Shown here piece by piece: positions 1 to 64,000 of a stretch of DNA of 64,000 nt. The translations under genes and the position numbers were made by a program. Under the pieces are notes generated by a model, which saw only the letters and a list, made by a program, of their open reading frames with translations, was not told the origin of the DNA and did not search any database. Location of the stretch: positions 1,426,001-1,490,000 of the forward strand of contig CANMWO010000001.1 of NCBI GenBank assembly GCA_947501695.1, in the 5' to 3' direction. The stretch is from an uncultured Sphingomonadaceae bacterium (GTDB lineage Bacteria > Pseudomonadota > Alphaproteobacteria > Sphingomonadales > Sphingomonadaceae). Position 1 is the stretch's first letter. Every line of letters begins with the position of its first letter.

Positions 1-1
1 C

Positions 2-583
2 GAGGCAGAAGCCAGTTGGGCGCATCGCCCGGCCGACAGTCAATGGTCCTGGCTTGAAAAACTCGAGTTCCGCGAAGACAAAGTCCGCAATGCCGTCGCT
101 GGCACGTCCGGACCGATTGGTGGCGCACCGTTGCTCGTCAACGGAAACGTCACTTCTCGTAGAATTATCAATAGTTTAAGCGTCAATTATACGCCGATTG
201 ACGCGGATGACGGCATCTTTACCGAAGCCGGAGAATATAGTTTCTTTTGGGGAAGCCGCTATGTTTTCGACAAATTTGGTGAAGATGATGTCAAAGGCTG
301 GAGCAATGTGATCGGGGCGGACGTCAAGTTCGATCTATCCGATACCATTGACATCGGCGGACAGGCGACCGCGCGCATAGGCACTGATTTTGATACAATT
401 GCCTATAGCGGGGGACCGAGCATCGGGATCACGCCATTTAAAAACGGCTATATCTCGCTCGGCTATAATGTGGTGGGTTTTGAAGACCGCGACTTTGAAG
501 AAAGTCGCTATACCAGAGATGGGCCCTTCATCACCTTCCGCTTGAAATTTGATCAGCAAACGCTCGGGAATTTGGGGTTCTAG
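2..583 (+). CDS. C-terminal fragment of a large surface or outer-membrane protein
   Basis: The frame is open from the window edge to the TAG at 581-583, so only the last 193 residues are visible and the true start lies outside. The visible part has alternating polar and hydrophobic strands with many Gly, Tyr and Phe residues (for example NGYISLGYNVVGF and GPFITFRLKF), as in an outer-membrane beta-barrel end. An in-frame TTG at 131 could be read as a start, but the upstream codons continue the same frame without a stop, so I treat it as internal. No catalytic motif is visible. The family cannot be named from this fragment; a large repeat-containing surface protein with a C-terminal barrel is likely. 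Confidence 0.6.
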   Translation, partial: EAEASWAHRPADSQWSWLEKLEFREDKVRNAVAGTSGPIGGAPLLVNGNVTSRRIINSLSVNYTPIDADDGIFTEAGEYSFFWGSRYVFDKFGEDDVKGWSNVIGADVKFDLSDTIDIGGQATARIGTDFDTIAYSGGPSIGITPFKNGYISLGYNVVGFEDRDFEESRYTRDGPFITFRLKFDQQTLGNLGF

Positions 584-707
584 GGTATTTGCTGAACGAA
601 AAGTCCTCTTTCAGGGGCACGACAAAACCAGCTGACATGGATCAGCGTGAAATTTAACAGGCCAGAGCCTTTGGGGGGCAATGGGATTTGTTAAATTGGC
701 CGCGCTA

Positions 708-2018
708 TCAATCAGCGAACAACAGCACAGGTGTCTCAAGCAAATGCTTGAGCGCTTGCACATAGCTGGCGGCATCATAGCCGTCCACGACCCTGTGATC
801 ACACGAGATCGACAGATTCATGAGCTTGCGCGCCTGAATCTCGCCGTCAATGATCATGGGGCGCTCTACGATCTTATTAGGACCGATAATCGCAACCTGT
901 GGGCGCTGAATCACGGGTGTGGTAGCAATACCGCCCAAGGGCCCCAGAGACGTCAATGTCAGCGTAGATCCTGACAATTCCTCGGGTTTCGCGCTCCCAT
1001 CGCGTGCAGCAGCCGATAAACGGCCGATATCAGCGGCCAATTGCCATATATTCTTATCCTGAGCATCCCGTATAACGGGCACCATAAGCCCCTGATCGGT
1101 CTGTGTAGCCATTCCAAGGTGGACAGCGCCATGACGCGTCACAAGGCCAGCCTCGTCGTCATAGATGGCGTTTAGCATCGGAAATTGTGGCAATGATTTG
1201 CAGATCGCAACGATCATCAAAGGCAACATGGTGATCTTTGGACGGTCGCCGCGATTGGCATTGAGGTCCGCGCGCATGTCTTCTACCGCCGTCATATCAA
1301 TCTCATCGACATAAGAAAAATGCGGAATATGACGCTTTGATTCAGCCATGTTCTGAGCGATCTTGCGACGCATGCCGATGACCTTGATCGTCTCGTCATT
1401 ACGCTTCTGCGAGGCACCCGAAGGACGATAGCCCTGCCCGCTGCCATAGCTAAGATAAGCATCCAGATCGCTGTGTCGGATATGCTCGCCCTGCGCTTTG
1501 ACAAGGCTCAAATCGACACCCAGATCAGCGGCGCGCTTGCGCACTGCGGGGGTAGCCAGAACCTTTGCGGACGGCTTGGAATCAGCCGCCATGACGTCAG
1601 TTTCCGGTGGCTTAGGCGCTGGTTCGGGCGTTTTCGGCGGCGCAGCAGGAACAACCGGCTGTACTTCAATTTTCTCCTTATTTTCAATGCTTTGAACCGA
1701 CGCCACGGCGTCACGATTGCCAGAATCGGAGCCACTCTGGCCTTTCGCTTCTTCCGCTTCCACGGCATCTTCGCCAACTTCAGACTCTATCTGAACAAGC
1801 ATCGATCCAATAGCAATGATATCGCCTTCTTCACCAGCAACAGCGATTACCGTTCCAGTCACCGGAGCTTCCATTTCAACGGTTGCTTTATCGGTCATCA
1901 TGTCAGCAATCTGATCATCTTCTTCGACCCGATCACCGACCTTCACATGCCAAGCGACAATCTCTGCCTCGGCAATGCCTTCACCAATGTCAGGCAGGTT
2001 GAACGTGTAAATACTCAT
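708..2018 (-). CDS. bkdB: Branched-chain 2-oxoacid dehydrogenase E2 (dihydrolipoyl acyltransferase)
   Basis: E2 core of the branched-chain 2-oxoacid dehydrogenase complex: it moves acyl groups from the E1-bound intermediate to CoA through a swinging lipoyl arm. Of 436 residues, 1-80 form a lipoyl domain with the lipoylated Lys at about K44 (TDKATVEM). A Pro/Ala/Glu-rich linker follows, then a peripheral-subunit-binding domain around 155-190 (ATPAVRKRAADLGVDL), then the catalytic domain. The acyltransferase motif HRVVDG is at about 408-413, giving catalytic His408 and Asp412. It is the last gene of the E1alpha-E1beta-E2 operon and overlaps E1beta by 4 bp. No E3 (lipoamide dehydrogenase) gene follows, so E3 must be encoded elsewhere. 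The substrate class is inferred mainly from the E1alpha partner. Confidence 0.93.
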   Translation of the reverse strand: MSIYTFNLPDIGEGIAEAEIVAWHVKVGDRVEEDDQIADMMTDKATVEMEAPVTGTVIAVAGEEGDIIAIGSMLVQIESEVGEDAVEAEEAKGQSGSDSGNRDAVASVQSIENKEKIEVQPVVPAAPPKTPEPAPKPPETDVMAADSKPSAKVLATPAVRKRAADLGVDLSLVKAQGEHIRHSDLDAYLSYGSGQGYRPSGASQKRNDETIKVIGMRRKIAQNMAESKRHIPHFSYVDEIDMTAVEDMRADLNANRGDRPKITMLPLMIVAICKSLPQFPMLNAIYDDEAGLVTRHGAVHLGMATQTDQGLMVPVIRDAQDKNIWQLAADIGRLSAAARDGSAKPEELSGSTLTLTSLGPLGGIATTPVIQRPQVAIIGPNKIVERPMIIDGEIQARKLMNLSISCDHRVVDGYDAASYVQALKHLLETPVLLFAD

Positions 2019-3037
2019 GATGTCAGCTCCCCGACTATCTTATCCAAAGCTTCCCCAATCCGAACCGGTCCCGGGAAATAAGCCCATTCCAACGAATGGG
2101 GGTAAGGCGTATCAAATCCAGTGACCCGCTCAATCGGCGCTTCGAGATGATAGAAGCACCGCTCCTGAACCAGAGCCGATAGCTCTGCACCAAAACCACT
2201 GGTACGGGTTGCTTCATGAATGATCAAACAGCGTCCCGTCTTCTTCACCGACTCTTCAATGGTATCAATATCCAAGGGAACCAACGTCCGCAAATCAATC
2301 ACTTCCGCGTCCACACCATGTTCTTCGACCACCGCTTTGGCGACATGCACCATTGTTCCGTAGGTCAAAATGGTCACTGCCTCGCCAGCCCGCACAATAT
2401 TCGCCTTGCCAATCGGTATCTTGTAATAATCCTCGGGCACCTGAGACGCCTCAAATTTCGACCAAGGCTCAACCGGCTTATCATAATAGCCCGTGAACGG
2501 GCCGTTATAAATCCGTTTGGGCTCAAAGAACATCACTGGATCATTATCTTCAATCGCCGAAATCAAAAGGCCTTTTGCATCGTAAGGCGTTGAAGGAATA
2601 ACGGTTTTCAAACCACAAACATGCGTAAACATGCTTTCCGGCGATTGGCTATGTGTCTGACCGCCAAATATACCACCACCGAACGGAGAACGCACAGTAA
2701 TCGCACTAGTAAATTCAGCCGCCGACCGATAACGCAAGCGCGCCGCTTCCGACACCAACTGATCGAGTCCCGGGTAAATGTAGTCGGCAAACTGGATCTC
2801 TGGTACTGGCCGCATACCATAAGCCGCCATCCCTACCGCGACGCCGATAATCCCGCATTCGCTGATCGGTGTATCAAAGCAGCGCGTCTTGCCATGTTTC
2901 TCCTGAAGACCGGCTGTCGCCCTGAACACGCCACCGAAATAGCCGACATCTTCGCCCATGACGACAACATCATCATCGCGCGCCATCATATTATCAAGGC
3001 CACTGTTAATGGCTTCTATCATGTTCATGGTTGTCAT
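2015..3037 (-). CDS. bkdA2: Branched-chain 2-oxoacid dehydrogenase E1 beta subunit
   Basis: Beta chain of the thiamine-diphosphate-dependent E1 decarboxylase, which decarboxylates the 2-oxoacids of Val, Leu and Ile and passes the acyl group to E2. The 340-residue length is usual. It opens with the typical N-terminal MNMIEAINSGLDNMMARDD and the GEDVGYFGG segment near residue 28, which lies in the TPP-binding face. The C-terminal transketolase domain contains the RTLVPLDIDTI stretch. Its start codon overlaps the E1alpha stop (TAATG), and its end overlaps the E2 start, so the three genes are almost certainly translationally coupled. Confidence 0.93.
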   Translation of the reverse strand: MTTMNMIEAINSGLDNMMARDDDVVVMGEDVGYFGGVFRATAGLQEKHGKTRCFDTPISECGIIGVAVGMAAYGMRPVPEIQFADYIYPGLDQLVSEAARLRYRSAAEFTSAITVRSPFGGGIFGGQTHSQSPESMFTHVCGLKTVIPSTPYDAKGLLISAIEDNDPVMFFEPKRIYNGPFTGYYDKPVEPWSKFEASQVPEDYYKIPIGKANIVRAGEAVTILTYGTMVHVAKAVVEEHGVDAEVIDLRTLVPLDIDTIEESVKKTGRCLIIHEATRTSGFGAELSALVQERCFYHLEAPIERVTGFDTPYPHSLEWAYFPGPVRIGEALDKIVGELTS

Positions 3038-4326
3038 TATTTAGATGCCTCCGCATCTGGCCATTTGATTTCCCGTTCCTTATTGGCTTGCTCACTCTGT
3101 TCTTTCAGATGCCAAGGCATTTCCTCGAACACATCCTGGAACATAGTTTCAAACGGCTGGTGTAGACCATGGCCTAAAATACCGTTCTTCTCGGCCGCCT
3201 TGGTCGCCACTTTCACAGCGTCGATGCATTCTTTATCGAGCGCCTCATGCTGCTCCTTGCTCCAAACGCCGCGATGGATCAGATGGCGTTTCAGACGTGT
3301 AATCGGATCACCCAAAGGCCATTCCTCGCGTTCTTGAGCGCTACGATAGGCGCCTGGGTCATCTGATGTACTATGTGCGTCTGCTCGATAGGTGAAATGC
3401 TCGATCAATGTAGGGCCGTTGTTGGTTCGTGCCCGCTCGGCAGCCCATTGTGTTGCCGCATAAACAGCCAATGGATCATTACCGTCCACCCGCAAACCGG
3501 CGATGCCATAGCCAGCCGCCCTTGCAGCAAAAGTGGTTCGTTCTCCTCCCGCAAAACCCGAAAAGGAGGAGATAGCCCATTGGTTGTTCACAACGTTCAT
3601 GACAATCGGCGCATTATAAACCGTCGCAAATGTCATGGCACTGTGGAAATCGCCCTCAGCCGTAGAACCTTCACCACACCAAGTCGCTGCAATACGCGTA
3701 TCGCCTTTCGCAGCGCTCGCCATTGCCCAGCCCACAGCTTGCGGATATTGGGTCGCCAAGTTGCCGGATATGGAGAAAAAACCAAGATCCCGAGAACAAT
3801 ACATGATCGGAAGCTGGCGACCTTTCAATTTATCTTCCCGGTTAGAGAAAATCTGATTGATCATATCGACCATCGGATAGCCGCGAACAAATAAAATGCC
3901 CTGCTGGCGATAACTTGGAAAACACATATCATCGCTATGTAGCGCCATAGCGGCAGCAACGGACGTCGCTTCTTCACCGGTGCATTTCATATAGAAGCTG
4001 GTTTTGCCCTGCCGCTGCATCCGGTGAAGACGATCATCAAAAGCCCGGACCTGCGCCATGGTCTTGAGCATCTTCAATAACGTGTCGTCGGAAAGCTTAG
4101 GATCCCATGGTCCAACCGCTTTATAATCATCATCCAATACGCGGACCATGTCATAAACCATCTCACGCATCTTTGCCGGATCGCTGTTTACATCAGGACG
4201 CGGCTGGTCACCTGCCTTGGGTATATCAACATCGCTATAATCAACTGGGTCACCCGGACGATATTTTGGTTCGGGAACATGCAGAGATAATGGCGGTAAA
4301 TTGGTCTTGCTATTGTCATCAGCCAT
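3037..4326 (-). CDS. bkdA1: Branched-chain 2-oxoacid dehydrogenase E1 alpha subunit
   Basis: Alpha chain of the E1 decarboxylase, 429 residues. The thiamine-diphosphate motif begins with GEGSTAEGD and ends about 27 residues later with VNNQWAIS. The N-terminal LSLHVPEPKYRPGDPVDYSD is the extension I recognise from branched-chain E1alpha (BkdA1) rather than pyruvate E1alpha. The start at 4326 has a good ribosome binding site (AGGAGATTTTGGATG). It is the first gene of the operon on the minus strand. A terminator belonging to the neighbouring autotransporter gene lies upstream, so the operon promoter should lie within about 110 bp upstream of the start. Confidence 0.93.
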   Translation of the reverse strand: MADDNSKTNLPPLSLHVPEPKYRPGDPVDYSDVDIPKAGDQPRPDVNSDPAKMREMVYDMVRVLDDDYKAVGPWDPKLSDDTLLKMLKTMAQVRAFDDRLHRMQRQGKTSFYMKCTGEEATSVAAAMALHSDDMCFPSYRQQGILFVRGYPMVDMINQIFSNREDKLKGRQLPIMYCSRDLGFFSISGNLATQYPQAVGWAMASAAKGDTRIAATWCGEGSTAEGDFHSAMTFATVYNAPIVMNVVNNQWAISSFSGFAGGERTTFAARAAGYGIAGLRVDGNDPLAVYAATQWAAERARTNNGPTLIEHFTYRADAHSTSDDPGAYRSAQEREEWPLGDPITRLKRHLIHRGVWSKEQHEALDKECIDAVKVATKAAEKNGILGHGLHQPFETMFQDVFEEMPWHLKEQSEQANKEREIKWPDAEASK

Positions 4327-4437
4327 CCAAAATCTCCTGCTCCGCTGCCTTGCTGCAGCGCAATATTTATTTCAATCGTTTGTTATATTATTTCATCTTT
4401 CCAAAAAGGTCAATGTATCTGTCCTATAATCCCCAAC

Positions 4438-4471
4438 AAAAAAGAGGGAGCAGATAACGGCCCCCTCTTTT
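4438..4471 (-). terminator. Rho-independent terminator of the serine protease autotransporter gene
   Basis: Read on the minus strand, AAAAGAGGG (4471-4463) pairs with CCCTCTTTT (4448-4440) around a 14-nt loop and the hairpin runs into six T (4443-4438). It sits 27 bp after the stop of the autotransporter gene and upstream of the E1alpha promoter region. The A-rich side gives a short U-run in the other direction too, but no plus-strand gene ends here. Confidence 0.7.
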
Positions 4472-4498
4472 CTACATTATCGTAAAAGATGTCTATAT

Positions 4499-7400
4499 CT
4501 AGAAGCGCACAGCCATGTTCACAACTGCCCGATCATCTCGATATATCTGCTGACCCATCCGGGTTTCAATTGCGGCACCAATGCTTAACGGTCCATTGAT
4601 CAGCTTAAACCCGCCCTTCATCTCTCCATAAGACGCATCCTGCAATCCAATGGGCAAAGCGAACGGCAAGTTTTCGGCATCCAGGAACCTTACGCTAAAA
4701 TTCGTGTCATTCCCGGAAATCCGGTTCACATAATCAAGTTTCATCTCAGGCTGGAACGACCATCCTGATGCAAAACCCATTTTTGTGTTGCCGGAGATTT
4801 TCAGGCCTACTTTAGCCTCCAAGCCGGCACGACTAATCTCATCCACAGCCATTGCGAGACTACCGGCATTATCGCGGAACCCGTCAACGCTGTAGGATGA
4901 ATAACCGATACTGGCTCGCGGTGTCAGCAGCAAACCATCCACATCGATATTATAGCCCGCTTCAATTTCACTCGCGAATGCCAGAGAGCTGGTATTCAAA
5001 TTGCTAAGTGCAGCGGCACTGGATACTCTGCTGTCAGAGTCGATCCGGGAATGCGACATGGAGGCTTGCCCACCAATGTAGAAGTTACCGCCAAGACGAT
5101 AACTGCCATAGACCGACGCTTGATTGGTCTCAACATTCGCCAGACTGCCGCTCACTTGTTGGGCACCATCGGCATAGCCAAAGGCAGTTCCCAGCGTTGT
5201 GCGGTCATCGAGGCCAAATTCCAGTCCCATGGCAATATGCCAGCTTCCTTGCTTGTCCTGCCCAACGTTGCCACCAAAGGCCAATGCTGACTGGTTGTAT
5301 CCAGCCGACATAAAGCCGCTCATATTCTCCGGCAGTTGAACGGCATTCCAGTTTGAAGACTGGTAGTTTCCGGCAAAGCTAAGTTGCGAAGCGGAACTAT
5401 TCGTCAGCTGGCGATTATTCAAAACTCCCGGAGCACCGATGATCCTGATCTTGCCTTTCACGCCTTCTTTGGCACCCAGTAGCGATAGTCGATCAGAAAC
5501 AAGGTTGCGCATAGCAGAGTTTTGTTGTTGATCGAGCGTCGTCGTACGACCTGCCTGCGAGGCCGACAGGCTTTGGAAGGTAGCGCTTAACTGGCCCACT
5601 TCCATGACATCAATCAACCCAAAGACATTACTCAAATCAGAGTAGGAATTGCCGCGAGCACCATCTAGTGCACGGCCAAATGCAAGAGAAAATGGGTTGG
5701 TGACACCGCCGCTGTTGAAGAAGTCAGAGAAGCGGAGAGCCCGCATCCTCGCGGTAACATTGTTCGGACCGTAAATCAGTTCCGGATAAAGAACACCAAT
5801 CCTTCCAACAACATCATCAAAGGTATTTTCGACACCACCCTCGGCTGTGATGATTTCAAAGGTTTGACCAAACCGCGCGCTGTTGCGGCCAAAGGCATTT
5901 ACCACAGCTGCGGTACCACCCAGCGAAATAATGCCAGAGTTGTCAGCATCGCCAATTACAGCCAGCTTGTCGTTGCCTCGCCGGCTCACATCAAAAATAG
6001 CCAATGTACCAGAAGCTAATATGACGTCGCCCGCGATTGTCAGAGTACCCTGGTTTCCAAAGTTACGGCCAGGCGCTATTGAACCATTGACAGACGTCAG
6101 GAATGTCGGATCAAACAATCCATCACCCGTCAACAGTCCCACACCAAGGAAGGCTTCTCCTGTTGTAAGGGTGCCCCGAAGATCGAGCCAGCCTCCAGTC
6201 TGGGTATAATCGCCCCAAACCTTAAGATTCCCTCGCCTGCGAATATCGAGCCGTGCTGCACCTTCTATGTTCAGGCGGTCGATGGTTACGTCATCGCGCA
6301 GTCTTGTTGCTCCGTTTGCAGCCAATGTCACTTCATAGTAGCGGGCCCGAATGTCGGCTGATGGATCAGCAACTATGTTGTTTGGTACGAAATTGCGGCT
6401 ACCGGGACCACCTTCGATAAAGACACTGTTGGGCGTTCCTTCATCAAAATCAACACTCAAGGTCGAGAGATCCAGACAATCATCCAGAAAGCAGACATTG
6501 CCGAATTTTGGAGTGTCGCCTGTAACGCCCGGTGCTTCAAAACCAGGGAGCGCATTAACGAGTTCACCATCAACACTGATGCCGTAATTCGGATCGATGT
6601 CCTGCACCCAATGGCGTGGATTCATCCAGTTGCGCGTTCCAGCACGGCTGGATGCATAAACATAGCTGTTGTTAGCTACGATCTGATCCCAGAACAAATA
6701 AAGCGGCTGATAGAAGCTTTGTGTTCCATAAGATGAAAACGGTTGAAACGTTAGCGGATCTTCGGGATCATTTCCGAAGAATCTGGAGCCGCCGGACAAT
6801 ACCGATGTAATCACAGGCGTATCGAAAAGTTCATCAGCGACCAAAGCGCTGCCGGAATCACCACCAGCGGTCGTTCCCTCACGTGGTAGCGCAGCACCAT
6901 CATAAAGATCGAAATCAAACCGCCCATTTTCTGAGTCAAATGCGGCTTCACCATCCGGACTGTCAAAGTCAGTGTTATAAAGGGTTTGTGGCAATGCTGG
7001 ATCACCAGGACCGAAGAGAAAATTGTTCCTGTCATCTAGCGAGCTAGCGGACGAAATCATATTCTCTGCAATACGACGACGGAAATCAATCCCCAGATTG
7101 GAACCATCGGGACCTAGTCCTCTTGCTCCATAACCGTTGATAACCCCATGTGTCTCTTCACGCAGCGGTGAGAAAAGAAGAGTCCATGTCGGAACGCCGT
7201 CCGCATGGGTATCAAGTGTCGCGAGTGCTACATCTGCTTCCAAGAATCCCGTCGGTATGGAGCGTTCGTCATACCAAACCTGTTCCACATTATAGATATT
7301 GAAATCGACATCCGTCTGATTTGCGACGCCCTCATCAAGTCCAACCCAGCGGCGCACAGCAGGACGATTGTCAGCGCTAAAACCAAAGGCGATCGCTGTG

Positions 7401-7780
7401 CCACCTGAAGCGAAGCCATAATCATCGGCTTCCCGGCTATTTACGCAGTGTGCGGCAAATATGACGGTGCGAGGGTTAATCAAAGTGCCTGTGCAAAGAC
7501 CTAGTCCGAAAGAATTTTGATCTCCGCGTACGGTCATTTGCCCTACGCCAGTTACATCAACAATATTATCAAATACACCGACCGGGGGCGGATCGTCTAA
7601 GGTTAGATCGTCGCGAATGACAATATTGGGGGCGTTCTCGACCATTACAGGGCGGGACTGCGCAGAATTTTCTGCGGCAGTTAAATTTGTTTGCGCTTGA
7701 GCTGGTGCGACTAACCCTGCGATGCAGGCGATTGATGATGCGTTTATCAATAATAGGTGGTTGATGTTACGGAATTGCAT
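4499..7780 (-). CDS. Trypsin-like serine protease with autotransporter beta-barrel
   Basis: A 1093-residue secreted protein expected to cross the inner membrane by Sec and insert its C-terminus in the outer membrane. Residues 1-30 are a signal peptide ending in AQAQ. The passenger carries a chymotrypsin-fold protease with His111 (FAAHC), Asp183 (EADVALATLD) and Ser309 (GGDSGSA), so the catalytic triad is complete. A beta-helix-like region follows (about 490-680), with a repeat typical of autotransporters (GSIAPGRN, then GTLTIAGDV). The last 270 or so residues form the beta-barrel and end in the usual C-terminal Phe (NMAVRF). The start has a GGGAG ribosome binding site. The gene stands alone with its own terminator. 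The substrate is unknown; surface proteolysis or self-release of the passenger is plausible. Confidence 0.88.
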   Translation of the reverse strand: MQFRNINHLLLINASSIACIAGLVAPAQAQTNLTAAENSAQSRPVMVENAPNIVIRDDLTLDDPPPVGVFDNIVDVTGVGQMTVRGDQNSFGLGLCTGTLINPRTVIFAAHCVNSREADDYGFASGGTAIAFGFSADNRPAVRRWVGLDEGVANQTDVDFNIYNVEQVWYDERSIPTGFLEADVALATLDTHADGVPTWTLLFSPLREETHGVINGYGARGLGPDGSNLGIDFRRRIAENMISSASSLDDRNNFLFGPGDPALPQTLYNTDFDSPDGEAAFDSENGRFDFDLYDGAALPREGTTAGGDSGSALVADELFDTPVITSVLSGGSRFFGNDPEDPLTFQPFSSYGTQSFYQPLYLFWDQIVANNSYVYASSRAGTRNWMNPRHWVQDIDPNYGISVDGELVNALPGFEAPGVTGDTPKFGNVCFLDDCLDLSTLSVDFDEGTPNSVFIEGGPGSRNFVPNNIVADPSADIRARYYEVTLAANGATRLRDDVTIDRLNIEGAARLDIRRRGNLKVWGDYTQTGGWLDLRGTLTTGEAFLGVGLLTGDGLFDPTFLTSVNGSIAPGRNFGNQGTLTIAGDVILASGTLAIFDVSRRGNDKLAVIGDADNSGIISLGGTAAVVNAFGRNSARFGQTFEIITAEGGVENTFDDVVGRIGVLYPELIYGPNNVTARMRALRFSDFFNSGGVTNPFSLAFGRALDGARGNSYSDLSNVFGLIDVMEVGQLSATFQSLSASQAGRTTTLDQQQNSAMRNLVSDRLSLLGAKEGVKGKIRIIGAPGVLNNRQLTNSSASQLSFAGNYQSSNWNAVQLPENMSGFMSAGYNQSALAFGGNVGQDKQGSWHIAMGLEFGLDDRTTLGTAFGYADGAQQVSGSLANVETNQASVYGSYRLGGNFYIGGQASMSHSRIDSDSRVSSAAALSNLNTSSLAFASEIEAGYNIDVDGLLLTPRASIGYSSYSVDGFRDNAGSLAMAVDEISRAGLEAKVGLKISGNTKMGFASGWSFQPEMKLDYVNRISGNDTNFSVRFLDAENLPFALPIGLQDASYGEMKGGFKLINGPLSIGAAIETRMGQQIYRDDRAVVNMAVRF

Positions 7781-7991
7781 TTGAAAGCTCCCTTACAGGT
7801 TGTTTGGACTACTCCTCACTACTCTTGGGACAAACTTTACTACTAATTGCATGATGTTACGCGACTCGTTACAAAATCGTTATTAGCATAGATTCACGCC
7901 AGATTACATTCCCGCTCTGCAATAAAATTATCTGCAGGCGATATTGAATGTTAAACCATAACAACTTTTCCGAGGTTGGTTGCTGCAGAAA

Positions 7992-8924
7992 TCAAACCGC
8001 AACAGGAGCAGAAATATGGGGTTGCGGCGCATAATCCTGCACTTCAAAATCAGTGATCTGATAATCAAAAATGGAATTCGGTTTACCCACTATTTTTAAC
8101 GTTGGAGCGCCATTAGGTTTTCGCGAAAGCTGTTCTTCAACGAGCTCTGAATGGTTCAGATACAGGTGCACATCACCGCCATTCCAGATCAATTCTCCCG
8201 GTTCCAAATCGCACTGCTGGGCTATCATACGAACAAGCAATGCAGCGGAATATACATTGAACGCAAAACCCAAGCCTAGATCGCAACTTCGTTGGTACAA
8301 TATGCCCGACAGCTTCCCTTCAGATACATAAAATTGATACGTCTTGTGGCAGGGGGGCAAAGCCATCTCATCCAGCTCGGCTACGTTCCATCCCGTAAAA
8401 ATATGGCGCCGCGATCCGGGATTGTTTTTGAGACCTTCGATCAATTGCTTGATTTGATTGATGCCGTTTTTCTCGCGGCGATATAACCCTTCACCTGCTG
8501 GTGTGTAGCGCGGCCAATTTACCCATTGCTTTCCGTAAACTGGGCCCAAATCACCCCATTGCTTTGCAAATACGTCATCTTCGATGATCCGCTGTTCGAA
8601 AGCATCACGGTCTATTTCATCACCTGTTTCTTTGCGATATTTATCCAATGGCCAGTCGGTCCAAATGTGAACTTTCTGCTCTACCAACGAACGGATATTG
8701 GTATCACCAGTAAGAAACCAAAGCATTTCTCGTGTAGCGGTTTTCCAGAAAACCCGTTTCGTCGTAAGAAGAGGAATGGCATCATCTGCAAGATCAAATC
8801 GCATTGTCGCGCCAAAGACTGCTCGAGTGCCAACGCCGGTACGATCAACCCGCTCATCACCACTCGTCCAAATATGGCGCATTAAGTCCAGATATTGCTG
8901 CTCATAGTGCTGGCCAGGAATCAC
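7992..8924 (-). CDS. thyA: Thymidylate synthase
   Basis: Converts dUMP to dTMP using methylene-tetrahydrofolate. The 310 residues are the long form, with an insertion of about 50 residues near 85-135 as in the Lactobacillus casei enzyme, compared with about 264 in Escherichia coli. The catalytic Cys is in LPPCHKTYQFYV and the folate/dUMP-binding RSCDLGLGFAFNVYS segment is intact. The start is GTG at 8924, with GGAG about nine bases upstream. It is monocistronic here; no dihydrofolate reductase gene follows. Confidence 0.96.
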   Translation of the reverse strand: MIPGQHYEQQYLDLMRHIWTSGDERVDRTGVGTRAVFGATMRFDLADDAIPLLTTKRVFWKTATREMLWFLTGDTNIRSLVEQKVHIWTDWPLDKYRKETGDEIDRDAFEQRIIEDDVFAKQWGDLGPVYGKQWVNWPRYTPAGEGLYRREKNGINQIKQLIEGLKNNPGSRRHIFTGWNVAELDEMALPPCHKTYQFYVSEGKLSGILYQRSCDLGLGFAFNVYSAALLVRMIAQQCDLEPGELIWNGGDVHLYLNHSELVEEQLSRKPNGAPTLKIVGKPNSIFDYQITDFEVQDYAPQPHISAPVAV

Positions 8925-9096
8925 AACGCTTACTCCAAAATAGTCACCAAGACGCTATACCGCTCTCTCACTTTCCTCAACAAGGCAATTGATCATATTT
9001 ACGTGGGCAGCACTATTTGATCCAAATGCATTGCATTACTGCCAAATCAAGTGGCCAAACAAGTTTGTCGGCGCAAACATCAACAACTAGCTAGCA

Positions 9097-9576
9097 TTAC
9101 ATCAGTTCAGTTAGATCTACTCCAGCAGCTCGCTTCACCTCTTCCATAACTGGAAAAGTTGTTGTCTGATAAACACCCGGCAAGTCGTTGATGCAATCTG
9201 TAAGGACAACTCTATATTCTTCCATATTGCGGCAGCGAACCTTAAGCAGATAGTCAAAGCCACCGGCCATCATATGACACGACTGTATTGCTTCCTTTTT
9301 TCTGACAGCAGCATTAAATTGCTCAAGATGTCGACGGCTGGTCGCTTCAAGCTTTACTTGAATGAAAACGACATAGTTTTTCCGAATCTTCCGCATGTTC
9401 AAGCGAGCGTGATAGCCGGTTATATATCCGTCTTCTTCAAGCCGCTTGAGGCGGATTTGACAGGGTGTTTTCGATAGGCCCACTTGTTCAGAAAGCGAAG
9501 AAAGCGAAAGCCGGCCATCGTCCTGAACCGCTTTCAATATACGCCAATCGAATTTATCCAGAACATTGCTTTTCAT
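9097..9576 (-). CDS. putR: Lrp/AsnC-family regulator, probably proline-responsive PutR
   Basis: A 159-residue transcription factor with an N-terminal AsnC-type helix-turn-helix (DWRILKAVQDDGRLSLSSLSEQVGLSKTPC, about 10-40) and a C-terminal RAM ligand-binding domain (MAGGFDYLLKVR at about 103-114). In alphaproteobacteria such as Agrobacterium and Rhodobacter an Lrp-type PutR is divergent from putA and activates it in response to proline. The same arrangement is seen here, with 108 bp between the start codons. This assignment rests on family plus position; the effector is inferred. Confidence 0.85.
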   Translation of the reverse strand: MKSNVLDKFDWRILKAVQDDGRLSLSSLSEQVGLSKTPCQIRLKRLEEDGYITGYHARLNMRKIRKNYVVFIQVKLEATSRRHLEQFNAAVRKKEAIQSCHMMAGGFDYLLKVRCRNMEEYRVVLTDCINDLPGVYQTTTFPVMEEVKRAAGVDLTELM

Positions 9577-9600
9577 GCTAGAATAGGCTCCTTGCCCTAA

Positions 9601-9626
9601 ATTATTCCATTTATTGATTGAATAAT
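9601..9626. promoter_or_regulatory. Inverted repeat in the putR-putA divergent promoter region
   Basis: The 108-bp gap between the divergent starts is AT-rich and holds a perfect 7-bp inverted repeat, ATTATTC (9601-9607) and GAATAAT (9620-9626), spaced by 12 bp. The right arm is part of a further 9-bp palindrome, GAATAATTC (9620-9628). AT-rich interrupted dyads of this size suit Lrp-family dimers. Its role as a PutR operator is inferred from position only. Confidence 0.45.
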
Positions 9627-9684
9627 TCTACAATTGTTCAAACTCAGGTATGACACACCTAATAGCAGTCAATAAATTCGCAAG

Positions 9685-12600
9685 ATGAATCAGCAAACCT
9701 CTGCCTATCCATCTGAACAAAAACTTCGGGCCGATATCTCGGTTGCGACGTGGCATTCCGAAAACAACTTGCGGGTACTGATGCAAGAAGACCTGAAGAT
9801 GGATGGGGCAGCTTGGGGCAGGATATCGGCCAAAAGTTGCATCTTGATAGAACAGTTGCGAGCCGAAACAAAACAACCTCTAATAGATCAGTTCCTAACA
9901 GAATATGGCTTGTCTAGCGATGAGGGCGTGCAACTGATGCGGCTAGCCGAAGCCTTGTCTCGAACGACAGACCCCATCACGGCCAATGAACTTATCCGCG
10001 ACAAGCTTGCAGGCCGTAGTTGGCTTTCGCACAGCGGGTCAGGCCATACTCTCGCAATGAGCCTCTCCGGAAGAGCTTTGCATCTCACCGATAAATGGCT
10101 GGGATGGACTAAAAATGCTAAAAACCCTCTGACGAAAATCGGCAATGCCAAATTACGTTTCGCCACCCGGACAGCAATTAAGGCGCTATCGTCGCAATTT
10201 GTGTTTGCCGAAACACTCGAGCAGGCGCTGAAGCGGGCGACGCGATATGGGCGGAAAGGCTATCTTTTCTCGTTCGATATGCTCGGCGAAGCGGCGCGGA
10301 CAGCAGAGGATGCAGAAGAATATTATGCAGCCTATGCTAATGCCTTGGAAAAGGTTGCACGTGACGCCCAGTCTGACGACCCCCGCTTGAACCACGGAAT
10401 ATCGATAAAACTCTCTGCGCTGCACCCCCGATATGAATATGCGCAATCGGAGCATGTTGTTCCGCAAATTAGTGCAAAACTTCTAAGGCTAGCGATCAAA
10501 GCCAGGGAAGCGAATGTTCAAATCACTATTGATGCGGAAGAAACCGAGCGGCTCGATATATCCATGGATGTTCTCACAGCCCTCATCGCCTCACCCGAAC
10601 TAAAGGGTTGGCAAGGCCTCGGCTTTGTCGTGCAAGCTTATCAGCGACGCGCCCTCCCCTTGATTGACTGGCTTGCGGAAAAGGCGCGACAACTCGAAGC
10701 ACCTATATTCATCAGGTTAGTCAAAGGCGCCTATTGGGACAGCGAAATCAAACGTGCTCAGGAAATGGGCTTGGACAGCTATCCGGTGTTTACGAGAAAG
10801 GAGATGACCGATCTCAGCTATCTAGCTTGCGCGAAAAAACTGTTAGCCCGTCCAGATCGTTTCCACCCACAATTTGCTACCCACAATGCATATAGTATCG
10901 CGGCCGTGCAGGAGTTAGGTGGCGCTGACGAAACCATTGAATTTCAACGCCTCTTTGGCATGGGTCAGCAATTGCATGACACTATATTGTCCCAGCCCAA
11001 TACTAGAAGCCGAATATATGCACCTGTGGGCACCCAAAAGGACCTCTTGTCCTATCTGATCCGGCGATTGTTGGAGAATGGAGCAAACAGCTCATTCGTG
11101 CATAAGCTAGCGGACCGCAATACCGAGCTATCCACGCTCACCCGCGACCCCGTCACTGCGCTCGCGCAATATAGATCAACCGCAAACAACAATATTCCAG
11201 CGCCTCGCGCTTATCTGGATGGCCCCAGAGAAATCGCTGCGGGATGGGATTTATCCAATCCATTGATTCAGTCTCGTTTTCGAAAGAACTTAGACCAGGC
11301 TGCCCGCCGGACCTATCTCGCAACATCAATTATCGCTGGCAAAGAGGCCGCCGGAAATGAACATCAAGTTGCAAACCCAGCGATGCTTAACAGCCATATT
11401 GGTCGAGTTATCACAGCGGATGAAAAACTTGCCAAAGCGGCTGTTGAAACAGCCAGCAAAGCTTTCGGTTCCTGGTCTGGTCGCCCCATCACCGAGCGTG
11501 CTGCCGCGTTGGAAAATGCTGCCGAGCTGCTAGAGAAACGCGCCGGAACCTTCCATTATCTTGCCGTAAAGGAAGCGGGGAAAACATGGTCAGATGCCAT
11601 AGATGAAGTGCGTGAAGCAGCTGATTTCTGTCGCTATTATGCACAGCAAATCAAAGCTCCGTGCTTTAAAGATCGAAAGCCGTTGGGCGTAACGATATGC
11701 ATCTCTCCATGGAATTTTCCGTTGGCTATATTTCTGGGACAAATCACAGCAGCGCTGGCAGCGGGCAATACAGTCGTAGCCAAGCCCGCCGAGCAAACAC
11801 CTCTAATTGCAACGGAAGCGATACGGCTATTACATGATGCCGGAATTGATCCGGCTGCAATTAATTTAGTTCCCGGTGACGGCGCTCATATTGGCGAAGC
11901 CTTGGTTTCTCATCCTGAGGCTGCCGCCATTTGTTTTACGGGTTCCACGGCAACCGCAAAACACATAGCCAGGCGTCTGGCGGACGATGATCGCTCACTC
12001 ACGCCATTGATCGCTGAAACGGGCGGTATCAATGCGATGATAGTCGATTCTTCTGCCCTATTGGAGCAAACAGTCGATGATGTGGTGTCTTCCGCGTTTC
12101 AAAGCGCCGGACAGCGCTGTTCAGCTTTGCGCATTTTGTGCGTGCAAGAGGAAATAGCCGATGAGTTTATTGCTCTATTGAGCGGTGCGATGGATGCGCT
12201 GAAAATCACCTCCCCCGATCAAATCGATTGCGATATCGGTCCGGTCATTGATGCTACCGCGAAACAGAATATCGATAGCCATATAAATCGCCTCGATGGG
12301 ATTGGACTAAAAGTCGGCGAGGCGCCTGAAGGGAATATGCTAAATGGTCATTTCATCCGCCCTGTCGCTTATGAATTGGATCATTTTTCAGATCTCGACC
12401 AAGAGATATTCGGACCAGTACTTCATATTGTAAGATTTGCTGCCAACGAAAAAATGGAAATGATAGACAGCATCAACCAAAGTGGATTTGGCCTGACGCT
12501 GGGCATTCACAGCCGGATTGATGATATCTGCGATGCGATGGCTAAGAAGGCTCATGTCGGCAATATCTACATTAATCGCAACCAGATCGGCGCTGTTGTT

Positions 12601-13389
12601 GGTGTACAACCATTTGGCGGTCAAGGATTATCAGGGACAGGGCCGAAAGCTGGCGGCCCACTTTATTTGCTCCGCCTATCAAAAGAAAAAGAGAGGAAAA
12701 TTAACTTTTCTCGAGCACCCCTAACCGGGGCAGTCTCTGACCTTAAGACTGTCCCTAAAAACCTATCAGAGACTATAGCCAAGGGTATTGCAGCCTATCA
12801 CCAATTGGGTCTTAATTTCGATAATGACCGCAATATCATAAAGCCATTGCGCGATATTGAAGGTGGGTTTGGGAAAATCATCGACGAGGAACTGAAATCT
12901 AGAAACCGAATTCTCTCCGTTGACATGGATCTCTCATCTCCAGCAGGAGAGACCAACTTCTATAATACTCAAGGGCGCGGCATCATCATTTCGATGATCC
13001 AGGACCCAGACGCCATATTGATCGCATGTGCTCGGGCAATTATCACGGGCAATAGCTTTCTTCAGGTAGGTCAATCCAGTTCAAACCTAGAAATTGCTTC
13101 AAAGTTACAGATTGTAAATCGGGCGATCGGGATCGACGACTTTGTTCAATGGACCAATTCTACATTGGATGATTTGATGAACCAGCTACAAAAAGCATCG
13201 GTTGGAGCCCTGATCGTCGAGCCAAATGCCCCCCAGATTCCAGCATTAGGTGTTTTGATCGCGTCAAGAAGAGGTGCTATTTTACCGATCCTAACTTTGG
13301 ATGACATGCATGACCGCTTTGTCCACGAAAAAACGGTTACGCGCAATATTGCCGCCGCTGGCGGAGATGTGTCATTGTTGAACGCCTGA
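9685..13389 (+). CDS. putA: Bifunctional proline dehydrogenase / pyrroline-5-carboxylate dehydrogenase PutA
   Basis: Oxidises proline to glutamate in two steps, passing electrons to FAD/quinone and then NAD. The 1234-residue length matches PutA forms without the N-terminal ribbon-helix-helix DNA-binding domain. The FAD-binding proline dehydrogenase barrel covers about 100-480 (RLVKGAYWDSEIKRAQ and the FATHNAYS segment). The aldehyde dehydrogenase domain follows from about 560, with the Glu general base in AETGGINAMI and catalytic Cys812 in SAGQRCSALR. The C-terminal 200 residues are the helical/ALDH-like tail domain of long PutA proteins. Lacking its own repressor domain, it must be controlled by another protein, which fits the divergent Lrp-type gene. 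Confidence 0.96.
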   Translation: MNQQTSAYPSEQKLRADISVATWHSENNLRVLMQEDLKMDGAAWGRISAKSCILIEQLRAETKQPLIDQFLTEYGLSSDEGVQLMRLAEALSRTTDPITANELIRDKLAGRSWLSHSGSGHTLAMSLSGRALHLTDKWLGWTKNAKNPLTKIGNAKLRFATRTAIKALSSQFVFAETLEQALKRATRYGRKGYLFSFDMLGEAARTAEDAEEYYAAYANALEKVARDAQSDDPRLNHGISIKLSALHPRYEYAQSEHVVPQISAKLLRLAIKAREANVQITIDAEETERLDISMDVLTALIASPELKGWQGLGFVVQAYQRRALPLIDWLAEKARQLEAPIFIRLVKGAYWDSEIKRAQEMGLDSYPVFTRKEMTDLSYLACAKKLLARPDRFHPQFATHNAYSIAAVQELGGADETIEFQRLFGMGQQLHDTILSQPNTRSRIYAPVGTQKDLLSYLIRRLLENGANSSFVHKLADRNTELSTLTRDPVTALAQYRSTANNNIPAPRAYLDGPREIAAGWDLSNPLIQSRFRKNLDQAARRTYLATSIIAGKEAAGNEHQVANPAMLNSHIGRVITADEKLAKAAVETASKAFGSWSGRPITERAAALENAAELLEKRAGTFHYLAVKEAGKTWSDAIDEVREAADFCRYYAQQIKAPCFKDRKPLGVTICISPWNFPLAIFLGQITAALAAGNTVVAKPAEQTPLIATEAIRLLHDAGIDPAAINLVPGDGAHIGEALVSHPEAAAICFTGSTATAKHIARRLADDDRSLTPLIAETGGINAMIVDSSALLEQTVDDVVSSAFQSAGQRCSALRILCVQEEIADEFIALLSGAMDALKITSPDQIDCDIGPVIDATAKQNIDSHINRLDGIGLKVGEAPEGNMLNGHFIRPVAYELDHFSDLDQEIFGPVLHIVRFAANEKMEMIDSINQSGFGLTLGIHSRIDDICDAMAKKAHVGNIYINRNQIGAVVGVQPFGGQGLSGTGPKAGGPLYLLRLSKEKERKINFSRAPLTGAVSDLKTVPKNLSETIAKGIAAYHQLGLNFDNDRNIIKPLRDIEGGFGKIIDEELKSRNRILSVDMDLSSPAGETNFYNTQGRGIIISMIQDPDAILIACARAIITGNSFLQVGQSSSNLEIASKLQIVNRAIGIDDFVQWTNSTLDDLMNQLQKASVGALIVEPNAPQIPALGVLIASRRGAILPILTLDDMHDRFVHEKTVTRNIAAAGGDVSLLNA

Positions 13390-13499
13390 AGTTCAGCATT
13401 TTCTTCAAAAATATGCCGATTTGACCGTTTAAAAACAACAACGCCTAATACCAATGAAACGTTAACCTTATTTTGATTATCGCTGCGTAATGCACTCTT

Positions 13500-15656
13500 A
13501 TGACAACGCGCGTTCTCATTGTCGATGACCGGCCAACGAATCTCAGGATTTATGCCCAGTTTGTAACCATCATGGGGGAGAAATACTCTTCCGTGACATT
13601 TGCTGATCCCGTTGAAGCCCTAGAATGGCTCCGGAATAACCGCGCTGAACTGCTCGTGGTAGACTATCGGATGCCGCAAATGAACGGTGCGGAATTTATC
13701 AGAAAAGTCCGCAAGATGTCTACTTGCAGTGACGTGCCAGCGATTGTGATCACAGCGCATCAGGATCGCGAATGTCGTTTGTCTGCGCTGGATGCCGGCG
13801 CAACCGACTTCCTGCAAAGTCCGGTATCCCATGTAGAATTCTGCAAGCGCGCCACGTCGCTTTTGACGAAAAACGAAAAAAGCGTCAATTTGAGAAAGCG
13901 CGCATCCGAGATTGAACGGAAACATGCGGCTATATCTGACGCTGTGGATCAAGAAGCTCCTGCAAAAAAAAGCATGCTGGAACAGATCATCGATACTATA
14001 CCGATCATGATCAACGCGACCGATCGTTCCGGTCGATGCCTGTTCACCAACGCCTATCAATCCGCTCTTTTCGACAAGACGCCGGATCAGATGGTTGGCA
14101 AAGATTTTGGCGAATTACTGGGACCGGAACTCGCACAAAATTCGGAACGTAGAAATAGCAGCGTGCTCAAAACGGAACAACCAATCCCCCACTATGAAGA
14201 AAAGTTCACCAGTGACGGCGTTGAGCTTATCTTCCACTGTAACAAATCCCCGCTATTGAATCACAATGGTGAAACCATTGGTGTATTGACGACGGCGGTC
14301 GATATTACGGCCCGTAAATTCGCTGAAGAACATCGTACGCATCTTGCTTTGCATGACATGCTGACGGGGCTACCCAATCGTGCACTGTTGGCCGAAAAGG
14401 TGCGAAAAGCCATCGATACTTGTGCAAAAACCGGCCAGGAAGCGGCGCTGTTGCTGCTTGATCTCGATCGATTCAAAGTGATTAATGATACCCGCGGTCA
14501 CCACAGCGGCGACACATTGCTGCGGGAAGTGGCTGACCGACTGGTCGAGATGATTGGTCCAGAAGATTTTGCAGCCCGTATTGGTGGCGATGAATTTGCC
14601 ATCATATTGGGTAATGTGAGCGGCGCGGATGCCATCAACTCACGCTGTACCAAAATATTAAAAGCCATAAATCAGCCTTATTCGATTAGTGGTATAGAGC
14701 AGGTCATTGGTGCGAGTATTGGCGTGAGCTTGATACCAACAGATGGCAATGAATATGAAGAACTGCTGCGCCTTGCCGATCTCGCAATGTATGATGCGAA
14801 GGCCAATGGCCGCAATTGCCATCGTTTCTTCTCAGAAGGCATGAACCAAATAGCCCAAGCAGATGCTGTGCTAGAAATAGAACTACGCGATGCGCTAAGC
14901 CAAAATCAATTTGCCTTAGAATATCAGCCAATTGTTGACGCAAAGACTTTAAACTATGTCGGACTGGAAGCATTGATCCGCTGGGATCATCCCACCCGTG
15001 GGCGCTTGCTACCAGTACATTTCATTAGGGTCGCCGATGACACAGGCATTATGGATAGCTTGGGGAAATGGGTCATTGCCGACGTTTGCAAACAAATTCG
15101 GCAATTTGCGGATGAAGGCATCGAACTTCCGCGCGTAGCGATAAACGTATCACCTCGCCAGTTCCAGAATCAGAATGTCTGTGAAGAGATATTGAAAAAT
15201 ATCGAGAAAAACGAAATTGACCCATCCAGAATTGTTGTTGAGATCACCGAAGAATTGCTGCTGGATAATAACGATCATGTGCGCCAGACTTTGAATCGCC
15301 TGCGCGATACCGGTGTGGGCATCTCGATCGATGATTTTGGTACGGGCTATTCTTCGCTGCAATATCTTCGTGATCTGCCGGCCAATTGCCTGAAGATCGA
15401 CCGTACATTCATATCGCGTATTGAACATTCTGCTGCTGATCGTGCCATTATCGGCACGATCTCACATCTGGCCCACGCACTCGACATGCGAGTGATTGCC
15501 GAGGGTGTGGAGAATGATGCCCAGCTTGAACTGTTGCAGGTTTCAGGCGTGGACGAAATTCAAGGATTTAAAATTGCCCGGCCCCAGCGGGTAGATGACT
15601 TACCAAAGCTGTTTAGCACGCCGCAAAAGCATGCATCCAACGTGGCGAAAGGCTAA
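13500..15656 (+). CDS. Receiver-PAS-GGDEF-EAL cyclic-di-GMP regulator of the Rpf locus
   Basis: A 718-residue response regulator. Residues 1-125 are a receiver with acidic pocket Asp9/Asp10 and phospho-acceptor Asp55 (VVDYRMP). The usual conserved Lys before the last Pro is replaced by Ser107 (FLQSPV). A PAS domain covers about 158-275, then a GGDEF domain with an intact RIGGDEFA motif, then an EAL domain with GLEALIRW, INVS, ITEE, DDFGTGYSS, LKID and AEGVEN all present. Both enzymatic halves therefore look able to work. The ATG at 13500 has no visible Shine-Dalgarno sequence and may be leaderless. The rpfC-like kinase gene starts only 5 bp after its stop, so the two are very likely one operon and a cognate pair. 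It occupies the role that RpfG (receiver-HD-GYP) has in Xanthomonas. Confidence 0.9.
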   Translation: MTTRVLIVDDRPTNLRIYAQFVTIMGEKYSSVTFADPVEALEWLRNNRAELLVVDYRMPQMNGAEFIRKVRKMSTCSDVPAIVITAHQDRECRLSALDAGATDFLQSPVSHVEFCKRATSLLTKNEKSVNLRKRASEIERKHAAISDAVDQEAPAKKSMLEQIIDTIPIMINATDRSGRCLFTNAYQSALFDKTPDQMVGKDFGELLGPELAQNSERRNSSVLKTEQPIPHYEEKFTSDGVELIFHCNKSPLLNHNGETIGVLTTAVDITARKFAEEHRTHLALHDMLTGLPNRALLAEKVRKAIDTCAKTGQEAALLLLDLDRFKVINDTRGHHSGDTLLREVADRLVEMIGPEDFAARIGGDEFAIILGNVSGADAINSRCTKILKAINQPYSISGIEQVIGASIGVSLIPTDGNEYEELLRLADLAMYDAKANGRNCHRFFSEGMNQIAQADAVLEIELRDALSQNQFALEYQPIVDAKTLNYVGLEALIRWDHPTRGRLLPVHFIRVADDTGIMDSLGKWVIADVCKQIRQFADEGIELPRVAINVSPRQFQNQNVCEEILKNIEKNEIDPSRIVVEITEELLLDNNDHVRQTLNRLRDTGVGISIDDFGTGYSSLQYLRDLPANCLKIDRTFISRIEHSAADRAIIGTISHLAHALDMRVIAEGVENDAQLELLQVSGVDEIQGFKIARPQRVDDLPKLFSTPQKHASNVAKG

Positions 15657-15661
15657 GCAGG

Positions 15662-18244
15662 ATGCCAATATTCAATCCGCTTAAACGGCGCCAAAAGAAT
15701 AAGCTTAACAGTGCACACCATCATCATCACAATCATCGTCATCACCATGGCGTAGCTGCGCGCGGCCGCAATCGGGAACGCGAAATGATCACAAACCGAT
15801 TGGTTTTGATCGTCATAACTTTGTCGATATCGCTTTTTCTCAACGCAACACCCGACGTTATATTTGGATTGCAGCTTCACCTGATGGCTAGCCTGGCAAT
15901 TTTGGTCGCCTTTCGATTGAATCCCGAACGTAGCAATGCTCGACTTACCGCAGGACTGATTACCGATTTCGGTGTCTGTACCTACCTATTCGATATAGGC
16001 GGTGGAGCTGTAGCGGCTCTCTACCCCTTATATCTATGGGTGATATTGGGTTACGGCTTCCGCTTTGGCATCAAATGGCTTGCTATCGCTGCTACAATGG
16101 CAACTCTGTCATTTGGCTGGACGGTTTTTAGTGTTCCATTCTGGCAACAAAACGTGTCCCTGTCATCGGGGCTACTTTTCGGCCTAATCATAATTCCTGC
16201 TTATTGCTCAACTTTGATTAAAAAAATATCCAAAGCCACGAAAGAAGCAGAAGAAGCAAACAAAGCAAAAAGCTTGTTCTTGGCGAGCATCAGTCATGAA
16301 TTGCGGACCCCGCTCAATGCTATCATTGGGTATGGTACGCACTTGCTGGATATGAAACTTCCGGAAGCGCAACAACAAATGGTGGGGACCAGTGTTTCTG
16401 CGGGTCAGCATCTCCTGCACCTAATCAATCAGCTATTAAGTTTTGCACGATCAGACACTCAGGAAGAACTGCCAGAGCCAAAAACATTTAGCATTGTGGA
16501 TGTACTTACCGAAGTGCGCGACATCATGCAGTTGGCGGCAAATGAAAAAGATCTGATCATCCACTTGCAGGCCGAAGCGATGAGTGATCAACTTGTTGAC
16601 GGGCAACTGGAATATATCCGAAACATATTAATCAACCTGACCAGCAACGCCGTGAAATTCACAGAATCTGGCGCCATCACATTAAAGTGCGGGATTGATA
16701 CCAACGCCGATATGCCACTGCTTTGGTGTTCCGTCACAGATACTGGGCCTGGTATAGCAGCCGATGCCCATGAGAAAATTTTCGGGGTTTTCCAGCAAGC
16801 TGACGAGAGTGTCATGGACAATTTTGGAGGAACCGGCCTTGGGCTTGCGATTTGTGAAAAACTGGCCATACAAATGGGTGGCCGGATTGGTCTGGATAGC
16901 GAATTAGGAGAAGGCAGTACATTTACCCTGTCATGTCCGATTGCTTTCTCAGAAGATATTCAAACCGAGTCAGAGCAGGATAACCTCCGAATTCTATCGC
17001 TTGGCTTTGGATTATCTGCCCCCAAAATAAAAGGCGATGAAGCCGGTGGCGTAAAGATAGACCATATCCAGTGCTTGGCTACTGACAAGCTAGAAACAAT
17101 CCTCAAAAACCGGTCACTTCATTCTTATGATCTGGCTTTGGTCGATGAAGTGATAGCGGAACTGTATAAAGATGACTCCGCATTCTGGAATATTTTTCAA
17201 GAAGCCAATCTACCTCCAGTATTGCTATCCAATGATAACAGCAAAAGTCTGGACGATATAAAATTACGTGCTGCTTTTGCTTCGGTCTTACCCGCGTCGC
17301 CAGACTTTAACACGGTTCGTAGCGTTATCCAGATCGGGTGCTCATTCAATCGTACCAGTAGAAAGGCGGAGGATGATCCCAACCGAATTGTTCGTAACGA
17401 CGTTTCCCTCGACATTCTGATCGCAGATGACAACCGCACAAATCAGATGGTTTTACAGACCATACTTGTCAATGCTGGTCATAAAGTCGTTGCCGTTTCG
17501 GACGGAGAACTAGCGTTGGATGAACTCGAAAAATATTCCTTTGATATTGTATTTCTCGACGTCAACATGCCGAACATTGGCGGTATCGAATGTTGTAAAT
17601 TATGGCGTCAGATTGAGGGTCCTCGCAATCATGTGCCAATCATCGGTCTAACCGCCGACTCTACACCGGAAACCGAGAAAAAATGTCTTGATGCGGGCAT
17701 GGACCTTCGCCTTACCAAACCTATTGAAGCCGGCATTCTACTGGACACCGTCGCTGAACAAACGGGTAATTTTCTCGAAGCAGATACAAACCAAACAGTC
17801 AGCGAAGCCAGCGATCCATTCAATGTTGTCCGGAGCATCGGAACCAAAGCAGCCGAACAAGAAGAGCCACCTATCGACGACGTTCAAATGGAGTATCTAA
17901 AATCCATTGGCGACGAATCTTTTATCCAATCGATCATCGGTGCATATATTGAGGATACGGTGGAAATAATGAACGCGTTTGCTCAATCTGTTGAGCAATC
18001 AAATGTTGATGATTTCCGCTTCCAAGCACACGCTTTTAAAAGCGGAGCGAATAATGTTGGTGCGAAAAAACTCGCACAAATGTGTGGCCATCTTGAAGTT
18101 CTGACAGAAGCGGAATTTATCGAAAAGCGGTTTGACTATCTCGAAGAAATAAAGCGAGAAATAGCTAGGATAACCGACTTTTTAAGCAACCCACCAAGCG
18201 ACAAACCGACTGTTATGGATGATGGCTTCAGCGCTGCGGGTTAA
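15662..18244 (+). CDS. rpfC: RpfC-like hybrid sensor histidine kinase with Hpt domain
   Basis: An 860-residue membrane kinase whose domain order equals RpfC. An N-terminal cytoplasmic segment has PLKRR at 6-10, then 9 His in residues 19-29. About five membrane segments lie between 44 and 186, including PLYLWVILGYGFRFG at 122-136. HisKA has phospho-His212 (ASISHELRTPLN). The ATPase has an N box at 321-334, DTGPGI at 360-365 and GGTGLGLAI at 389-397. A receiver follows with Asp633 (FLDVNMP) and Lys686, and an Hpt domain with His790 (QAHAFKSGANNVGA). I keep the 15662 start because the LKRR motif resembles the RpfC N-terminus; an alternative ATG at 15785 would remove the His-rich segment. The gene ends in a 4-bp tail-to-tail overlap with rpfF, as in Xanthomonas. 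The expected ligand is a DSF-type fatty acid. Confidence 0.88.
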   Translation: MPIFNPLKRRQKNKLNSAHHHHHNHRHHHGVAARGRNREREMITNRLVLIVITLSISLFLNATPDVIFGLQLHLMASLAILVAFRLNPERSNARLTAGLITDFGVCTYLFDIGGGAVAALYPLYLWVILGYGFRFGIKWLAIAATMATLSFGWTVFSVPFWQQNVSLSSGLLFGLIIIPAYCSTLIKKISKATKEAEEANKAKSLFLASISHELRTPLNAIIGYGTHLLDMKLPEAQQQMVGTSVSAGQHLLHLINQLLSFARSDTQEELPEPKTFSIVDVLTEVRDIMQLAANEKDLIIHLQAEAMSDQLVDGQLEYIRNILINLTSNAVKFTESGAITLKCGIDTNADMPLLWCSVTDTGPGIAADAHEKIFGVFQQADESVMDNFGGTGLGLAICEKLAIQMGGRIGLDSELGEGSTFTLSCPIAFSEDIQTESEQDNLRILSLGFGLSAPKIKGDEAGGVKIDHIQCLATDKLETILKNRSLHSYDLALVDEVIAELYKDDSAFWNIFQEANLPPVLLSNDNSKSLDDIKLRAAFASVLPASPDFNTVRSVIQIGCSFNRTSRKAEDDPNRIVRNDVSLDILIADDNRTNQMVLQTILVNAGHKVVAVSDGELALDELEKYSFDIVFLDVNMPNIGGIECCKLWRQIEGPRNHVPIIGLTADSTPETEKKCLDAGMDLRLTKPIEAGILLDTVAEQTGNFLEADTNQTVSEASDPFNVVRSIGTKAAEQEEPPIDDVQMEYLKSIGDESFIQSIIGAYIEDTVEIMNAFAQSVEQSNVDDFRFQAHAFKSGANNVGAKKLAQMCGHLEVLTEAEFIEKRFDYLEEIKREIARITDFLSNPPSDKPTVMDDGFSAAG

Positions 18245-19194
18245 ACGGCCTGAAGAGAACGTTCCATCCGGCGCTGTTGAGCGTTGGCCAAGCGTTCCAT
18301 TTTGCGAACATCCGCATCCTCCAAGTGGATTGCGGTTTCCGCCCACATGTCAGTGATTTCAAGCAGTTCATCTATTGTTACCGGGTTCGATAGACGTCGA
18401 GCTTTGTAAACTGCACGCTCGGCATGAAAGCGCTTACGGTTTTGCTTGGTATATTCGACAATTGCCTCTTCGCCCTTGCCGTCCTCAGCAAGGATATCCA
18501 CGACGCCCATTTCATAAAGCTCCTCGGCCGTGAACAATTTGCCTTCCAATATGAACCGTTCCGTCTCGCGGCGACTAAGGCGCTGCCGAAGATAACTATA
18601 AGCACCCATGCCAGGGAATAGATTGAATAGAATCTCCGGCAATCCCAATCTTGCGCTTTTTTCTGCTACCAACAGATCGAAGGCCAGAGCATGTTCAAAA
18701 CCGCCACCCAGTGCATCGCCCTGGACCAACGCCATGGTAATGATCGGCGCACCAAAGCCCGTGCTATTGGCATGCTGCATATGGACACAAGTGCGGGCGT
18801 ATTTCTTTAATGCGCCCAGATCACGTCGTCTGATACAATCGGCAAAATGTTTCAGGTCGCCGCCGAGATTATAGATTCCTGGAGTATGTGATCCACAAAC
18901 AAAATATCGCAAGGGATCCGCAGCTTTGGCAGCGCCAGCTCCATAATTCATCTTAACCCAATCCTGTACGAGCTGGATTTCGTCACCCAATGCGTATGTG
19001 TAACTGGGACGCGATTTCTGATTCATATAACACCAGAAAATTTCATCCGATTTATCGAACCGCAAATCAATTTCATTAAATTTCTGTTGGAGTATATCTT
19101 GGCCAAAGCCATGTTTCGCAATAATCAATGATTCCGTTTCATCAAGGATCAGATCACCCTCAACATCATTTACCGCTTGGCTTCTTAAATCCAT
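18241..19194 (-). CDS. rpfF: DSF synthase RpfF (crotonase superfamily)
   Basis: A 317-residue crotonase-fold enzyme expected to dehydrate 3-hydroxyacyl-ACP to the cis-2 isomer and release the free fatty acid signal by thioesterase activity. Both Glu residues known to be needed in Xanthomonas RpfF (E141 and E161) have counterparts with the same 20-residue spacing: Glu167 (GGGFEHALAFD) and Glu187 (GLPEILFNLFPGMGAYS). The latter stretch is diagnostic of RpfF over ordinary enoyl-CoA hydratases. I chose the ATG at 19194 because GGAG lies about nine bases upstream; the open frame could extend to 19293 but that region has no family similarity that I can see. The gene converges on the rpfC-like gene. 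Confidence 0.9.
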   Translation of the reverse strand: MDLRSQAVNDVEGDLILDETESLIIAKHGFGQDILQQKFNEIDLRFDKSDEIFWCYMNQKSRPSYTYALGDEIQLVQDWVKMNYGAGAAKAADPLRYFVCGSHTPGIYNLGGDLKHFADCIRRRDLGALKKYARTCVHMQHANSTGFGAPIITMALVQGDALGGGFEHALAFDLLVAEKSARLGLPEILFNLFPGMGAYSYLRQRLSRRETERFILEGKLFTAEELYEMGVVDILAEDGKGEEAIVEYTKQNRKRFHAERAVYKARRLSNPVTIDELLEITDMWAETAIHLEDADVRKMERLANAQQRRMERSLQAV

Positions 19195-19216
19195 ATATAC
19201 TCTCCACATAATCGGG

Positions 19217-19240
19217 GTTACGTCGAAACTCTGGCGTAAC
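19217..19240. repeat. Inverted repeat in the rpfF leader
   Basis: GTTACG (19217-19222) and CGTAAC (19235-19240) are perfect 6-bp arms with a 12-bp spacer. The repeat lies 23-46 bp upstream of the chosen rpfF start and could be an operator or form a hairpin in the leader. There is no U-tract, so it is unlikely to be a terminator. Function is inferred from position only. Confidence 0.35.
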
Positions 19241-19435
19241 AATTTCCGAAGTGCTTGGGAGATATTTTTATGACACGCCCCAAAAAGAAGCAAGTAAAAG
19301 CAACATGATTAAAGAAAGTCCAGAATGGATGGTTTTATTTCTTCATCTTTGGCGGGACTTAATAGCCGATAGCGCGTTGTAAAATCTGGTAAATTAAGGG
19401 TTAACGATATGATTCGGGGATGTCGGTTAACTAAC

Positions 19436-19450
19436 TCGAACATAGTTCGA
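19436..19450. repeat. Short inverted repeat TCGAAC-ata-GTTCGA upstream of rpfF
   Basis: Perfect 6-bp arms TCGAAC (19436-19441) and GTTCGA (19445-19450) with a 3-bp spacer lie about 240 bp upstream of the rpfF start. The compact dyad resembles a dimeric regulator site. On the plus strand it is followed seven bases later by a T-run, but no plus-strand gene ends nearby. Confidence 0.35.
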
Positions 19451-19536
19451 CGGAAATTTTTTTATTAGATTGAGCAATAACAGTCGTTCAATGGCATCAG
19501 AATTTGATCGTTTAGAGTCTGCATTCGCTAGTTAAT

Positions 19537-20538
19537 TCATCCCGCATCGGCTTCAGAACCAGCTGACGCGCTAATCAAACCCCGATAAGCCCGCGCAGCA
19601 GATCGTGTGCCTTTCGTAACTTCATACACATCTTCCGCAATCGGCATGGCGACATTATATTTTTTGGCCAGCGCTATAACCGTTGGCGCGCTTTTTACAC
19701 CCTCAGCAACCATCAGCATCTGTTCGATAATGTCATCGATTTTACGACCTTTTCCAAGTTCCACGCCAACATGCCTGTTTCTGCTTAGCGGGCTGGTACA
19801 GGTCGCAATCATATCTCCCATTCCCGTCAAACCGGAAAAAGTCTCAGCGCGCCCTCCCATAGCTACGCCTAAGCGCGTAATTTCAGCTAATCCGCGTGTA
19901 ATCAATGCCGAGCGCGTATTGTCCCCTGCCCCAAGCCCATCACCCATGCCAACCGCAATTGCGATGATGTTTTTAAGAACACCACCAAGCTCGCAGCCCA
20001 GCAAATCCGTATTCGTGTAAACACGGAACAATCCGGAATGGAAAAGTTGTTGAAGCTGTTTGACGATAATTTCGTCTTCCATGGAGATCACACTGGCTGC
20101 CGCCTGACCCGCCATGATTTCACGTGCCAGATTTGGGCCAGTCAACACGCCTACCGGATGACCGGGAAGCACATCTTCGATAACCTCGGTCATTCGTTTA
20201 CCGGTAGAAAGTTCCAGACCTTTGGTTAGACTGATCACCGGAACCCAGGGCCGCAAATAGGACCTAGCTTCTTCCAGTACACCGCGAAAGTTGTTGGACG
20301 GGATTCCCATAACAAGCACATCGGCATCTGAGACAGCCTCCCCGATATCACCAGTAGCCTCTAATGCTTCCGGCAGATCTGCATCGGGCAGATATTTGCT
20401 GTTACGATGATTCTCGTTAATGTCATTAACCGTGTCGCTGTCTCTTGCCCAGATTTTGATCGGTGCATTGCGCGATACCAGCGAAGCTACTGTTGTTCCC
20501 CAGGAACCGCCACCCAATAGTCCAACGCGCAATTTCAT
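19537..20538 (-). CDS. gpsA: Glycerol-3-phosphate dehydrogenase [NAD(P)+]
   Basis: Reduces dihydroxyacetone phosphate to sn-glycerol-3-phosphate, the backbone of glycerolipids. The 333 residues open with the dinucleotide-binding GLLGGGSWGTTVA (7-19). The substrate domain has the GVLKNIIAIAVGMGDGLGAGDN segment, with the catalytic Lys in VLKN, and the ITRGLAEITRLG segment. A GGGGAAAAGCT stretch precedes the ATG. It is the last gene on the minus strand after the neutral-lipid operon, 69 bp from it, and supplies the acceptor that PlsB there needs. This makes co-expression likely but not proven. Confidence 0.96.
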   Translation of the reverse strand: MKLRVGLLGGGSWGTTVASLVSRNAPIKIWARDSDTVNDINENHRNSKYLPDADLPEALEATGDIGEAVSDADVLVMGIPSNNFRGVLEEARSYLRPWVPVISLTKGLELSTGKRMTEVIEDVLPGHPVGVLTGPNLAREIMAGQAAASVISMEDEIIVKQLQQLFHSGLFRVYTNTDLLGCELGGVLKNIIAIAVGMGDGLGAGDNTRSALITRGLAEITRLGVAMGGRAETFSGLTGMGDMIATCTSPLSRNRHVGVELGKGRKIDDIIEQMLMVAEGVKSAPTVIALAKKYNVAMPIAEDVYEVTKGTRSAARAYRGLISASAGSEADAG

Positions 20539-20607
20539 AGCTTTTCCCCAATTTTTTTCGCGACTCCTCTTTTTGAGAAGTTCTATGCGACCAAACTGGC
20601 TGTAATT

Positions 20608-21537
20608 TTAGTGTTTTGCAAGAAATGCCCGGTGTGCAGCAGCGGTTTCTTTGGGTTTTTCGATCATCGGGATATGCCCGGTCTCTTCAAAAATCACCGC
20701 TTCGCTATTCGGGATCCCTTCATCCAGCACCGCAACACAGCTGACATCAATCAAACGGTCATGGCGTCCCCAGATAATTAAACTCGGCGCCGTCACCTCA
20801 CCGAGGCGATCGTTAAGGGGATGATTGATACCTGCACCGGCAATTTGCCAGAATATTTTGTCGAGAACCTCTCTATGAGCATCGGCCTCTGCGAAGAATA
20901 TTTTTTTGAAGTTTTTGGGCATCGGCACCGGTTTATAGGAGACGAACGCCATGAGGCGATCTACGTCTGAAACATTGCTCAACGCCAACGAATTTTCGCC
21001 TTTTTCAGCAGCGACAGCTAATTCGCTCTTGTCATCACCAACAACGCCGGCGTTGTTAAACAAGGTGAGCGACGAAACTTTATCCGCATATTCCATTGCA
21101 AATTGCAGGGCGATAAAGCCGCCCATGCTATTGCCACCAATATGGCATTTGGGAATATTCATAGCATCCAAAAATGCGCTCAATCGATGAACCTGTGAGG
21201 CAATATCATAGTCGCGGTTAAGAGAGCGGTCATTTTCCCCAAAACCTGGCAAATCCGGCGCAATCAAGCGATGATGTTTCGTGATATGTGGTGCATATAC
21301 CGACCAGTTATCCTTGTCGCCGCCAAACCCATGCAACAAAACAACCGGCACACCATTTCCTCGTCCACCCTCCAAGTAAGGCCACAGATCGTCACCAACC
21401 TTGACAGATTTTTGCCGCATCCCGCCACGCAAACGAAGCAGAGCGGTCATCAGGTCATAAAGTGCTTTGGGAAGGACAAAATAGCTGACCAAAAGAGCAA
21501 TTATTATTGCGCCCAAAAAATATAAAACGATCATCAT
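20608..21537 (-). CDS. Membrane-anchored alpha/beta hydrolase
   Basis: A 309-residue alpha/beta-hydrolase with one N-terminal membrane segment (residues 4-22). The oxyanion HGFGG is at 69-73, nucleophile Ser137 in GGNSMGG, an acid in WGRHDRLI and the His in EETGHIPMIEKP near the C-terminus. The overall look is that of a lipase/esterase of the MhpC or lipase 1 type. A GGGGGGA ribosome binding site precedes the start. It follows the monoacylglycerol-lipase-like gene by 31 bp in the same direction. A role in hydrolysing acyl esters of the storage lipid is inferred from context. Confidence 0.85.
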   Translation of the reverse strand: MMIVLYFLGAIIIALLVSYFVLPKALYDLMTALLRLRGGMRQKSVKVGDDLWPYLEGGRGNGVPVVLLHGFGGDKDNWSVYAPHITKHHRLIAPDLPGFGENDRSLNRDYDIASQVHRLSAFLDAMNIPKCHIGGNSMGGFIALQFAMEYADKVSSLTLFNNAGVVGDDKSELAVAAEKGENSLALSNVSDVDRLMAFVSYKPVPMPKNFKKIFFAEADAHREVLDKIFWQIAGAGINHPLNDRLGEVTAPSLIIWGRHDRLIDVSCVAVLDEGIPNSEAVIFEETGHIPMIEKPKETAAAHRAFLAKH

Positions 21538-21568
21538 TGCAGAATCCCCCCAATTCGCATTGCCGTTG

Positions 21569-22423
21569 CTATTCGGCTATTATACGTTCGATCCAGTCCG
21601 TCATATCCGTCAGCACCGCATCTTTTTCTGGCTCGTTGAAAATCTCGTGAAACAACCCAGGATAGATTTTCAGCATTTTTTCTTTCGAACCGATATGCTC
21701 GTTCAGAAAAATAGATCCCTCCGGCGCTGTGAGACTATCTTCTTCACCATGTAGCAGCAGCATTGGTAAGGTAATGCGGGCAGCTTGGTTTTGAACAGCT
21801 TCCATATTGCCCATCATCTCAGCTGCTAATCGCGCGCTGATCTTGGTGCCAGACACCAACGGATCAGCGAGATATTCAGCCACGACTTTTGGGTCGCGAC
21901 TAACGCCACTGGCTTCTAGGCCCAACACGCCCATTCTTGGAGCAACCTTGGAAAGGAACCTACTCACCCCCTTCATGAAAGAAGACGGCTCCTCGGTCGC
22001 TTTGATCGCCGGACCGGATAAGACTGCAGCAGCAAAATTGGACTGATTTTCAAGCAAATATGATGCGCCGATCAGACCACCAAGACTATGACCAACCAAT
22101 ATCAGTGGTAACGCCTGCTGTTCTGCTGGCATCTGACCAAGCAATGCGTCCAGACCGTCGTGATAGACAGAAAATTCAGGTACAAAGCCATTCTCTCCGT
22201 CCGATTTCCCATGCCCCCAATGATCCAATGTATGGACGGCAAAGCCATGATTTACGCAATGCTCAGCGAAATAGGCATAGCGACCGCTATGTTCATCATA
22301 GCCGTGCACCAATATGATGTTCGCCTTGGGCGCATCGTCCGGTGTCCAGCGTTGGCAATAAAGATTCGCACCTGCAGCAGCGGATGGGGCTGCTAGCACC
22401 AAGGCTCCTTCTTCGTGCCTCAA
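21569..22423 (-). CDS. Monoacylglycerol-lipase-like alpha/beta hydrolase
   Basis: A 284-residue hydrolase of the serine aminopeptidase S33 / Hydrolase_4 type, the family of monoacylglycerol lipases and lysophospholipases. HGYDEHSGRY (40-49) is the classic HG-x-x-EHSGRY motif of that family, with nucleophile Ser113 in GHSLGG and a late His in YPGLFHEIFNEP. The start is TTG at 22423, overlapping the TGA of the upstream patatin gene (TTGA), with AAGGA seven bases before it. The overlap implies coupled translation with the patatin lipase. Last-step release of glycerol from monoacylglycerol is a reasonable inference. Confidence 0.87.
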   Translation of the reverse strand: MRHEEGALVLAAPSAAAGANLYCQRWTPDDAPKANIILVHGYDEHSGRYAYFAEHCVNHGFAVHTLDHWGHGKSDGENGFVPEFSVYHDGLDALLGQMPAEQQALPLILVGHSLGGLIGASYLLENQSNFAAAVLSGPAIKATEEPSSFMKGVSRFLSKVAPRMGVLGLEASGVSRDPKVVAEYLADPLVSGTKISARLAAEMMGNMEAVQNQAARITLPMLLLHGEEDSLTAPEGSIFLNEHIGSKEKMLKIYPGLFHEIFNEPEKDAVLTDMTDWIERIIAE

Positions 22424-23898
22424 CCGATTTTCCTTTGCATCGCCGCGACATGATCATGCGCTAGTTCATTTTCATATTCGAACAATATCCGATCCAATGT
22501 CTGGCTGATCTTCGTTTGGGTACGGACCATTTCAATTTTTGGCCATGTAGTACGCTCACCCAACTGGATAAGTTCACCAATTTCCTCCACCGAGAGATCG
22601 CTTAGGATTTTCGCCGGACTCCAGAACATCGTCGGACGTATGATATTAATATCACCGGTATAATCCTGATTGATCACAGACAACGTCATATTCGCCATGC
22701 TGTTCAGTCGCGGGAAATAAGACAGCGGCTTTTGCATTATCTCAACATTGGCATTGAGCCAGGCCTTCATTGTCGAGGTAGTTGCATTTCTGATCGCGGA
22801 AATCGGAGTTCGCTGTTGTTTCACATCGGTTGCAAAGGGCGTAATCAGTGGATTGGCCTGGCTGACAATATGATGATTAACCCCATAAAGTCGCCCAAGC
22901 CGTTTGGCTGGCAGATCGTGTGTTACGGAACCATCCACCCATTTGCGATTAGGCAAATAAGGTTTGCGCTCTCCGGTATGGTCCTTGGCGGCCAGCGTCA
23001 CTGGCGGATAAACGCCTGGCACAGCGCAAGAGGCCATCACCGCTTCGCGAATATAGACATTAGGAGAAGCAATGGCGTTTAAAAGACGCGATGTCTGATG
23101 CTTTTCCGCCGGTGCAATCGACACATTCAAGTGTCTTCCGGTTAACTCATAAGCTTCCTGAAAAGTAAGATCTGGAATCATATTACTGATCCGAGCTCGG
23201 ATCTCGTCGATTTTTAGCCGCTTCGTGCCACCCAATATTCCAAAACCGGTCTGTGCGACAATGTCATCCGCACCGTCGGTCACAAGATTTTCAGGGTTAA
23301 AAAATGGAGGGATTTCATCATCTACATGGGTACTGATCAACGCACCGACGACCGAACCGCCACTGGATCCCGACATGATGTGCGGCAGCAGGCCTTCAGA
23401 CCATAGAGACTTAACAACACCCATATGAAAATAGAGAAAAGCGCCGGAACCGCTCATCAAAAACGCAGAACGGCCATAGCAGTGCTGTGCCCGACGGAAG
23501 AAATCGAGTTTTTCTTCGAACGGAATATCGTCAACCTTGTCGCTTGCCAGATATTCCAGCGAGTTGACGATAGCATCGACATAATCCTGGATCAGCTGCT
23601 TGGTACCAAATTTGGCTTTCTGATGCAGACGATCATTACCCATGCCGTCCATATTGCCATGGATACCTTCGTTCAGTGCATAGAGCAGGCCGGCATTATC
23701 TTGGGTTTTCCAGAGCTTTGACAGCCGTTTCAGGCGGCGGCGGATAGAGAGATTATCAAAATGCTTGCTATCGTCAGATGCCTTCCACTTGTCTACTCCA
23801 GTGGAGCGATCGTGCGCAGCGGCGGCATCGGACCAGTCGGAATAATTTTCCGCCTGGCTCATAGCCTTTTCCATCTTCAAAGTGGTATTCAAAATCAT
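22420..23898 (-). CDS. Patatin-like phospholipase/triacylglycerol lipase with DUF3336 domain
   Basis: A 492-residue lipase. The N-terminal part (about 50-145) is a DUF3336 domain, which in eukaryotes is found in the triacylglycerol lipases TGL3/4/5 and SDP1. The patatin core has the oxyanion motif SGSGAF (149-154), nucleophile Ser179 in SGSSGGS and the dyad Asp in KWVDGSVTHDLP. Three in-frame ATGs lie near the start (23898, 23874, 23862); I keep the first because none has a clearly better ribosome binding site. It is 86 bp from WS/DGAT and overlaps the next hydrolase. Mobilising the triacylglycerol made by the neighbours is the simplest reading. Confidence 0.88.
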   Translation of the reverse strand: MILNTTLKMEKAMSQAENYSDWSDAAAAHDRSTGVDKWKASDDSKHFDNLSIRRRLKRLSKLWKTQDNAGLLYALNEGIHGNMDGMGNDRLHQKAKFGTKQLIQDYVDAIVNSLEYLASDKVDDIPFEEKLDFFRRAQHCYGRSAFLMSGSGAFLYFHMGVVKSLWSEGLLPHIMSGSSGGSVVGALISTHVDDEIPPFFNPENLVTDGADDIVAQTGFGILGGTKRLKIDEIRARISNMIPDLTFQEAYELTGRHLNVSIAPAEKHQTSRLLNAIASPNVYIREAVMASCAVPGVYPPVTLAAKDHTGERKPYLPNRKWVDGSVTHDLPAKRLGRLYGVNHHIVSQANPLITPFATDVKQQRTPISAIRNATTSTMKAWLNANVEIMQKPLSYFPRLNSMANMTLSVINQDYTGDINIIRPTMFWSPAKILSDLSVEEIGELIQLGERTTWPKIEMVRTQTKISQTLDRILFEYENELAHDHVAAMQRKIG

Positions 23899-23984
23899 GT
23901 TTTACTCGCTTACTTTGAGACCGAATACACGCATTGCTGGGGAAAGACACCCGTTAACGGGAAACTTAGGTAGTTATCCACTAC

Positions 23985-25535
23985 TTATTTTGCCTTATTC
24001 GGTTGCGCTCTTCTTGGTGCCTTGGATACCCGACGGTACATGACCGAGGCATCTTTGGGTTGCGCGGCTTTTTTGATTGGAGTTTTCGTAATTTTTGCTT
24101 TTGCATTGCGCTTGCCAACCGCTGGCTTGGCATCCCGCAACTGGACAAAGGCTGATTCAATACATTCTCGAAAAAACTCAATATCCGGCATTATTTTTCT
24201 GTCGGTTGTGATCGCAAAGGACATCGTGCCATTGTAGCTGGGCGTCGCGATAAACAATCCCATACCGTTGCCTAGCGGCGCCATACCATATTGATGGGTC
24301 AGTTTAGCACCGTTCATATACATGGGCACTTGCGGCCCCGGCACGTTGGAAATAAACACATTACTCATCTTGGGCGCGAAACGTTCACTTGTCAGGATTT
24401 TGGCCACTCCGGCCATAGTTGCGCCGGGTATATGTTGAGTCAGATCCGTCATGATCCGTGCACTCAGGCCGGATTTAGCCGCCTTTGTCTCTTGAGTAGT
24501 ATTGCGAATAGCCTCCAATCGTTCCAATGGATTGGCAATATTGGTCCAAAGCTTAACGGTCATTGCGGTAATCTTGTTACCAGGTGTATTTTCCTGACCA
24601 TCCCGCTTCCGGGCATTTACGGGAGCGACCGCAACCAGCGTTTCTTTTGGTAATTCTTTGTGTTTCATCAAATATTTACGCAGCGCACCACTGCAAACAG
24701 TCAGCACAACATCGTTGATCGTAGCACCTTCCACTTTGGTGCGCATGGCTTTGAGTTCATTCAAATCGAAACTGACAGCATCGAACATCTTATGTGGAGA
24801 AACATTACCGTTAAAGCGGGTTTCAGGAACAGTTAGGCCACCACCCTCCCCATCACCGGACATGTTTTTCTGCGCCGCATCCCACAGGGTAGGAGTCAAT
24901 TTCAGCACAGCGTTGGCCAATTTGACAGGCGACGACAAGTTGCTCGAAACGGCGCGATTCATGACATCCGAAGACGATGGCACATCGCCATAATCCCAAT
25001 CCGATGGCGGGACCTCAATCAACGGCTTACCTTTATTGTCCATATCACCGAGCGCTGTGAAAAAATAGGCAGCCGATGCACCATCAATTGCGGAGTGATG
25101 AACCCGCGTCATAATTGCATAACTGCCTTTGCCATAGCCTGCGACCTTATCCAGTCCTTCGACCACATACATATCCCAGAGCGGCCGATTCATATCCATG
25201 GGCTTGCTGAAATGGCGCGCCACATGGATACAAAACTGTCGCCAATCGCCCGGTTCCGGTAATCTCCCGTGCGAAATATGGGCTTCTATGTCGAAATGCT
25301 GATCTTCAACCCAATAAGGGTGATCAATATCAAAAGGCAGGCGGTAAAGCTTTCGCTTAAACACTGGAGAAATGTGCAACCTACTTCTGACATGTTCTAT
25401 AATATCCTTGAAGCGTACCTTCTTGGTAGGCGCAGTTGAAGGATCATAGACATAGACTGCCATAACATGGGTCAGGTTCTCCGCTGTCTGGATGTAGAGA
25501 AACTGGGCGTCTTGGGCACTAAGCTGATGCAACAT
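23985..25535 (-). CDS. Wax ester synthase / diacylglycerol acyltransferase (WS/DGAT)
   Basis: Final enzyme of bacterial neutral-lipid synthesis: it transfers an acyl chain from acyl-CoA to diacylglycerol or a fatty alcohol. The 516 residues include the active-site HHSAIDG motif (His146, His147, Asp151), the NDVVLTVCSGALRKYL segment and the NVPGP motif. I chose the ATG at 25535 since GAGGAG lies six bases upstream and the family begins with LSAQDAQFLY; a TTG at 25565 also opens the frame. The last 50 or so residues (24137 down to 23988) are Lys/Ala/Arg-rich and go beyond the usual C-terminus. It is encoded directly after PlsB. Confidence 0.93.
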   Translation of the reverse strand: MLHQLSAQDAQFLYIQTAENLTHVMAVYVYDPSTAPTKKVRFKDIIEHVRSRLHISPVFKRKLYRLPFDIDHPYWVEDQHFDIEAHISHGRLPEPGDWRQFCIHVARHFSKPMDMNRPLWDMYVVEGLDKVAGYGKGSYAIMTRVHHSAIDGASAAYFFTALGDMDNKGKPLIEVPPSDWDYGDVPSSSDVMNRAVSSNLSSPVKLANAVLKLTPTLWDAAQKNMSGDGEGGGLTVPETRFNGNVSPHKMFDAVSFDLNELKAMRTKVEGATINDVVLTVCSGALRKYLMKHKELPKETLVAVAPVNARKRDGQENTPGNKITAMTVKLWTNIANPLERLEAIRNTTQETKAAKSGLSARIMTDLTQHIPGATMAGVAKILTSERFAPKMSNVFISNVPGPQVPMYMNGAKLTHQYGMAPLGNGMGLFIATPSYNGTMSFAITTDRKIMPDIEFFRECIESAFVQLRDAKPAVGKRNAKAKITKTPIKKAAQPKDASVMYRRVSKAPRRAQPNKAK

Positions 25536-25561
25536 TTGCGGCTCCTCTAAATCGGATGATC

Positions 25562-27907
25562 TCAATCAAAAATTTTGTCGGCGAGGCTCAGAACTTCCAG
25601 GCGAGATTTTTCCATCCGCCGTGACAAGGCCCGGAATTTGCGTAACAGAGCTTTGCGTTTAACGATGGTCTCGTCGGTTGTTTCACCGGTCAAACCCTGA
25701 CTGGCTGCCATTTTAAAACCATTTTCGAACAAAATCTTACCAATCGAGGCCTCGCTGGTAATCCTTCGCAGCAAATAAGCCTGATGCCCCTCTTTCAGGG
25801 CATCTTCCACGCATTGCTTTTTATCGATTGCCTGCCCTGGCTCCAACCGTGACAGTATGTCTAGCACCACTGTATAGGATTCCACGAATGGCAGAAAAAC
25901 GGCATGACCAATCAGAGGTTGAAACCGGTTGGTTAGGCTTTTGAGTAGAACGCCCCCCTTATCCAGCTTCATTTCCCAGTCTGGGCAAGCGCGGGTCAAT
26001 TCAGCTTCCAGGTTTTTCCGATATTCCTCCTTTGGAGGATAGAAAAATTCAAATTTGAACAGATCACGCAAACGTTCGGTTTCTGCCCAAAACACATCCT
26101 TGGCGGCATTATCCTTGTCTTCTCTTGCTTTTAATAGCGATAGTTCAATGATCGCCTTATCAAGAAAATGGTGAATGATAGAATTGCGGTAGTAGCTCGC
26201 TAGCGGATGTTTTTCCGGCTGAATCGCGTAAACGGTGCTTGATCCCTGGTCGTAACGCACGAACAAGCCGCTATTGACTAGCGTATCGACCACCTTCTGA
26301 ATACCCTCCAGGTTTTGCGTGACCAAATCATCGCTGAATCGAATTTTGCGCTCTTGCGCCCATTCTACAAAGAAATTAATTACCGCGCGCAATTCATCTG
26401 CTGTCATGGCTCGTGGCGCAGTGCCCAGCAGACTCAGGCACATTAACGAGGTCAGTGTCAGCGGCGTCGCTCGATTAGCCTCCACTGCAACTTCAAAGGC
26501 GATTTTAGACAAACCTATGCGATCATTAGGCTCAGGCGCACGTTTAACAACGACAGGTTCGCCAAAATCGACATAAACTTTACCCATCGGTTCACGCAAG
26601 CTGCGGAGATAACCGATAAACCAACTCAGCGATTCAGCTTTCTTGGCTCGCCCGGTTTGCTCACTGGCATATTCCTCGACATCGCGGATTAAGTCGAAGC
26701 TGGTCACCACCGGAATGATATGGACGTTTTCGATGTCGTTCACATTGGCGCTATCCATGACATATTTCAGCAAACCATAGCGCGGAGGCATAAGCTTTCC
26801 GAGCCGCGAACGCGTACCTTCAAAAGCCCAAGTCATAGGAAAGCGTTTTTCCAGCAAATAGCTAACATAATGACGCAACACGAGCTTATAGACCGGATTA
26901 TTCTCAAAACTGCGACGAATAAAAATCGTTCCTGCCCGGCGCAGAACAAAGCCAAGGCCGAAGAAATCGAGATTAATGCCGCCAAAGACATGCACCATCG
27001 GTAGATCATTTTGATAAGCCAGATCGGTAGGTGTCACACCATCAATATAGGTTTTATGGGTAAACAGCAGCAACGTTGGGTGATCCCGCATCGTCTTGCG
27101 CAACCGGGCTAGCTCACTCTTTTTGAACACAACCTCATCTTCATAGCCTTGCGACAACATGAAACGGTCGAGCTTTGCCTTCATATCTATGAAGAAAGCA
27201 CTCGGCCGGGCGATCAACTCCTTCATATATTTGCTGGCTTCGTCGTATAATACCGTCTCTGGCTTATCGAGATCGATTGCCAGTTCAGTCATCGCGGCAC
27301 GAAATTTCGAATTTGTGCGCAAGCCATCAGCAACAAACCGTGGTACCTTGTAACGGCGTCCACGAAGGCCACGCTCTTCAATATCGAGAACAAGACCAGC
27401 CTGACGCACGACAAAACCCGCAAATTCGTGTTCGTCATCGCTTTGAACTTCGACTGCATTTTGCTGCTCAAAGCGTTGTCTGAGGTCGCTTATTGTCGCT
27501 GGTTGCCCAATCAGACAATGCGCCCGGCGTTTATTGCGGAGTAGAATCGTACGCGCCCTAAAGCTGCCCGGCGTCCGGGGATCACCAAACAAGGCGTGAC
27601 GCTTTTTGAGCGCCCGACTCTTTTCAAAATTAGGTATTCGCCATGCGATACGCACGGGTATCACAAGTGTATCTGACTCGGCTTCCAGTTTTCGGGTGAG
27701 CTCTTTCAACCGCAAACGCGCGCGTTCATCCGATATGGGAAGACTAACCCAGTTGATTTCCTGACCCGGCCCTCCTTCGGCAAGGGAGGTATGAAGCCAG
27801 TCCAACAAGTAACGACGTTCAACACGGTTACGCGCATCGATGACAAATAGTTTCGGCCCCTGCGTCAGCAGAGGAACCGCTTTTGCTATTGCCGTCGATT
27901 CATCCAT
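25562..27907 (-). CDS. plsB: Glycerol-3-phosphate 1-O-acyltransferase (PlsB type)
   Basis: Transfers an acyl chain to the sn-1 position of glycerol-3-phosphate. The 781 residues match the large PlsB family. The acyltransferase motif I is FTHKTYIDG (His284, Asp289), motif III is FEGTRSRLG and motif IV is HIIPVVTSFD. Many alphaproteobacteria rely on the PlsX/PlsY route, so a PlsB in a storage-lipid operon suggests a dedicated supply from acyl-CoA. It lies between the HAD-PlsC gene (9-bp gap) and the WS/DGAT gene. A GTGAGG ribosome binding site precedes the ATG. Confidence 0.92.
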   Translation of the reverse strand: MDESTAIAKAVPLLTQGPKLFVIDARNRVERRYLLDWLHTSLAEGGPGQEINWVSLPISDERARLRLKELTRKLEAESDTLVIPVRIAWRIPNFEKSRALKKRHALFGDPRTPGSFRARTILLRNKRRAHCLIGQPATISDLRQRFEQQNAVEVQSDDEHEFAGFVVRQAGLVLDIEERGLRGRRYKVPRFVADGLRTNSKFRAAMTELAIDLDKPETVLYDEASKYMKELIARPSAFFIDMKAKLDRFMLSQGYEDEVVFKKSELARLRKTMRDHPTLLLFTHKTYIDGVTPTDLAYQNDLPMVHVFGGINLDFFGLGFVLRRAGTIFIRRSFENNPVYKLVLRHYVSYLLEKRFPMTWAFEGTRSRLGKLMPPRYGLLKYVMDSANVNDIENVHIIPVVTSFDLIRDVEEYASEQTGRAKKAESLSWFIGYLRSLREPMGKVYVDFGEPVVVKRAPEPNDRIGLSKIAFEVAVEANRATPLTLTSLMCLSLLGTAPRAMTADELRAVINFFVEWAQERKIRFSDDLVTQNLEGIQKVVDTLVNSGLFVRYDQGSSTVYAIQPEKHPLASYYRNSIIHHFLDKAIIELSLLKAREDKDNAAKDVFWAETERLRDLFKFEFFYPPKEEYRKNLEAELTRACPDWEMKLDKGGVLLKSLTNRFQPLIGHAVFLPFVESYTVVLDILSRLEPGQAIDKKQCVEDALKEGHQAYLLRRITSEASIGKILFENGFKMAASQGLTGETTDETIVKRKALLRKFRALSRRMEKSRLEVLSLADKIFD

Positions 27908-27916
27908 TCTGCCTCA

Positions 27917-29650
27917 CTATTTTTTGGACACGGCTGGTTTATTGAGCGGCGCCTTCCGAGTTACCGTTTTCTTCGCTGCTGGTTTTGTGGCACTTGCCTT
28001 CGGCGTTACAGGTTTGCGCGCGGCCTTTTTCGCGGTTGCAGTTTTTGTTGCTGCAGGCTTTCGTTGCGGCGCTGATTTTTTAGCGGTTGGGATTGCCCTT
28101 TTGGGAGAAACCTTTCCAGTTTTCTTCGGCGCCCTGGTCTTTGCAGGAGTCGTCCGCTTCACGCTAGCCTGCCGTGGAGCTCGTGCTGCAGCTTCAACCA
28201 CTTCAGCCATCGCAGCATCTTCATCACTTTGCCCGAGCGCGTTCAGAAACATCCCCCGGACTTCAGCTACATGCTCATTCAAAGTTGTTTTTTTCCATTT
28301 GCTCGTATCAACTGGAGGCAGGATATCTACTTTCACCGTAGCTGGCCGCATCACAAATTCATTTTTAGGCGCCACATCGCCAGCATTATGGATAACAATC
28401 GGAACCATCGGTACTCCAGCCTGCATCGCAAGATGGAAAGCGCCTTTCTTGAATGGGCCTATTTTCGGCGATAGGGTTCGCGTTCCTTCTGGCGCAATAC
28501 AGATCGACTTGCCATCGACGTTGATAGCATCGATTAGCGGCTCCATGGCCTTAATCGCATTACGGCCGTCCGCCCGGTCAACAAAGATGGTTCCAGCCAT
28601 CTCCATGACTTTACCGATTACCGGAGTATCCTTGACCTCTTTTTTGGCAATACCGCCGACATCCTTGCGCACCAGCTTCGCCATAATCATTACATCGGCT
28701 TTGCTTTGATGATTGAAGACAAAAATGCAGGGCCGGTTTACCCAAAGGTTTTCCTCCCCGCTAACATTCAGTTCCACGCCGGTTAATGCGGTGGCTATAT
28801 CACCGAACAGACCGGTTGAGAAATTCGTCGCCTCACGTTGCGATCCAGTCAGCGCCCAGATGGGTAATCCCGCCACAAAAGATGTAACGAGTGATCCTGT
28901 TGCGTAAATAGTCCGCAGATAGTCGACTGGCTTACCCTGCCCTCGACTATCGAATTTCTGCAACGGCCAGCCGCGCTCTTTGGCGACTTCGGTAAGCTTG
29001 CTATTGGGGTTCAAGGGACGGGGCTTGCCAACCCGTTCTAACAATTCAATATCGTCGTAACTATCCGAATAAAAATAGCTCTTTTTAAGGTCGAGCTTAT
29101 ATTCTTTCGCCAGTTTTTCCGCCGCAAGAACCTTTCCTTCGCCAAAGCAAAGCGGGCGAATGATATTCCCAGTAAATTCTCCGTTCTCAACCTCATATTG
29201 AGAACATAGTACATGCTCGATATTCAGATCACGTGCAGTAGGTTCAATCTGATAAATTGTTGCAGAAGACACAATCGCCACAGTATGCCCTTTGGCCATA
29301 TGGGCTTCGATCAAGTCCCGCGATTCCGGATATACCTTGCGCGCGATATGCTTTTGATACAGCTCCTCACCAAATTCAAAATAGCTGTCTTCGGTTACAC
29401 CTTTCATGAATTTGGACGCAGCCATCATCAGGCCAGAAAAACCCATGCTACCCATGCTATATTGAGCCATGACGTTCGCGGTTTCGACCAGCTCTTCAGC
29501 AGTCATTTCCCTGCGCTTGATCTTTTCCCACAACATAGCAGTGGCAGAATATCCTGCGATTATCGTACCATCAAAATCAAATAACGCGGCAATATGCGCC
29601 CCTTCAGGTGCCTTTAGTACATCCTGTAGATGAGAATCCCGATCAGCCAT
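27917..29650 (-). CDS. HAD-IB phosphatase fused to 1-acylglycerol-3-phosphate acyltransferase, with Lys/Ala-rich tail
   Basis: A 577-residue two-domain enzyme. Residues 20-230 are a HAD-IB hydrolase with the nucleophile motif DFDGT (25-29), Ser/Thr motif SSAT and the acidic motif SDSYDD (195-200). Residues 300-470 are a PlsC acyltransferase with NHQSKAD (Asn313, His314, Asp319) and EGTR (388-391). Residues 491-577 are a Lys/Ala/Pro/Thr tail. I chose the ATG at 29650 because GAGGGA lies five bases upstream; the frame is open to 29815. Mycobacterial Rv2483c has the same HAD-PlsC fusion. PlsC makes phosphatidate; the HAD half could remove the phosphate to give diacylglycerol, but that is only inferred. 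Confidence 0.9.
   Translation of the reverse strand: MADRDSHLQDVLKAPEGAHIAALFDFDGTIIAGYSATAMLWEKIKRREMTAEELVETANVMAQYSMGSMGFSGLMMAASKFMKGVTEDSYFEFGEELYQKHIARKVYPESRDLIEAHMAKGHTVAIVSSATIYQIEPTARDLNIEHVLCSQYEVENGEFTGNIIRPLCFGEGKVLAAEKLAKEYKLDLKKSYFYSDSYDDIELLERVGKPRPLNPNSKLTEVAKERGWPLQKFDSRGQGKPVDYLRTIYATGSLVTSFVAGLPIWALTGSQREATNFSTGLFGDIATALTGVELNVSGEENLWVNRPCIFVFNHQSKADVMIMAKLVRKDVGGIAKKEVKDTPVIGKVMEMAGTIFVDRADGRNAIKAMEPLIDAINVDGKSICIAPEGTRTLSPKIGPFKKGAFHLAMQAGVPMVPIVIHNAGDVAPKNEFVMRPATVKVDILPPVDTSKWKKTTLNEHVAEVRGMFLNALGQSDEDAAMAEVVEAAARAPRQASVKRTTPAKTRAPKKTGKVSPKRAIPTAKKSAPQRKPAATKTATAKKAARKPVTPKASATKPAAKKTVTRKAPLNKPAVSKK
27920..28180 (-). other. Histone-H1-like Lys/Ala/Pro tail of the HAD-PlsC protein
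   Basis: Codons for residues 491-577 are almost free of acidic or large hydrophobic residues and repeat short Lys-Lys, Ala-Lys and Lys-Pro units. The composition is like the C-terminal tails of AlgP, PhaF and bacterial histone-H1-like proteins. It is predicted to be disordered and strongly basic. Confidence 0.75.
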
Positions 29651-30003
29651 ATTGTCCCTCAAATCACTCTGGCCAAGTTGGCCCTTTGCCATCCTGCCAA
29701 AAAAATGCTGCGTTTCACAGTCTTTATTAGACTTAAGAGATAATAGGTCACTCATAATACTGGTATGTCCAGATTTGAAGCAGTGAGAGTCTTTAACAAA
29801 CCGGACCAGAATCACGGCTCAAACTTACAAAATTGTGCAAAATCTTAACGTTAGAGGCATTAATTTTGTGCCTCGATTAGAAAAACCGACCGGAAATCTG
29901 CGCCCTTCTTTGGTTACATTGTTATTAATCCATCTTTTTGCGCGCTGGTTAACAACTGACCCCTATTTCATTCATTATAAGTTCGTGGGTGAACGGGGAA
30001 CAA
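29651..30003. other. Divergent gene-free region between the lipid operon and the subtilase gene
   Basis: This 353-bp stretch should hold the promoter of the leftward neutral-lipid operon and of the rightward autotransporter. It contains a 6-bp inverted repeat, GAGGCA (29854-29859) and TGCCTC (29869-29874), around a 9-nt loop. The frame of the HAD-PlsC protein stays open to 29815 but is better started at 29650. Nothing else is recognised. Confidence 0.5.
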
Positions 30004-33000
30004 ATGAAACGACCATCAAACTATCGCTCTAGCAAATTGGCTATTGCAACGATCATATTCGGAACGGCTGTGCCATCTATAGCGCAGACCACCGATCTTG
30101 CCTTGGATACTCCAGCTGCTGAAGCGCAAGACCATGCTTCATCTGTCGACGAAGAGTTGCGGCCGATTGTTCCCATGGGGGGAAGTATCGATCCGTTCTC
30201 GGGCAGCATCGATCCATTCTCGGGTTCGATTGATCCGTTCAGTGGTTCAATTGATCCGTTCGCCGGTAACATCAATCCGTTTGAAGGCAATATCGACCCG
30301 TTTGCTGGAAATCTAAATCCATTTCATGGCGAGATCAGAGCGCTTTGGGGTGCTATCGATCCCTTTGGCGGCAATTTGGATCCCTTCGCCGGCGATTTAG
30401 ATCCTTTTGCAGGCAATGTTGATCCTTTTTATGGTGATCTAGATCCATTTCAGGGACAGAAAGATCCAATTTCAGGCACCGTCCTGCCAAGCTATTTCGA
30501 AACCAATAGTTTCTGGCATAGCTTCGGTGCGACTTGGAGAGAAACCAATTTGCAACTGAATGAAATTGCCCAAAATGGTAATACGGATGAAAAACGCACC
30601 GCGCTGGATACGCAAATTAATAGCTTGATCAACCAGTCCCAGAAAGTTTGGGGAACCGCTGTTGAAGCCAGAACCGGTCAAACGTTTGAAGCCAGCTTCC
30701 TAGACCCGCTCTTTAAGAAATTCGGCATTGGCGACAACCGCGTTTGGGGATTCCGCTCGCTTAGCCAAGCACAACGCGCACAGCTTGTAACCGAATGGTT
30801 TGATGGATTGATGGAATTTAGTGGTCGTGACCATGTCGACCATTGGATGAAGACGATTAACTGGACGCCTGAATTGACGAAAATTCAGGGCAGCGGTGCC
30901 GATAGCGTTATCGGAATTTTAGATTCATCGATCGTCAATGATCCCGATCTCGAAGGCAATGTTTTCCACTCTGGTGGCTATGAAGCCCATGTCGGCGGCC
31001 ACGGAACTGGTGTAGCTAGCTTGTTGATCGCGGATCATGACGGCCGTGGTGTCATGGGCATTGCCCCTAACGCTTCGGTAGCGACATATAATCCTTTTGA
31101 TTCCACAGGCAGTGCTTCTTGGGCCGATGTTCAAGCCGGAATCATTTCACTGAAAAGTGCGAATGCCAGCGTTATAAACATGTCTCTTGGCGTGTCGGGT
31201 TGGACGCTCCACCCAGAATGGAACAATGTTTTCAACAATAGTGCCGTCCAAAAAGTTGCCAAAAATACCGTCTTTGTGATTGCGGCAGGCAATGATGGTC
31301 AAACTCAGACACAAAACATTGATTTTACAAGGAATTCAGACTTTGGCATCATCGTTGTTGGTGCGGTCGATGCCCTTGGCAATATTTCTAGTCTTTCGAA
31401 CACACCGGGGTCGGCTTGCCTGACTGAAAACGGTTCCTGTCAGGACGGTAACTATCTTCGTAACAATTTCATTGTCGCGCCGGGTGAGTTAATTTTGTTG
31501 GCCGATGGCAATGGCGGCGTAACGCGCCGATCCGGTACATCATTTGCTGCTCCGCTCGTTTCAGGAGCGATAACCTTGTTGCATGATCGCTGGCAATGGC
31601 TAGCGCAAGAGCCTGAAGCCACAGTAGAAATTATTCTGCGTTCCGCCAAAGATCTCGGCGCGCCTGGAATTGACGATGTATATGGCGCAGGGTTGCTTGA
31701 CGTTGAAGCCTCACAATCACCGCTTGATTTTGGCACACTTGAATTTCACGAATATCGCGGAAATCAAAGAATAGTGCGCAGCGCCGCTAGTCTGCAAAAG
31801 ACGGGCGTCGGCGCAAGTTGGAATTCGGAAGGTGTTTTCTTGACCATGTTTGAAAAGGTCGGCAACACCCATCGCGACTTTGTTGTACCCTTCTCGAGCC
31901 AGCTTATTGGGCAGAAATCTAGCGTCACGGGGTCTAGCGAATATTTTCAGTCCTACATTACGGATCGTTTTGTTGACTGGTCGACACCTAATCTTACGTC
32001 ATCTAAAGCAACCGGCGGGTTTACCGATGTTGCAAGCTATTCCAGCCCGAGGCAGGAAGGTTGGAACTTTGCAGTCTCAGCCAGCAACCCAACGCGCTAT
32101 CTGACCAATAGCCGTCAGGGCGAATTGCCGCATAGCGCCGTCAGATTTGGCGATGCTGAGGGTCGATTCTCTTTTAACGCAGGCTATGGCCAAGGCGCCA
32201 TTGCATTGCTCGGCCAGCAGTCATTCGGACTAACCTCGGATTATGATACGTCTACCGGCGGCTTGAACCCCGTGCTGGGCCTTGCTTCTGGCGGCGGGTT
32301 TCTTGACGCAGAATTTGCGATTGCCAAGAATACGACTGTTGCGTTTGGCTTGACCAATCGACGCTTGGACCATTCGGAAAACCAGGCGTTGACTGAGGCT
32401 GAACGTAATCAACTGCGCGGTGCAAAAGACTATCAGGCCAGCGCTTTCAACCTCCGCATGACTCATAAGCCTCTAAAAGCTGCAACGATAAGTGTCAGCT
32501 TTGCCTCGTTGAACGAAAAAGACGGGTTACTTGGGGTGCAGTCAGCTCTTGATAACGACCTGCGGCATGGTTCGAACAGCAGAACAATGACCGTGGGCGC
32601 TAGTTTCGATCTGCCACATGGCATAAACATTGCTGCATCAGCAACGGCTGCCATGACCAAGTCCAATGGTGGTACTGATCAAAATTTGCGTACAAACGGA
32701 AATGTGAGAAGTTCGGCTTATGCTTTCTCAATCGGTAAGCAGGGATTGATGGGCAAAGATGACCGTTTGCGGGTTTCTTTCACACAGCCACTGCACGTAG
32801 AAAATGGTACGCTCGAATATAGCGCAGTTGAGGTCATAGACCGATCAACCGGTGAAATAGGCTCTGTAACGCGTGACTTTAGCATTGCGGACAAAAGCCG
32901 CCGGTTCACTGGGGAATTCCTCTATGCCACTCCCTTCATGGGCGGCGGTGAACTATCCTTCTTCGGACGTGCACAATATGATGCCTCAGCCCGAAACAAC

Positions 33001-33045
33001 GTTAACGAAATAATAGCAGGTGGGGTGCTAAGTCTCCCATTCTAA
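30004..33045 (+). CDS. Subtilisin-like (S8) protease autotransporter with 7-residue tandem repeats
   Basis: A 1013-residue secreted protease. A signal peptide (1-28, ending PSIAQ) is followed by a mature N-terminus with fifteen 7-residue units, G-[SN]-[ILV]-D-P-F-x (60-164). The S8 domain has a complete triad: Asp307 (GILDSS), His333 (GGHGTG) and Ser513 (GTSFAAP), plus an oxyanion Asn in AAGNDG. From about residue 730 the sequence becomes a 12-strand-like beta-barrel. I chose the ATG at 30004 because GGGGAA lies just upstream; a GTG at 29989 is also in frame. It is the second surface protease in the window. Target and role of the repeats are unknown. Confidence 0.9.
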   Translation: MKRPSNYRSSKLAIATIIFGTAVPSIAQTTDLALDTPAAEAQDHASSVDEELRPIVPMGGSIDPFSGSIDPFSGSIDPFSGSIDPFAGNINPFEGNIDPFAGNLNPFHGEIRALWGAIDPFGGNLDPFAGDLDPFAGNVDPFYGDLDPFQGQKDPISGTVLPSYFETNSFWHSFGATWRETNLQLNEIAQNGNTDEKRTALDTQINSLINQSQKVWGTAVEARTGQTFEASFLDPLFKKFGIGDNRVWGFRSLSQAQRAQLVTEWFDGLMEFSGRDHVDHWMKTINWTPELTKIQGSGADSVIGILDSSIVNDPDLEGNVFHSGGYEAHVGGHGTGVASLLIADHDGRGVMGIAPNASVATYNPFDSTGSASWADVQAGIISLKSANASVINMSLGVSGWTLHPEWNNVFNNSAVQKVAKNTVFVIAAGNDGQTQTQNIDFTRNSDFGIIVVGAVDALGNISSLSNTPGSACLTENGSCQDGNYLRNNFIVAPGELILLADGNGGVTRRSGTSFAAPLVSGAITLLHDRWQWLAQEPEATVEIILRSAKDLGAPGIDDVYGAGLLDVEASQSPLDFGTLEFHEYRGNQRIVRSAASLQKTGVGASWNSEGVFLTMFEKVGNTHRDFVVPFSSQLIGQKSSVTGSSEYFQSYITDRFVDWSTPNLTSSKATGGFTDVASYSSPRQEGWNFAVSASNPTRYLTNSRQGELPHSAVRFGDAEGRFSFNAGYGQGAIALLGQQSFGLTSDYDTSTGGLNPVLGLASGGGFLDAEFAIAKNTTVAFGLTNRRLDHSENQALTEAERNQLRGAKDYQASAFNLRMTHKPLKAATISVSFASLNEKDGLLGVQSALDNDLRHGSNSRTMTVGASFDLPHGINIAASATAAMTKSNGGTDQNLRTNGNVRSSAYAFSIGKQGLMGKDDRLRVSFTQPLHVENGTLEYSAVEVIDRSTGEIGSVTRDFSIADKSRRFTGEFLYATPFMGGGELSFFGRAQYDASARNNVNEIIAGGVLSLPF
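30181..30495 (+). repeat. Fifteen tandem 21-bp units coding a 7-residue repeat
   Basis: Fifteen consecutive 21-bp units inside the subtilase gene encode G-[SN]-[ILV]-[DN]-P-F-x. The first four units are nearly identical at protein level (GSIDPFS) yet differ in codon choice. Unit 8 (GEIRALW) is divergent and the last two (GQKDPIS, GTVLPSY) decay. The period is exactly in frame throughout. Confidence 0.92.
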
Positions 33046-33064
33046 ATGATTTACTAGGGGTGAA

Positions 33065-35734
33065 ATGAGTAACCATATTCACCCCTGGTTAGTTTGTTTG
33101 AGAGAGCGGGGGCTTATGTTGGGGAAAAAGTTAATAGCAGCTTTGTTGATGAGCTCCGCTTGCAATATCCCGTTTGCCTATGCGCAATCGAAACCGGCAC
33201 CGTCTGCATTTGAAGCACAGATTGCCGATACCAAATCTTCGATGATGTCAGATCCTGGCACCGCATTAAAATCAGCTCGTAAAGCTGCAGCTATTGCTAA
33301 CGCGATGCCTGAAACGGAAGCGGCTATTGCCATTGCAACAAGTCAATGGCTTGAAGGTGAAGCCCTTACCCGGTTGAATAAGCCCAAACAAGCCACGCCT
33401 GTTATTGCTACCGCGTTGAAGACGGTAACGAGCGTTGCTCCCAATACCAAATTAAATGCTGACCTGCTGAAGTCCTCGGCTGCAATCGCCAAGCAAACTG
33501 GCCGAGTGGAACAGGCCTTGGCCATGCTTTATGACGCATATCGTATTTATGAAAAATTAGATCAAAGACGTAGCCAGGCGATCATATTACATAATATCGG
33601 GTCGATCTATTATGAAGCGCGTGATTATCCACGGGTGCTAGACTATTATGATCAAGCTAAATCGGTCTATGCAGACGACCCCGCGCTTAACCTGTCATCG
33701 CACAACAATCGTGGCAATGCTCTGCGGGATATGGGCAAATTTGGCGAAGCGGAAATGGAATATGCCGAAGCCCTGAACGTCGCGAGAGAGATGGACAGTC
33801 CGCTTCTGCAAACACGGATATTAACTAATCTGGCTTTTGCCCAATATTCCCAAGGCGACCTCAAAAAAGCCGAGCAAACCACGTTATCCGGTCTTAATAT
33901 CGCACAAGCCGGAGCAACCGATTGGGAACCTTTCCTGTGGGGCACGCGCGCGCAAATCGCACTGGCTGGAAAACGATTGCCTGAGGCAGATCGCTTTGTA
34001 CGTAAAGCGTTTAACGGCGTCGATTTGAAGAGCTCTACAATGTCGTATCGCGACTATCATTCAACGGCTTATCAAGTTTTCAGCGCAATGGGGCGCTACA
34101 AGGAAGCTCTTGAGCATCTTAGCGCATTCAAGCGTCTTGATGATAATGGCCGTGAATTGGCAGCTTCGACCAACTCCGCATTATTGGCAGCACAGTTTGA
34201 TGATGCCAATCGTGAACTGGAGATATCCAAACTAGAAGCAAAGCAGGCACAACGTGATCTGGCACTGACCAAGTCTCGTACAATATTGCGCTACACTAGC
34301 CTTTTATTAGTTGTCGCCTTTGCAGTCATTGGTGCGCTATTTTTCGCGATAGTATCAGTCCGCCGCAGAAGAAAAGCAATTAGCGCGGCAAACGCAAAAT
34401 TATCATATGCTGCCCGCCATGATCTGCTGACCGGTCTAGCCAATCGTCGTTATTTCCGGACGTTGTTATCCGATTCACTGGTCAGTGCCCATGAAAAAGG
34501 TGGTCGTTGTGCCATCATGCTCATCGATCTCGATCGCTTCAAAACTGTAAATGATACACTCGGCCATAACATCGGCGACAAGCTGCTTTGCCATGTCGCA
34601 GAACATCTAAAACAAGCTGCTGGCGAAACGCTTCATGCTGTACGTCTGGGGGGTGATGAATTTGCCCTTGTGATTCCGAATATCGAAAGCGACCAAGAAG
34701 TCGAACGACTTGGTAAAAAAGTCATCGACGATCTTTGCGGTACCCACTCGATTGATGGAACGTCCGTCAATATCGGCGCGACAATCGGAATTGCGGTTGG
34801 ACCACAAGATAGCGATGATGTTCAGACACTTACACGCTATGCTGACTTAGCGCTCTACCACGGTAAGGAATCGGGTCGAGGTCAGTGTGTGCGTTATAAA
34901 AAGTTCATGCAGATTGAAGCCGACGAGCGGCACATTCTGGAAAACGATCTACGAGGCGCTTTGGAGAATGGCGACTTGTCAGTTGCCTATCAATCCATTG
35001 TTGATGCAAATAGCGAAGAGATCATCAGCTACGAAGCCTTGTTGCGTTGGAACCACCCGACCCGCGGCGAGATTTCTCCAGCTGTTTTCATTCCGATTGC
35101 CGAAGAGGCGCGATTAATAGGCAATATTGGAAACTGGGTACTAAGGACGGCCTGCGCGCAAGCTAAAAACTGGCCTGACCATGTTCGGCTTTCGGTCAAT
35201 GTTTCAGCGCTTCAAGTTGAAGGCGGTGGCTTGGCAAACAGCATAATCGGAGCTCTTGCTGCAAGTGGGCTAAGTCCTGAACGCCTCGAACTGGAAGTAA
35301 CCGAGAGTGTGTTCCTCGACAATCATGAAAAAACCGATGCGACCTTAGAAAATTTAAGGTCGCTGGGCATCAATCTTGTTTTGGACGATTTTGGCACTGG
35401 CTACTCCTCGCTCGGTTATCTCCGGCGTGCTAGTTTTTCGACCATCAAAATCGATCGAAGCTTCGTGAAATCTGCCACACAGGGATCCACAGAAAGCTTA
35501 GCTATTATCCGGGCGATTGTATCAATGGCGGAGGAGCTAGGCATGAATACAACGGCCGAAGGAATCGAGAAAATCAGAGAAATGGACGTGATGCGCGACC
35601 TTGGTTGCACACAGCTACAAGGCTACTTGTTTTCTCGACCGACACAGTCGGTACTTAACCGGTTGGATAACGCCAACGAAACACCAGCCGTCATCCCATT
35701 TTCGAACGCTGCGTTAAACCGCAAAGCTAGCTAA
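33065..35734 (+). CDS. TPR-GGDEF-EAL membrane protein (cyclic-di-GMP turnover)
   Basis: An 889-residue protein with a signal-like hydrophobic stretch near 23-40, then a periplasmic tetratricopeptide region (about 60-380), a membrane segment around 411-431 (LLLVVAFAVIGALFFAIVSV), a GGDEF domain with RLGGDEFALVI, and an EAL domain with YEALLRW, VNVS, EVTES, DDFGTGYSS and AEGIE. Both catalytic sites look intact. Two starts are possible: 33065 (AGGGG five bases upstream) and 33116 (GGGGG four bases upstream, giving a tidier signal peptide). The gene begins 19 bp after the subtilase gene, so co-transcription is likely. The TPR part may sense an envelope partner. Confidence 0.88.
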   Translation: MSNHIHPWLVCLRERGLMLGKKLIAALLMSSACNIPFAYAQSKPAPSAFEAQIADTKSSMMSDPGTALKSARKAAAIANAMPETEAAIAIATSQWLEGEALTRLNKPKQATPVIATALKTVTSVAPNTKLNADLLKSSAAIAKQTGRVEQALAMLYDAYRIYEKLDQRRSQAIILHNIGSIYYEARDYPRVLDYYDQAKSVYADDPALNLSSHNNRGNALRDMGKFGEAEMEYAEALNVAREMDSPLLQTRILTNLAFAQYSQGDLKKAEQTTLSGLNIAQAGATDWEPFLWGTRAQIALAGKRLPEADRFVRKAFNGVDLKSSTMSYRDYHSTAYQVFSAMGRYKEALEHLSAFKRLDDNGRELAASTNSALLAAQFDDANRELEISKLEAKQAQRDLALTKSRTILRYTSLLLVVAFAVIGALFFAIVSVRRRRKAISAANAKLSYAARHDLLTGLANRRYFRTLLSDSLVSAHEKGGRCAIMLIDLDRFKTVNDTLGHNIGDKLLCHVAEHLKQAAGETLHAVRLGGDEFALVIPNIESDQEVERLGKKVIDDLCGTHSIDGTSVNIGATIGIAVGPQDSDDVQTLTRYADLALYHGKESGRGQCVRYKKFMQIEADERHILENDLRGALENGDLSVAYQSIVDANSEEIISYEALLRWNHPTRGEISPAVFIPIAEEARLIGNIGNWVLRTACAQAKNWPDHVRLSVNVSALQVEGGGLANSIIGALAASGLSPERLELEVTESVFLDNHEKTDATLENLRSLGINLVLDDFGTGYSSLGYLRRASFSTIKIDRSFVKSATQGSTESLAIIRAIVSMAEELGMNTTAEGIEKIREMDVMRDLGCTQLQGYLFSRPTQSVLNRLDNANETPAVIPFSNAALNRKAS

Positions 35735-35770
35735 ACAACCTTAGCTTAGGAGACAGCACCACGGTTGAGA

Positions 35771-37108
35771 CTAACGTTCCATCCAATCTTCCAGTGTTTC
35801 ATGAAAATAGCGCATGCGGCTCTCCTGTCCCGCAAGATAGTCGCGTTTATAGCCCCTAGAATGAAGGCCGCGCTGCTGTAACGGCCATATCTCAAGATCC
35901 TCGTCAATTGCCGGGCCGGCAGAAATCTCACCAGCTTTGCCTTGGACATGCTCCACAGGGGTATCTACTCCGACAAATTCTCGCATCACCCAAGAATAAT
36001 ACTGGGTTTCACCCTTTGGAAAGAGTGTCATATACCACATATCGAAATAGCATTTTTCCGGATCAGTCTCGTGCGGGCGTGCCCTGAGCCAGATATTACC
36101 GTCCGGTTTCAAACTAAACGACAGATTAGGAAAAATCGTATAGTGCCAATTGTCGGTGAGCTGGTCATCATGATAAGTTGAAAAATCATAGCCCTTCGAC
36201 GCGCCAAGCTTCCTTTTCTGACGCTGCAAATCCTTACGAATATCGCGCGTCTTTCCTCCACGATAGTCGTCCGGATTAAGTTCCCAACGCTGTAATTCTT
36301 CACTTAGTGAAGCGAGTGTTTCCTTCTCGCCACCCTTAATTGCTTCTGCTGGCCCAGCACCGGGCATGAACATCCGGCAGTGTCCTTCAGGGTAGTGATC
36401 AAATTGACAGTGATGGTGGCTATACTCGATGACGAATTTGGAACTCGGATGAACAAATGGCACATGATAAGACTCACTGAAGTTATCTTGTACCAACTTC
36501 CAATTGAAGTCGCCTTCTATGGTGACCCAATGCGTACGTCGCATCTCTGCCATCGGGTAGGAATCAATCTGATCCGCAATGGGCCCAAGGAACTCTTTAA
36601 GGGGCACGCAGTTTTCATCCATATTGTACCATACAAAGCCCGCCCAGCTTTCACATGGAATTTCAACAAGGTTCAACTTGCCGCATGGGCTGCCTTGTGG
36701 ATAATCTGCTTCATCTGGTACGGCTTTCAATTCACCGGAAAGATCATAAGCCCATCCATGATAGGGGCAAGTGAACCGCCGAGTGTTGCCAGAAGGTTCA
36801 GACATTAGCTGCAATCCGCGATGCTGGCATACGTTGTAGAATGCACGGATTTTTCCATCGTCTCCGCGCGTACATAAAATCCGTTCTTTGCCAAGGGAGG
36901 TGGTAATATAATCACCATTTTCGGCTAATTCGCGTTCCAAACCAGCTATCTGCCAGGTGCGCGTCCAAATGGTGTCCCATTCCTTATTCATGATATCTTT
37001 CGAAAAATAGCGGTCGGGTGTAATGGGAGTTCCCCGCAATTCGGGTTCCGGCTGCTTGGAGACATCTGCAAGCCTAGAGTCTATTTCACCTGAATCATAA
37101 TCTGCCAT
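35771..37108 (-). CDS. Rieske aromatic ring-hydroxylating oxygenase, large subunit
   Basis: A 445-residue oxygenase alpha subunit. The Rieske [2Fe-2S] ligands are in CQHRG and, after 16 residues, CPYHGW. The mononuclear iron site follows in DNFSESYHVPFVHP, which carries two His ligands. I chose the ATG at 37108 because AAGGA lies about nine bases upstream; the frame extends to 37162 without a family match. No beta subunit, ferredoxin or reductase gene is adjacent, so electrons must come from elsewhere. It is the last of four minus-strand genes in the catabolic cluster. The substrate is not evident. Confidence 0.9.
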   Translation of the reverse strand: MADYDSGEIDSRLADVSKQPEPELRGTPITPDRYFSKDIMNKEWDTIWTRTWQIAGLERELAENGDYITTSLGKERILCTRGDDGKIRAFYNVCQHRGLQLMSEPSGNTRRFTCPYHGWAYDLSGELKAVPDEADYPQGSPCGKLNLVEIPCESWAGFVWYNMDENCVPLKEFLGPIADQIDSYPMAEMRRTHWVTIEGDFNWKLVQDNFSESYHVPFVHPSSKFVIEYSHHHCQFDHYPEGHCRMFMPGAGPAEAIKGGEKETLASLSEELQRWELNPDDYRGGKTRDIRKDLQRQKRKLGASKGYDFSTYHDDQLTDNWHYTIFPNLSFSLKPDGNIWLRARPHETDPEKCYFDMWYMTLFPKGETQYYSWVMREFVGVDTPVEHVQGKAGEISAGPAIDEDLEIWPLQQRGLHSRGYKRDYLAGQESRMRYFHETLEDWMER

Positions 37109-37180
37109 AGTAGATATTCCTTCGCATATATGTTCTTCGCCTGTGCAGGCCATCTTACTCAACAGTCTTTAAGCTATAGC

Positions 37181-37705
37181 TCAAGACGTTGAAAAACCTC
37201 GCCCTGCTAAGTGGGAATAGGATGCGTCACCGCTGCCTCGCATTCCAAACGTCATTGGCCCCGATCCAGCTCGATCATATTTGTCAGTCAACGGCATTTC
37301 GCTACTCCAGTCATATACAGCCTGTCGGTGAGAAATTTTCCAACAGCCCTCTCGGCGCTCAAAACGATCAAGATAACGCCCTGCTGCGATCATAAAAATG
37401 TCACCATCGGGAGCACTTATGGCATGATGTGCGATAAAGTAACTCTCGCCAGCAGCATGATCGCCGCCGACCTCAACTAATACTTGCCCAATAATATGCT
37501 GCGTGCGTTGCATCGTAGCAAGTACGGGGAAGACCCAATCGATAAATTCCTCAATGGTTCCGGCGAAAATACCATGATCGTCAGTGGCATCAGGATGGAA
37601 AAGCGTCTTAAGTAACGCGGCGTCGCATCGGTCGATAGCACGTGCAACACGGGTCACCAAATCGGTGCACTCTAACTTATCTGCAGCAATGGCCAGACGG
37701 TCCAT
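37181..37705 (-). CDS. SnoaL-like / NTF2-fold protein
   Basis: A 174-residue protein of the SnoaL-like NTF2 superfamily, which includes small cyclases, hydratases and isomerases as well as non-catalytic partners. The typical opening (about 10-40: LVTRVARAIDRCDAALLKTLFHPDATDDHG) and the closing RREGCWKISHRQAVYDW are clear. The start at 37705 has a near-perfect GGAGGAG. It lies between the Rieske gene and a P450 gene in the same direction. A hydration or dehydration step in the pathway is possible; no catalytic residue can be assigned. Confidence 0.8.
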   Translation of the reverse strand: MDRLAIAADKLECTDLVTRVARAIDRCDAALLKTLFHPDATDDHGIFAGTIEEFIDWVFPVLATMQRTQHIIGQVLVEVGGDHAAGESYFIAHHAISAPDGDIFMIAAGRYLDRFERREGCWKISHRQAVYDWSSEMPLTDKYDRAGSGPMTFGMRGSGDASYSHLAGRGFSTS

Positions 37706-37776
37706 TCTTACTCCTCCATTATTACACCCATAGTCCGCAGGCACACCGCATCAATCAACTATCTTTTTGGTTCAAA

Positions 37777-39048
37777 TCAACGAGCGTTTGCGCAAAACTC
37801 TATGTTCAGCTCTGCAAGTGACCGAAGCAAAAAATGAGGATGAATAGCAAAATCATTCTTGCCTTCCGCGAACCACATATCCTCGAACCTTTCCACTACA
37901 GCGGTAAAACCCCAAATGAGTTCTCGCCGTGCCAGCGGTGCGCCAAGACAATGATGAACCCCTGAACCGAAGGCAACATGAGAGCCTGGTTTTGAACGAT
38001 CTAGATCCAGCTTTTCTGGACATTCAAATTGCCCGTTATCCCGATTGGCTGACGCGAAGCGAACATTTATAAGCGAACCTGCTGGAATTTTTGTGCCTTG
38101 AATTTCGGTGTCTGTCGCAACAAATCGCATCAGACTTTGCACAGGCGATTCCAGGCGAAGCACTTCCTCAATGAACACTTTCATATATTTTCCGGGATCG
38201 CTTTTAAGTTGATGCCAGACGTCCTTATTCTCAATGAGCAGCCTCATACCGGCGGAGAGCGCATTGGTTGTGGTTTCACTACCACCAACAAATGTATCAG
38301 CCATCATTTCGGCATGTAGTTCATTGTCAGTTAGCGGACGTCCCCATCCTTCAATCTCCGTATTCACTAAAGCGCTGAGCAAGCCGTCATTGGGATTTTT
38401 CCGTAGCTCTTCGAAAATCGGCTGAAAATAGTGCTGCCCTTCAATTTCACGGTCGACCATCTCCAGTTCGGTTTCTTCATCGAGCATCATAGAAATGCGC
38501 CGAAAGAAAGCATCGGTCCAACCCTTAATTTTCCACATATCTTCGCGTTTTGCACCCATTTGCTCGCCAATAATATATAGCGGCAGCGGAACAGAAAATT
38601 GCTTCACCCAATTACAGTGCCCGTCTTCAATAAAGTCATCAATCAGCTCAAACGCGAGCGTTTCGACGAACGGGTCCATCTCTTTGATCCGGGCTGGCCG
38701 GAAGGCTTCGTTAAACATGGCTCGCATTTGCTTGTGACCCGGGTCATCGCGATTGCCCAGCGTCGGTTCTGGAACCCAACCCTTTTCTGCGAACCGCGCT
38801 GCAATTTTCTTTTGTCGTTCGATATTTCCGGTTTTCATTCGATAGGCAGTGCCTGCGGCTCCACTGCGAAAGGTCTCTGGATCCATCAGGATAGCGCGAA
38901 CGTCCTCATATCGCGAGACAACATAGATATCGGTTCCCGGTTGCTTGTAAACCGGCGAGTCCTCACGCAGCATCTTATAGGCATCATAAGGGCATTGTTG
39001 CGTTTCCACGTCGAACAGATTGATTTCTGGATCAGCATTGGTTGCCAT
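37777..39048 (-). CDS. Cytochrome P450
   Basis: A soluble bacterial class I P450 of 423 residues. The haem ligand is Cys367 in FGSGVHHCLGAPLARRE, the I-helix oxygen-binding region is GGSETTTNALS, and the K-helix ExxR is EVLR. It starts after GAGGAGACAG. It is the second of the leftward catabolic genes and faces another P450 gene on the plus strand. A ferredoxin and ferredoxin reductase are needed but not present in this window. The substrate is unknown. Confidence 0.93.
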   Translation of the reverse strand: MATNADPEINLFDVETQQCPYDAYKMLREDSPVYKQPGTDIYVVSRYEDVRAILMDPETFRSGAAGTAYRMKTGNIERQKKIAARFAEKGWVPEPTLGNRDDPGHKQMRAMFNEAFRPARIKEMDPFVETLAFELIDDFIEDGHCNWVKQFSVPLPLYIIGEQMGAKREDMWKIKGWTDAFFRRISMMLDEETELEMVDREIEGQHYFQPIFEELRKNPNDGLLSALVNTEIEGWGRPLTDNELHAEMMADTFVGGSETTTNALSAGMRLLIENKDVWHQLKSDPGKYMKVFIEEVLRLESPVQSLMRFVATDTEIQGTKIPAGSLINVRFASANRDNGQFECPEKLDLDRSKPGSHVAFGSGVHHCLGAPLARRELIWGFTAVVERFEDMWFAEGKNDFAIHPHFLLRSLAELNIEFCANAR

Positions 39049-39081
39049 TTTTCTGTCTCCTCATATTAACACCACTCGATA

Positions 39082-39672
39082 TTAACGAACGTGAATGGCT
39101 TCCTCGCCCCACGGAGCGATAGTCTTGTCGGTATCCCGAAATGCGGTCGGCAGTTCCTCGACCATTTTCCAAGTTGCGGCGAGCCTTCCGAAACCAACAA
39201 AAAAGGCTACTGTCATGCCCAGTTCAACAATTTGGGCTTCGGAAAAATGCTCCCGCAATTCCTCATATATGGCGTCATCAATCGCCAAATGATCGGTCGC
39301 AAATAATTCTCCGTAGCGGATGGCCACTTTCTCCGTGTCCGTCAGGTTTTCCGCTTCAGCCGGTTTCTCCAGTGAGCAAACCAGATCTTCATTCAGTCCA
39401 TCTGCCAGGGCATCGCTATATCGAATAGCCATGCAAGACCGGCACTGGTTGAAGAATGCAATGCGCAGTCGGACCAGTTCAACCAACCGATCTGGAAGGG
39501 AGCGATTCATCTTTAGAGCACCACCAAAATCCATCAGGCCCAATGCTTGTTCAGGGCAATGCGCAAAGAAGCGCGTTAACCCTTGTTCAAGGTCGGTTGC
39601 TTCTTCCGGTTTAACCGCTGCGGCTATGCGCGGATCCCACTGGTCAGTTGGCAATTTCTTAATGCGGCTCAT
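39082..39672 (-). CDS. Carboxymuconolactone decarboxylase / AhpD-like protein
   Basis: A 196-residue protein of the carboxymuconolactone decarboxylase family, with the CxxC-containing NQCRSCMAIRYSDAL segment near the middle and the EAQIVELGMTVAFFVGFGR helix. The CxxC plus a following His-like pattern is more AhpD-like than a true CMD, so a thiol-linked peroxidase-type role is as likely as a ring decarboxylation. It is the first gene of the leftward operon (GGAGAGG ribosome binding site) and is divergent from the plus-strand P450. Confidence 0.82.
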   Translation of the reverse strand: MSRIKKLPTDQWDPRIAAAVKPEEATDLEQGLTRFFAHCPEQALGLMDFGGALKMNRSLPDRLVELVRLRIAFFNQCRSCMAIRYSDALADGLNEDLVCSLEKPAEAENLTDTEKVAIRYGELFATDHLAIDDAIYEELREHFSEAQIVELGMTVAFFVGFGRLAATWKMVEELPTAFRDTDKTIAPWGEEAIHVR

Positions 39673-39781
39673 GATCGCCTCTCCTTATCCTCTCCAATTT
39701 ACCAATGGAGCTTGATCGGAGAATGCTCTTTTATGGCTTGGAAACAACTGACGAAATAAACAGATTAGTCAGGAGGAGAGC
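39673..39781. promoter_or_regulatory. Divergent promoter region of the catabolic cluster
   Basis: A 109-bp gap separates the leftward CMD-P450-SnoaL-Rieske genes from the rightward P450-ABM-SDR genes, so both promoters should lie here. I see ribosome binding sites at both ends (GGAGAGG leftward, AGGAGGAG rightward) but no convincing operator dyad. No regulator gene is next to it. Confidence 0.5.
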
Positions 39782-41089
39782 ATGGCCGAAAAAGCAGCAT
39801 CACCGATGCAATGCCCGTACTCGCCAGAACAGGTGGACTTATTTGGTCCCGGTGCACCTGAGCAATGGTATGCGGCCTATGATGTATTGCATCAGCAATC
39901 ACCGGTTAAGCGTCTGCCCGGAGAAGGCCTGACACCTGACAAAGATGCCTATATCCTTACCAAGCATGAGGATGTTTCGCGTGTCGTGAAGGATTGGGGC
40001 CGTTTTCCGCCTACACTTTCGCTACTGGTCAATCAAATTGAAGCGGAAGGAAAACTTCCTCAGGAAATGCCTGGCCTAGATGCGATGATCATTTCGATAT
40101 GTTCGCTGCGGCCCACCCCAGAGCTGTGGCGCGCACATCGGCAAGAACTGACCGATCCATGGGTCGGGCCTGGTGCTGGACGGCATGAGGATATGATTAC
40201 CGGTCATGTTGATCATCTGATCGACCAATGGGTTGACGGCGATGGACTTGATTTCGTGAAACAATTCGCTCGTCCCTTACCGCAACGGACCATGGCGTCC
40301 GTGCTCGGTTTTCCGATGGAAGATACGGCGCAATTGGAAATCTGGGGCAATGCACAGGTATTGGCTTTCGTCCACGGCTGCGGGCATAATAACAAGCTGA
40401 CAGAAGAGCAAACGCTCGAAAAATCGCGATTGCTTGATGGTTTTGGTGACTATGTACGTCAGAAAACGGAAGAAAAGCGGGCCAGTCCGCAGGATGACAT
40501 GATCTCGTTCCTGACGCAGGTGCGCTATAAGGCGCTCGACCGAAAGCTGACCGATGACGAGATTAACGGTATTGTTTACGCGATGCTTATTGGCGGTCTC
40601 GAAACCACACAATATGCTCTTGCCGAGCAAGCACAGCTTATCTGTGAACGACCGGGATTATTTCGAAAGCTGAAACAGGATCGTAGCCTGATCCGCACTT
40701 TTATCGAGGAAGCCATGCGGCTGCGATCGCCGACGCAAGGCCTGTCGACACGCATCACCAGTCAGGGTGAGCTGTTTCAGGGCGTGGAAGTACCCGCGGG
40801 CTCCACACTTCATCTTCGCTGGGGCGCAGCGAATATCGATCCGGATGAATTTGAAGATGCGAAAGAGCTTCAATTGGATCGCAAGGCAGTCACGCGCCAT
40901 CTCGCCTTTTCCGCAGGCCCGCGTGTTTGTCCGGGCGCTGGGTTGTCGCGACTAGAGCAGACCATTGCTTGGAACCGGTTGCTCGATCGACTGGACGATA
41001 TTGCATATGGTGAGGACAATGATTTCCTGCATCAACCCGGGATCATGCTCGGTACCCTCAAACTCAATCTGACATTCACGAAGGCATAG
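39782..41089 (+). CDS. Cytochrome P450
   Basis: A 435-residue bacterial P450. The haem ligand is Cys383 in FSAGPRVCPGAGLSRLE, the I-helix segment is LIGGLETTQYAL and the K-helix ExxR is EAMR. AGGAGGAG lies just before the start. It is followed after 9 bp by an antibiotic-biosynthesis-monooxygenase-fold gene and an SDR gene. It is clearly different in sequence from the neighbouring P450, so the pair may act on successive intermediates. Redox partners are absent from the window. Confidence 0.93.
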   Translation: MAEKAASPMQCPYSPEQVDLFGPGAPEQWYAAYDVLHQQSPVKRLPGEGLTPDKDAYILTKHEDVSRVVKDWGRFPPTLSLLVNQIEAEGKLPQEMPGLDAMIISICSLRPTPELWRAHRQELTDPWVGPGAGRHEDMITGHVDHLIDQWVDGDGLDFVKQFARPLPQRTMASVLGFPMEDTAQLEIWGNAQVLAFVHGCGHNNKLTEEQTLEKSRLLDGFGDYVRQKTEEKRASPQDDMISFLTQVRYKALDRKLTDDEINGIVYAMLIGGLETTQYALAEQAQLICERPGLFRKLKQDRSLIRTFIEEAMRLRSPTQGLSTRITSQGELFQGVEVPAGSTLHLRWGAANIDPDEFEDAKELQLDRKAVTRHLAFSAGPRVCPGAGLSRLEQTIAWNRLLDRLDDIAYGEDNDFLHQPGIMLGTLKLNLTFTKA

Positions 41090-41098
41090 GAGAATAGC

Positions 41099-41500
41099 AT
41101 GACCACATTGCTAGCGCATATCAGGATCAAGGCCGACAAATTGGATAAATTTGAAGCGATTACGCAAGATATGGTCAAGCAAACGCTGGAAACCGAAACC
41201 GGCGTTACGCGCTATGAATATTGGAAAGGGCAGGAAGAAAATTTCTATTATTGCCTGCTATCCTTTGAAGATAAATGGGTTTTCTATCGCCATCAAATGT
41301 CCGATCACCATGAAGGTCATGATTTCGCGGACGTCATTGCCGATATCAGGTTGGAATATGTCGATCCCGTTGAAGGAGCGGGGGGTGGATTGCCACACAC
41401 GACCGATCCCGCTTTGACCGATGATATGGACGAGAACTTAAAAATCGCGCAAGAGCGCTATCCCATCGAAATCGCCAGTTGGTGGTCAGGTAGGAGATAG
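41099..41500 (+). CDS. Antibiotic biosynthesis monooxygenase (ABM) domain protein
   Basis: A 133-residue protein with an ABM ferredoxin-like fold: the N-terminal strand TLLAHIRIKADKLDKFEAI, then ETGVTRYEYWKGQEE and the YYCLLSFEDKWVFYRHQMSDHH segment. Such proteins act as cofactor-free oxygenases or as small accessory enzymes. The gene is embedded between P450 and SDR genes with GGAG-type ribosome binding sites and gaps of only 9 and 4 bp, so it belongs to the same operon. Function beyond family is not determined. Confidence 0.8.
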   Translation: MTTLLAHIRIKADKLDKFEAITQDMVKQTLETETGVTRYEYWKGQEENFYYCLLSFEDKWVFYRHQMSDHHEGHDFADVIADIRLEYVDPVEGAGGGLPHTTDPALTDDMDENLKIAQERYPIEIASWWSGRR

Positions 41501-41504
41501 CGCC

Positions 41505-42278
41505 ATGTCCGATCTGGTAGCAGTCATTACTGGCGGAGCAGTTGGTATTGGACAAGCGATAGCCAAAGCGGTTGGTGAGCGCGGCGGCCAAGTCTTTAAT
41601 ATCGATCATGATGGGGCTGGTAATGAAGAAACTGATAAGTTGGTCGCGGATGCAGGGGGGCAATGCACCAGTTTTATAGCAAATGCCGGCGATCCCGAAG
41701 CAATAAGACAGATATTCGAGCAAATTGCCAGCAAGGGTGATCATATCGATCTGCTGGTGAACAATAGCGCGATCTGGAATGACAGCTCACTTACTGCCGG
41801 TGATTATCACAGCCAAGTAAAGGCTTTCCAGACGGCTATCGATTCCTGTTTGCACGCCGCCTTCTGCTGCACATTAGCCGCGGTTCCCATGTTGGAGAAA
41901 TCCATCAATCCCGTCATCATCAATATGAATACCGAGCATATGGATGAAGACCACTATCTCTCCTATATTGTGGGATCAACAGGCTATGATTGTGCAAAAT
42001 TCGGACTGTGGCGCCTAACCCAGACCTGGGCAGCAGAATTGAAAGAAAAGAGCATACGGGTGAACGAACTTTGCTTTGGTGCCGTCGACACACCGATGTT
42101 ACGGGCTGTATCTGCTGAAAAAGCCAATGCTGGCATGAAGCCGGAAGATATCGTAGCCGCCACGTTTCACGTTGTTGATCAAGGACCAACCGGTAAAACG
42201 GGGCAATCGCATTTCTTTGGATTCAGCGGTACATCGCGAAAAGAGAGCCTAAAGCAGATAGCTGAGATACAGATCTAG
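41505..42278 (+). CDS. Short-chain dehydrogenase/reductase
   Basis: A 257-residue SDR with the cofactor motif TGGAVGIGQAIA (9-20), the NNSA variant of the NNAG motif and the catalytic Tyr-Lys in GYDCAKFGL. An Asp-His after the second strand (NIDHDG) favours NAD over NADP. It closes the rightward operon of the catabolic cluster, where it could oxidise an alcohol formed by the P450. The stop at 42278 is followed by a 158-bp gap and then a tRNA gene; a 12-bp palindrome (GTTCAATTGAAC, 42330-42341) lies in that gap. Confidence 0.9.
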   Translation: MSDLVAVITGGAVGIGQAIAKAVGERGGQVFNIDHDGAGNEETDKLVADAGGQCTSFIANAGDPEAIRQIFEQIASKGDHIDLLVNNSAIWNDSSLTAGDYHSQVKAFQTAIDSCLHAAFCCTLAAVPMLEKSINPVIINMNTEHMDEDHYLSYIVGSTGYDCAKFGLWRLTQTWAAELKEKSIRVNELCFGAVDTPMLRAVSAEKANAGMKPEDIVAATFHVVDQGPTGKTGQSHFFGFSGTSRKESLKQIAEIQI

Positions 42279-42436
42279 TGGATATAGCTACGACTGAAAC
42301 TCAGAAAAACCCTTAAAACGCTCAAAAGAGTTCAATTGAACGCTTCCTGCCCGGGATGAATCTATACAGAATCAAAGAGATTGACACGCGGGGTTGCAGG
42401 GCCTCGCTATGATCGTTAGATGCGGCGCGTCAATGA

Positions 42437-42526
42437 GGTGCGTTGGCTGAGTGGTCGAAAGCGCCGCACTCGAAATGCGGTGTGCCAGCGATGGTACCGT
42501 CGGTTCGAATCCGACACGCACCTCCA
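42437..42526 (+). tRNA. tRNA-Ser(CGA)
   Basis: A 90-nt class II tRNA. The acceptor stem GGTGCGT (42437-42443) pairs with ACGCACC (42516-42522), the D stem is GCT/AGC, the anticodon stem CCGCA/TGCGG encloses loop CTCGAAA with anticodon CGA at 42471-42473, the long variable arm GTGCC/GGTAC follows, and the T arm is GTCGG-TTCGAAT-CCGAC. CCA is encoded at 42524-42526. The discriminator base at 42523 is T, whereas bacterial serine tRNAs usually have G. Confidence 0.93.
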
Positions 42527-42826
42527 TGACACCTCTTTTGCACCTCTGCATATAGGGCCCTTACCCACCGGCGAACCCTTTCCATGCCCTCATTCGTTAC
42601 GCTGTATCGGTTTTCGCCAAAATCCAGCCGTTAGTATGATCGTTCGACAACTCTGGCACCGCTAAGCTGGATTAAAATTAGTATGGAAGTCAAAGCCTTA
42701 AAGATATTCTATATCGGACGTGCAGTGCGCAAAGACTCCGTCCGGAATTTTGCCAAGCGGCAAACTATAAGGGATTGATAATTAGCGCGCGCTTGCATCT
42801 GCCGGTTAACTGACTAAATTGTAACC
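42527..42826. other. 300-bp gene-free region between tRNA-Ser and hspQ
   Basis: No gene is recognised. A perfect 6-bp inverted repeat with a 4-nt loop, TTTGCC (42749-42754) and GGCAAA (42759-42764), lies about 62 bp upstream of hspQ. It could be an operator or a small hairpin; there is no T-tract after it. A heat-shock promoter could be expected here but I cannot place one with confidence. Confidence 0.4.
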
Positions 42827-43207
42827 ATGGTCCAAACCAAACATCTTGCGTCATCCAATCCGTTACCGAAGGGCACTCCGTCCGTCCTCGATGCCAATTT
42901 TACGATTGGTGATGTGGTAAAACATCGCTTGTTCGATTTTCGCGGTGTGATTTATGATATTGATCCGGTTTTTGCCAATAGCGACGAGTGGTACGAAGCC
43001 ATTCCAAAAGACCTTCAGCCTGCAAAGGACCAACCCTTTTATCACCTTCTCGCTGAAAATGCTGACAGCAGTTATGTCGCTTATGTCAGCCAGCAAAACC
43101 TCTTGGAAGATGATAGCGGAGAGCCCATAATGCACCCAGAAGTGGGGCGAATGTTTAAAGCCGTGGATGGCGGAAAATATAGATTGCACCGCATCCACCG
43201 GCACTAG
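42827..43207 (+). CDS. hspQ: Heat shock protein HspQ
   Basis: A 126-residue protein of the HspQ (YccV) family, which in enterobacteria is a heat-induced specificity factor for Lon protease and binds hemimethylated DNA. The core matches the family: the opening FTIGDVVKHRLFDFRGVIYD, the DEWYEAIPKD segment, QPFYHLLAE and YVAYVSQQNL. The first 25 residues are a variable extension. It is monocistronic and converges on the ABC permease gene. Confidence 0.92.
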   Translation: MVQTKHLASSNPLPKGTPSVLDANFTIGDVVKHRLFDFRGVIYDIDPVFANSDEWYEAIPKDLQPAKDQPFYHLLAENADSSYVAYVSQQNLLEDDSGEPIMHPEVGRMFKAVDGGKYRLHRIHRH

Positions 43208-43221
43208 ACAGGTTCATCAAG

Positions 43222-44079
43222 CTATGACTTAATCTTCCAGCCTTTTTTGAGCAGGATGTAGCAAATCGCTGTCAAAACGATATTGATACATAAAAGGACT
43301 ATAGAACCCACGATTACCGGTGAATCCGCTGCACCAAGAAATCCGTATCGGAAGCCTGATATCGCATAGAAAAACGGATTAAAATGACTCACCGCCTGAA
43401 ATGTCGGAGCCAACCGGTCAATGGAATAAAAGGTACCCGACAATAATGCTGCTGGAGCGACAACAAAATTGGTGACCGCAGCTGCATGATCAAATTTTTC
43501 GGCCCATATAGACGTCATTACACCTAATAGCGCCAACATAGCCGCACCCATAAAGCCAAACCATATGACAGCCCACCAATGAACAACACTCACGCTAACT
43601 CCCGGCCACAAGGCCATAGCCAGCCAGACTGCAAAGCCAACCAAAGCTGCTCGCGTGACCGCCGCACCGACCAATCCGGCCAACAATTCTCCTACCGACA
43701 AGGGCGGCATCAAATAATCTACAATCGTTCCCTGGATCTTGCCGACCAGGAGCGAAAAGCTGCTATTTGCAAACGCGTTCTGGAGCATCCCCATACAAAT
43801 CAGACCGGGGGCAATGAAATCAGCAAAAGGAACGCCCAATACTGTTCGATCCCCCCTGCCCAATGCGACCGTAAATATTATCAGGAATAGCAAGGTAGTA
43901 ATCGAAGGTGCCCAGACAGTTTGCAGTTGGACTTTGAAAAATCGCCGTACTTCTTTCCAGTAGAGCGCCAAAAAGCCGCCCCAGTTGATACCTCGAATTA
44001 CAGCCACACCCGGCTCTGCATAAGTCTGCGCAATAAACTCGGGTTGATCTGAGTTACTATTTTTGGGCTGGTCTAACAT
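43222..44079 (-). CDS. ABC-2 type transporter permease
   Basis: A 285-residue inner-membrane permease with six hydrophobic segments (starting near 56) and the ABC-2 family signature in the second half (MTSIWAEKFDHAAAVTNFVVAPAALLSGTFYS). An N-terminal cytosolic segment with QLQTVWAPSITTLLFL leads into the first membrane helix. No ATPase gene is adjacent in the window, so the partner is encoded elsewhere or was lost. Families with this fold export lipids, polysaccharides or drugs; the substrate is unknown. Confidence 0.87.
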   Translation of the reverse strand: MLDQPKNSNSDQPEFIAQTYAEPGVAVIRGINWGGFLALYWKEVRRFFKVQLQTVWAPSITTLLFLIIFTVALGRGDRTVLGVPFADFIAPGLICMGMLQNAFANSSFSLLVGKIQGTIVDYLMPPLSVGELLAGLVGAAVTRAALVGFAVWLAMALWPGVSVSVVHWWAVIWFGFMGAAMLALLGVMTSIWAEKFDHAAAVTNFVVAPAALLSGTFYSIDRLAPTFQAVSHFNPFFYAISGFRYGFLGAADSPVIVGSIVLLCINIVLTAICYILLKKGWKIKS

Positions 44080-44204
44080 AGGCTTTTCGCCTATCGGCTC
44101 CCGAGAGCAATCACAACCAATATTTGCTGACCATATTATGCCCGATTGAATATCTGGCTATATGACTTATATTGTATTGAAACTTTGAATAACTGGGATT
44201 TTGC

Positions 44205-44879
44205 ATGGCTTGGACCGACGAACGTATCGATCATCTGAAACAGATGTGGGAAAAAGGCCTTACAGCGAGCCAAATCGCTGAAGAACTTGGTGGCGTCAGC
44301 CGCAATGCCGTCATTGGCAAGGCACATCGTCTTGGCCTAAAATCGCGTCCATCGCCGGTAAAAGCGAAAGCGAAGACTGCGAAAGGTGAGAAACCAGCTG
44401 CCAAACCGAAAAAGGCGGCGGTTAAGGCCACCAAAAAACCTAAACAAAAAGAAGAGCATGTGGCGCGTCGCGCGATGCCGCCACCGACTCCAGCAGCCCG
44501 AACCCATGCTGCTCAACAATCCAAAATGCCTAAACCTGACGGCCCAAAGATTGTGTCTGTCGGACCCGGCGGCTTTTTGCGTCAGGGACCTGGCGATCAA
44601 CAGGCACCAATCCCGCCGGCTCCCCCGCGTCGTTTGGTTCCTGCGAAGCCCAGCGAAGAAATTGCTGATAAAACCAGTCTTCTTGATTTGAATGACAGGA
44701 TCTGCCGCTGGCCGATGAACCACCCCGGTGAACCGGACTTCCACTTCTGTGGCGAAGAGGTCAATCCTGGCTTTCCCTATTGCGTAGAGCATTGTGGCCG
44801 GGCGTTTCAGGCTCAATTGCCACGCGGCGCGCGGCGAGCACCTCCGCCGCTACCTTTTGGTGGCCCGAGAGTCCGTTAA
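44205..44879 (+). CDS. gcrA: GcrA cell-cycle regulator
   Basis: A 224-residue alphaproteobacterial cell-cycle factor. GcrA binds sigma-70 RNA polymerase and activates promoters carrying CcrM-methylated GANTC sites. The N-terminal DNA-binding domain is nearly invariant (MAWTDERIDHLKQMWEKG, then SASQ-like helix and SRNAVIGKAHRLGL). A Lys/Ala/Pro-rich linker (50-130) is followed by the C-terminal sigma-binding domain with conserved Cys/Trp residues (DRICRWPMNHP and FHFCGEEVNPGFPYC). The linker is longer than in the Caulobacter protein (173 residues). It stands alone, divergent from the permease gene. Confidence 0.96.
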   Translation: MAWTDERIDHLKQMWEKGLTASQIAEELGGVSRNAVIGKAHRLGLKSRPSPVKAKAKTAKGEKPAAKPKKAAVKATKKPKQKEEHVARRAMPPPTPAARTHAAQQSKMPKPDGPKIVSVGPGGFLRQGPGDQQAPIPPAPPRRLVPAKPSEEIADKTSLLDLNDRICRWPMNHPGEPDFHFCGEEVNPGFPYCVEHCGRAFQAQLPRGARRAPPPLPFGGPRVR

Positions 44880-44913
44880 ATCAGCCAATAAGGCAATATT
44901 TTACAGACCATTT

Positions 44914-44940
44914 GGCAAGAGGCTTAATAAGCCTCTTGCC
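44914..44940. repeat. Perfect 27-nt inverted repeat between gcrA and parE
   Basis: The 13-nt arms GGCAAGAGGCTTA and TAAGCCTCTTGCC are exact reverse complements separated by one base. As RNA this would be a very stable hairpin 34 bp after the gcrA stop and 31 bp before parE. No U-tract follows on either strand, so it is not a standard intrinsic terminator; it may be a processing or attenuation structure or a Rho-associated terminator. Confidence 0.6.
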
Positions 44941-44953
44941 AGTCTGACTCTGA

Positions 44954-48269
<3,316 letters not shown>

Positions 48270-48270
48270 T

Positions 48271-48813
48271 TTATTGCTCTGCTCGCTGCCAATCGTCTCG
48301 CAGCAGACCGAAAATCAAGCTATCCCGAACACCAATATGCGTTTCCCATTCCTGACGCAGATAACCTTCCTGCTTGAAACCCAGTTTCTCCAAAAGCTTG
48401 ATCGATGCGATGTTATCAGGGTCAACGTCGGCATAGATACGGCGCAAATCTAACTGATCAAATCCATGTTGGATCACACGGCTTACAGCCTCTCGCGCAA
48501 TAGCTTTACCCCAAGCGGAACGGCTGAGAATAAAACCGATTTCTCGAACATTGTTTTTATATTCGGGGCGAATAAAGACGACCCACCCTAAAGCCTGCTC
48601 GTTCCCCACCATTGTGATCGCCCAAGTTTGCCAGCCCTTACCCTCGCAATTTTCTTTTACATATTCCTGCGTTTCAGCGAAGTTCTTATGCGACGCGCTA
48701 GACCACCAACGCATCAAGTCTTCATCAGCAAAAACCGGGTGGAGCGCCGCCGCGTCATCAACCCGCAACGGCCGCAGATGTAAGCGCTGGGTTGTCAATA
48801 CAGGAAAGCTCAT
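48271..48813 (-). CDS. GNAT-family N-acetyltransferase (RimJ/RimL type)
   Basis: A 180-residue acetyltransferase. It has LTTQRLHLRPLRVDDAAAL at the N-terminus, the acetyl-CoA binding segment REIGFILSRSAWGKAIAREAV and VDPDNIASIKLLEKLGFKQEG near the C-terminus, all typical of RimJ/RimL-like GNATs. The ATG at 48813 overlaps the LysR stop (ATGA); an in-frame TTG-type extension to 48858 is less likely. The acceptor could be an amino group of a protein, small molecule or antibiotic; the family does not say which. Confidence 0.85.
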   Translation of the reverse strand: MSFPVLTTQRLHLRPLRVDDAAALHPVFADEDLMRWWSSASHKNFAETQEYVKENCEGKGWQTWAITMVGNEQALGWVVFIRPEYKNNVREIGFILSRSAWGKAIAREAVSRVIQHGFDQLDLRRIYADVDPDNIASIKLLEKLGFKQEGYLRQEWETHIGVRDSLIFGLLRDDWQRAEQ

Positions 48814-49604
48814 ATCGTCAATGCTGCGACGAGCGCCTTGACCTTCTTCTGTCGCCACTGTGGGAGCGGAGCAACCAGCCAGTAGCCACGTGAGGATTTG
48901 CTATCTTCCCCGATCACTTCGACCCGGCCCGCCGTTATGTCCTGCTGCACTAGCATCTTGGGCACCCAGGCGTGACCAAATCCATTGGCCGCAGCCTCTA
49001 TCGCTAATCCGCCGTCCGCGACGCGCATCAGGGTCTCCTCGCCCTCGGAAATAGGGCAGCCGGGCCAATCAATTTTTTGACCTGCCTCGCCGCCGGGTGC
49101 GGCCACTTTGACAAACACGGTGTCACCGATGATCACACCTTCATTATCACCAGGTCCATCTGTCAGTCCGATCGCCAAGTCGAGATTGGCCTCGGTAAAG
49201 TCCGCACCGCCTTCGGATGCAACAATTGCGAAACTGACATCCTTGTTGTCTTGTGAATATTTTGCGAGCCGTTCGTTCAACCATTTTGCGGTCAAATCGC
49301 GTGGCGCGGCTATGGTCAGTTTATGCGACGATTGTCCTGCCTGCATGGCCCGCACCGCGTCTTCGAACTCAAGAAAACCGGATCGCAACGCATCCAGACC
49401 AGCGGCGGCTTCATCCGTCAGTTCCAGCCCTTTTGGTGTGCGCCTAAACATCACAACACCCAGCATGTCTTCCAACGCTCTGATCTGTTGCCCAACGGCA
49501 GCGGGTGTTACGGCAAGCTCATCGGCGGCCCGCGTGAAGCTGAGATGCCGTGCGGCGGCGTCGAGCACGCGAAGCCCGTTCAACGGCAAATGGGTGCGCT
49601 TCAT
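48810..49604 (-). CDS. LysR-family transcriptional regulator (GcvA-like)
   Basis: A 264-residue regulator. The N-terminal winged helix-turn-helix is LNGLRVLDAAARHLSFTRAADELAVTPAAVGQQIRALED (about 8-46), which looks like the GcvA subgroup. The remainder is the periplasmic-binding-like effector domain. It is embedded between apaG and the GNAT gene with ATGA overlaps on both sides, so it is translated from the same mRNA as the genes around it rather than divergent from a target. Its effector and targets are unknown. Confidence 0.88.
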   Translation of the reverse strand: MKRTHLPLNGLRVLDAAARHLSFTRAADELAVTPAAVGQQIRALEDMLGVVMFRRTPKGLELTDEAAAGLDALRSGFLEFEDAVRAMQAGQSSHKLTIAAPRDLTAKWLNERLAKYSQDNKDVSFAIVASEGGADFTEANLDLAIGLTDGPGDNEGVIIGDTVFVKVAAPGGEAGQKIDWPGCPISEGEETLMRVADGGLAIEAAANGFGHAWVPKMLVQQDITAGRVEVIGEDSKSSRGYWLVAPLPQWRQKKVKALVAALTI

Positions 49605-50005
49605 TGCTCTACGGTTGGTGCTGTAAGAGGAAAATGGGGAATTCGAACTTCAAATGCATCCGGCTCTTCACCCACAAACATGAAATGCCCGGCCATGGCC
49701 CCGCTTGGTGTGTTAAGCGGGCAACCCGAGACATAGTCATGGGATTTACCGGGTTGAACAATAGGCTGTTCCCCAATCACGCCATCGCCATCAACCCTGT
49801 GCAAAGCACCGCGCGCATCGGAAATACGCCAATGGCGGGTCAGTAACTGAACCGCGCTGTCGCGCTCATTTTCGATACGAATGTGATAGGCCCAAAACCA
49901 GCGTAAACCATCAATATCGGATTGCTCCGGCAAAAATGTCACCGATACCCGCACGGTCACCCCGTCGGTGGTTTCTGAGAATGGAAAGAACGCCTGCATC
50001 ATCAC
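49601..50005 (-). CDS. apaG: ApaG family protein
   Basis: A 134-residue protein of the ApaG/DUF525 beta-sandwich family. It has VTVRVSVTFLPEQSDIDG, the FWAYHIRIENERDSAVQLLTRHWRI segment and the glycine-rich GVIGEQPIVQPGKSHDYVSGCPL, ending with MAGHFMFVGE. The family was linked genetically to cobalt and magnesium efflux in Salmonella, but its biochemical role is not settled. The first three codons are all Met, so the exact start is uncertain by two residues. It lies 12 bp after metZ and overlaps the LysR start. Confidence 0.93.
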   Translation of the reverse strand: MMMQAFFPFSETTDGVTVRVSVTFLPEQSDIDGLRWFWAYHIRIENERDSAVQLLTRHWRISDARGALHRVDGDGVIGEQPIVQPGKSHDYVSGCPLNTPSGAMAGHFMFVGEEPDAFEVRIPHFPLTAPTVEQ

Positions 50006-50017
50006 ACTATAATAGCG

Positions 50018-51226
50018 TCAAAGACCAACAGACGAAAGGGCTTGATCCAAATCTTCAACCAGATCGGCTGGATCTTCCAGCCCGACATTGATCCGTAACA
50101 TGTCTTCGGTAATCCCAATCTCCATACGTGCTTCCTCACCGAGCCCATGATGCGTGGTCGATGACGGGTGACACATCAGGGATCTGCTGTCTCCGATATT
50201 GTTTGAAATATCTATAAGGTTCAATGCGTTAAGCAATCCATGTGCTTGCTTGCGACCGCCACCCACATAGAGCGAAAAGATCGGTCCCGCCGCCTCCATC
50301 TGGCTCATCGCGAGATTATGTTGCGGATGGCTTGGCAGACCAGGGTATAATATTTTCTCTACCCGCTGCTCTAAAAACTTGCCGACCTCTATGGCATTAT
50401 TACTCTGTTTGCGAATACGCAGGTCGAGAGTCTCGAGTCCCTTTAAAACAACCCACGCATTAAACGCACTCAGAGTCGGTCCCGTATTGCGGGTGAAGGC
50501 GAGCAAAGTCTCCTCGATAAACTCCTCTGTACCGCAAACGGCACCGGCCAACACGCGGCCCTGCCCATCCATCATTTTGGTCGCGCTATAGGCGACCACA
50601 TCAGCGCCAAATTCCATCGGACGTTGCAGGACATTAGTGGCAAAAGCATTGTCCACCACACTGGTAATGCCCTTCGCCCGTGCCAGATCGCATACAGATC
50701 GTAGATCAATAACGTCCATGGTCGGGTTTGCTGGTGTTTCAAAGAAAAACACCTTGGTTTTGGGTGTAATCGCTTGCTCCCAATTTTCGATGTCACGACC
50801 ATCGATAACTGTGGTTTCGATTCCAAATTTCGGCAACAGTGTGTCGGTTAGCCAGCGGCAAGAACCAAACAGAGCGCGGCTTGCTACCACGTGATCACCC
50901 GCTTGCAACTGGCACAGCAAAGCCGCCGTCATAGCCGCCATACCGGACGCCGTAGCACGGCAAGCCTCTGAGCCTTCCATTATCGCAATTCGTTCTTCCA
51001 GCATTTGCACCGTCGGATTTTGCAGGCGGCTATAAGTCATGCCCGGTTGCTCGCCGCTAAAACGGGCGGCGGCATCCTCGGCGCAGTCATAAGTATAGCC
51101 AGAGGTCAGGAACAAGGCCTCCGATGTCTCGCCAAACTCACTGCGCATGGTGCCGCTGCGTATGGCTTTGGTCGCCGGACGCCACTTCTTCGTAATCTCT
51201 CGATTCTGGCCGGTATCTCTTTTCAT
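50018..51226 (-). CDS. metZ: O-succinylhomoserine sulfhydrylase
   Basis: A 402-residue PLP enzyme of the Cys/Met metabolism family, making homocysteine from O-succinylhomoserine and sulfide. The PLP Lys is in VAYSATKMMDGQGR. The opening GTMRSEFGETSEALFLTSGYTYD resembles MetZ rather than cystathionine gamma-synthase. The SSTTHHGL stretch near the C-terminus is the conserved substrate-binding loop. A MetB function is a close alternative. It is the upstream gene of an operon with apaG, LysR and GNAT. Confidence 0.93.
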   Translation of the reverse strand: MKRDTGQNREITKKWRPATKAIRSGTMRSEFGETSEALFLTSGYTYDCAEDAAARFSGEQPGMTYSRLQNPTVQMLEERIAIMEGSEACRATASGMAAMTAALLCQLQAGDHVVASRALFGSCRWLTDTLLPKFGIETTVIDGRDIENWEQAITPKTKVFFFETPANPTMDVIDLRSVCDLARAKGITSVVDNAFATNVLQRPMEFGADVVAYSATKMMDGQGRVLAGAVCGTEEFIEETLLAFTRNTGPTLSAFNAWVVLKGLETLDLRIRKQSNNAIEVGKFLEQRVEKILYPGLPSHPQHNLAMSQMEAAGPIFSLYVGGGRKQAHGLLNALNLIDISNNIGDSRSLMCHPSSTTHHGLGEEARMEIGITEDMLRINVGLEDPADLVEDLDQALSSVGL

Positions 51227-51250
51227 ATCTTTCCCTAAGCCGATCAGCGC

Positions 51251-52300
51251 TTAACTGGCAAGCTGCGCGACAACCGCATCGCCAATTTCTCGTGTCGAGG
51301 CACTACCGCCAAGATCATGCCCCAATATGCCCTTTTGCAGAACCGTCGCAACAGCCTGTTCAATACGGACGGCTTCGCTCTCCATACCAAAACTATGCCG
51401 CAGCATCATCGCAGCGGATAATATCATGGCCGAGGGATTAGCGATGCCCTGCCCTGCAATATCTGGCGCGCTGCCGTGGATGGGTTCAAAAAGCCCCTTG
51501 GTCCCGGTACCTACGGATGCCGATGCAAGCAAACCGATCGACCCGACACACATGCTGGCTTGGTCGGAGAGAATATCGCCAAAAATATTGCCCGTCAGCA
51601 TCACGTCAAACTGCCCCGGATTACGCACCAGCTGCATCGCAGCGTTGTCAACATACATATGGCTCAGTTCGACATCAGGATAATCCGACGCGACCTCATT
51701 CACAACTTCCCGCCACAATACGGAAGTTTGCAACACATTGGCTTTATCCACCGAGCATAGCTTTTTCCGGCGACCCTGAGCCGCCTTGAACGCGACGTGC
51801 GTGATGCGAGCAATTTCTTCCTCATCATAGGCCATGACATCATAGCCTTCACGCAAACCGGCATCGGTCTTACGCTGACCCTTTTCGCCAAAATAGATGT
51901 CGCCGGTTAATTCGCGCAAGATCAACAAGTCAATCGCCCCTGCGATGTCAGGCTTCAACGCCGAGAGATTTTCAAGTCCAACAAAGGCTTTGGCAGGCCG
52001 CAAATTGGCAAATGTCTGCATTTCCTTCCGCAGGCCAAGTACCGCCTGTTCCGGGCGCAAATGACGGTCGAGATTGTCACAATCGGGATCACCCACTGCG
52101 CCAAAGAGCACAGCATCCGCCGTTTTGGCCAGATCCAGCGTTGCGGGCGGCAGAGGATGACCGTGGTTGTTATAAGCTACACCGCCCACATCTGCATGAT
52201 CTAGTCGCAAGTCAGCCAAATCCAACGCGTCCAATACACGCAAGGCTTCCACCATGATTTCCTGACCAATGCCGTCCCCGGCGAGCACCGCAATATGCAT
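51251..52300 (-). CDS. leuB: 3-isopropylmalate dehydrogenase
   Basis: Oxidatively decarboxylates 3-isopropylmalate in leucine synthesis. The 349 residues open with [20 protein letters not shown], include [11 protein letters not shown] and the NAD/Mg site [33 protein letters not shown], here cited by position around 219-247, and [17 protein letters not shown] near 274. It lies 24 bp upstream of metZ on the same strand. leuA, leuC and leuD are not in the window. Confidence 0.96.
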
Positions 52301-52347
52301 AATATTTCCTTAGAAGTTTGCGCGCAGTCCTGCCGCGCTAATAGCGA

Positions 52348-53082
52348 TTAGGCAACCACCCTTTTTAGGCGATCCACCAAAACCGAGCGTGCCGCCATGA
52401 CGTCATTGCGACGATCCTCGAAAAAATGCCGTTTGAGGAAAAAACCGGTGACTTTCAAACCATCAAAAATATCATCCCATTCGGGACTGTCTGGTTCCTT
52501 AAGAAAGGCCGGTAGCGGTAGGAGCTTGTCCTTGTAAATCTGCCCTGCCCCCTTGCTCACCGCTGTCGCGCTTTTCGGGCTGATAAAGACCAAGTCCTCC
52601 GTGCCGCCGGTCACAGCACATTTCTCGAGCGACAGGCCAAACCCCAATTCCGATAGAAGCAGCAATTCATAGCGCACTAAAGCCACCGCCCAACCCTTGG
52701 CCGATGGCGCACCACAAATCGCGTCCAGCAAAGCTGATAGGGCGCTATGAAGCCTCGGATAGCTTTGCTCTTCTGGCAGTATTGCTGAAGTTAGTGCAGT
52801 CACCCAATCCAACGCAGAACTAGCCAAAGGCTCACCGAGATAGGGACCCCTGCTTTCCTGCAACTCAGCCGTCATCGAGGCGAGTTGATCTTCCGTCCGA
52901 GCACGATAGTCAGCCTGCACAATATTGGACGGGATCAAGACAGGCCGCATCGTCCGAGACCGAGCACCGCGCACATAACCAGCCATCAAGCCATTGTCCG
53001 GTGTCAGAGAACGCACCACAGCACCATGCTCGCCATGCTGTCGGACGGAGCAGATAATCGCAGAGGTTCGAAGGCTAGCCAT
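52348..53082 (-). CDS. recO: DNA repair protein RecO
   Basis: Recombination mediator that anneals single strands and helps load RecA in the RecFOR pathway. The 244 residues have the N-terminal OB fold (SAIICSVRQHGEHGAVVRSLT and GLMAGYVRGARSR) and the all-alpha C-terminal part with LLSELGFGLSLEKCAVTGG. The Cys in this family often binds zinc; only part of such a cluster is visible here. I start at the ATG at 53082, which overlaps the uvrC stop and matches the family N-terminus, not at the ATG at 53094. Confidence 0.92.
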   Translation of the reverse strand: MASLRTSAIICSVRQHGEHGAVVRSLTPDNGLMAGYVRGARSRTMRPVLIPSNIVQADYRARTEDQLASMTAELQESRGPYLGEPLASSALDWVTALTSAILPEEQSYPRLHSALSALLDAICGAPSAKGWAVALVRYELLLLSELGFGLSLEKCAVTGGTEDLVFISPKSATAVSKGAGQIYKDKLLPLPAFLKEPDSPEWDDIFDGLKVTGFFLKRHFFEDRRNDVMAARSVLVDRLKRVVA

Positions 53083-54991
53083 GAAAATAGTCATACACTT
53101 TTTGTGCCACTGTCGCGGAAACCCCGGGAGCGTCCTGAAGGTCTTCCAGCGATGCGTTCTTTACGGCTCGGGCGGTTCCAAAATGTAACAACATCGCTTT
53201 TTTCCGCGCAGGACCGATACCCGGCACATCATCGAGTGAGCTATGTCCAACGGTTTTGGCGCGTTTTTGGCGATGCGCCCCAATCGCAAATCGATGCGCC
53301 TCATCGCGCAAGCGCTGAAGATAGAATAGCACAGGGCTGTTGATCGGCAGATTTAGTTCCCGACCATCCATGAAGTGGAAAGTCTCACGCCCTGCATTGC
53401 GATCAGGTCCTTTGGAGACACCGATCATATTAACGTCTTCCACCCCAATTTCCGCTAACGCATCTTTCGCAGCACTCATCTGGCCCTTGCCGCCGTCGAT
53501 CAGCACCAAGTCAGGCCATTCGTCCTTTTCCCGATCAGGATCTTCTTTCTGGGCACGTGCAAAGCGCCGCTCCAACACTTCGCGCATCATCGCAAAATCA
53601 TCACCAGGAGCCGTGTCGGGATTTTTGATATTGAACTTTCGATAGGCGTTTTTCCGAAAGCCTTCCGGCCCAGCAACGACCATACCGCCGACCATATTCG
53701 TTCCCTGAATATGACTGTTGTCGTATATTTCAATGCGATCAGGCACCGCTTCCAATTCTAGCAGATCGACCATCTCGCGCATGATTTTTGCTTGCGTAGA
53801 GGATTCCGCCAGACGGCGGTCCAGCGCTTCTTCTGCATTACGGCTCGCTTGTTTGAGAAGTTTCACCCGATCACCGCGCTGAGGCTTCGACACGCTGACT
53901 TTATAATCCGCACGTGTCCCCAAAGCCTCGGACAGTAAATCCGCGTCTGGCAATTCGCGATCCAATAACACTAATTTTGGCGGCGGCATCCGGTCATAAA
54001 ATTGCATCAGGAAGCTCGAGAAAACCTCTTCAATCTCGACATTGGTCGTATGGGCAGGAAAGAAGCTGCGATGCCCCCAGTTTTGCCCACCACGAATGAA
54101 AAACGCCTGTATGCAAACGGTCGAACCTTTGGCCGCCAACGCAAATATATCAGCATCTGGCAAACCGGCAGCATTGACCGCCTGATTACCCTGAATGAAG
54201 GTTAAAGCCTTTAATCGGTCTCGGTGGAGGGCAGCCATTTCGAAATCGAGTTCCTCGGCTGCCTTTTCCATCTGCACACCAAGCTTTTTTTGCACCTCGG
54301 TGGACTTTCCGGAGAGAAAGTTCCGCGAGTCTTCTACCAGCTCGGCATAAGCATCCTTGGTGATCCGATCCACGCAAGGCGCCGAACAGCGTTTGATTTG
54401 GTAGAGCAAGCAGGGGCGCGAGCGGTTATTGAAGAAGCTGTCCGTGCATGATCGGAGCAAGAATAATTTCTGCAATGCGTTGAGTGTTTGATTGACGGAA
54501 CCAGCGCTCGCGAAGGGTCCAAAATATTTACCCTTGGCTTTCTGCGCTCCGCGATGCTTCTGGATACGTGGAAAGTCATGATCTTCGCGTAGCAGGATAA
54601 ACGGAAAACTTTTGTCATCGCGCAGCAGCACATTATATGCGGGCCGGAACTTCTTGATTAGCTGCGCTTCGAGCAGCAACGCCTCTGCCTCACTACCTGT
54701 GGTCACAATGGTCATAGACCGGGTTTGTGCAACCATGCGCAACAAACGATGCGGTAGCCGGTTCATCTGGACATAGGACCCGACGCGGTTTTTAAGTGAT
54801 CGAGCCTTGCCGACATAAAGCACGTCGCCGCGACTGTCCTGCATCCGATAGACGCCAGGCCGCGTTGGCAGGGTATTCAATGTTTCACGGATTGCCGCCA
54901 TGCCGGTTTCAAGGTCCGGCGTTTCATTGCCGCGCACGGCATAAGTTGCCTTGTCCTCGTTAAAACGGTCGGGAGATTGTGGGCCAGACAT
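53075..54991 (-). CDS. uvrC: Excinuclease ABC subunit C
   Basis: Makes the dual incisions in nucleotide excision repair. The 638 residues have the GIY-YIG nuclease with GVYRMQDSRGDVLYVGKA near 45-62, the UVR domain, the RNase H-like 3'-incision domain with an intact acidic site (YDNSHIQG and LVLIDGGKGQ), and two helix-hairpin-helix repeats at the C-terminus (DDVPGIGPARKKAML). The start has only a weak ribosome binding site. It precedes recO with an 8-bp overlap; this pairing in one operon joins two DNA repair genes. Confidence 0.96.
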   Translation of the reverse strand: MSGPQSPDRFNEDKATYAVRGNETPDLETGMAAIRETLNTLPTRPGVYRMQDSRGDVLYVGKARSLKNRVGSYVQMNRLPHRLLRMVAQTRSMTIVTTGSEAEALLLEAQLIKKFRPAYNVLLRDDKSFPFILLREDHDFPRIQKHRGAQKAKGKYFGPFASAGSVNQTLNALQKLFLLRSCTDSFFNNRSRPCLLYQIKRCSAPCVDRITKDAYAELVEDSRNFLSGKSTEVQKKLGVQMEKAAEELDFEMAALHRDRLKALTFIQGNQAVNAAGLPDADIFALAAKGSTVCIQAFFIRGGQNWGHRSFFPAHTTNVEIEEVFSSFLMQFYDRMPPPKLVLLDRELPDADLLSEALGTRADYKVSVSKPQRGDRVKLLKQASRNAEEALDRRLAESSTQAKIMREMVDLLELEAVPDRIEIYDNSHIQGTNMVGGMVVAGPEGFRKNAYRKFNIKNPDTAPGDDFAMMREVLERRFARAQKEDPDREKDEWPDLVLIDGGKGQMSAAKDALAEIGVEDVNMIGVSKGPDRNAGRETFHFMDGRELNLPINSPVLFYLQRLRDEAHRFAIGAHRQKRAKTVGHSSLDDVPGIGPARKKAMLLHFGTARAVKNASLEDLQDAPGVSATVAQKVYDYFHG

Positions 54992-55055
54992 AGCGTATAT
55001 CTAGGCTCCGACGCCGATTATTACCAGCGCCTAATCCAAAGCAATAAACTATAAT

Positions 55056-55634
55056 TTAGTTGAGCTTAGAGCCCAAATCACTGATCGTTTGGTCGATCAG
55101 ACCCTTATCTGCAGCCGCGTCATGCTGGGCCGCAATCAAATTTTGCGCAGCGATGGTCGCTGCTCCGGCAGCTTTGGCGCGAACTTCAGCAATGGCTGAA
55201 CGCTCCGCAGCGCTAATTTTGTCTTCCGCCATCTTCTTGCGCCGCGTGATTAGATCGGTAGTGGCTTTCTTTGCGTTCGCCACAACCAGCTCTGCTTCAC
55301 TCTCAGCTTGTGCCAAAATTTCAGCAGCTTCATCGTCCGCAGCTCGTAAGCGTGATTCATATTTTGCGCGTAATTCTTCGGACTCTTCACGCAACTTCTT
55401 GGCTTCGTCCAGTTGCTCGCGAATATCGGCTATTTTCTTGTCCAGCGATGCCCCGATAGCAGCAGGGACTTTCTTCCAGAGCACCAGAGCAATAACGACC
55501 AGCATCGAAAGCGACACGAACACGGTCGCGTTGAAAACACCGAATACAGACGGCGTAACATGTTCCTCAGCAGCGCCTGAGGCCAGCATTGCGACATCAA
55601 CCGCTGTGGCTGCTAAATTAGCGAAATCAACCAT
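55056..55634 (-). CDS. atpF: ATP synthase F0 subunit b
   Basis: One of the two peripheral stalk subunits of F0. It has 192 residues with an N-terminal membrane helix near 28-50 (VFNATVFVSLSMLVVIALVLW) followed by the long charged helix rich in Ala, Lys and Glu (DEAKKLREESEELRAKYESR). It begins inside the end of the b' gene with an 8-bp overlap. Because its codons are rich in Ala, Glu and Lys, a long antisense open frame covers it, which I do not regard as a gene. Confidence 0.93.
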   Translation of the reverse strand: MVDFANLAATAVDVAMLASGAAEEHVTPSVFGVFNATVFVSLSMLVVIALVLWKKVPAAIGASLDKKIADIREQLDEAKKLREESEELRAKYESRLRAADDEAAEILAQAESEAELVVANAKKATTDLITRRKKMAEDKISAAERSAIAEVRAKAAGAATIAAQNLIAAQHDAAADKGLIDQTISDLGSKLN

Positions 55635-56121
55635 GTTTCAACGCTGCCTTTGCTTCTTTCAATGCCGCCGCTTTGGTCACTTTTGCACCAGAGATTTTGG
55701 CAACCATGTCTTGTGCGACTTCGGCAGAGACTGTTTCAATCTCTTTCAACGCCTCGCCTGCACGCGCTTTAATGTCCGCCTCTGCCGTCGCCACTTTCGC
55801 GGCAATATCAGCATTGGCCTTATTTTTGCGCTTCTCGGCAGCGGCATTGGCTTTCGCCTTACTCGCTTCTACCAGAGCCTGTGCATCGCTACGGTCATTT
55901 TCCATTTTGACGCGATAGCTTTCTTCCAGTTCATCCGCCGTCACATTGGCAGTGCGCGCCGCTTCGAGATCGTCAGCAATCCGCTTGTCCCGAGCATCAA
56001 CAGTGCCCTGAATCTTTGGAAACATGCCCAAACCGATAACGAAAAATGTAAATCCGAAAGTCAGCAGAACCCAGAAAATCTGGGATCCATAAGTTAGGGC
56101 AATTTGATCAATTTGTGGCAT
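55627..56121 (-). CDS. atpG: ATP synthase F0 subunit b'
   Basis: Second, divergent stalk subunit found in alphaproteobacteria and photosynthetic bacteria. The 164 residues start MPQIDQIALTYGSQIFWVLL and carry the membrane helix at about 9-30, followed by a long amphipathic helix. I chose the ATG at 56121 because it matches the family N-terminus; the frame runs open to 56178. It lies 72 bp after atpE in the same direction. Confidence 0.9.
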   Translation of the reverse strand: MPQIDQIALTYGSQIFWVLLTFGFTFFVIGLGMFPKIQGTVDARDKRIADDLEAARTANVTADELEESYRVKMENDRSDAQALVEASKAKANAAAEKRKNKANADIAAKVATAEADIKARAGEALKEIETVSAEVAQDMVAKISGAKVTKAAALKEAKAALKHG

Positions 56122-56193
56122 CGAACCAGAGGCTCCAATATTTTGAAACAGCGGAACGGCATTTGCGCCGCTCCGCATGTTTCACATCATGTA

Positions 56194-56421
56194 TTAGGCA
56201 ACGAAAATCAGGATCATTGCGACAACGAATGCCAGCAGACCCAAAAGCTCGGCTGCGGCAAAGCCGATGAACAAACGACCCTGTTGACCGTCAGCAGCAG
56301 ATGGATTGCGCAGAGCGCTTTCCAAGAAGCTTCCGAATACGTTACCCACACCTACGGCGGCTACACCGGCACCAATTGCTGCCAGACCTGCGCCCAATAA
56401 TTTTGCTGCTTCTGCGTCCAT
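56194..56421 (-). CDS. atpE: ATP synthase F0 subunit c
   Basis: Proteolipid of the rotor ring, 75 residues, forming two membrane helices. The first is glycine-rich (LLGAGLAAIGAGVAAVGVG) and the second carries the proton-binding Glu58 in FAAAELLGLLAF. The loop between them, with ALRNPSA, faces the gamma and epsilon subunits. It has the length expected for the family. Confidence 0.97.
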   Translation of the reverse strand: MDAEAAKLLGAGLAAIGAGVAAVGVGNVFGSFLESALRNPSAADGQQGRLFIGFAAAELLGLLAFVVAMILIFVA

Positions 56422-56473
56422 GATAATAACTCCTGTTCAAAAATATCGTTTGGAAAAATAGTCTTGTTTCAAA

Positions 56474-57256
56474 TCAATGCAGGTTTTCTGCATCATTTAT
56501 GTAAAGCGATGTCAGCAATGCAAAAACATAAGCTTGCACAACCGCCACCAGCAATTCGAGGGCGCTGATACCAATCATCAGCGCAAAACTTGGGATACCG
56601 ACGAGCACGCCATAACCGGCGCCAGCGTTGGAACTGTTAATCACAAAACCAGCCAAAACCTTCAGCAAAATATGACCAGCGGTCATCGCCACGAAAAGAC
56701 GCAGTGCAAGGCTGAAAGGACGGACAAGGAATGACAGCAACTCAACGATGAAAATAAAAGGTATCATCGGAAGCGGTGTTCCATCCGGAATGAACAGTGA
56801 GAAAAAGTGGAACTTATGCTTGGCAAAGCCCACAATCAAAACAATAGAAAAGCTCATGATCGCCAATACGCCGGTGACGGTCAAATGGCTCGTCACGGTG
56901 AATGGATGCAGTCCCAACACGCCAACTGGTAGCAGGCCGAATATGTTTGAAAATAGGATAAACATGAATAGGGAAAACACATACGGCGCATACTTGCGGC
57001 CAGCAGGACCGATATTCGCTTCCATCATATTGTCGATAAAACCGGTAAAGCCTTCGACCATCATCTGCCAGCGGCCAGGAACCAATTCGCGCTTCATACC
57101 GCCCAGCATGAACGCCCACAGGCCAGCAACGGCCACAAGCATCCATACCGCACTGTTGGTCAACGCAATCTGCTGACCCCCTAATGCAAAGCCATCCAAA
57201 ATCGTCTGCACCTCAAACTGGTGCATTGGATCGATTTTACCTTCTTCAGTCGCCAC
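56474..57256 (-). CDS. atpB: ATP synthase F0 subunit a
   Basis: Membrane stator with the proton half-channels, 260 residues. The essential Arg is in SLALRLFVAMTAGHILLKVL, and the last helix has LELLVAVVQAYVFALLTSLYI. Several other hydrophobic helices are visible. It starts 36 bp after the small AtpI/AtpZ-like gene and leads into atpE, the standard order of a split F0 operon; the F1 genes are not in the window. Confidence 0.96.
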   Translation of the reverse strand: MATEEGKIDPMHQFEVQTILDGFALGGQQIALTNSAVWMLVAVAGLWAFMLGGMKRELVPGRWQMMVEGFTGFIDNMMEANIGPAGRKYAPYVFSLFMFILFSNIFGLLPVGVLGLHPFTVTSHLTVTGVLAIMSFSIVLIVGFAKHKFHFFSLFIPDGTPLPMIPFIFIVELLSFLVRPFSLALRLFVAMTAGHILLKVLAGFVINSSNAGAGYGVLVGIPSFALMIGISALELLVAVVQAYVFALLTSLYINDAENLH

Positions 57257-57292
57257 GCAAGGGACCCCTGTTTTCTAAACGGTGCGCAAAAG

Positions 57293-57607
57293 TCATTTGT
57301 GCTTCTTTGCGCTCTCGTTTGAGAGTTTAATAATATTCCTGAAAGCCACGATAATCCCCAGAAACAGGAATATCAAAAGAAGCCAAGGCCCGGTTCCGAT
57401 AAAATGATCCAGCACCCAGCCGACCAATGCACCGCCACCAATTCCTGCAATCAAATCTGCCAAAACCCGGTTTCCGAGCCGATAATTATCATCGACCCCT
57501 TTTTGGGCTTTGCCTGATCTGATCACTTCTTCCGACTTAGCCTGATCGATCCGCTTTTTCAGCGCCTCTATCTTAGCATCATCGTCCATCAGATTTATCG
57601 GGCCCAT
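57293..57607 (-). CDS. atpI: AtpI/AtpZ-like ATP synthase assembly protein
   Basis: A small membrane protein of about 104 residues with a charged N-terminal helix (IEALKKRIDQAKSEEV) and two membrane helices (LADLIAGIGGGALVGWVLD and GPWLLLIFLFLGIIVAF). This is the F0F1-ATP synthase subunit I / AtpZ type that heads F0 operons and helps assemble the c-ring or import Mg. The ATG at 57607 is my choice; the ATG at 57589 is also possible, and the frame is open to 57733 without family support. Confidence 0.82.
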   Translation of the reverse strand: MGPINLMDDDAKIEALKKRIDQAKSEEVIRSGKAQKGVDDNYRLGNRVLADLIAGIGGGALVGWVLDHFIGTGPWLLLIFLFLGIIVAFRNIIKLSNESAKKHK

Positions 57608-57784
57608 TCTCTGTCGTGATTCTTTATAAAACTTCGGAAAATCAGCGGAAAAGCTGATTAACTTGGATCTACTCACGACAGCGAGTAGCCCCGCTAACCG
57701 CGTCCGTTTAGAAAAGCGGGTGCGCCAAGTCAACAGCGATGCTGCACTGCAGAAAATTCAGCCAAATATCAATAATTTGAAACG

Positions 57785-57816
57785 AAAAAGGGCGCGCCGA
57801 TATTGTCAGCGCGCCC
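57785..57816 (-). terminator. Rho-independent terminator after ydbL
   Basis: Read on the minus strand, GGGCGCGC (57816-57809) pairs with GCGCGCCC (57797-57790) across an 11-nt loop and is followed by five T (57789-57785). It lies 29 bp after the ydbL stop and separates the ydbH-ynbE-ydbL operon from the ATP synthase operon downstream. Confidence 0.85.
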
Positions 57817-57844
57817 GATGTCAAAATATTACTCAATATCGGCG

Positions 57845-58240
57845 TTATGGGCAGCGCGAGTCACGCACCGGATCAGCCGATGTACGAGTCTGCCAGCTGC
57901 CATCAGGCGCTTGGTATTTTTCGCCAGCTACCGTACGTTTGATTAGGTTGCATCCAGAAGTGAAAGCAAATTGCTCCACCGTCGAGTTGGTTTCCTGCGC
58001 CTTGCGGGTATAAGCGGCCTTACGCTTAATGTTCAAATCTTCGACCAACGCCTTTACCGAGCCAGATGGCGCTGTCACATAGCCCAGATAGCCATCCGGC
58101 TTCTCGCCAATTGCTCCAGAGGAGCGCGCGGCGGCATAAGCCGGATCGCGCTGCGCCATGACGGGCATTGCGACAATTGCGGTCAAAGCCAATCCGCCAA
58201 CGATGGCAACCGCTTTATTTTTCCGTATAAACTCAAACAT
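57845..58240 (-). CDS. ydbL: YdbL family protein (DUF1318)
   Basis: A 131-residue exported protein with a signal peptide (1-29, ending VMAQ). The mature part has the DUF1318 core, including GEKPDGYLGYV, LNIKRKAAYTRKAQET and FAFTSGCNLI. In E. coli YdbL works with YdbH and YnbE in moving phospholipid to the outer membrane, where it is thought to modulate YdbH-YnbE assembly. The start overlaps the ynbE stop (TGATG), so coupled translation is likely. A C-terminal extension with DSRCP adds a Cys. Confidence 0.88.
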   Translation of the reverse strand: MFEFIRKNKAVAIVGGLALTAIVAMPVMAQRDPAYAAARSSGAIGEKPDGYLGYVTAPSGSVKALVEDLNIKRKAAYTRKAQETNSTVEQFAFTSGCNLIKRTVAGEKYQAPDGSWQTRTSADPVRDSRCP

Positions 58241-58437
58241 CAGAAAATCTCCGCTTCACTGTTAATCAAATCCTGTGCGTCACCATCCAGCCGATAGACG
58301 ACTTCTTGTTTTATATTGATATTCAGGTTGATCACGATGGGTTTATCAGGCGCAGAAACCTGCACACATCCTGCCAGAACGGCACTTAGCCCCAAGGCGA
58401 CACCCGATATCAGGCCGGTTGTCTTCCTATTCTTCAT
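58240..58437 (-). CDS. ynbE: YnbE-like lipoprotein
   Basis: A 65-residue outer-membrane lipoprotein. The signal sequence ends in the lipobox LAGC with the modified Cys near position 24, followed by VQVSAPDKPIVINLNINIKQEV, the YnbE core (quoted here in part). In E. coli YnbE continues the beta-sheet of YdbH into the outer membrane. I chose the ATG at 58437 because it gives a normal lipoprotein signal; the frame extends to 58494. It overlaps ydbL by the TGATG arrangement. Confidence 0.87.
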   Translation of the reverse strand: MKNRKTTGLISGVALGLSAVLAGCVQVSAPDKPIVINLNINIKQEVVYRLDGDAQDLINSEAEIF

Positions 58438-58483
58438 AATTGATCGAATCGCATTTCCAGACGGATCCGTCAATTGACTTATC

Positions 58484-61400
58484 TTATGGACCATTGTCGC
58501 TTTCCCTTGGCTGAACAGTTGATTCAGAATTGTCTTCTAGTGCTTTTGTCGCTTCCAAAGCGCCTTCTTCCTGCGCTCTAATCAGGGCTGGCAAATTCTG
58601 ACCAACTAATATTCCTGGATCATAAAAGGCCTTCGCACTGCTCATTAACTGCATGAAAGGCGCCTGAATACGAACATTAAATTCCAATGGAATCTTCGCA
58701 ATCTGCTTAGTGATGAAGTTTCTACTCGTTCCATGCCCCTGCTGCAGACCGGAAAACTTTACTTCGGTGATAATTTCACCGTCAATTGCGCCATCCATGC
58801 CTATTGTTAACTGCTCATATTTCAATGCTTTCAGGGCATTAAAGGCGAAGTTTGCGAAAGTTCCCATATCTTCATAGGTCAGCTCACCAATATAGGCGAG
58901 CGAACCGCCACCTTTACGTGCAACCAGGTAACCGCCAGCGATTCGACCACCATCCTGATCAAAAACCATCGGTAATTTGCCATCAAAAACACCTGTTGCG
59001 CTGAGGTTTTCAAAGTCAAATTGCGTAAGAAACTGTGCTGCGTCAACGCCGACAACCGTGAATTCCAGCCTTCGTTCAGCATCTTCGCCTAGATCAAGGG
59101 TCGTAGGTTCCAAATAGAGCATTCCGCCAGCAAACGGCCATTGCCCGCCCTCTATCTGCATTTTATAGTCCGGCAACAGACGATAGAAGAGTTGCCCGTT
59201 AAAGGCTGCGACGCCAGGATTAACCTCCGCCATGCGTACCAACTGGCCCGGCTCTGTTTCAAGGCCAAGCAAATCCGAAAATTTAATTTCACCCGAAAGA
59301 CCGGTTACCGGGCCAAAAGCCGCAGCCAGGTTGAGGGATTCTGTACGGAAAACGCCCGTGCTGCGAACGCCGTCTTTTTGCGCGTCCCAGTTAATTTTAC
59401 CGGCACCGGTTACCGCGCCATTGACATTTGCAATCACGCCAAGCGTCAATGGTGTTAGCAGTTCCGGTTGAAGCTCGTCATCAAAATTCAATCCCGAGAC
59501 TTCAATAACGGCCTCGCCAATGCTCGTATCCATCATATGCTGCATCGTGACGGTGGCGACTGCACGTTGAGTAGTGGGCTCTCGCAAAAGGCCATCTGCA
59601 GTAACTAATCCGTCTGCAAATTTTAGCTGCACATTATTACTGATCAAAGGCCGATAGCGTTCGACTTGCTTTTCATCCCGCACCCGCAGTTGCGCGTCCG
59701 CCAGAAAAGCTCCTTCAACAAAGCGCCAATCACTATTCACATCATCAAACAGTAGAGGAATATCGGCAATTTGGCCCTCGCCACCGGCGACCTTACCGGT
59801 AACAATCTGCCCAAATGCAGCGCTCACCAAAACCATATCGAATTTCGTCATGCTATCTGCCACACCCATACGAACCGAGACATTTTGGGCCGTCATGCCT
59901 TTGTCCATCGCAAAGTCGAGCGGGCCACTTGATAGGGAAAGAGGCGTCCCGCCAACCGAGCCGTTCAGATCAAATGACGGCGCTCTAACCGCGATATTGA
60001 TGCCAGAACCACTGCTGAACACTATTCCCTGGCGGTTCTCTGGACATAGTGTCGTGCGAGTTGGACCAGCAATGAATGAGGCCGTCCGCAGGCTGGCAAA
60101 TTGAAGATCGACGCATTGGCGATACAGTGCAAATCCGCCACGGCCGCCGACAACACCTTTAATCGGTATTTGCAGCCCAGTAATCTGACCATCTGCTACC
60201 GGCCCCGAAAGTATGACGCGACCATCGATATTTGTACCGCCTCCGCTAGAAGGTGAAAAATTCAGGCTAGGAATATTGAGCTTCGCCGCTCCGGCCTGAT
60301 AAGCGGCCATTTGCAAGCTACCGGAGAAACCGCGCGCGAGACTACCATCATTTAGGTCTATTCTTGCGTCGGGAAAGCCGCCACCGTTGAGCAACAGATC
60401 GCCCTCAGCGAGCATTTTGATGTCGTCACCTGCAAATGTGAGTAATATCTGATCATCGAGTTTCATTTCGCCGCCCGAACGAGATTGCGCGCGCAAAGCG
60501 CTGATCGCCAATTTACTTCCAACCGCTCCTGTGTCGAACAGTATCGAGCCCGAGAGGTCAAGCGCCCTACCCGCCTTTTGGACGGCCAAGGCAAGCTTGC
60601 TCGCAATCGGTCCAATAGGAGTTCCATCGGCCGATGTCGCCAAACCGGTAATCTCCCTCAGCAATTTTCGGGAAATCACTGCAGATCGAAGTTCCGGCTC
60701 CCCTTCGAACCGCGCAGTTATCGGATCGTCGCCATAACCTAGTTGAAAGGGTCCATTGACCCGTCCCAGATCAGCTTGACCGAACGGAGAGTTAAGCCCT
60801 TTGGTAGTCATTGCAATGGTACCGCTGCTACGCTTTAAGTCACCGGTAAAGGCGATCGTCGATTCAATTTCTTTCGCGCTATAATCAGCGTAACGTAGCG
60901 GTCCGCCCGCAATATCAGCATCACCCGACCAACTGGTAAAATCCTGCCCCAGTTCAACCGCAAGCTGCATGCCCATATCTTGCGCTTGCACACCAAGTTT
61001 GGGACAGTTCAAACCCGGCAAGCGCAATGGCCCATTCAAGTTCGGCTTGCGTTTCTTAATAGCGATTTCACCAAAGTAGCTGGGATTAGAAATGATACAG
61101 CCGCCCAAAGCGAGCTGCTCGCTCAACGCAGCCAATTCCCCGGCAAACCCATCATGCAGATTACCGGCACCATTTAGAGCCAGTCCAATCGCGCCAAAGT
61201 CACTGTCAATTCGCAGCTGCGCTTTTTCAACCGTCAGCGAAATATCTGGCAGCGCCAAAGGGCTATCATCCGCCGGGTCAGAAAATTTGTCGAGCGCTCC
61301 GAAGGATAGCTTGCCATCCTTCAATCGGCCAAACGCTTTAACGCCGGTGGCTCTTACCCAGTTTATGCCTGCGCCTTCAGTGCCGAGACTATTGCCTATC

Positions 61401-61705
61401 TCAACCAAATTTGCTGTCAGGTCAGGCGTATCAGGATTACCAATGACCAAATTACGAATAATCTGCTTGCGAAAACCAATATCCTCAATCTCGTAACTGG
61501 CTTCCACCCCTAGCTTATCGAGCTCCGACCGCACAAAATTATCGGCAATAGTGATCCGGCTGAACCAAAGAACAAGGAAGCCGACGAGCAATAGAAAAAG
61601 AACTACATAAACAAATAGTCGTGGCCGCAATCGGCTGCCCAAAGGGCCAGGTTCAATTTCTTCCTCCATCTCAGCTGAGATGCAGAAGTCTAGCTTAAGT
61701 TGCAA
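58484..61705 (-). CDS. ydbH: YdbH-like AsmA-type intermembrane lipid transport protein
   Basis: A large protein of about 1073 residues with one N-terminal membrane anchor (about 29-49, LFVYVVLFLLLVGFLVLWF) and a long, beta-rich body with no enzyme motif. Such proteins form a groove that bridges the envelope for phospholipids. The end of the gene overlaps the long ynbE frame and the gene order is ydbH-ynbE-ydbL, as in E. coli. The start could be a TTG at 61705 or the ATG at 61669; I list the longer frame. A 16-bp palindrome covers the ATG at 61669. Confidence 0.87.
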   Translation of the reverse strand: MQLKLDFCISAEMEEEIEPGPLGSRLRPRLFVYVVLFLLLVGFLVLWFSRITIADNFVRSELDKLGVEASYEIEDIGFRKQIIRNLVIGNPDTPDLTANLVEIGNSLGTEGAGINWVRATGVKAFGRLKDGKLSFGALDKFSDPADDSPLALPDISLTVEKAQLRIDSDFGAIGLALNGAGNLHDGFAGELAALSEQLALGGCIISNPSYFGEIAIKKRKPNLNGPLRLPGLNCPKLGVQAQDMGMQLAVELGQDFTSWSGDADIAGGPLRYADYSAKEIESTIAFTGDLKRSSGTIAMTTKGLNSPFGQADLGRVNGPFQLGYGDDPITARFEGEPELRSAVISRKLLREITGLATSADGTPIGPIASKLALAVQKAGRALDLSGSILFDTGAVGSKLAISALRAQSRSGGEMKLDDQILLTFAGDDIKMLAEGDLLLNGGGFPDARIDLNDGSLARGFSGSLQMAAYQAGAAKLNIPSLNFSPSSGGGTNIDGRVILSGPVADGQITGLQIPIKGVVGGRGGFALYRQCVDLQFASLRTASFIAGPTRTTLCPENRQGIVFSSGSGINIAVRAPSFDLNGSVGGTPLSLSSGPLDFAMDKGMTAQNVSVRMGVADSMTKFDMVLVSAAFGQIVTGKVAGGEGQIADIPLLFDDVNSDWRFVEGAFLADAQLRVRDEKQVERYRPLISNNVQLKFADGLVTADGLLREPTTQRAVATVTMQHMMDTSIGEAVIEVSGLNFDDELQPELLTPLTLGVIANVNGAVTGAGKINWDAQKDGVRSTGVFRTESLNLAAAFGPVTGLSGEIKFSDLLGLETEPGQLVRMAEVNPGVAAFNGQLFYRLLPDYKMQIEGGQWPFAGGMLYLEPTTLDLGEDAERRLEFTVVGVDAAQFLTQFDFENLSATGVFDGKLPMVFDQDGGRIAGGYLVARKGGGSLAYIGELTYEDMGTFANFAFNALKALKYEQLTIGMDGAIDGEIITEVKFSGLQQGHGTSRNFITKQIAKIPLEFNVRIQAPFMQLMSSAKAFYDPGILVGQNLPALIRAQEEGALEATKALEDNSESTVQPRESDNGP
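61667..61682. repeat. 16-bp perfect palindrome over the ydbH start
   Basis: CATCTCAG and its complement CTGAGATG form a perfect 16-bp palindrome that includes the ATG at 61669 and lies between ydbH and the divergent radC region. It could be an operator or a hairpin hiding the start codon; position is the only evidence for function. Confidence 0.45.
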
Positions 61706-61828
61706 TGTACAAGTGTATGGACTGCACAGTTTTTACGCAATTTATTATGGATTGGACATATTCGGCCAATTCACGGCGTTAGCGGGCTTTCCCATCCCAT
61801 TCTCAAACAAACTGATTATGGTTCGGAT

Positions 61829-62557
61829 ATGCCCGACTTGGACCCCGAACTAGCCAATGCCAAAAAACCCAATGGAAAATCCAAGCCCCATCATGGCGAC
61901 GGCCATCGCGCGCGTTTAAGAGAACGCCTGCTCGAAGGTGGAAGTAGCGCATTGTTGGATCACGAGCTTATTGAATTTCTCCTTACTCTTGCCATCCGGC
62001 GACGGGACACGAAGCCTCTTGCCAAAGACCTAATAGATACGTTTGGAAGTCTGTCGGCCCTACTGACAGCGGACGGAGAGTCGATCAAGAAAGTTCCGGG
62101 CATGGGTGAAACGAGTACTGCCGCCATTAAAATTGTTCAGGCGGCGGCACTGCGCCTAATTTCGGAGCCAGTGCGCGATCAACCAATATTAAATAGTTGG
62201 CAGGCACTGCTCGACTATTTGCGCGCCGACATGGCACATCTCATCCATGAGCGCGTTCGGGTGCTCCATCTCAACAGCAAAAACCGTTTGATCCGTGACG
62301 AGCTAGTAAGCGAAGGATCAATCGATCAAGCAGCCATTTACACGCGCGAAGTGATAAAGCGCGCACTGGAACTCGGGTCTGCCGCGATCATATTGGTCCA
62401 TAACCACCCGAGCGGTGATAGCGCGCCCAGCCGTCAGGATATCGCTATCACCAAGGATATTTGCGATGCCGGAAGAAAACTCGGCATTGCAGTCCATGAT
62501 CATATCATCATCGGCAAAGACGGTCACACTTCCTTCCGCTCAAAAGGCCTGATCTAA
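61829..62557 (+). CDS. radC: DNA repair protein RadC (JAMM/MPN family)
   Basis: A 242-residue RadC. An N-terminal helix-hairpin-helix region (about 33-105, with LLDHELIEFLLTLAIRRRD and KKVPGMGETSTAAIK) is followed by the MPN domain with the metal site HNHPSG-DSAPSRQD, in which two His and the Asp of the JAMM motif are present. The biochemical role of RadC is not settled despite the name. I chose the ATG at 61829; the frame is open to 61700 but that part is not family-like. It converges on the NADH dehydrogenase gene, with 7 bp between the stops. Confidence 0.92.
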   Translation: MPDLDPELANAKKPNGKSKPHHGDGHRARLRERLLEGGSSALLDHELIEFLLTLAIRRRDTKPLAKDLIDTFGSLSALLTADGESIKKVPGMGETSTAAIKIVQAAALRLISEPVRDQPILNSWQALLDYLRADMAHLIHERVRVLHLNSKNRLIRDELVSEGSIDQAAIYTREVIKRALELGSAAIILVHNHPSGDSAPSRQDIAITKDICDAGRKLGIAVHDHIIIGKDGHTSFRSKGLI

Positions 62558-62564
62558 AAATGCC

Positions 62565-64000
62565 TTAAGCGCCACTATCCTTACCCGTGATCAGGCGGAT
62601 GCCGAGTTGCAACGTGAAATAAGACCATATCCAGTTCACCAAAACCGCTATCCGATTTCGCATGCCGGAGAGAAAACCAACATGTACCGCGCCCCAAAGC
62701 CACCAGGCCAAAGCGCCATGCAATTTGACAAAGCCAAAATCGGCCACGGCACTTTTCCGGCCGATGGTCGCCAGGCTGCCCTGATGCTTATATTTAAAGG
62801 GCGCGACTTGTTCGCCGTCCAGAAGCTGCTGCTGGATATAGTTGGCGACATAGACGCCCGCTTGCTTGGCCGCAGGCGCTAGCCCAGGAACCGGATTGCC
62901 ATCCCAAGCGTTGCTGCCGGCTGTGTCGCCAATCGCGAAGACATTTTCATGGCCCGCAACCCGCATATGCTCATCGACTGCAACCCGCCCTGCCCGATCC
63001 GTATTGGCTTCGAGCCATTTGCCAGCAGGAGAAGCAATGACACCCGCAGCCCAAAGGACCGTCTCCGTCGCGATCTCTATATCGTCGCCGATTTTAACGC
63101 GATCGGCAGCTATATCGGTCACGCGTGATTTCAAACGAATATCCACACCCAAATTGCTAAGCGACGCCGCAGCATGGGCAGACAGGTCTTCCGGAAAGGC
63201 TGGCAATATTCGATCGCCTGATTGCACAAGGATGATTTGTGCTTGTTCTGGATCAATCCGGCTGAACTCGTCCTTGAGGCCGTGATGGGCAAGCTCGGCA
63301 ATGGCACCGGCCAGCTCGACACCCGTCGGACCAGCACCGACAATGACAAAAGTCATCAGACGTTTTACCCGTTCCGTGTCACTGGACGATTCCGCCCGCT
63401 CAAACGCGCGCAAAACATGGCCACGAACCGAAACGCCATCTTCGATAGTTTTCAGGCCGGGAGCATAGGGTGCCCATTCATCTTTGCCAAAATAGCTATG
63501 TGATGCGCCGGTAGCCAACACCAGATGATCGTAATCCAGACTATTCTGACCATAGGTCAGCGTTTTCTGGATGCTATCGATGCTACTTACTTCACCCAAT
63601 AATACCCGAACATTGCCATCTTTCCGGAACAGTCCCCGGATCGGGGTAGCTACATCTGCGGGCGACAATGCTGCCGTTGCAATTTGATAAAGCAACGGCT
63701 GGAATAGATGATAATTATGTCGGTCAATCAGCGTGATACGGACAGGCAGGTTCTTGAGCTTGTTCACGCATGCTAATCCACCAAAGCCAGCACCCACAAC
63801 CACAATATGCGGCCAATGATCTGGCACATCCTCATATTTTCGATCGAACAAGATATTCGACTCCAGCCAACCGGAAATCATCCTGTCGATCGACAGATAA
63901 CCTGCACCAAAAACGATCATCAATCCGAAAAGCAGCATCGGATAAAGCGTTAAATCGGGATGCAAACCCATCACCGCCAAAGTGCTGAGGACAATTATCA
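62565..64000 (-). CDS. Type II NADH dehydrogenase (NDH-2), 5' end cut by the window
   Basis: A flavoprotein that oxidises NADH and reduces quinone without pumping protons. The FAD-binding GxGxxG is VVVGAGFGGLACV and the NADH-binding one is VIVGAGPTGVELAGA. The conserved end AAKQAGVYVANYI and the C-terminal hydrophobic stretch are visible. An N-terminal membrane segment precedes the FAD site (about 10-35 of the 471-residue frame beginning at 63980). The frame remains open to the window edge, so the true start may lie outside and that first codon, a TTG, should not be taken as the start. Confidence 0.88.
   Translation of the reverse strand, partial: IIVLSTLAVMGLHPDLTLYPMLLFGLMIVFGAGYLSIDRMISGWLESNILFDRKYEDVPDHWPHIVVVGAGFGGLACVNKLKNLPVRITLIDRHNYHLFQPLLYQIATAALSPADVATPIRGLFRKDGNVRVLLGEVSSIDSIQKTLTYGQNSLDYDHLVLATGASHSYFGKDEWAPYAPGLKTIEDGVSVRGHVLRAFERAESSSDTERVKRLMTFVIVGAGPTGVELAGAIAELAHHGLKDEFSRIDPEQAQIILVQSGDRILPAFPEDLSAHAAASLSNLGVDIRLKSRVTDIAADRVKIGDDIEIATETVLWAAGVIASPAGKWLEANTDRAGRVAVDEHMRVAGHENVFAIGDTAGSNAWDGNPVPGLAPAAKQAGVYVANYIQQQLLDGEQVAPFKYKHQGSLATIGRKSAVADFGFVKLHGALAWWLWGAVHVGFLSGMRNRIAVLVNWIWSYFTLQLGIRLITGKDSGA

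Follow-up and report, generated by a model that had tools for sequence, protein, structure and literature searches.

Closest Described DSF Systems

Two core perception pathways, one through RpfC-RpfG and one through RpfR, are described for DSF quorum sensing, and in Xanthomonas the rpfF and rpfC genes are convergent, with rpfG adjoining rpfC (PMC4504480, excerpt). In the RpfF-RpfR system of Burkholderia and Cronobacter, RpfF is found beside a PAS-GGDEF-EAL protein that links a fatty-acid signal to cyclic-di-GMP. The window, i.e., the entire 64,000-nucleotide stretch of DNA from an uncultured Sphingomonadaceae bacterium that was analysed, contains an rpfF-bearing locus with the following features:

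13500-15656, + strand: response regulator REC-PAS-GGDEF-EAL, 718 aa, in the rpfG position (ORF and Pfam)
13500-13868, + strand: receiver region, residues 1-123 (Pfam and residue check)
13974-14318, + strand: PAS domain, residues 159-273 (Pfam)
14346-14816, + strand: GGDEF domain (Pfam and catalytic residue check)
14880-15584, + strand: EAL phosphodiesterase domain (Pfam and catalytic residue check)
15662-18244, + strand: RpfC-type hybrid histidine kinase, 860 aa (ORF, Pfam, and relay residues)
18241-19194, - strand: RpfF-type crotonase, 317 aa (ORF, Glu pair, PDB relatives, and tree)

The locus shares with the RpfF-RpfC-RpfG system of Xanthomonas its RpfF and RpfC types, a convergent gene order with the regulator gene upstream of rpfC, the His-Asp-His-Asp relay residues, and the lineage of the regulator receiver. 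It differs from that system in its output (PAS-GGDEF-EAL versus HD-GYP), in the replacement of the receiver Lys by Ser, in changes at four of five DSF-docking residues of the kinase, and in having neither rpfB nor rpfH adjacent. As in RpfF-RpfR systems, RpfF is encoded beside a PAS-GGDEF-EAL module and a fatty-acid signal would act on cyclic-di-GMP; unlike those systems, the window has a receiver and a membrane kinase, and its module falls outside the sampled RpfR-architecture group. Alphaproteobacterial rpf loci with a REC-PAS-HisKA-HATPase regulator (e.g., Pelagibius sp. Alg239-R121, L053) agree with the window in gene order and in receiver subclade, have Ser at the site of the Lys, and carry a related PAS, but their output is a histidine kinase instead of a cyclic-di-GMP enzyme, and most of their DSF-docking motif is preserved (Gln22 in 16/17). 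None of the titles and abstracts listed from the open-licence literature describes a REC-PAS-GGDEF-EAL, rpfC, and rpfF arrangement; a description may exist in subscription journals.

Organization and Distribution of the Locus

The kinase gene adjoins its regulator gene, downstream of it across a gap of 5 bp (ORF list), and is convergent with rpfF, the two frame ends sharing 4 bp. The rpfF frame covers 18241-19293 (- strand) if read from a TTG start, or 317 codons from an ATG at 19194. This ATG is preceded by GGAGAG, and the rpfF frames of the relatives L018 and L024 encode exactly 317 aa each. The gene beside rpfF is gpsA, not rpfB. Pfam matches were Response_reg (residues 5-117), PAS (159-273), GGDEF (283-439), and EAL (461-695) in the regulator, and HisKA (202-266), HATPase (318-426), Response_reg (585-697), and Hpt (759-837) in the kinase. 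Kyte-Doolittle analysis, which is not a dedicated predictor, gave five merged hydrophobic segments at kinase residues 41-189. These results bore out the initial annotation, which had placed a REC-PAS-GGDEF-EAL gene with both motifs intact 5 bp upstream of a kinase with the RpfC domain order and about five helices. Its statement that no RpfG occupies this place also held, as PF13487 (HD_5), the only HD-GYP profile used, had no match anywhere in the genome.

In a survey of rpfF neighbours, the trio occurred in the same order and orientation in 46 of 129 rpfF-bearing loci, all of them alphaproteobacterial and the window included. This tally was made after removal of the duplicates L211 and L212, keeps L031 and L161 (identical RpfF domains, possibly one genome), and counts loci whose contig is cut or whose kinase frame is split (e.g., L015, L035, and L059) as having no RpfC. 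One isolate with the locus is the sphingomonad Parasphingorhabdus marina DSM 22363 (L025). Because the search was seeded with the window RpfF, close relatives are over-represented. A REC-PAS-histidine kinase took the place of the regulator in 16 further alphaproteobacterial loci, and none of the 17 loci with REC-HD-GYP (RpfG) was alphaproteobacterial. Of 52 loci that were compared, only 23, those of the nearest relatives, had a flanking gpsA. Chance co-location was rejected, since the trio recurs while its flanks vary.

RpfF-Type Synthase

The window RpfF has a crotonase fold (Pfam ECH_1). The catalytic residues that had been claimed for it, Glu167 and Glu187, were located by script in the 317-aa protein and were conserved in 130/131 (one gap) and 131/131 RpfF frames, respectively. 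Its best PDB relatives were four RpfF-type chains (154-194 bits), with other crotonases at no more than 53 bits, and in a tree that left out 19 loci (near-duplicates or cut frames) 112 RpfF rows were split from five crotonases of the same genome with a support of 100/99. On the basis of these two results, an ordinary enoyl-CoA hydratase was rejected. The protein scored 223 bits against the NCBI RpfF equivalog model, below its 550-bit cut-off, and passed the broader PRK08788 model (347 versus a cut-off of 177). The equivalog model is narrow, because its cut-off was reached in only 3 of 398 genomes; of the 62 in which it had a match, 59 fell short.

RpfC-Type Kinase and Its Ligand

From its N-terminus, the kinase consists of a His-rich segment, a membrane input domain, HisKA (His212), HATPase, REC (Asp633), and Hpt (His790). 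Among the PDB chains matched that consist of a receiver alone, the solved RpfC receiver 3m6m_D scored best (81.7 bits). The relay residues His212, Asp633, and Hpt His790, as well as Lys686, were present in 95/95 RpfC-type kinases. PA1396 of Pseudomonas aeruginosa is not known to be encoded in an rpfF locus. It resembles the window kinase by description, having an RpfC-related five-helix input domain that is reported to sense DSF (PMC6536496, excerpt).

In RpfC of X. campestris, R15, D17, S18, E19, and Q22 are reported to be essential for DSF sensing (PMC5391125, excerpt). Only Glu19 is retained in the window kinase, which has an Arg one column away from R15. In a count that excluded nine rows, position 22 was Met, Ile, Val, or Thr instead of Gln in 41/42 GGDEF-EAL-type kinases, and Gln in 16/17 kinase-type and 14/14 HD-GYP-type kinases. 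Ser18 was found in just 7/42 GGDEF-EAL-type kinases and Glu19 in 42/42.

The losses at positions 18 and 22 would fit a kinase whose ligand has changed, either to a molecule related to DSF whose head group differs, to some other lipid, or to a cue from the membrane or a metal, with RpfF acting as its synthase or only as its binding partner. The His-rich N-terminus, with nine His among the first 45 residues of the kinase frame (4-13 in five near relatives), is consistent with the same idea. This reading is nevertheless considered somewhat unlikely: Glu19 is invariant, PA1396 reportedly depends on helices IV and V to sense DSF and requires little of its N-terminal segment (excerpt of PMC6536496), and the state of position 22 may be a lineage mark, because it changed only twice when mapped on a kinase tree from which 23 loci were omitted. 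Adaptation to the new output as the cause of Gln22 loss was not supported, as two changes yield too few independent pairs.

Output Module of the Regulator

Catalytic residues of both enzymatic domains were kept in 51-53 of 53 regulators, a set that includes the duplicates L211 and L212 and the gammaproteobacterial proteins of L072 and L077. In the window, the GGDEF motif is intact, Asp321, Asn329, and Asp330 are present, and Gly353 marks the absence of an RxxD inhibitory site; every EAL catalytic residue checked is likewise present. Judging from these residues, the regulator may be an active cyclic-di-GMP cyclase/phosphodiesterase. The signal may, as suggested earlier, shift the balance between cyclic-di-GMP synthesis and breakdown.

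If the module were mainly a diguanylate cyclase or a true two-way switch, the signal would raise or toggle cyclic-di-GMP, and the sign of the circuit would be the reverse of that in RpfC-RpfG or more complex. An uninhibited cyclase is conceivable because the RxxD site is absent and the GGDEF sites are kept (motif in 52-53 of 53 regulators, metal Asp in 53/53), and the nearest solved GGDEF-EAL relative, 4rnh, is named 'Motility regulator.' However, the checked EAL residues are equally conserved (53/53, except the Ala of EAL, 51/53), the five top NCBIfam matches of the regulator are phosphodiesterases, though all far under their cut-offs, and RpfG, whose place the regulator takes, acts by a phosphodiesterase HD-GYP domain (PMC8357829, excerpt). 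A predominantly cyclase or switching role is thus judged unlikely.

The PAS domain scored higher against the best REC-PAS-HisKA PAS than against one unrelated PAS-GGDEF-EAL match. In a module tree for which 20 of the 53 regulators were chosen, the window GGDEF-EAL fell in a sphingomonad clade with 100/100 support, and three PAS-GGDEF-EAL proteins of RpfR architecture encoded near rpfF, none of them a named RpfR, formed a separate 100/100 clade.

Receiver and Descent of the Output

The regulator receiver keeps Asp9 and Asp10, the phospho-acceptor Asp55, and Thr85, all invariant in the 53 regulators, and lacks the Lys of the canonical Asp/Thr/Lys set, which is replaced by Ser107. Ser occupied this site in 49/53 regulators. 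By receiver type, it replaced Lys in 41/45 GGDEF-EAL and 18/19 kinase-type receivers. Arg did so in 7/17 HD-GYP receivers linked to rpf, a set with two identical copies, and Lys was retained in 16/16 other HD-GYP receivers. Together with the exchange of RpfF partners between receivers proposed for Xylella (PMC4504480, excerpt), this pattern would suit a receiver that serves as a docking domain, e.g., for RpfF exchange between the kinase and regulator receivers, and not as a phosphorylation switch. Such a role seems distinctly unlikely, because a dead receiver would not be expected to go with retention of its invariant Asp and Thr residues and of the Hpt His in the kinase.

A receiver tree was built on only 135 columns, after removal of 12 loci (near-duplicates, repeats, and close relatives), L221, L222, and short fragments; 15 of the 86 RpfC receivers were included. 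Regulators encoded next to rpfF, whichever of the three outputs they carry, formed one starred clade (97/87) of 80 rows: 43 GGDEF-EAL, 19 kinase, 17 HD-GYP, and one other. Within it, the 63 rows of alphaproteobacterial rpfF-linked receivers made up a starred subclade (98/98) that was nested among RpfG receivers. Outside the clade fell the REC-PAS-GGDEF-EAL proteins encoded near rpfF in two gammaproteobacterial loci. From a search of 120 genomes, 30 receiver loci were kept; without the window and one ortholog, 20/28 were REC-HD-GYP, three were REC-REC-GGDEF, and five had no output domain found by the profiles used. By tree position, the regulator receiver is a descendant of the RpfG receiver lineage. 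Because it is nested among RpfG receivers, the receiver was, on this evidence, kept and the output exchanged: HD-GYP is replaced by PAS-GGDEF-EAL, an exchange that recurs in Alphaproteobacteria, where a histidine kinase is a third output.

Sphingomonad and other alphaproteobacterial modules stood apart in the module tree; forcing them together was not rejected (p-AU 0.466), and the GGDEF-EAL output may have one origin or more. The starred branches of the RpfF tree require at least three changes of output label, and the best quick kinase tree, with rows lacking a read regulator excluded, requires four. That the regulator is a Burkholderia-type RpfR joined to rpfC, as its PAS-GGDEF-EAL order and neighbouring rpfF might suggest, is highly improbable and was rejected on its RpfG-clade receiver, which RpfR architecture does not include, and on the separation of its module from the clade of the three RpfR-architecture proteins sampled.

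Proposed Circuit and Its Implications

It is reasonably likely that this is an Rpf/DSF-type locus in which the RpfG receiver was kept and HD-GYP was replaced by PAS-GGDEF-EAL, and in which a lipid signal acts through a phosphorelay on cyclic-di-GMP. RpfF would make a medium-chain fatty acid with cis-2 unsaturation, or a close relative of such an acid, and the membrane domain of the kinase would sense this product. Phosphate would pass from His212 via Asp633 and His790 to Asp55 of the regulator, and phosphorylated Asp55 would switch the PAS-GGDEF-EAL module, most likely by increasing EAL phosphodiesterase activity, with GGDEF as a GTP-binding regulator or a second activity. The circuit would then probably work by net breakdown, the signal lowering cyclic-di-GMP as in Xanthomonas, through a different enzyme. 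The initial annotation had spoken of a complete DSF locus. This description, and a proven phosphotransfer route, were unsupported as stated, given four changed sensing residues, Ser for the receiver Lys, and an RpfF score of 223 against 550 bits.

More tentatively, and with some doubt, the Alphaproteobacteria may represent a separate DSF-type branch, in which a Lys-less receiver of the RpfG lineage served as a platform for exchanged outputs (HD-GYP to PAS-kinase and PAS-GGDEF-EAL) and the docking site of the kinase was also altered in most of the GGDEF-EAL branch. Such a branch would imply that the signal is another molecule and that the receiver becomes active by a route that bypasses the canonical lysine switch.

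The combination of one synthase-kinase pair and a receiver of one descent with three different outputs represents a natural experiment in which a signalling pathway swaps its effector and retains its specificity. Should the proposed function hold, parts of the Alphaproteobacteria would be added to the range of DSF-type signalling, and it can be tested whether a swap from HD-GYP to GGDEF-EAL keeps or reverses the sign of the response and whether a Lys-less receiver can still be activated.

Organization of the rpf locus

The three open reading frames claimed by the initial annotation were all found at their coordinates, and the 5-bp spacing between the regulator and kinase genes was confirmed from the frames. 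Pfam searches yielded the following domains:

13500–15656, +, regulator: Response_reg, PAS, GGDEF, EAL
15662–18244, +, RpfC-type kinase: HisKA, HATPase, Response_reg, Hpt
18241–19194, −, RpfF: enoyl-CoA hydratase

The kinase gene and rpfF are convergent, and their frame ends share 4 bp. The preferred RpfF start is at 19194, giving 317 aa, since GGAGAG precedes it and the frames of two relatives (L018 and L024) are exactly 317 aa long. The nearest named relatives are Sphingorhabdus and Parasphingorhabdus. A lipid cluster occupies the same strand as rpfF, upstream of it:

19537–25565, −, gpsA, two alpha/beta hydrolases, patatin-type phospholipase, wax ester synthase/DGAT

The gpsA gene, and likewise each hydrolase gene, was present in 23 of 52 loci compared, close relatives only.

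Identity of RpfF

Both catalytic glutamates recognized in the initial annotation were present (317-aa numbering) and, across 131 frames, Glu167 was retained in 130 and Glu187 in all. RpfF matched the NCBIfam crotonase family PRK08788 at 347 bits (cut-off 177). Its score against the NCBIfam RpfF equivalog (223 bits) was far under the cut-off of 550; this model is narrow, since only 3 of the 62 matching genomes (398 sampled across the phylum) pass it. The best four PDB chains (7zq7, 3m6m, 6dgn, and 5fus; 154–194 bits) are RpfF or RpfF-type, two of them deposited as crotonase/enoyl-CoA hydratase, and the next crotonase chain scored 53 bits. Phylogeny agreed: in a tree of 117 rows, 112 RpfF split from five crotonases of the window's genome with support of 100/99. 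No second RpfF was found in this genome (next best of 9 matches, 45.5 bits).

In other Sphingomonadales families, RpfF (630–688 aa) is fused to a C-terminal Haem_oxygenas_2 domain (PF14518, 70–77 bits), as shown by Pfam matches at two loci:

L164:6791–8854, RpfF-Haem_oxygenas_2 fusion
L166:6107–7996, RpfF-Haem_oxygenas_2 fusion

RpfF frames at L165 and L167 are close to these in length; the long N-terminal RpfF extensions at L187 and L192 had no Pfam match. The best solved match of the fused domain was 3dde. PF14518 is an iron-enzyme fold family that includes the fatty-acid decarboxylase UndA; the fused domain may modify the signal.

Lone rpfF loci included L170–L175 and L177–L180, of which L170 and L171 were scanned for domains. 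In these two sphingomonads, the RpfF homologue adjoins an asparagine-synthase-type amidotransferase, which at L171 belongs to an XrtA/PEP-CTERM set (TIGR03108, exosortase A, glycosyltransferase, FemAB); the 15 kb covered there contain no RpfC. A role with exopolysaccharide genes rather than in DSF sensing is possible.

Distribution and output types

At E ≤ 1e-40, a protein query detected RpfF in 28 of 196 order genomes, and the RpfF family model detected it in 24/385 genomes of the class and 62/398 of the phylum, each count including the window's own genome; rpfF is therefore a minority trait. Neighbors were tallied at 129 loci (wide neighborhoods at 60 places, 70 named loci, and the window, minus two duplicates), and the arrangement described in the initial annotation proved to be recurrent.

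Arrangements at 129 rpfF loci
Convergent RpfC, REC-PAS-GGDEF-EAL: 46
Convergent RpfC, REC-PAS-(PAS-)HisKA: 14 (other orientation: 2)
Convergent RpfC, REC-HD-GYP: 17
Convergent RpfC, regulator cut, absent, or elsewhere: 11
RpfC in other orientation: 3
No RpfC inside 2.5 kb: 36

All 46 GGDEF-EAL loci and all 16 of the kinase type belong to Alphaproteobacteria (Sphingomonadales, Hyphomicrobiales, one Acetobacteraceae, Pelagibius, and further class members); none of the 17 HD-GYP loci does. Kinase-type regulators are REC-PAS-HisKA-HATPase proteins, some with two PAS domains (L181–L183, L185–L189, L192–L196, and L053 from Pelagibius). At such loci the regulator is itself a histidine kinase, so the RpfC-type kinase apparently signals to another kinase.

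A review recognizes RpfC-RpfG and RpfR as the two core pathways (PMC4504480), and Leptospirillum rpfFCG encodes an HD-GYP regulator (PMC8357829). RpfC-RpfG pairs have been listed, per KEGG, in alpha- and betaproteobacteria (PMC8895600), and the available text of that source describes no other output. No rpf-linked HD-GYP regulator occurred among the alphaproteobacterial loci read, and the literature searched yielded no description of rpfF-rpfC with a REC-PAS-GGDEF-EAL regulator.

Origin of the regulator

A receiver-only query against 120 phylum genomes returned 30 loci. Among the 28 other than the window and one ortholog, 20 were REC-HD-GYP (3 rpf-linked), 3 were REC-REC-GGDEF, and for 5 the profiles used detected no output domain. 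In a tree of 172 receivers, the rpfF-adjacent ones formed one clade irrespective of output (43 GGDEF-EAL, 19 kinase, 17 HD-GYP, 1 other; support 97/87), with its alphaproteobacterial members as a subclade (98/98); deeper forks were weak because only 135 columns were available. In two gammaproteobacterial MAGs (L072 and L077), a distinct REC-PAS-GGDEF-EAL gene lies on the same strand as rpfF, with an RpfC-type kinase on the opposite side. The receivers of these regulators fell outside the rpfF-adjacent clade, and the regulators look like a separate recruitment, associated independently with rpfF.

The three kinase-type PAS domains that best matched the window PAS scored 68–71 bits, versus 35 bits for the L200 GGDEF-EAL regulator and 30.5 bits for the sole unrelated PAS-GGDEF-EAL match (L214; L021, the other match in its group, is a cut ortholog). 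The higher kinase-type scores suggest, within a small comparison set, that REC-PAS was already shared before the last output exchange. The GGDEF-EAL tree would fit one acquisition as well as several.

Sensor kinase

The solved RpfC receiver 3m6m_D matched the window kinase at 81.7 bits, and His212, Asp633, Lys686, and His790 were invariant in 95/95 aligned RpfC-type kinases. The next best match in the genome, an 892-aa frame (kinase core, 102.8 bits; receiver, 59.9 bits), had no match over the input domain.

DSF is reported to dock at a short juxtamembrane segment of RpfC (PMC5391125). In the Xanthomonas-type kinase L201 this segment has the sequence R.DSE..Q; of these residues, the window kinase retains Glu alone. 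Glu19 is present in 42/42 kinases paired with GGDEF-EAL regulators. Gln at position 22 occurs in one of these 42 (L200), versus 16/17 paired with kinase-type and 14/14 with HD-GYP regulators. This loss is inseparable from lineage, since position 22 changes twice on a quick kinase tree. DSF sensing by the window kinase is nevertheless possible, as another DSF sensor is reported to operate via helices IV and V (PMC6536496).

The kinase N-terminus (15662–15790, HHHHHNHRHHHG) is His-rich, with 9 His within the first 45 residues; five near relatives have 4–13 and L040 and L044 none. If periplasmic as in RpfC, this stretch could bind metal.

Predicted signaling and output

The gene and domain anatomy of the locus was directly observed. 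On this basis, RpfF would produce a signal sensed by the kinase and presumably carried by phosphorelay to the regulator, whose output would act on cyclic-di-GMP. Receiver residues Asp9, Asp10, Asp55, and Thr85 and the checked EAL/GGDEF residues were kept in 51–53 of 53 regulators. The conserved receiver lysine, K109 of CheY, has a role in activation. It is Ser107 in the window (Ser 49, Thr 2, and Arg 2 among the 53), and by class the position is Ser in 41/45 GGDEF-EAL and 18/19 kinase-type receivers, Arg in 7 and Lys in 10 of 17 rpf-linked HD-GYP receivers (two being identical second fetches), and Lys in 16/16 other HD-GYP receivers.

The genome has no HD_5 match, compared with 17 for GGDEF and 11 for EAL. 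The window encodes a second GGDEF-EAL protein (about 34412–35641, G000:C1:1460412–1461641; open frame 894 aa), about 15 kb away from the rpf locus.

The RxxD inhibitory site is absent from the window regulator, which could act as an uninhibited cyclase. Net phosphodiesterase activity is favored, because the module replaced is a phosphodiesterase and the EAL site is conserved.
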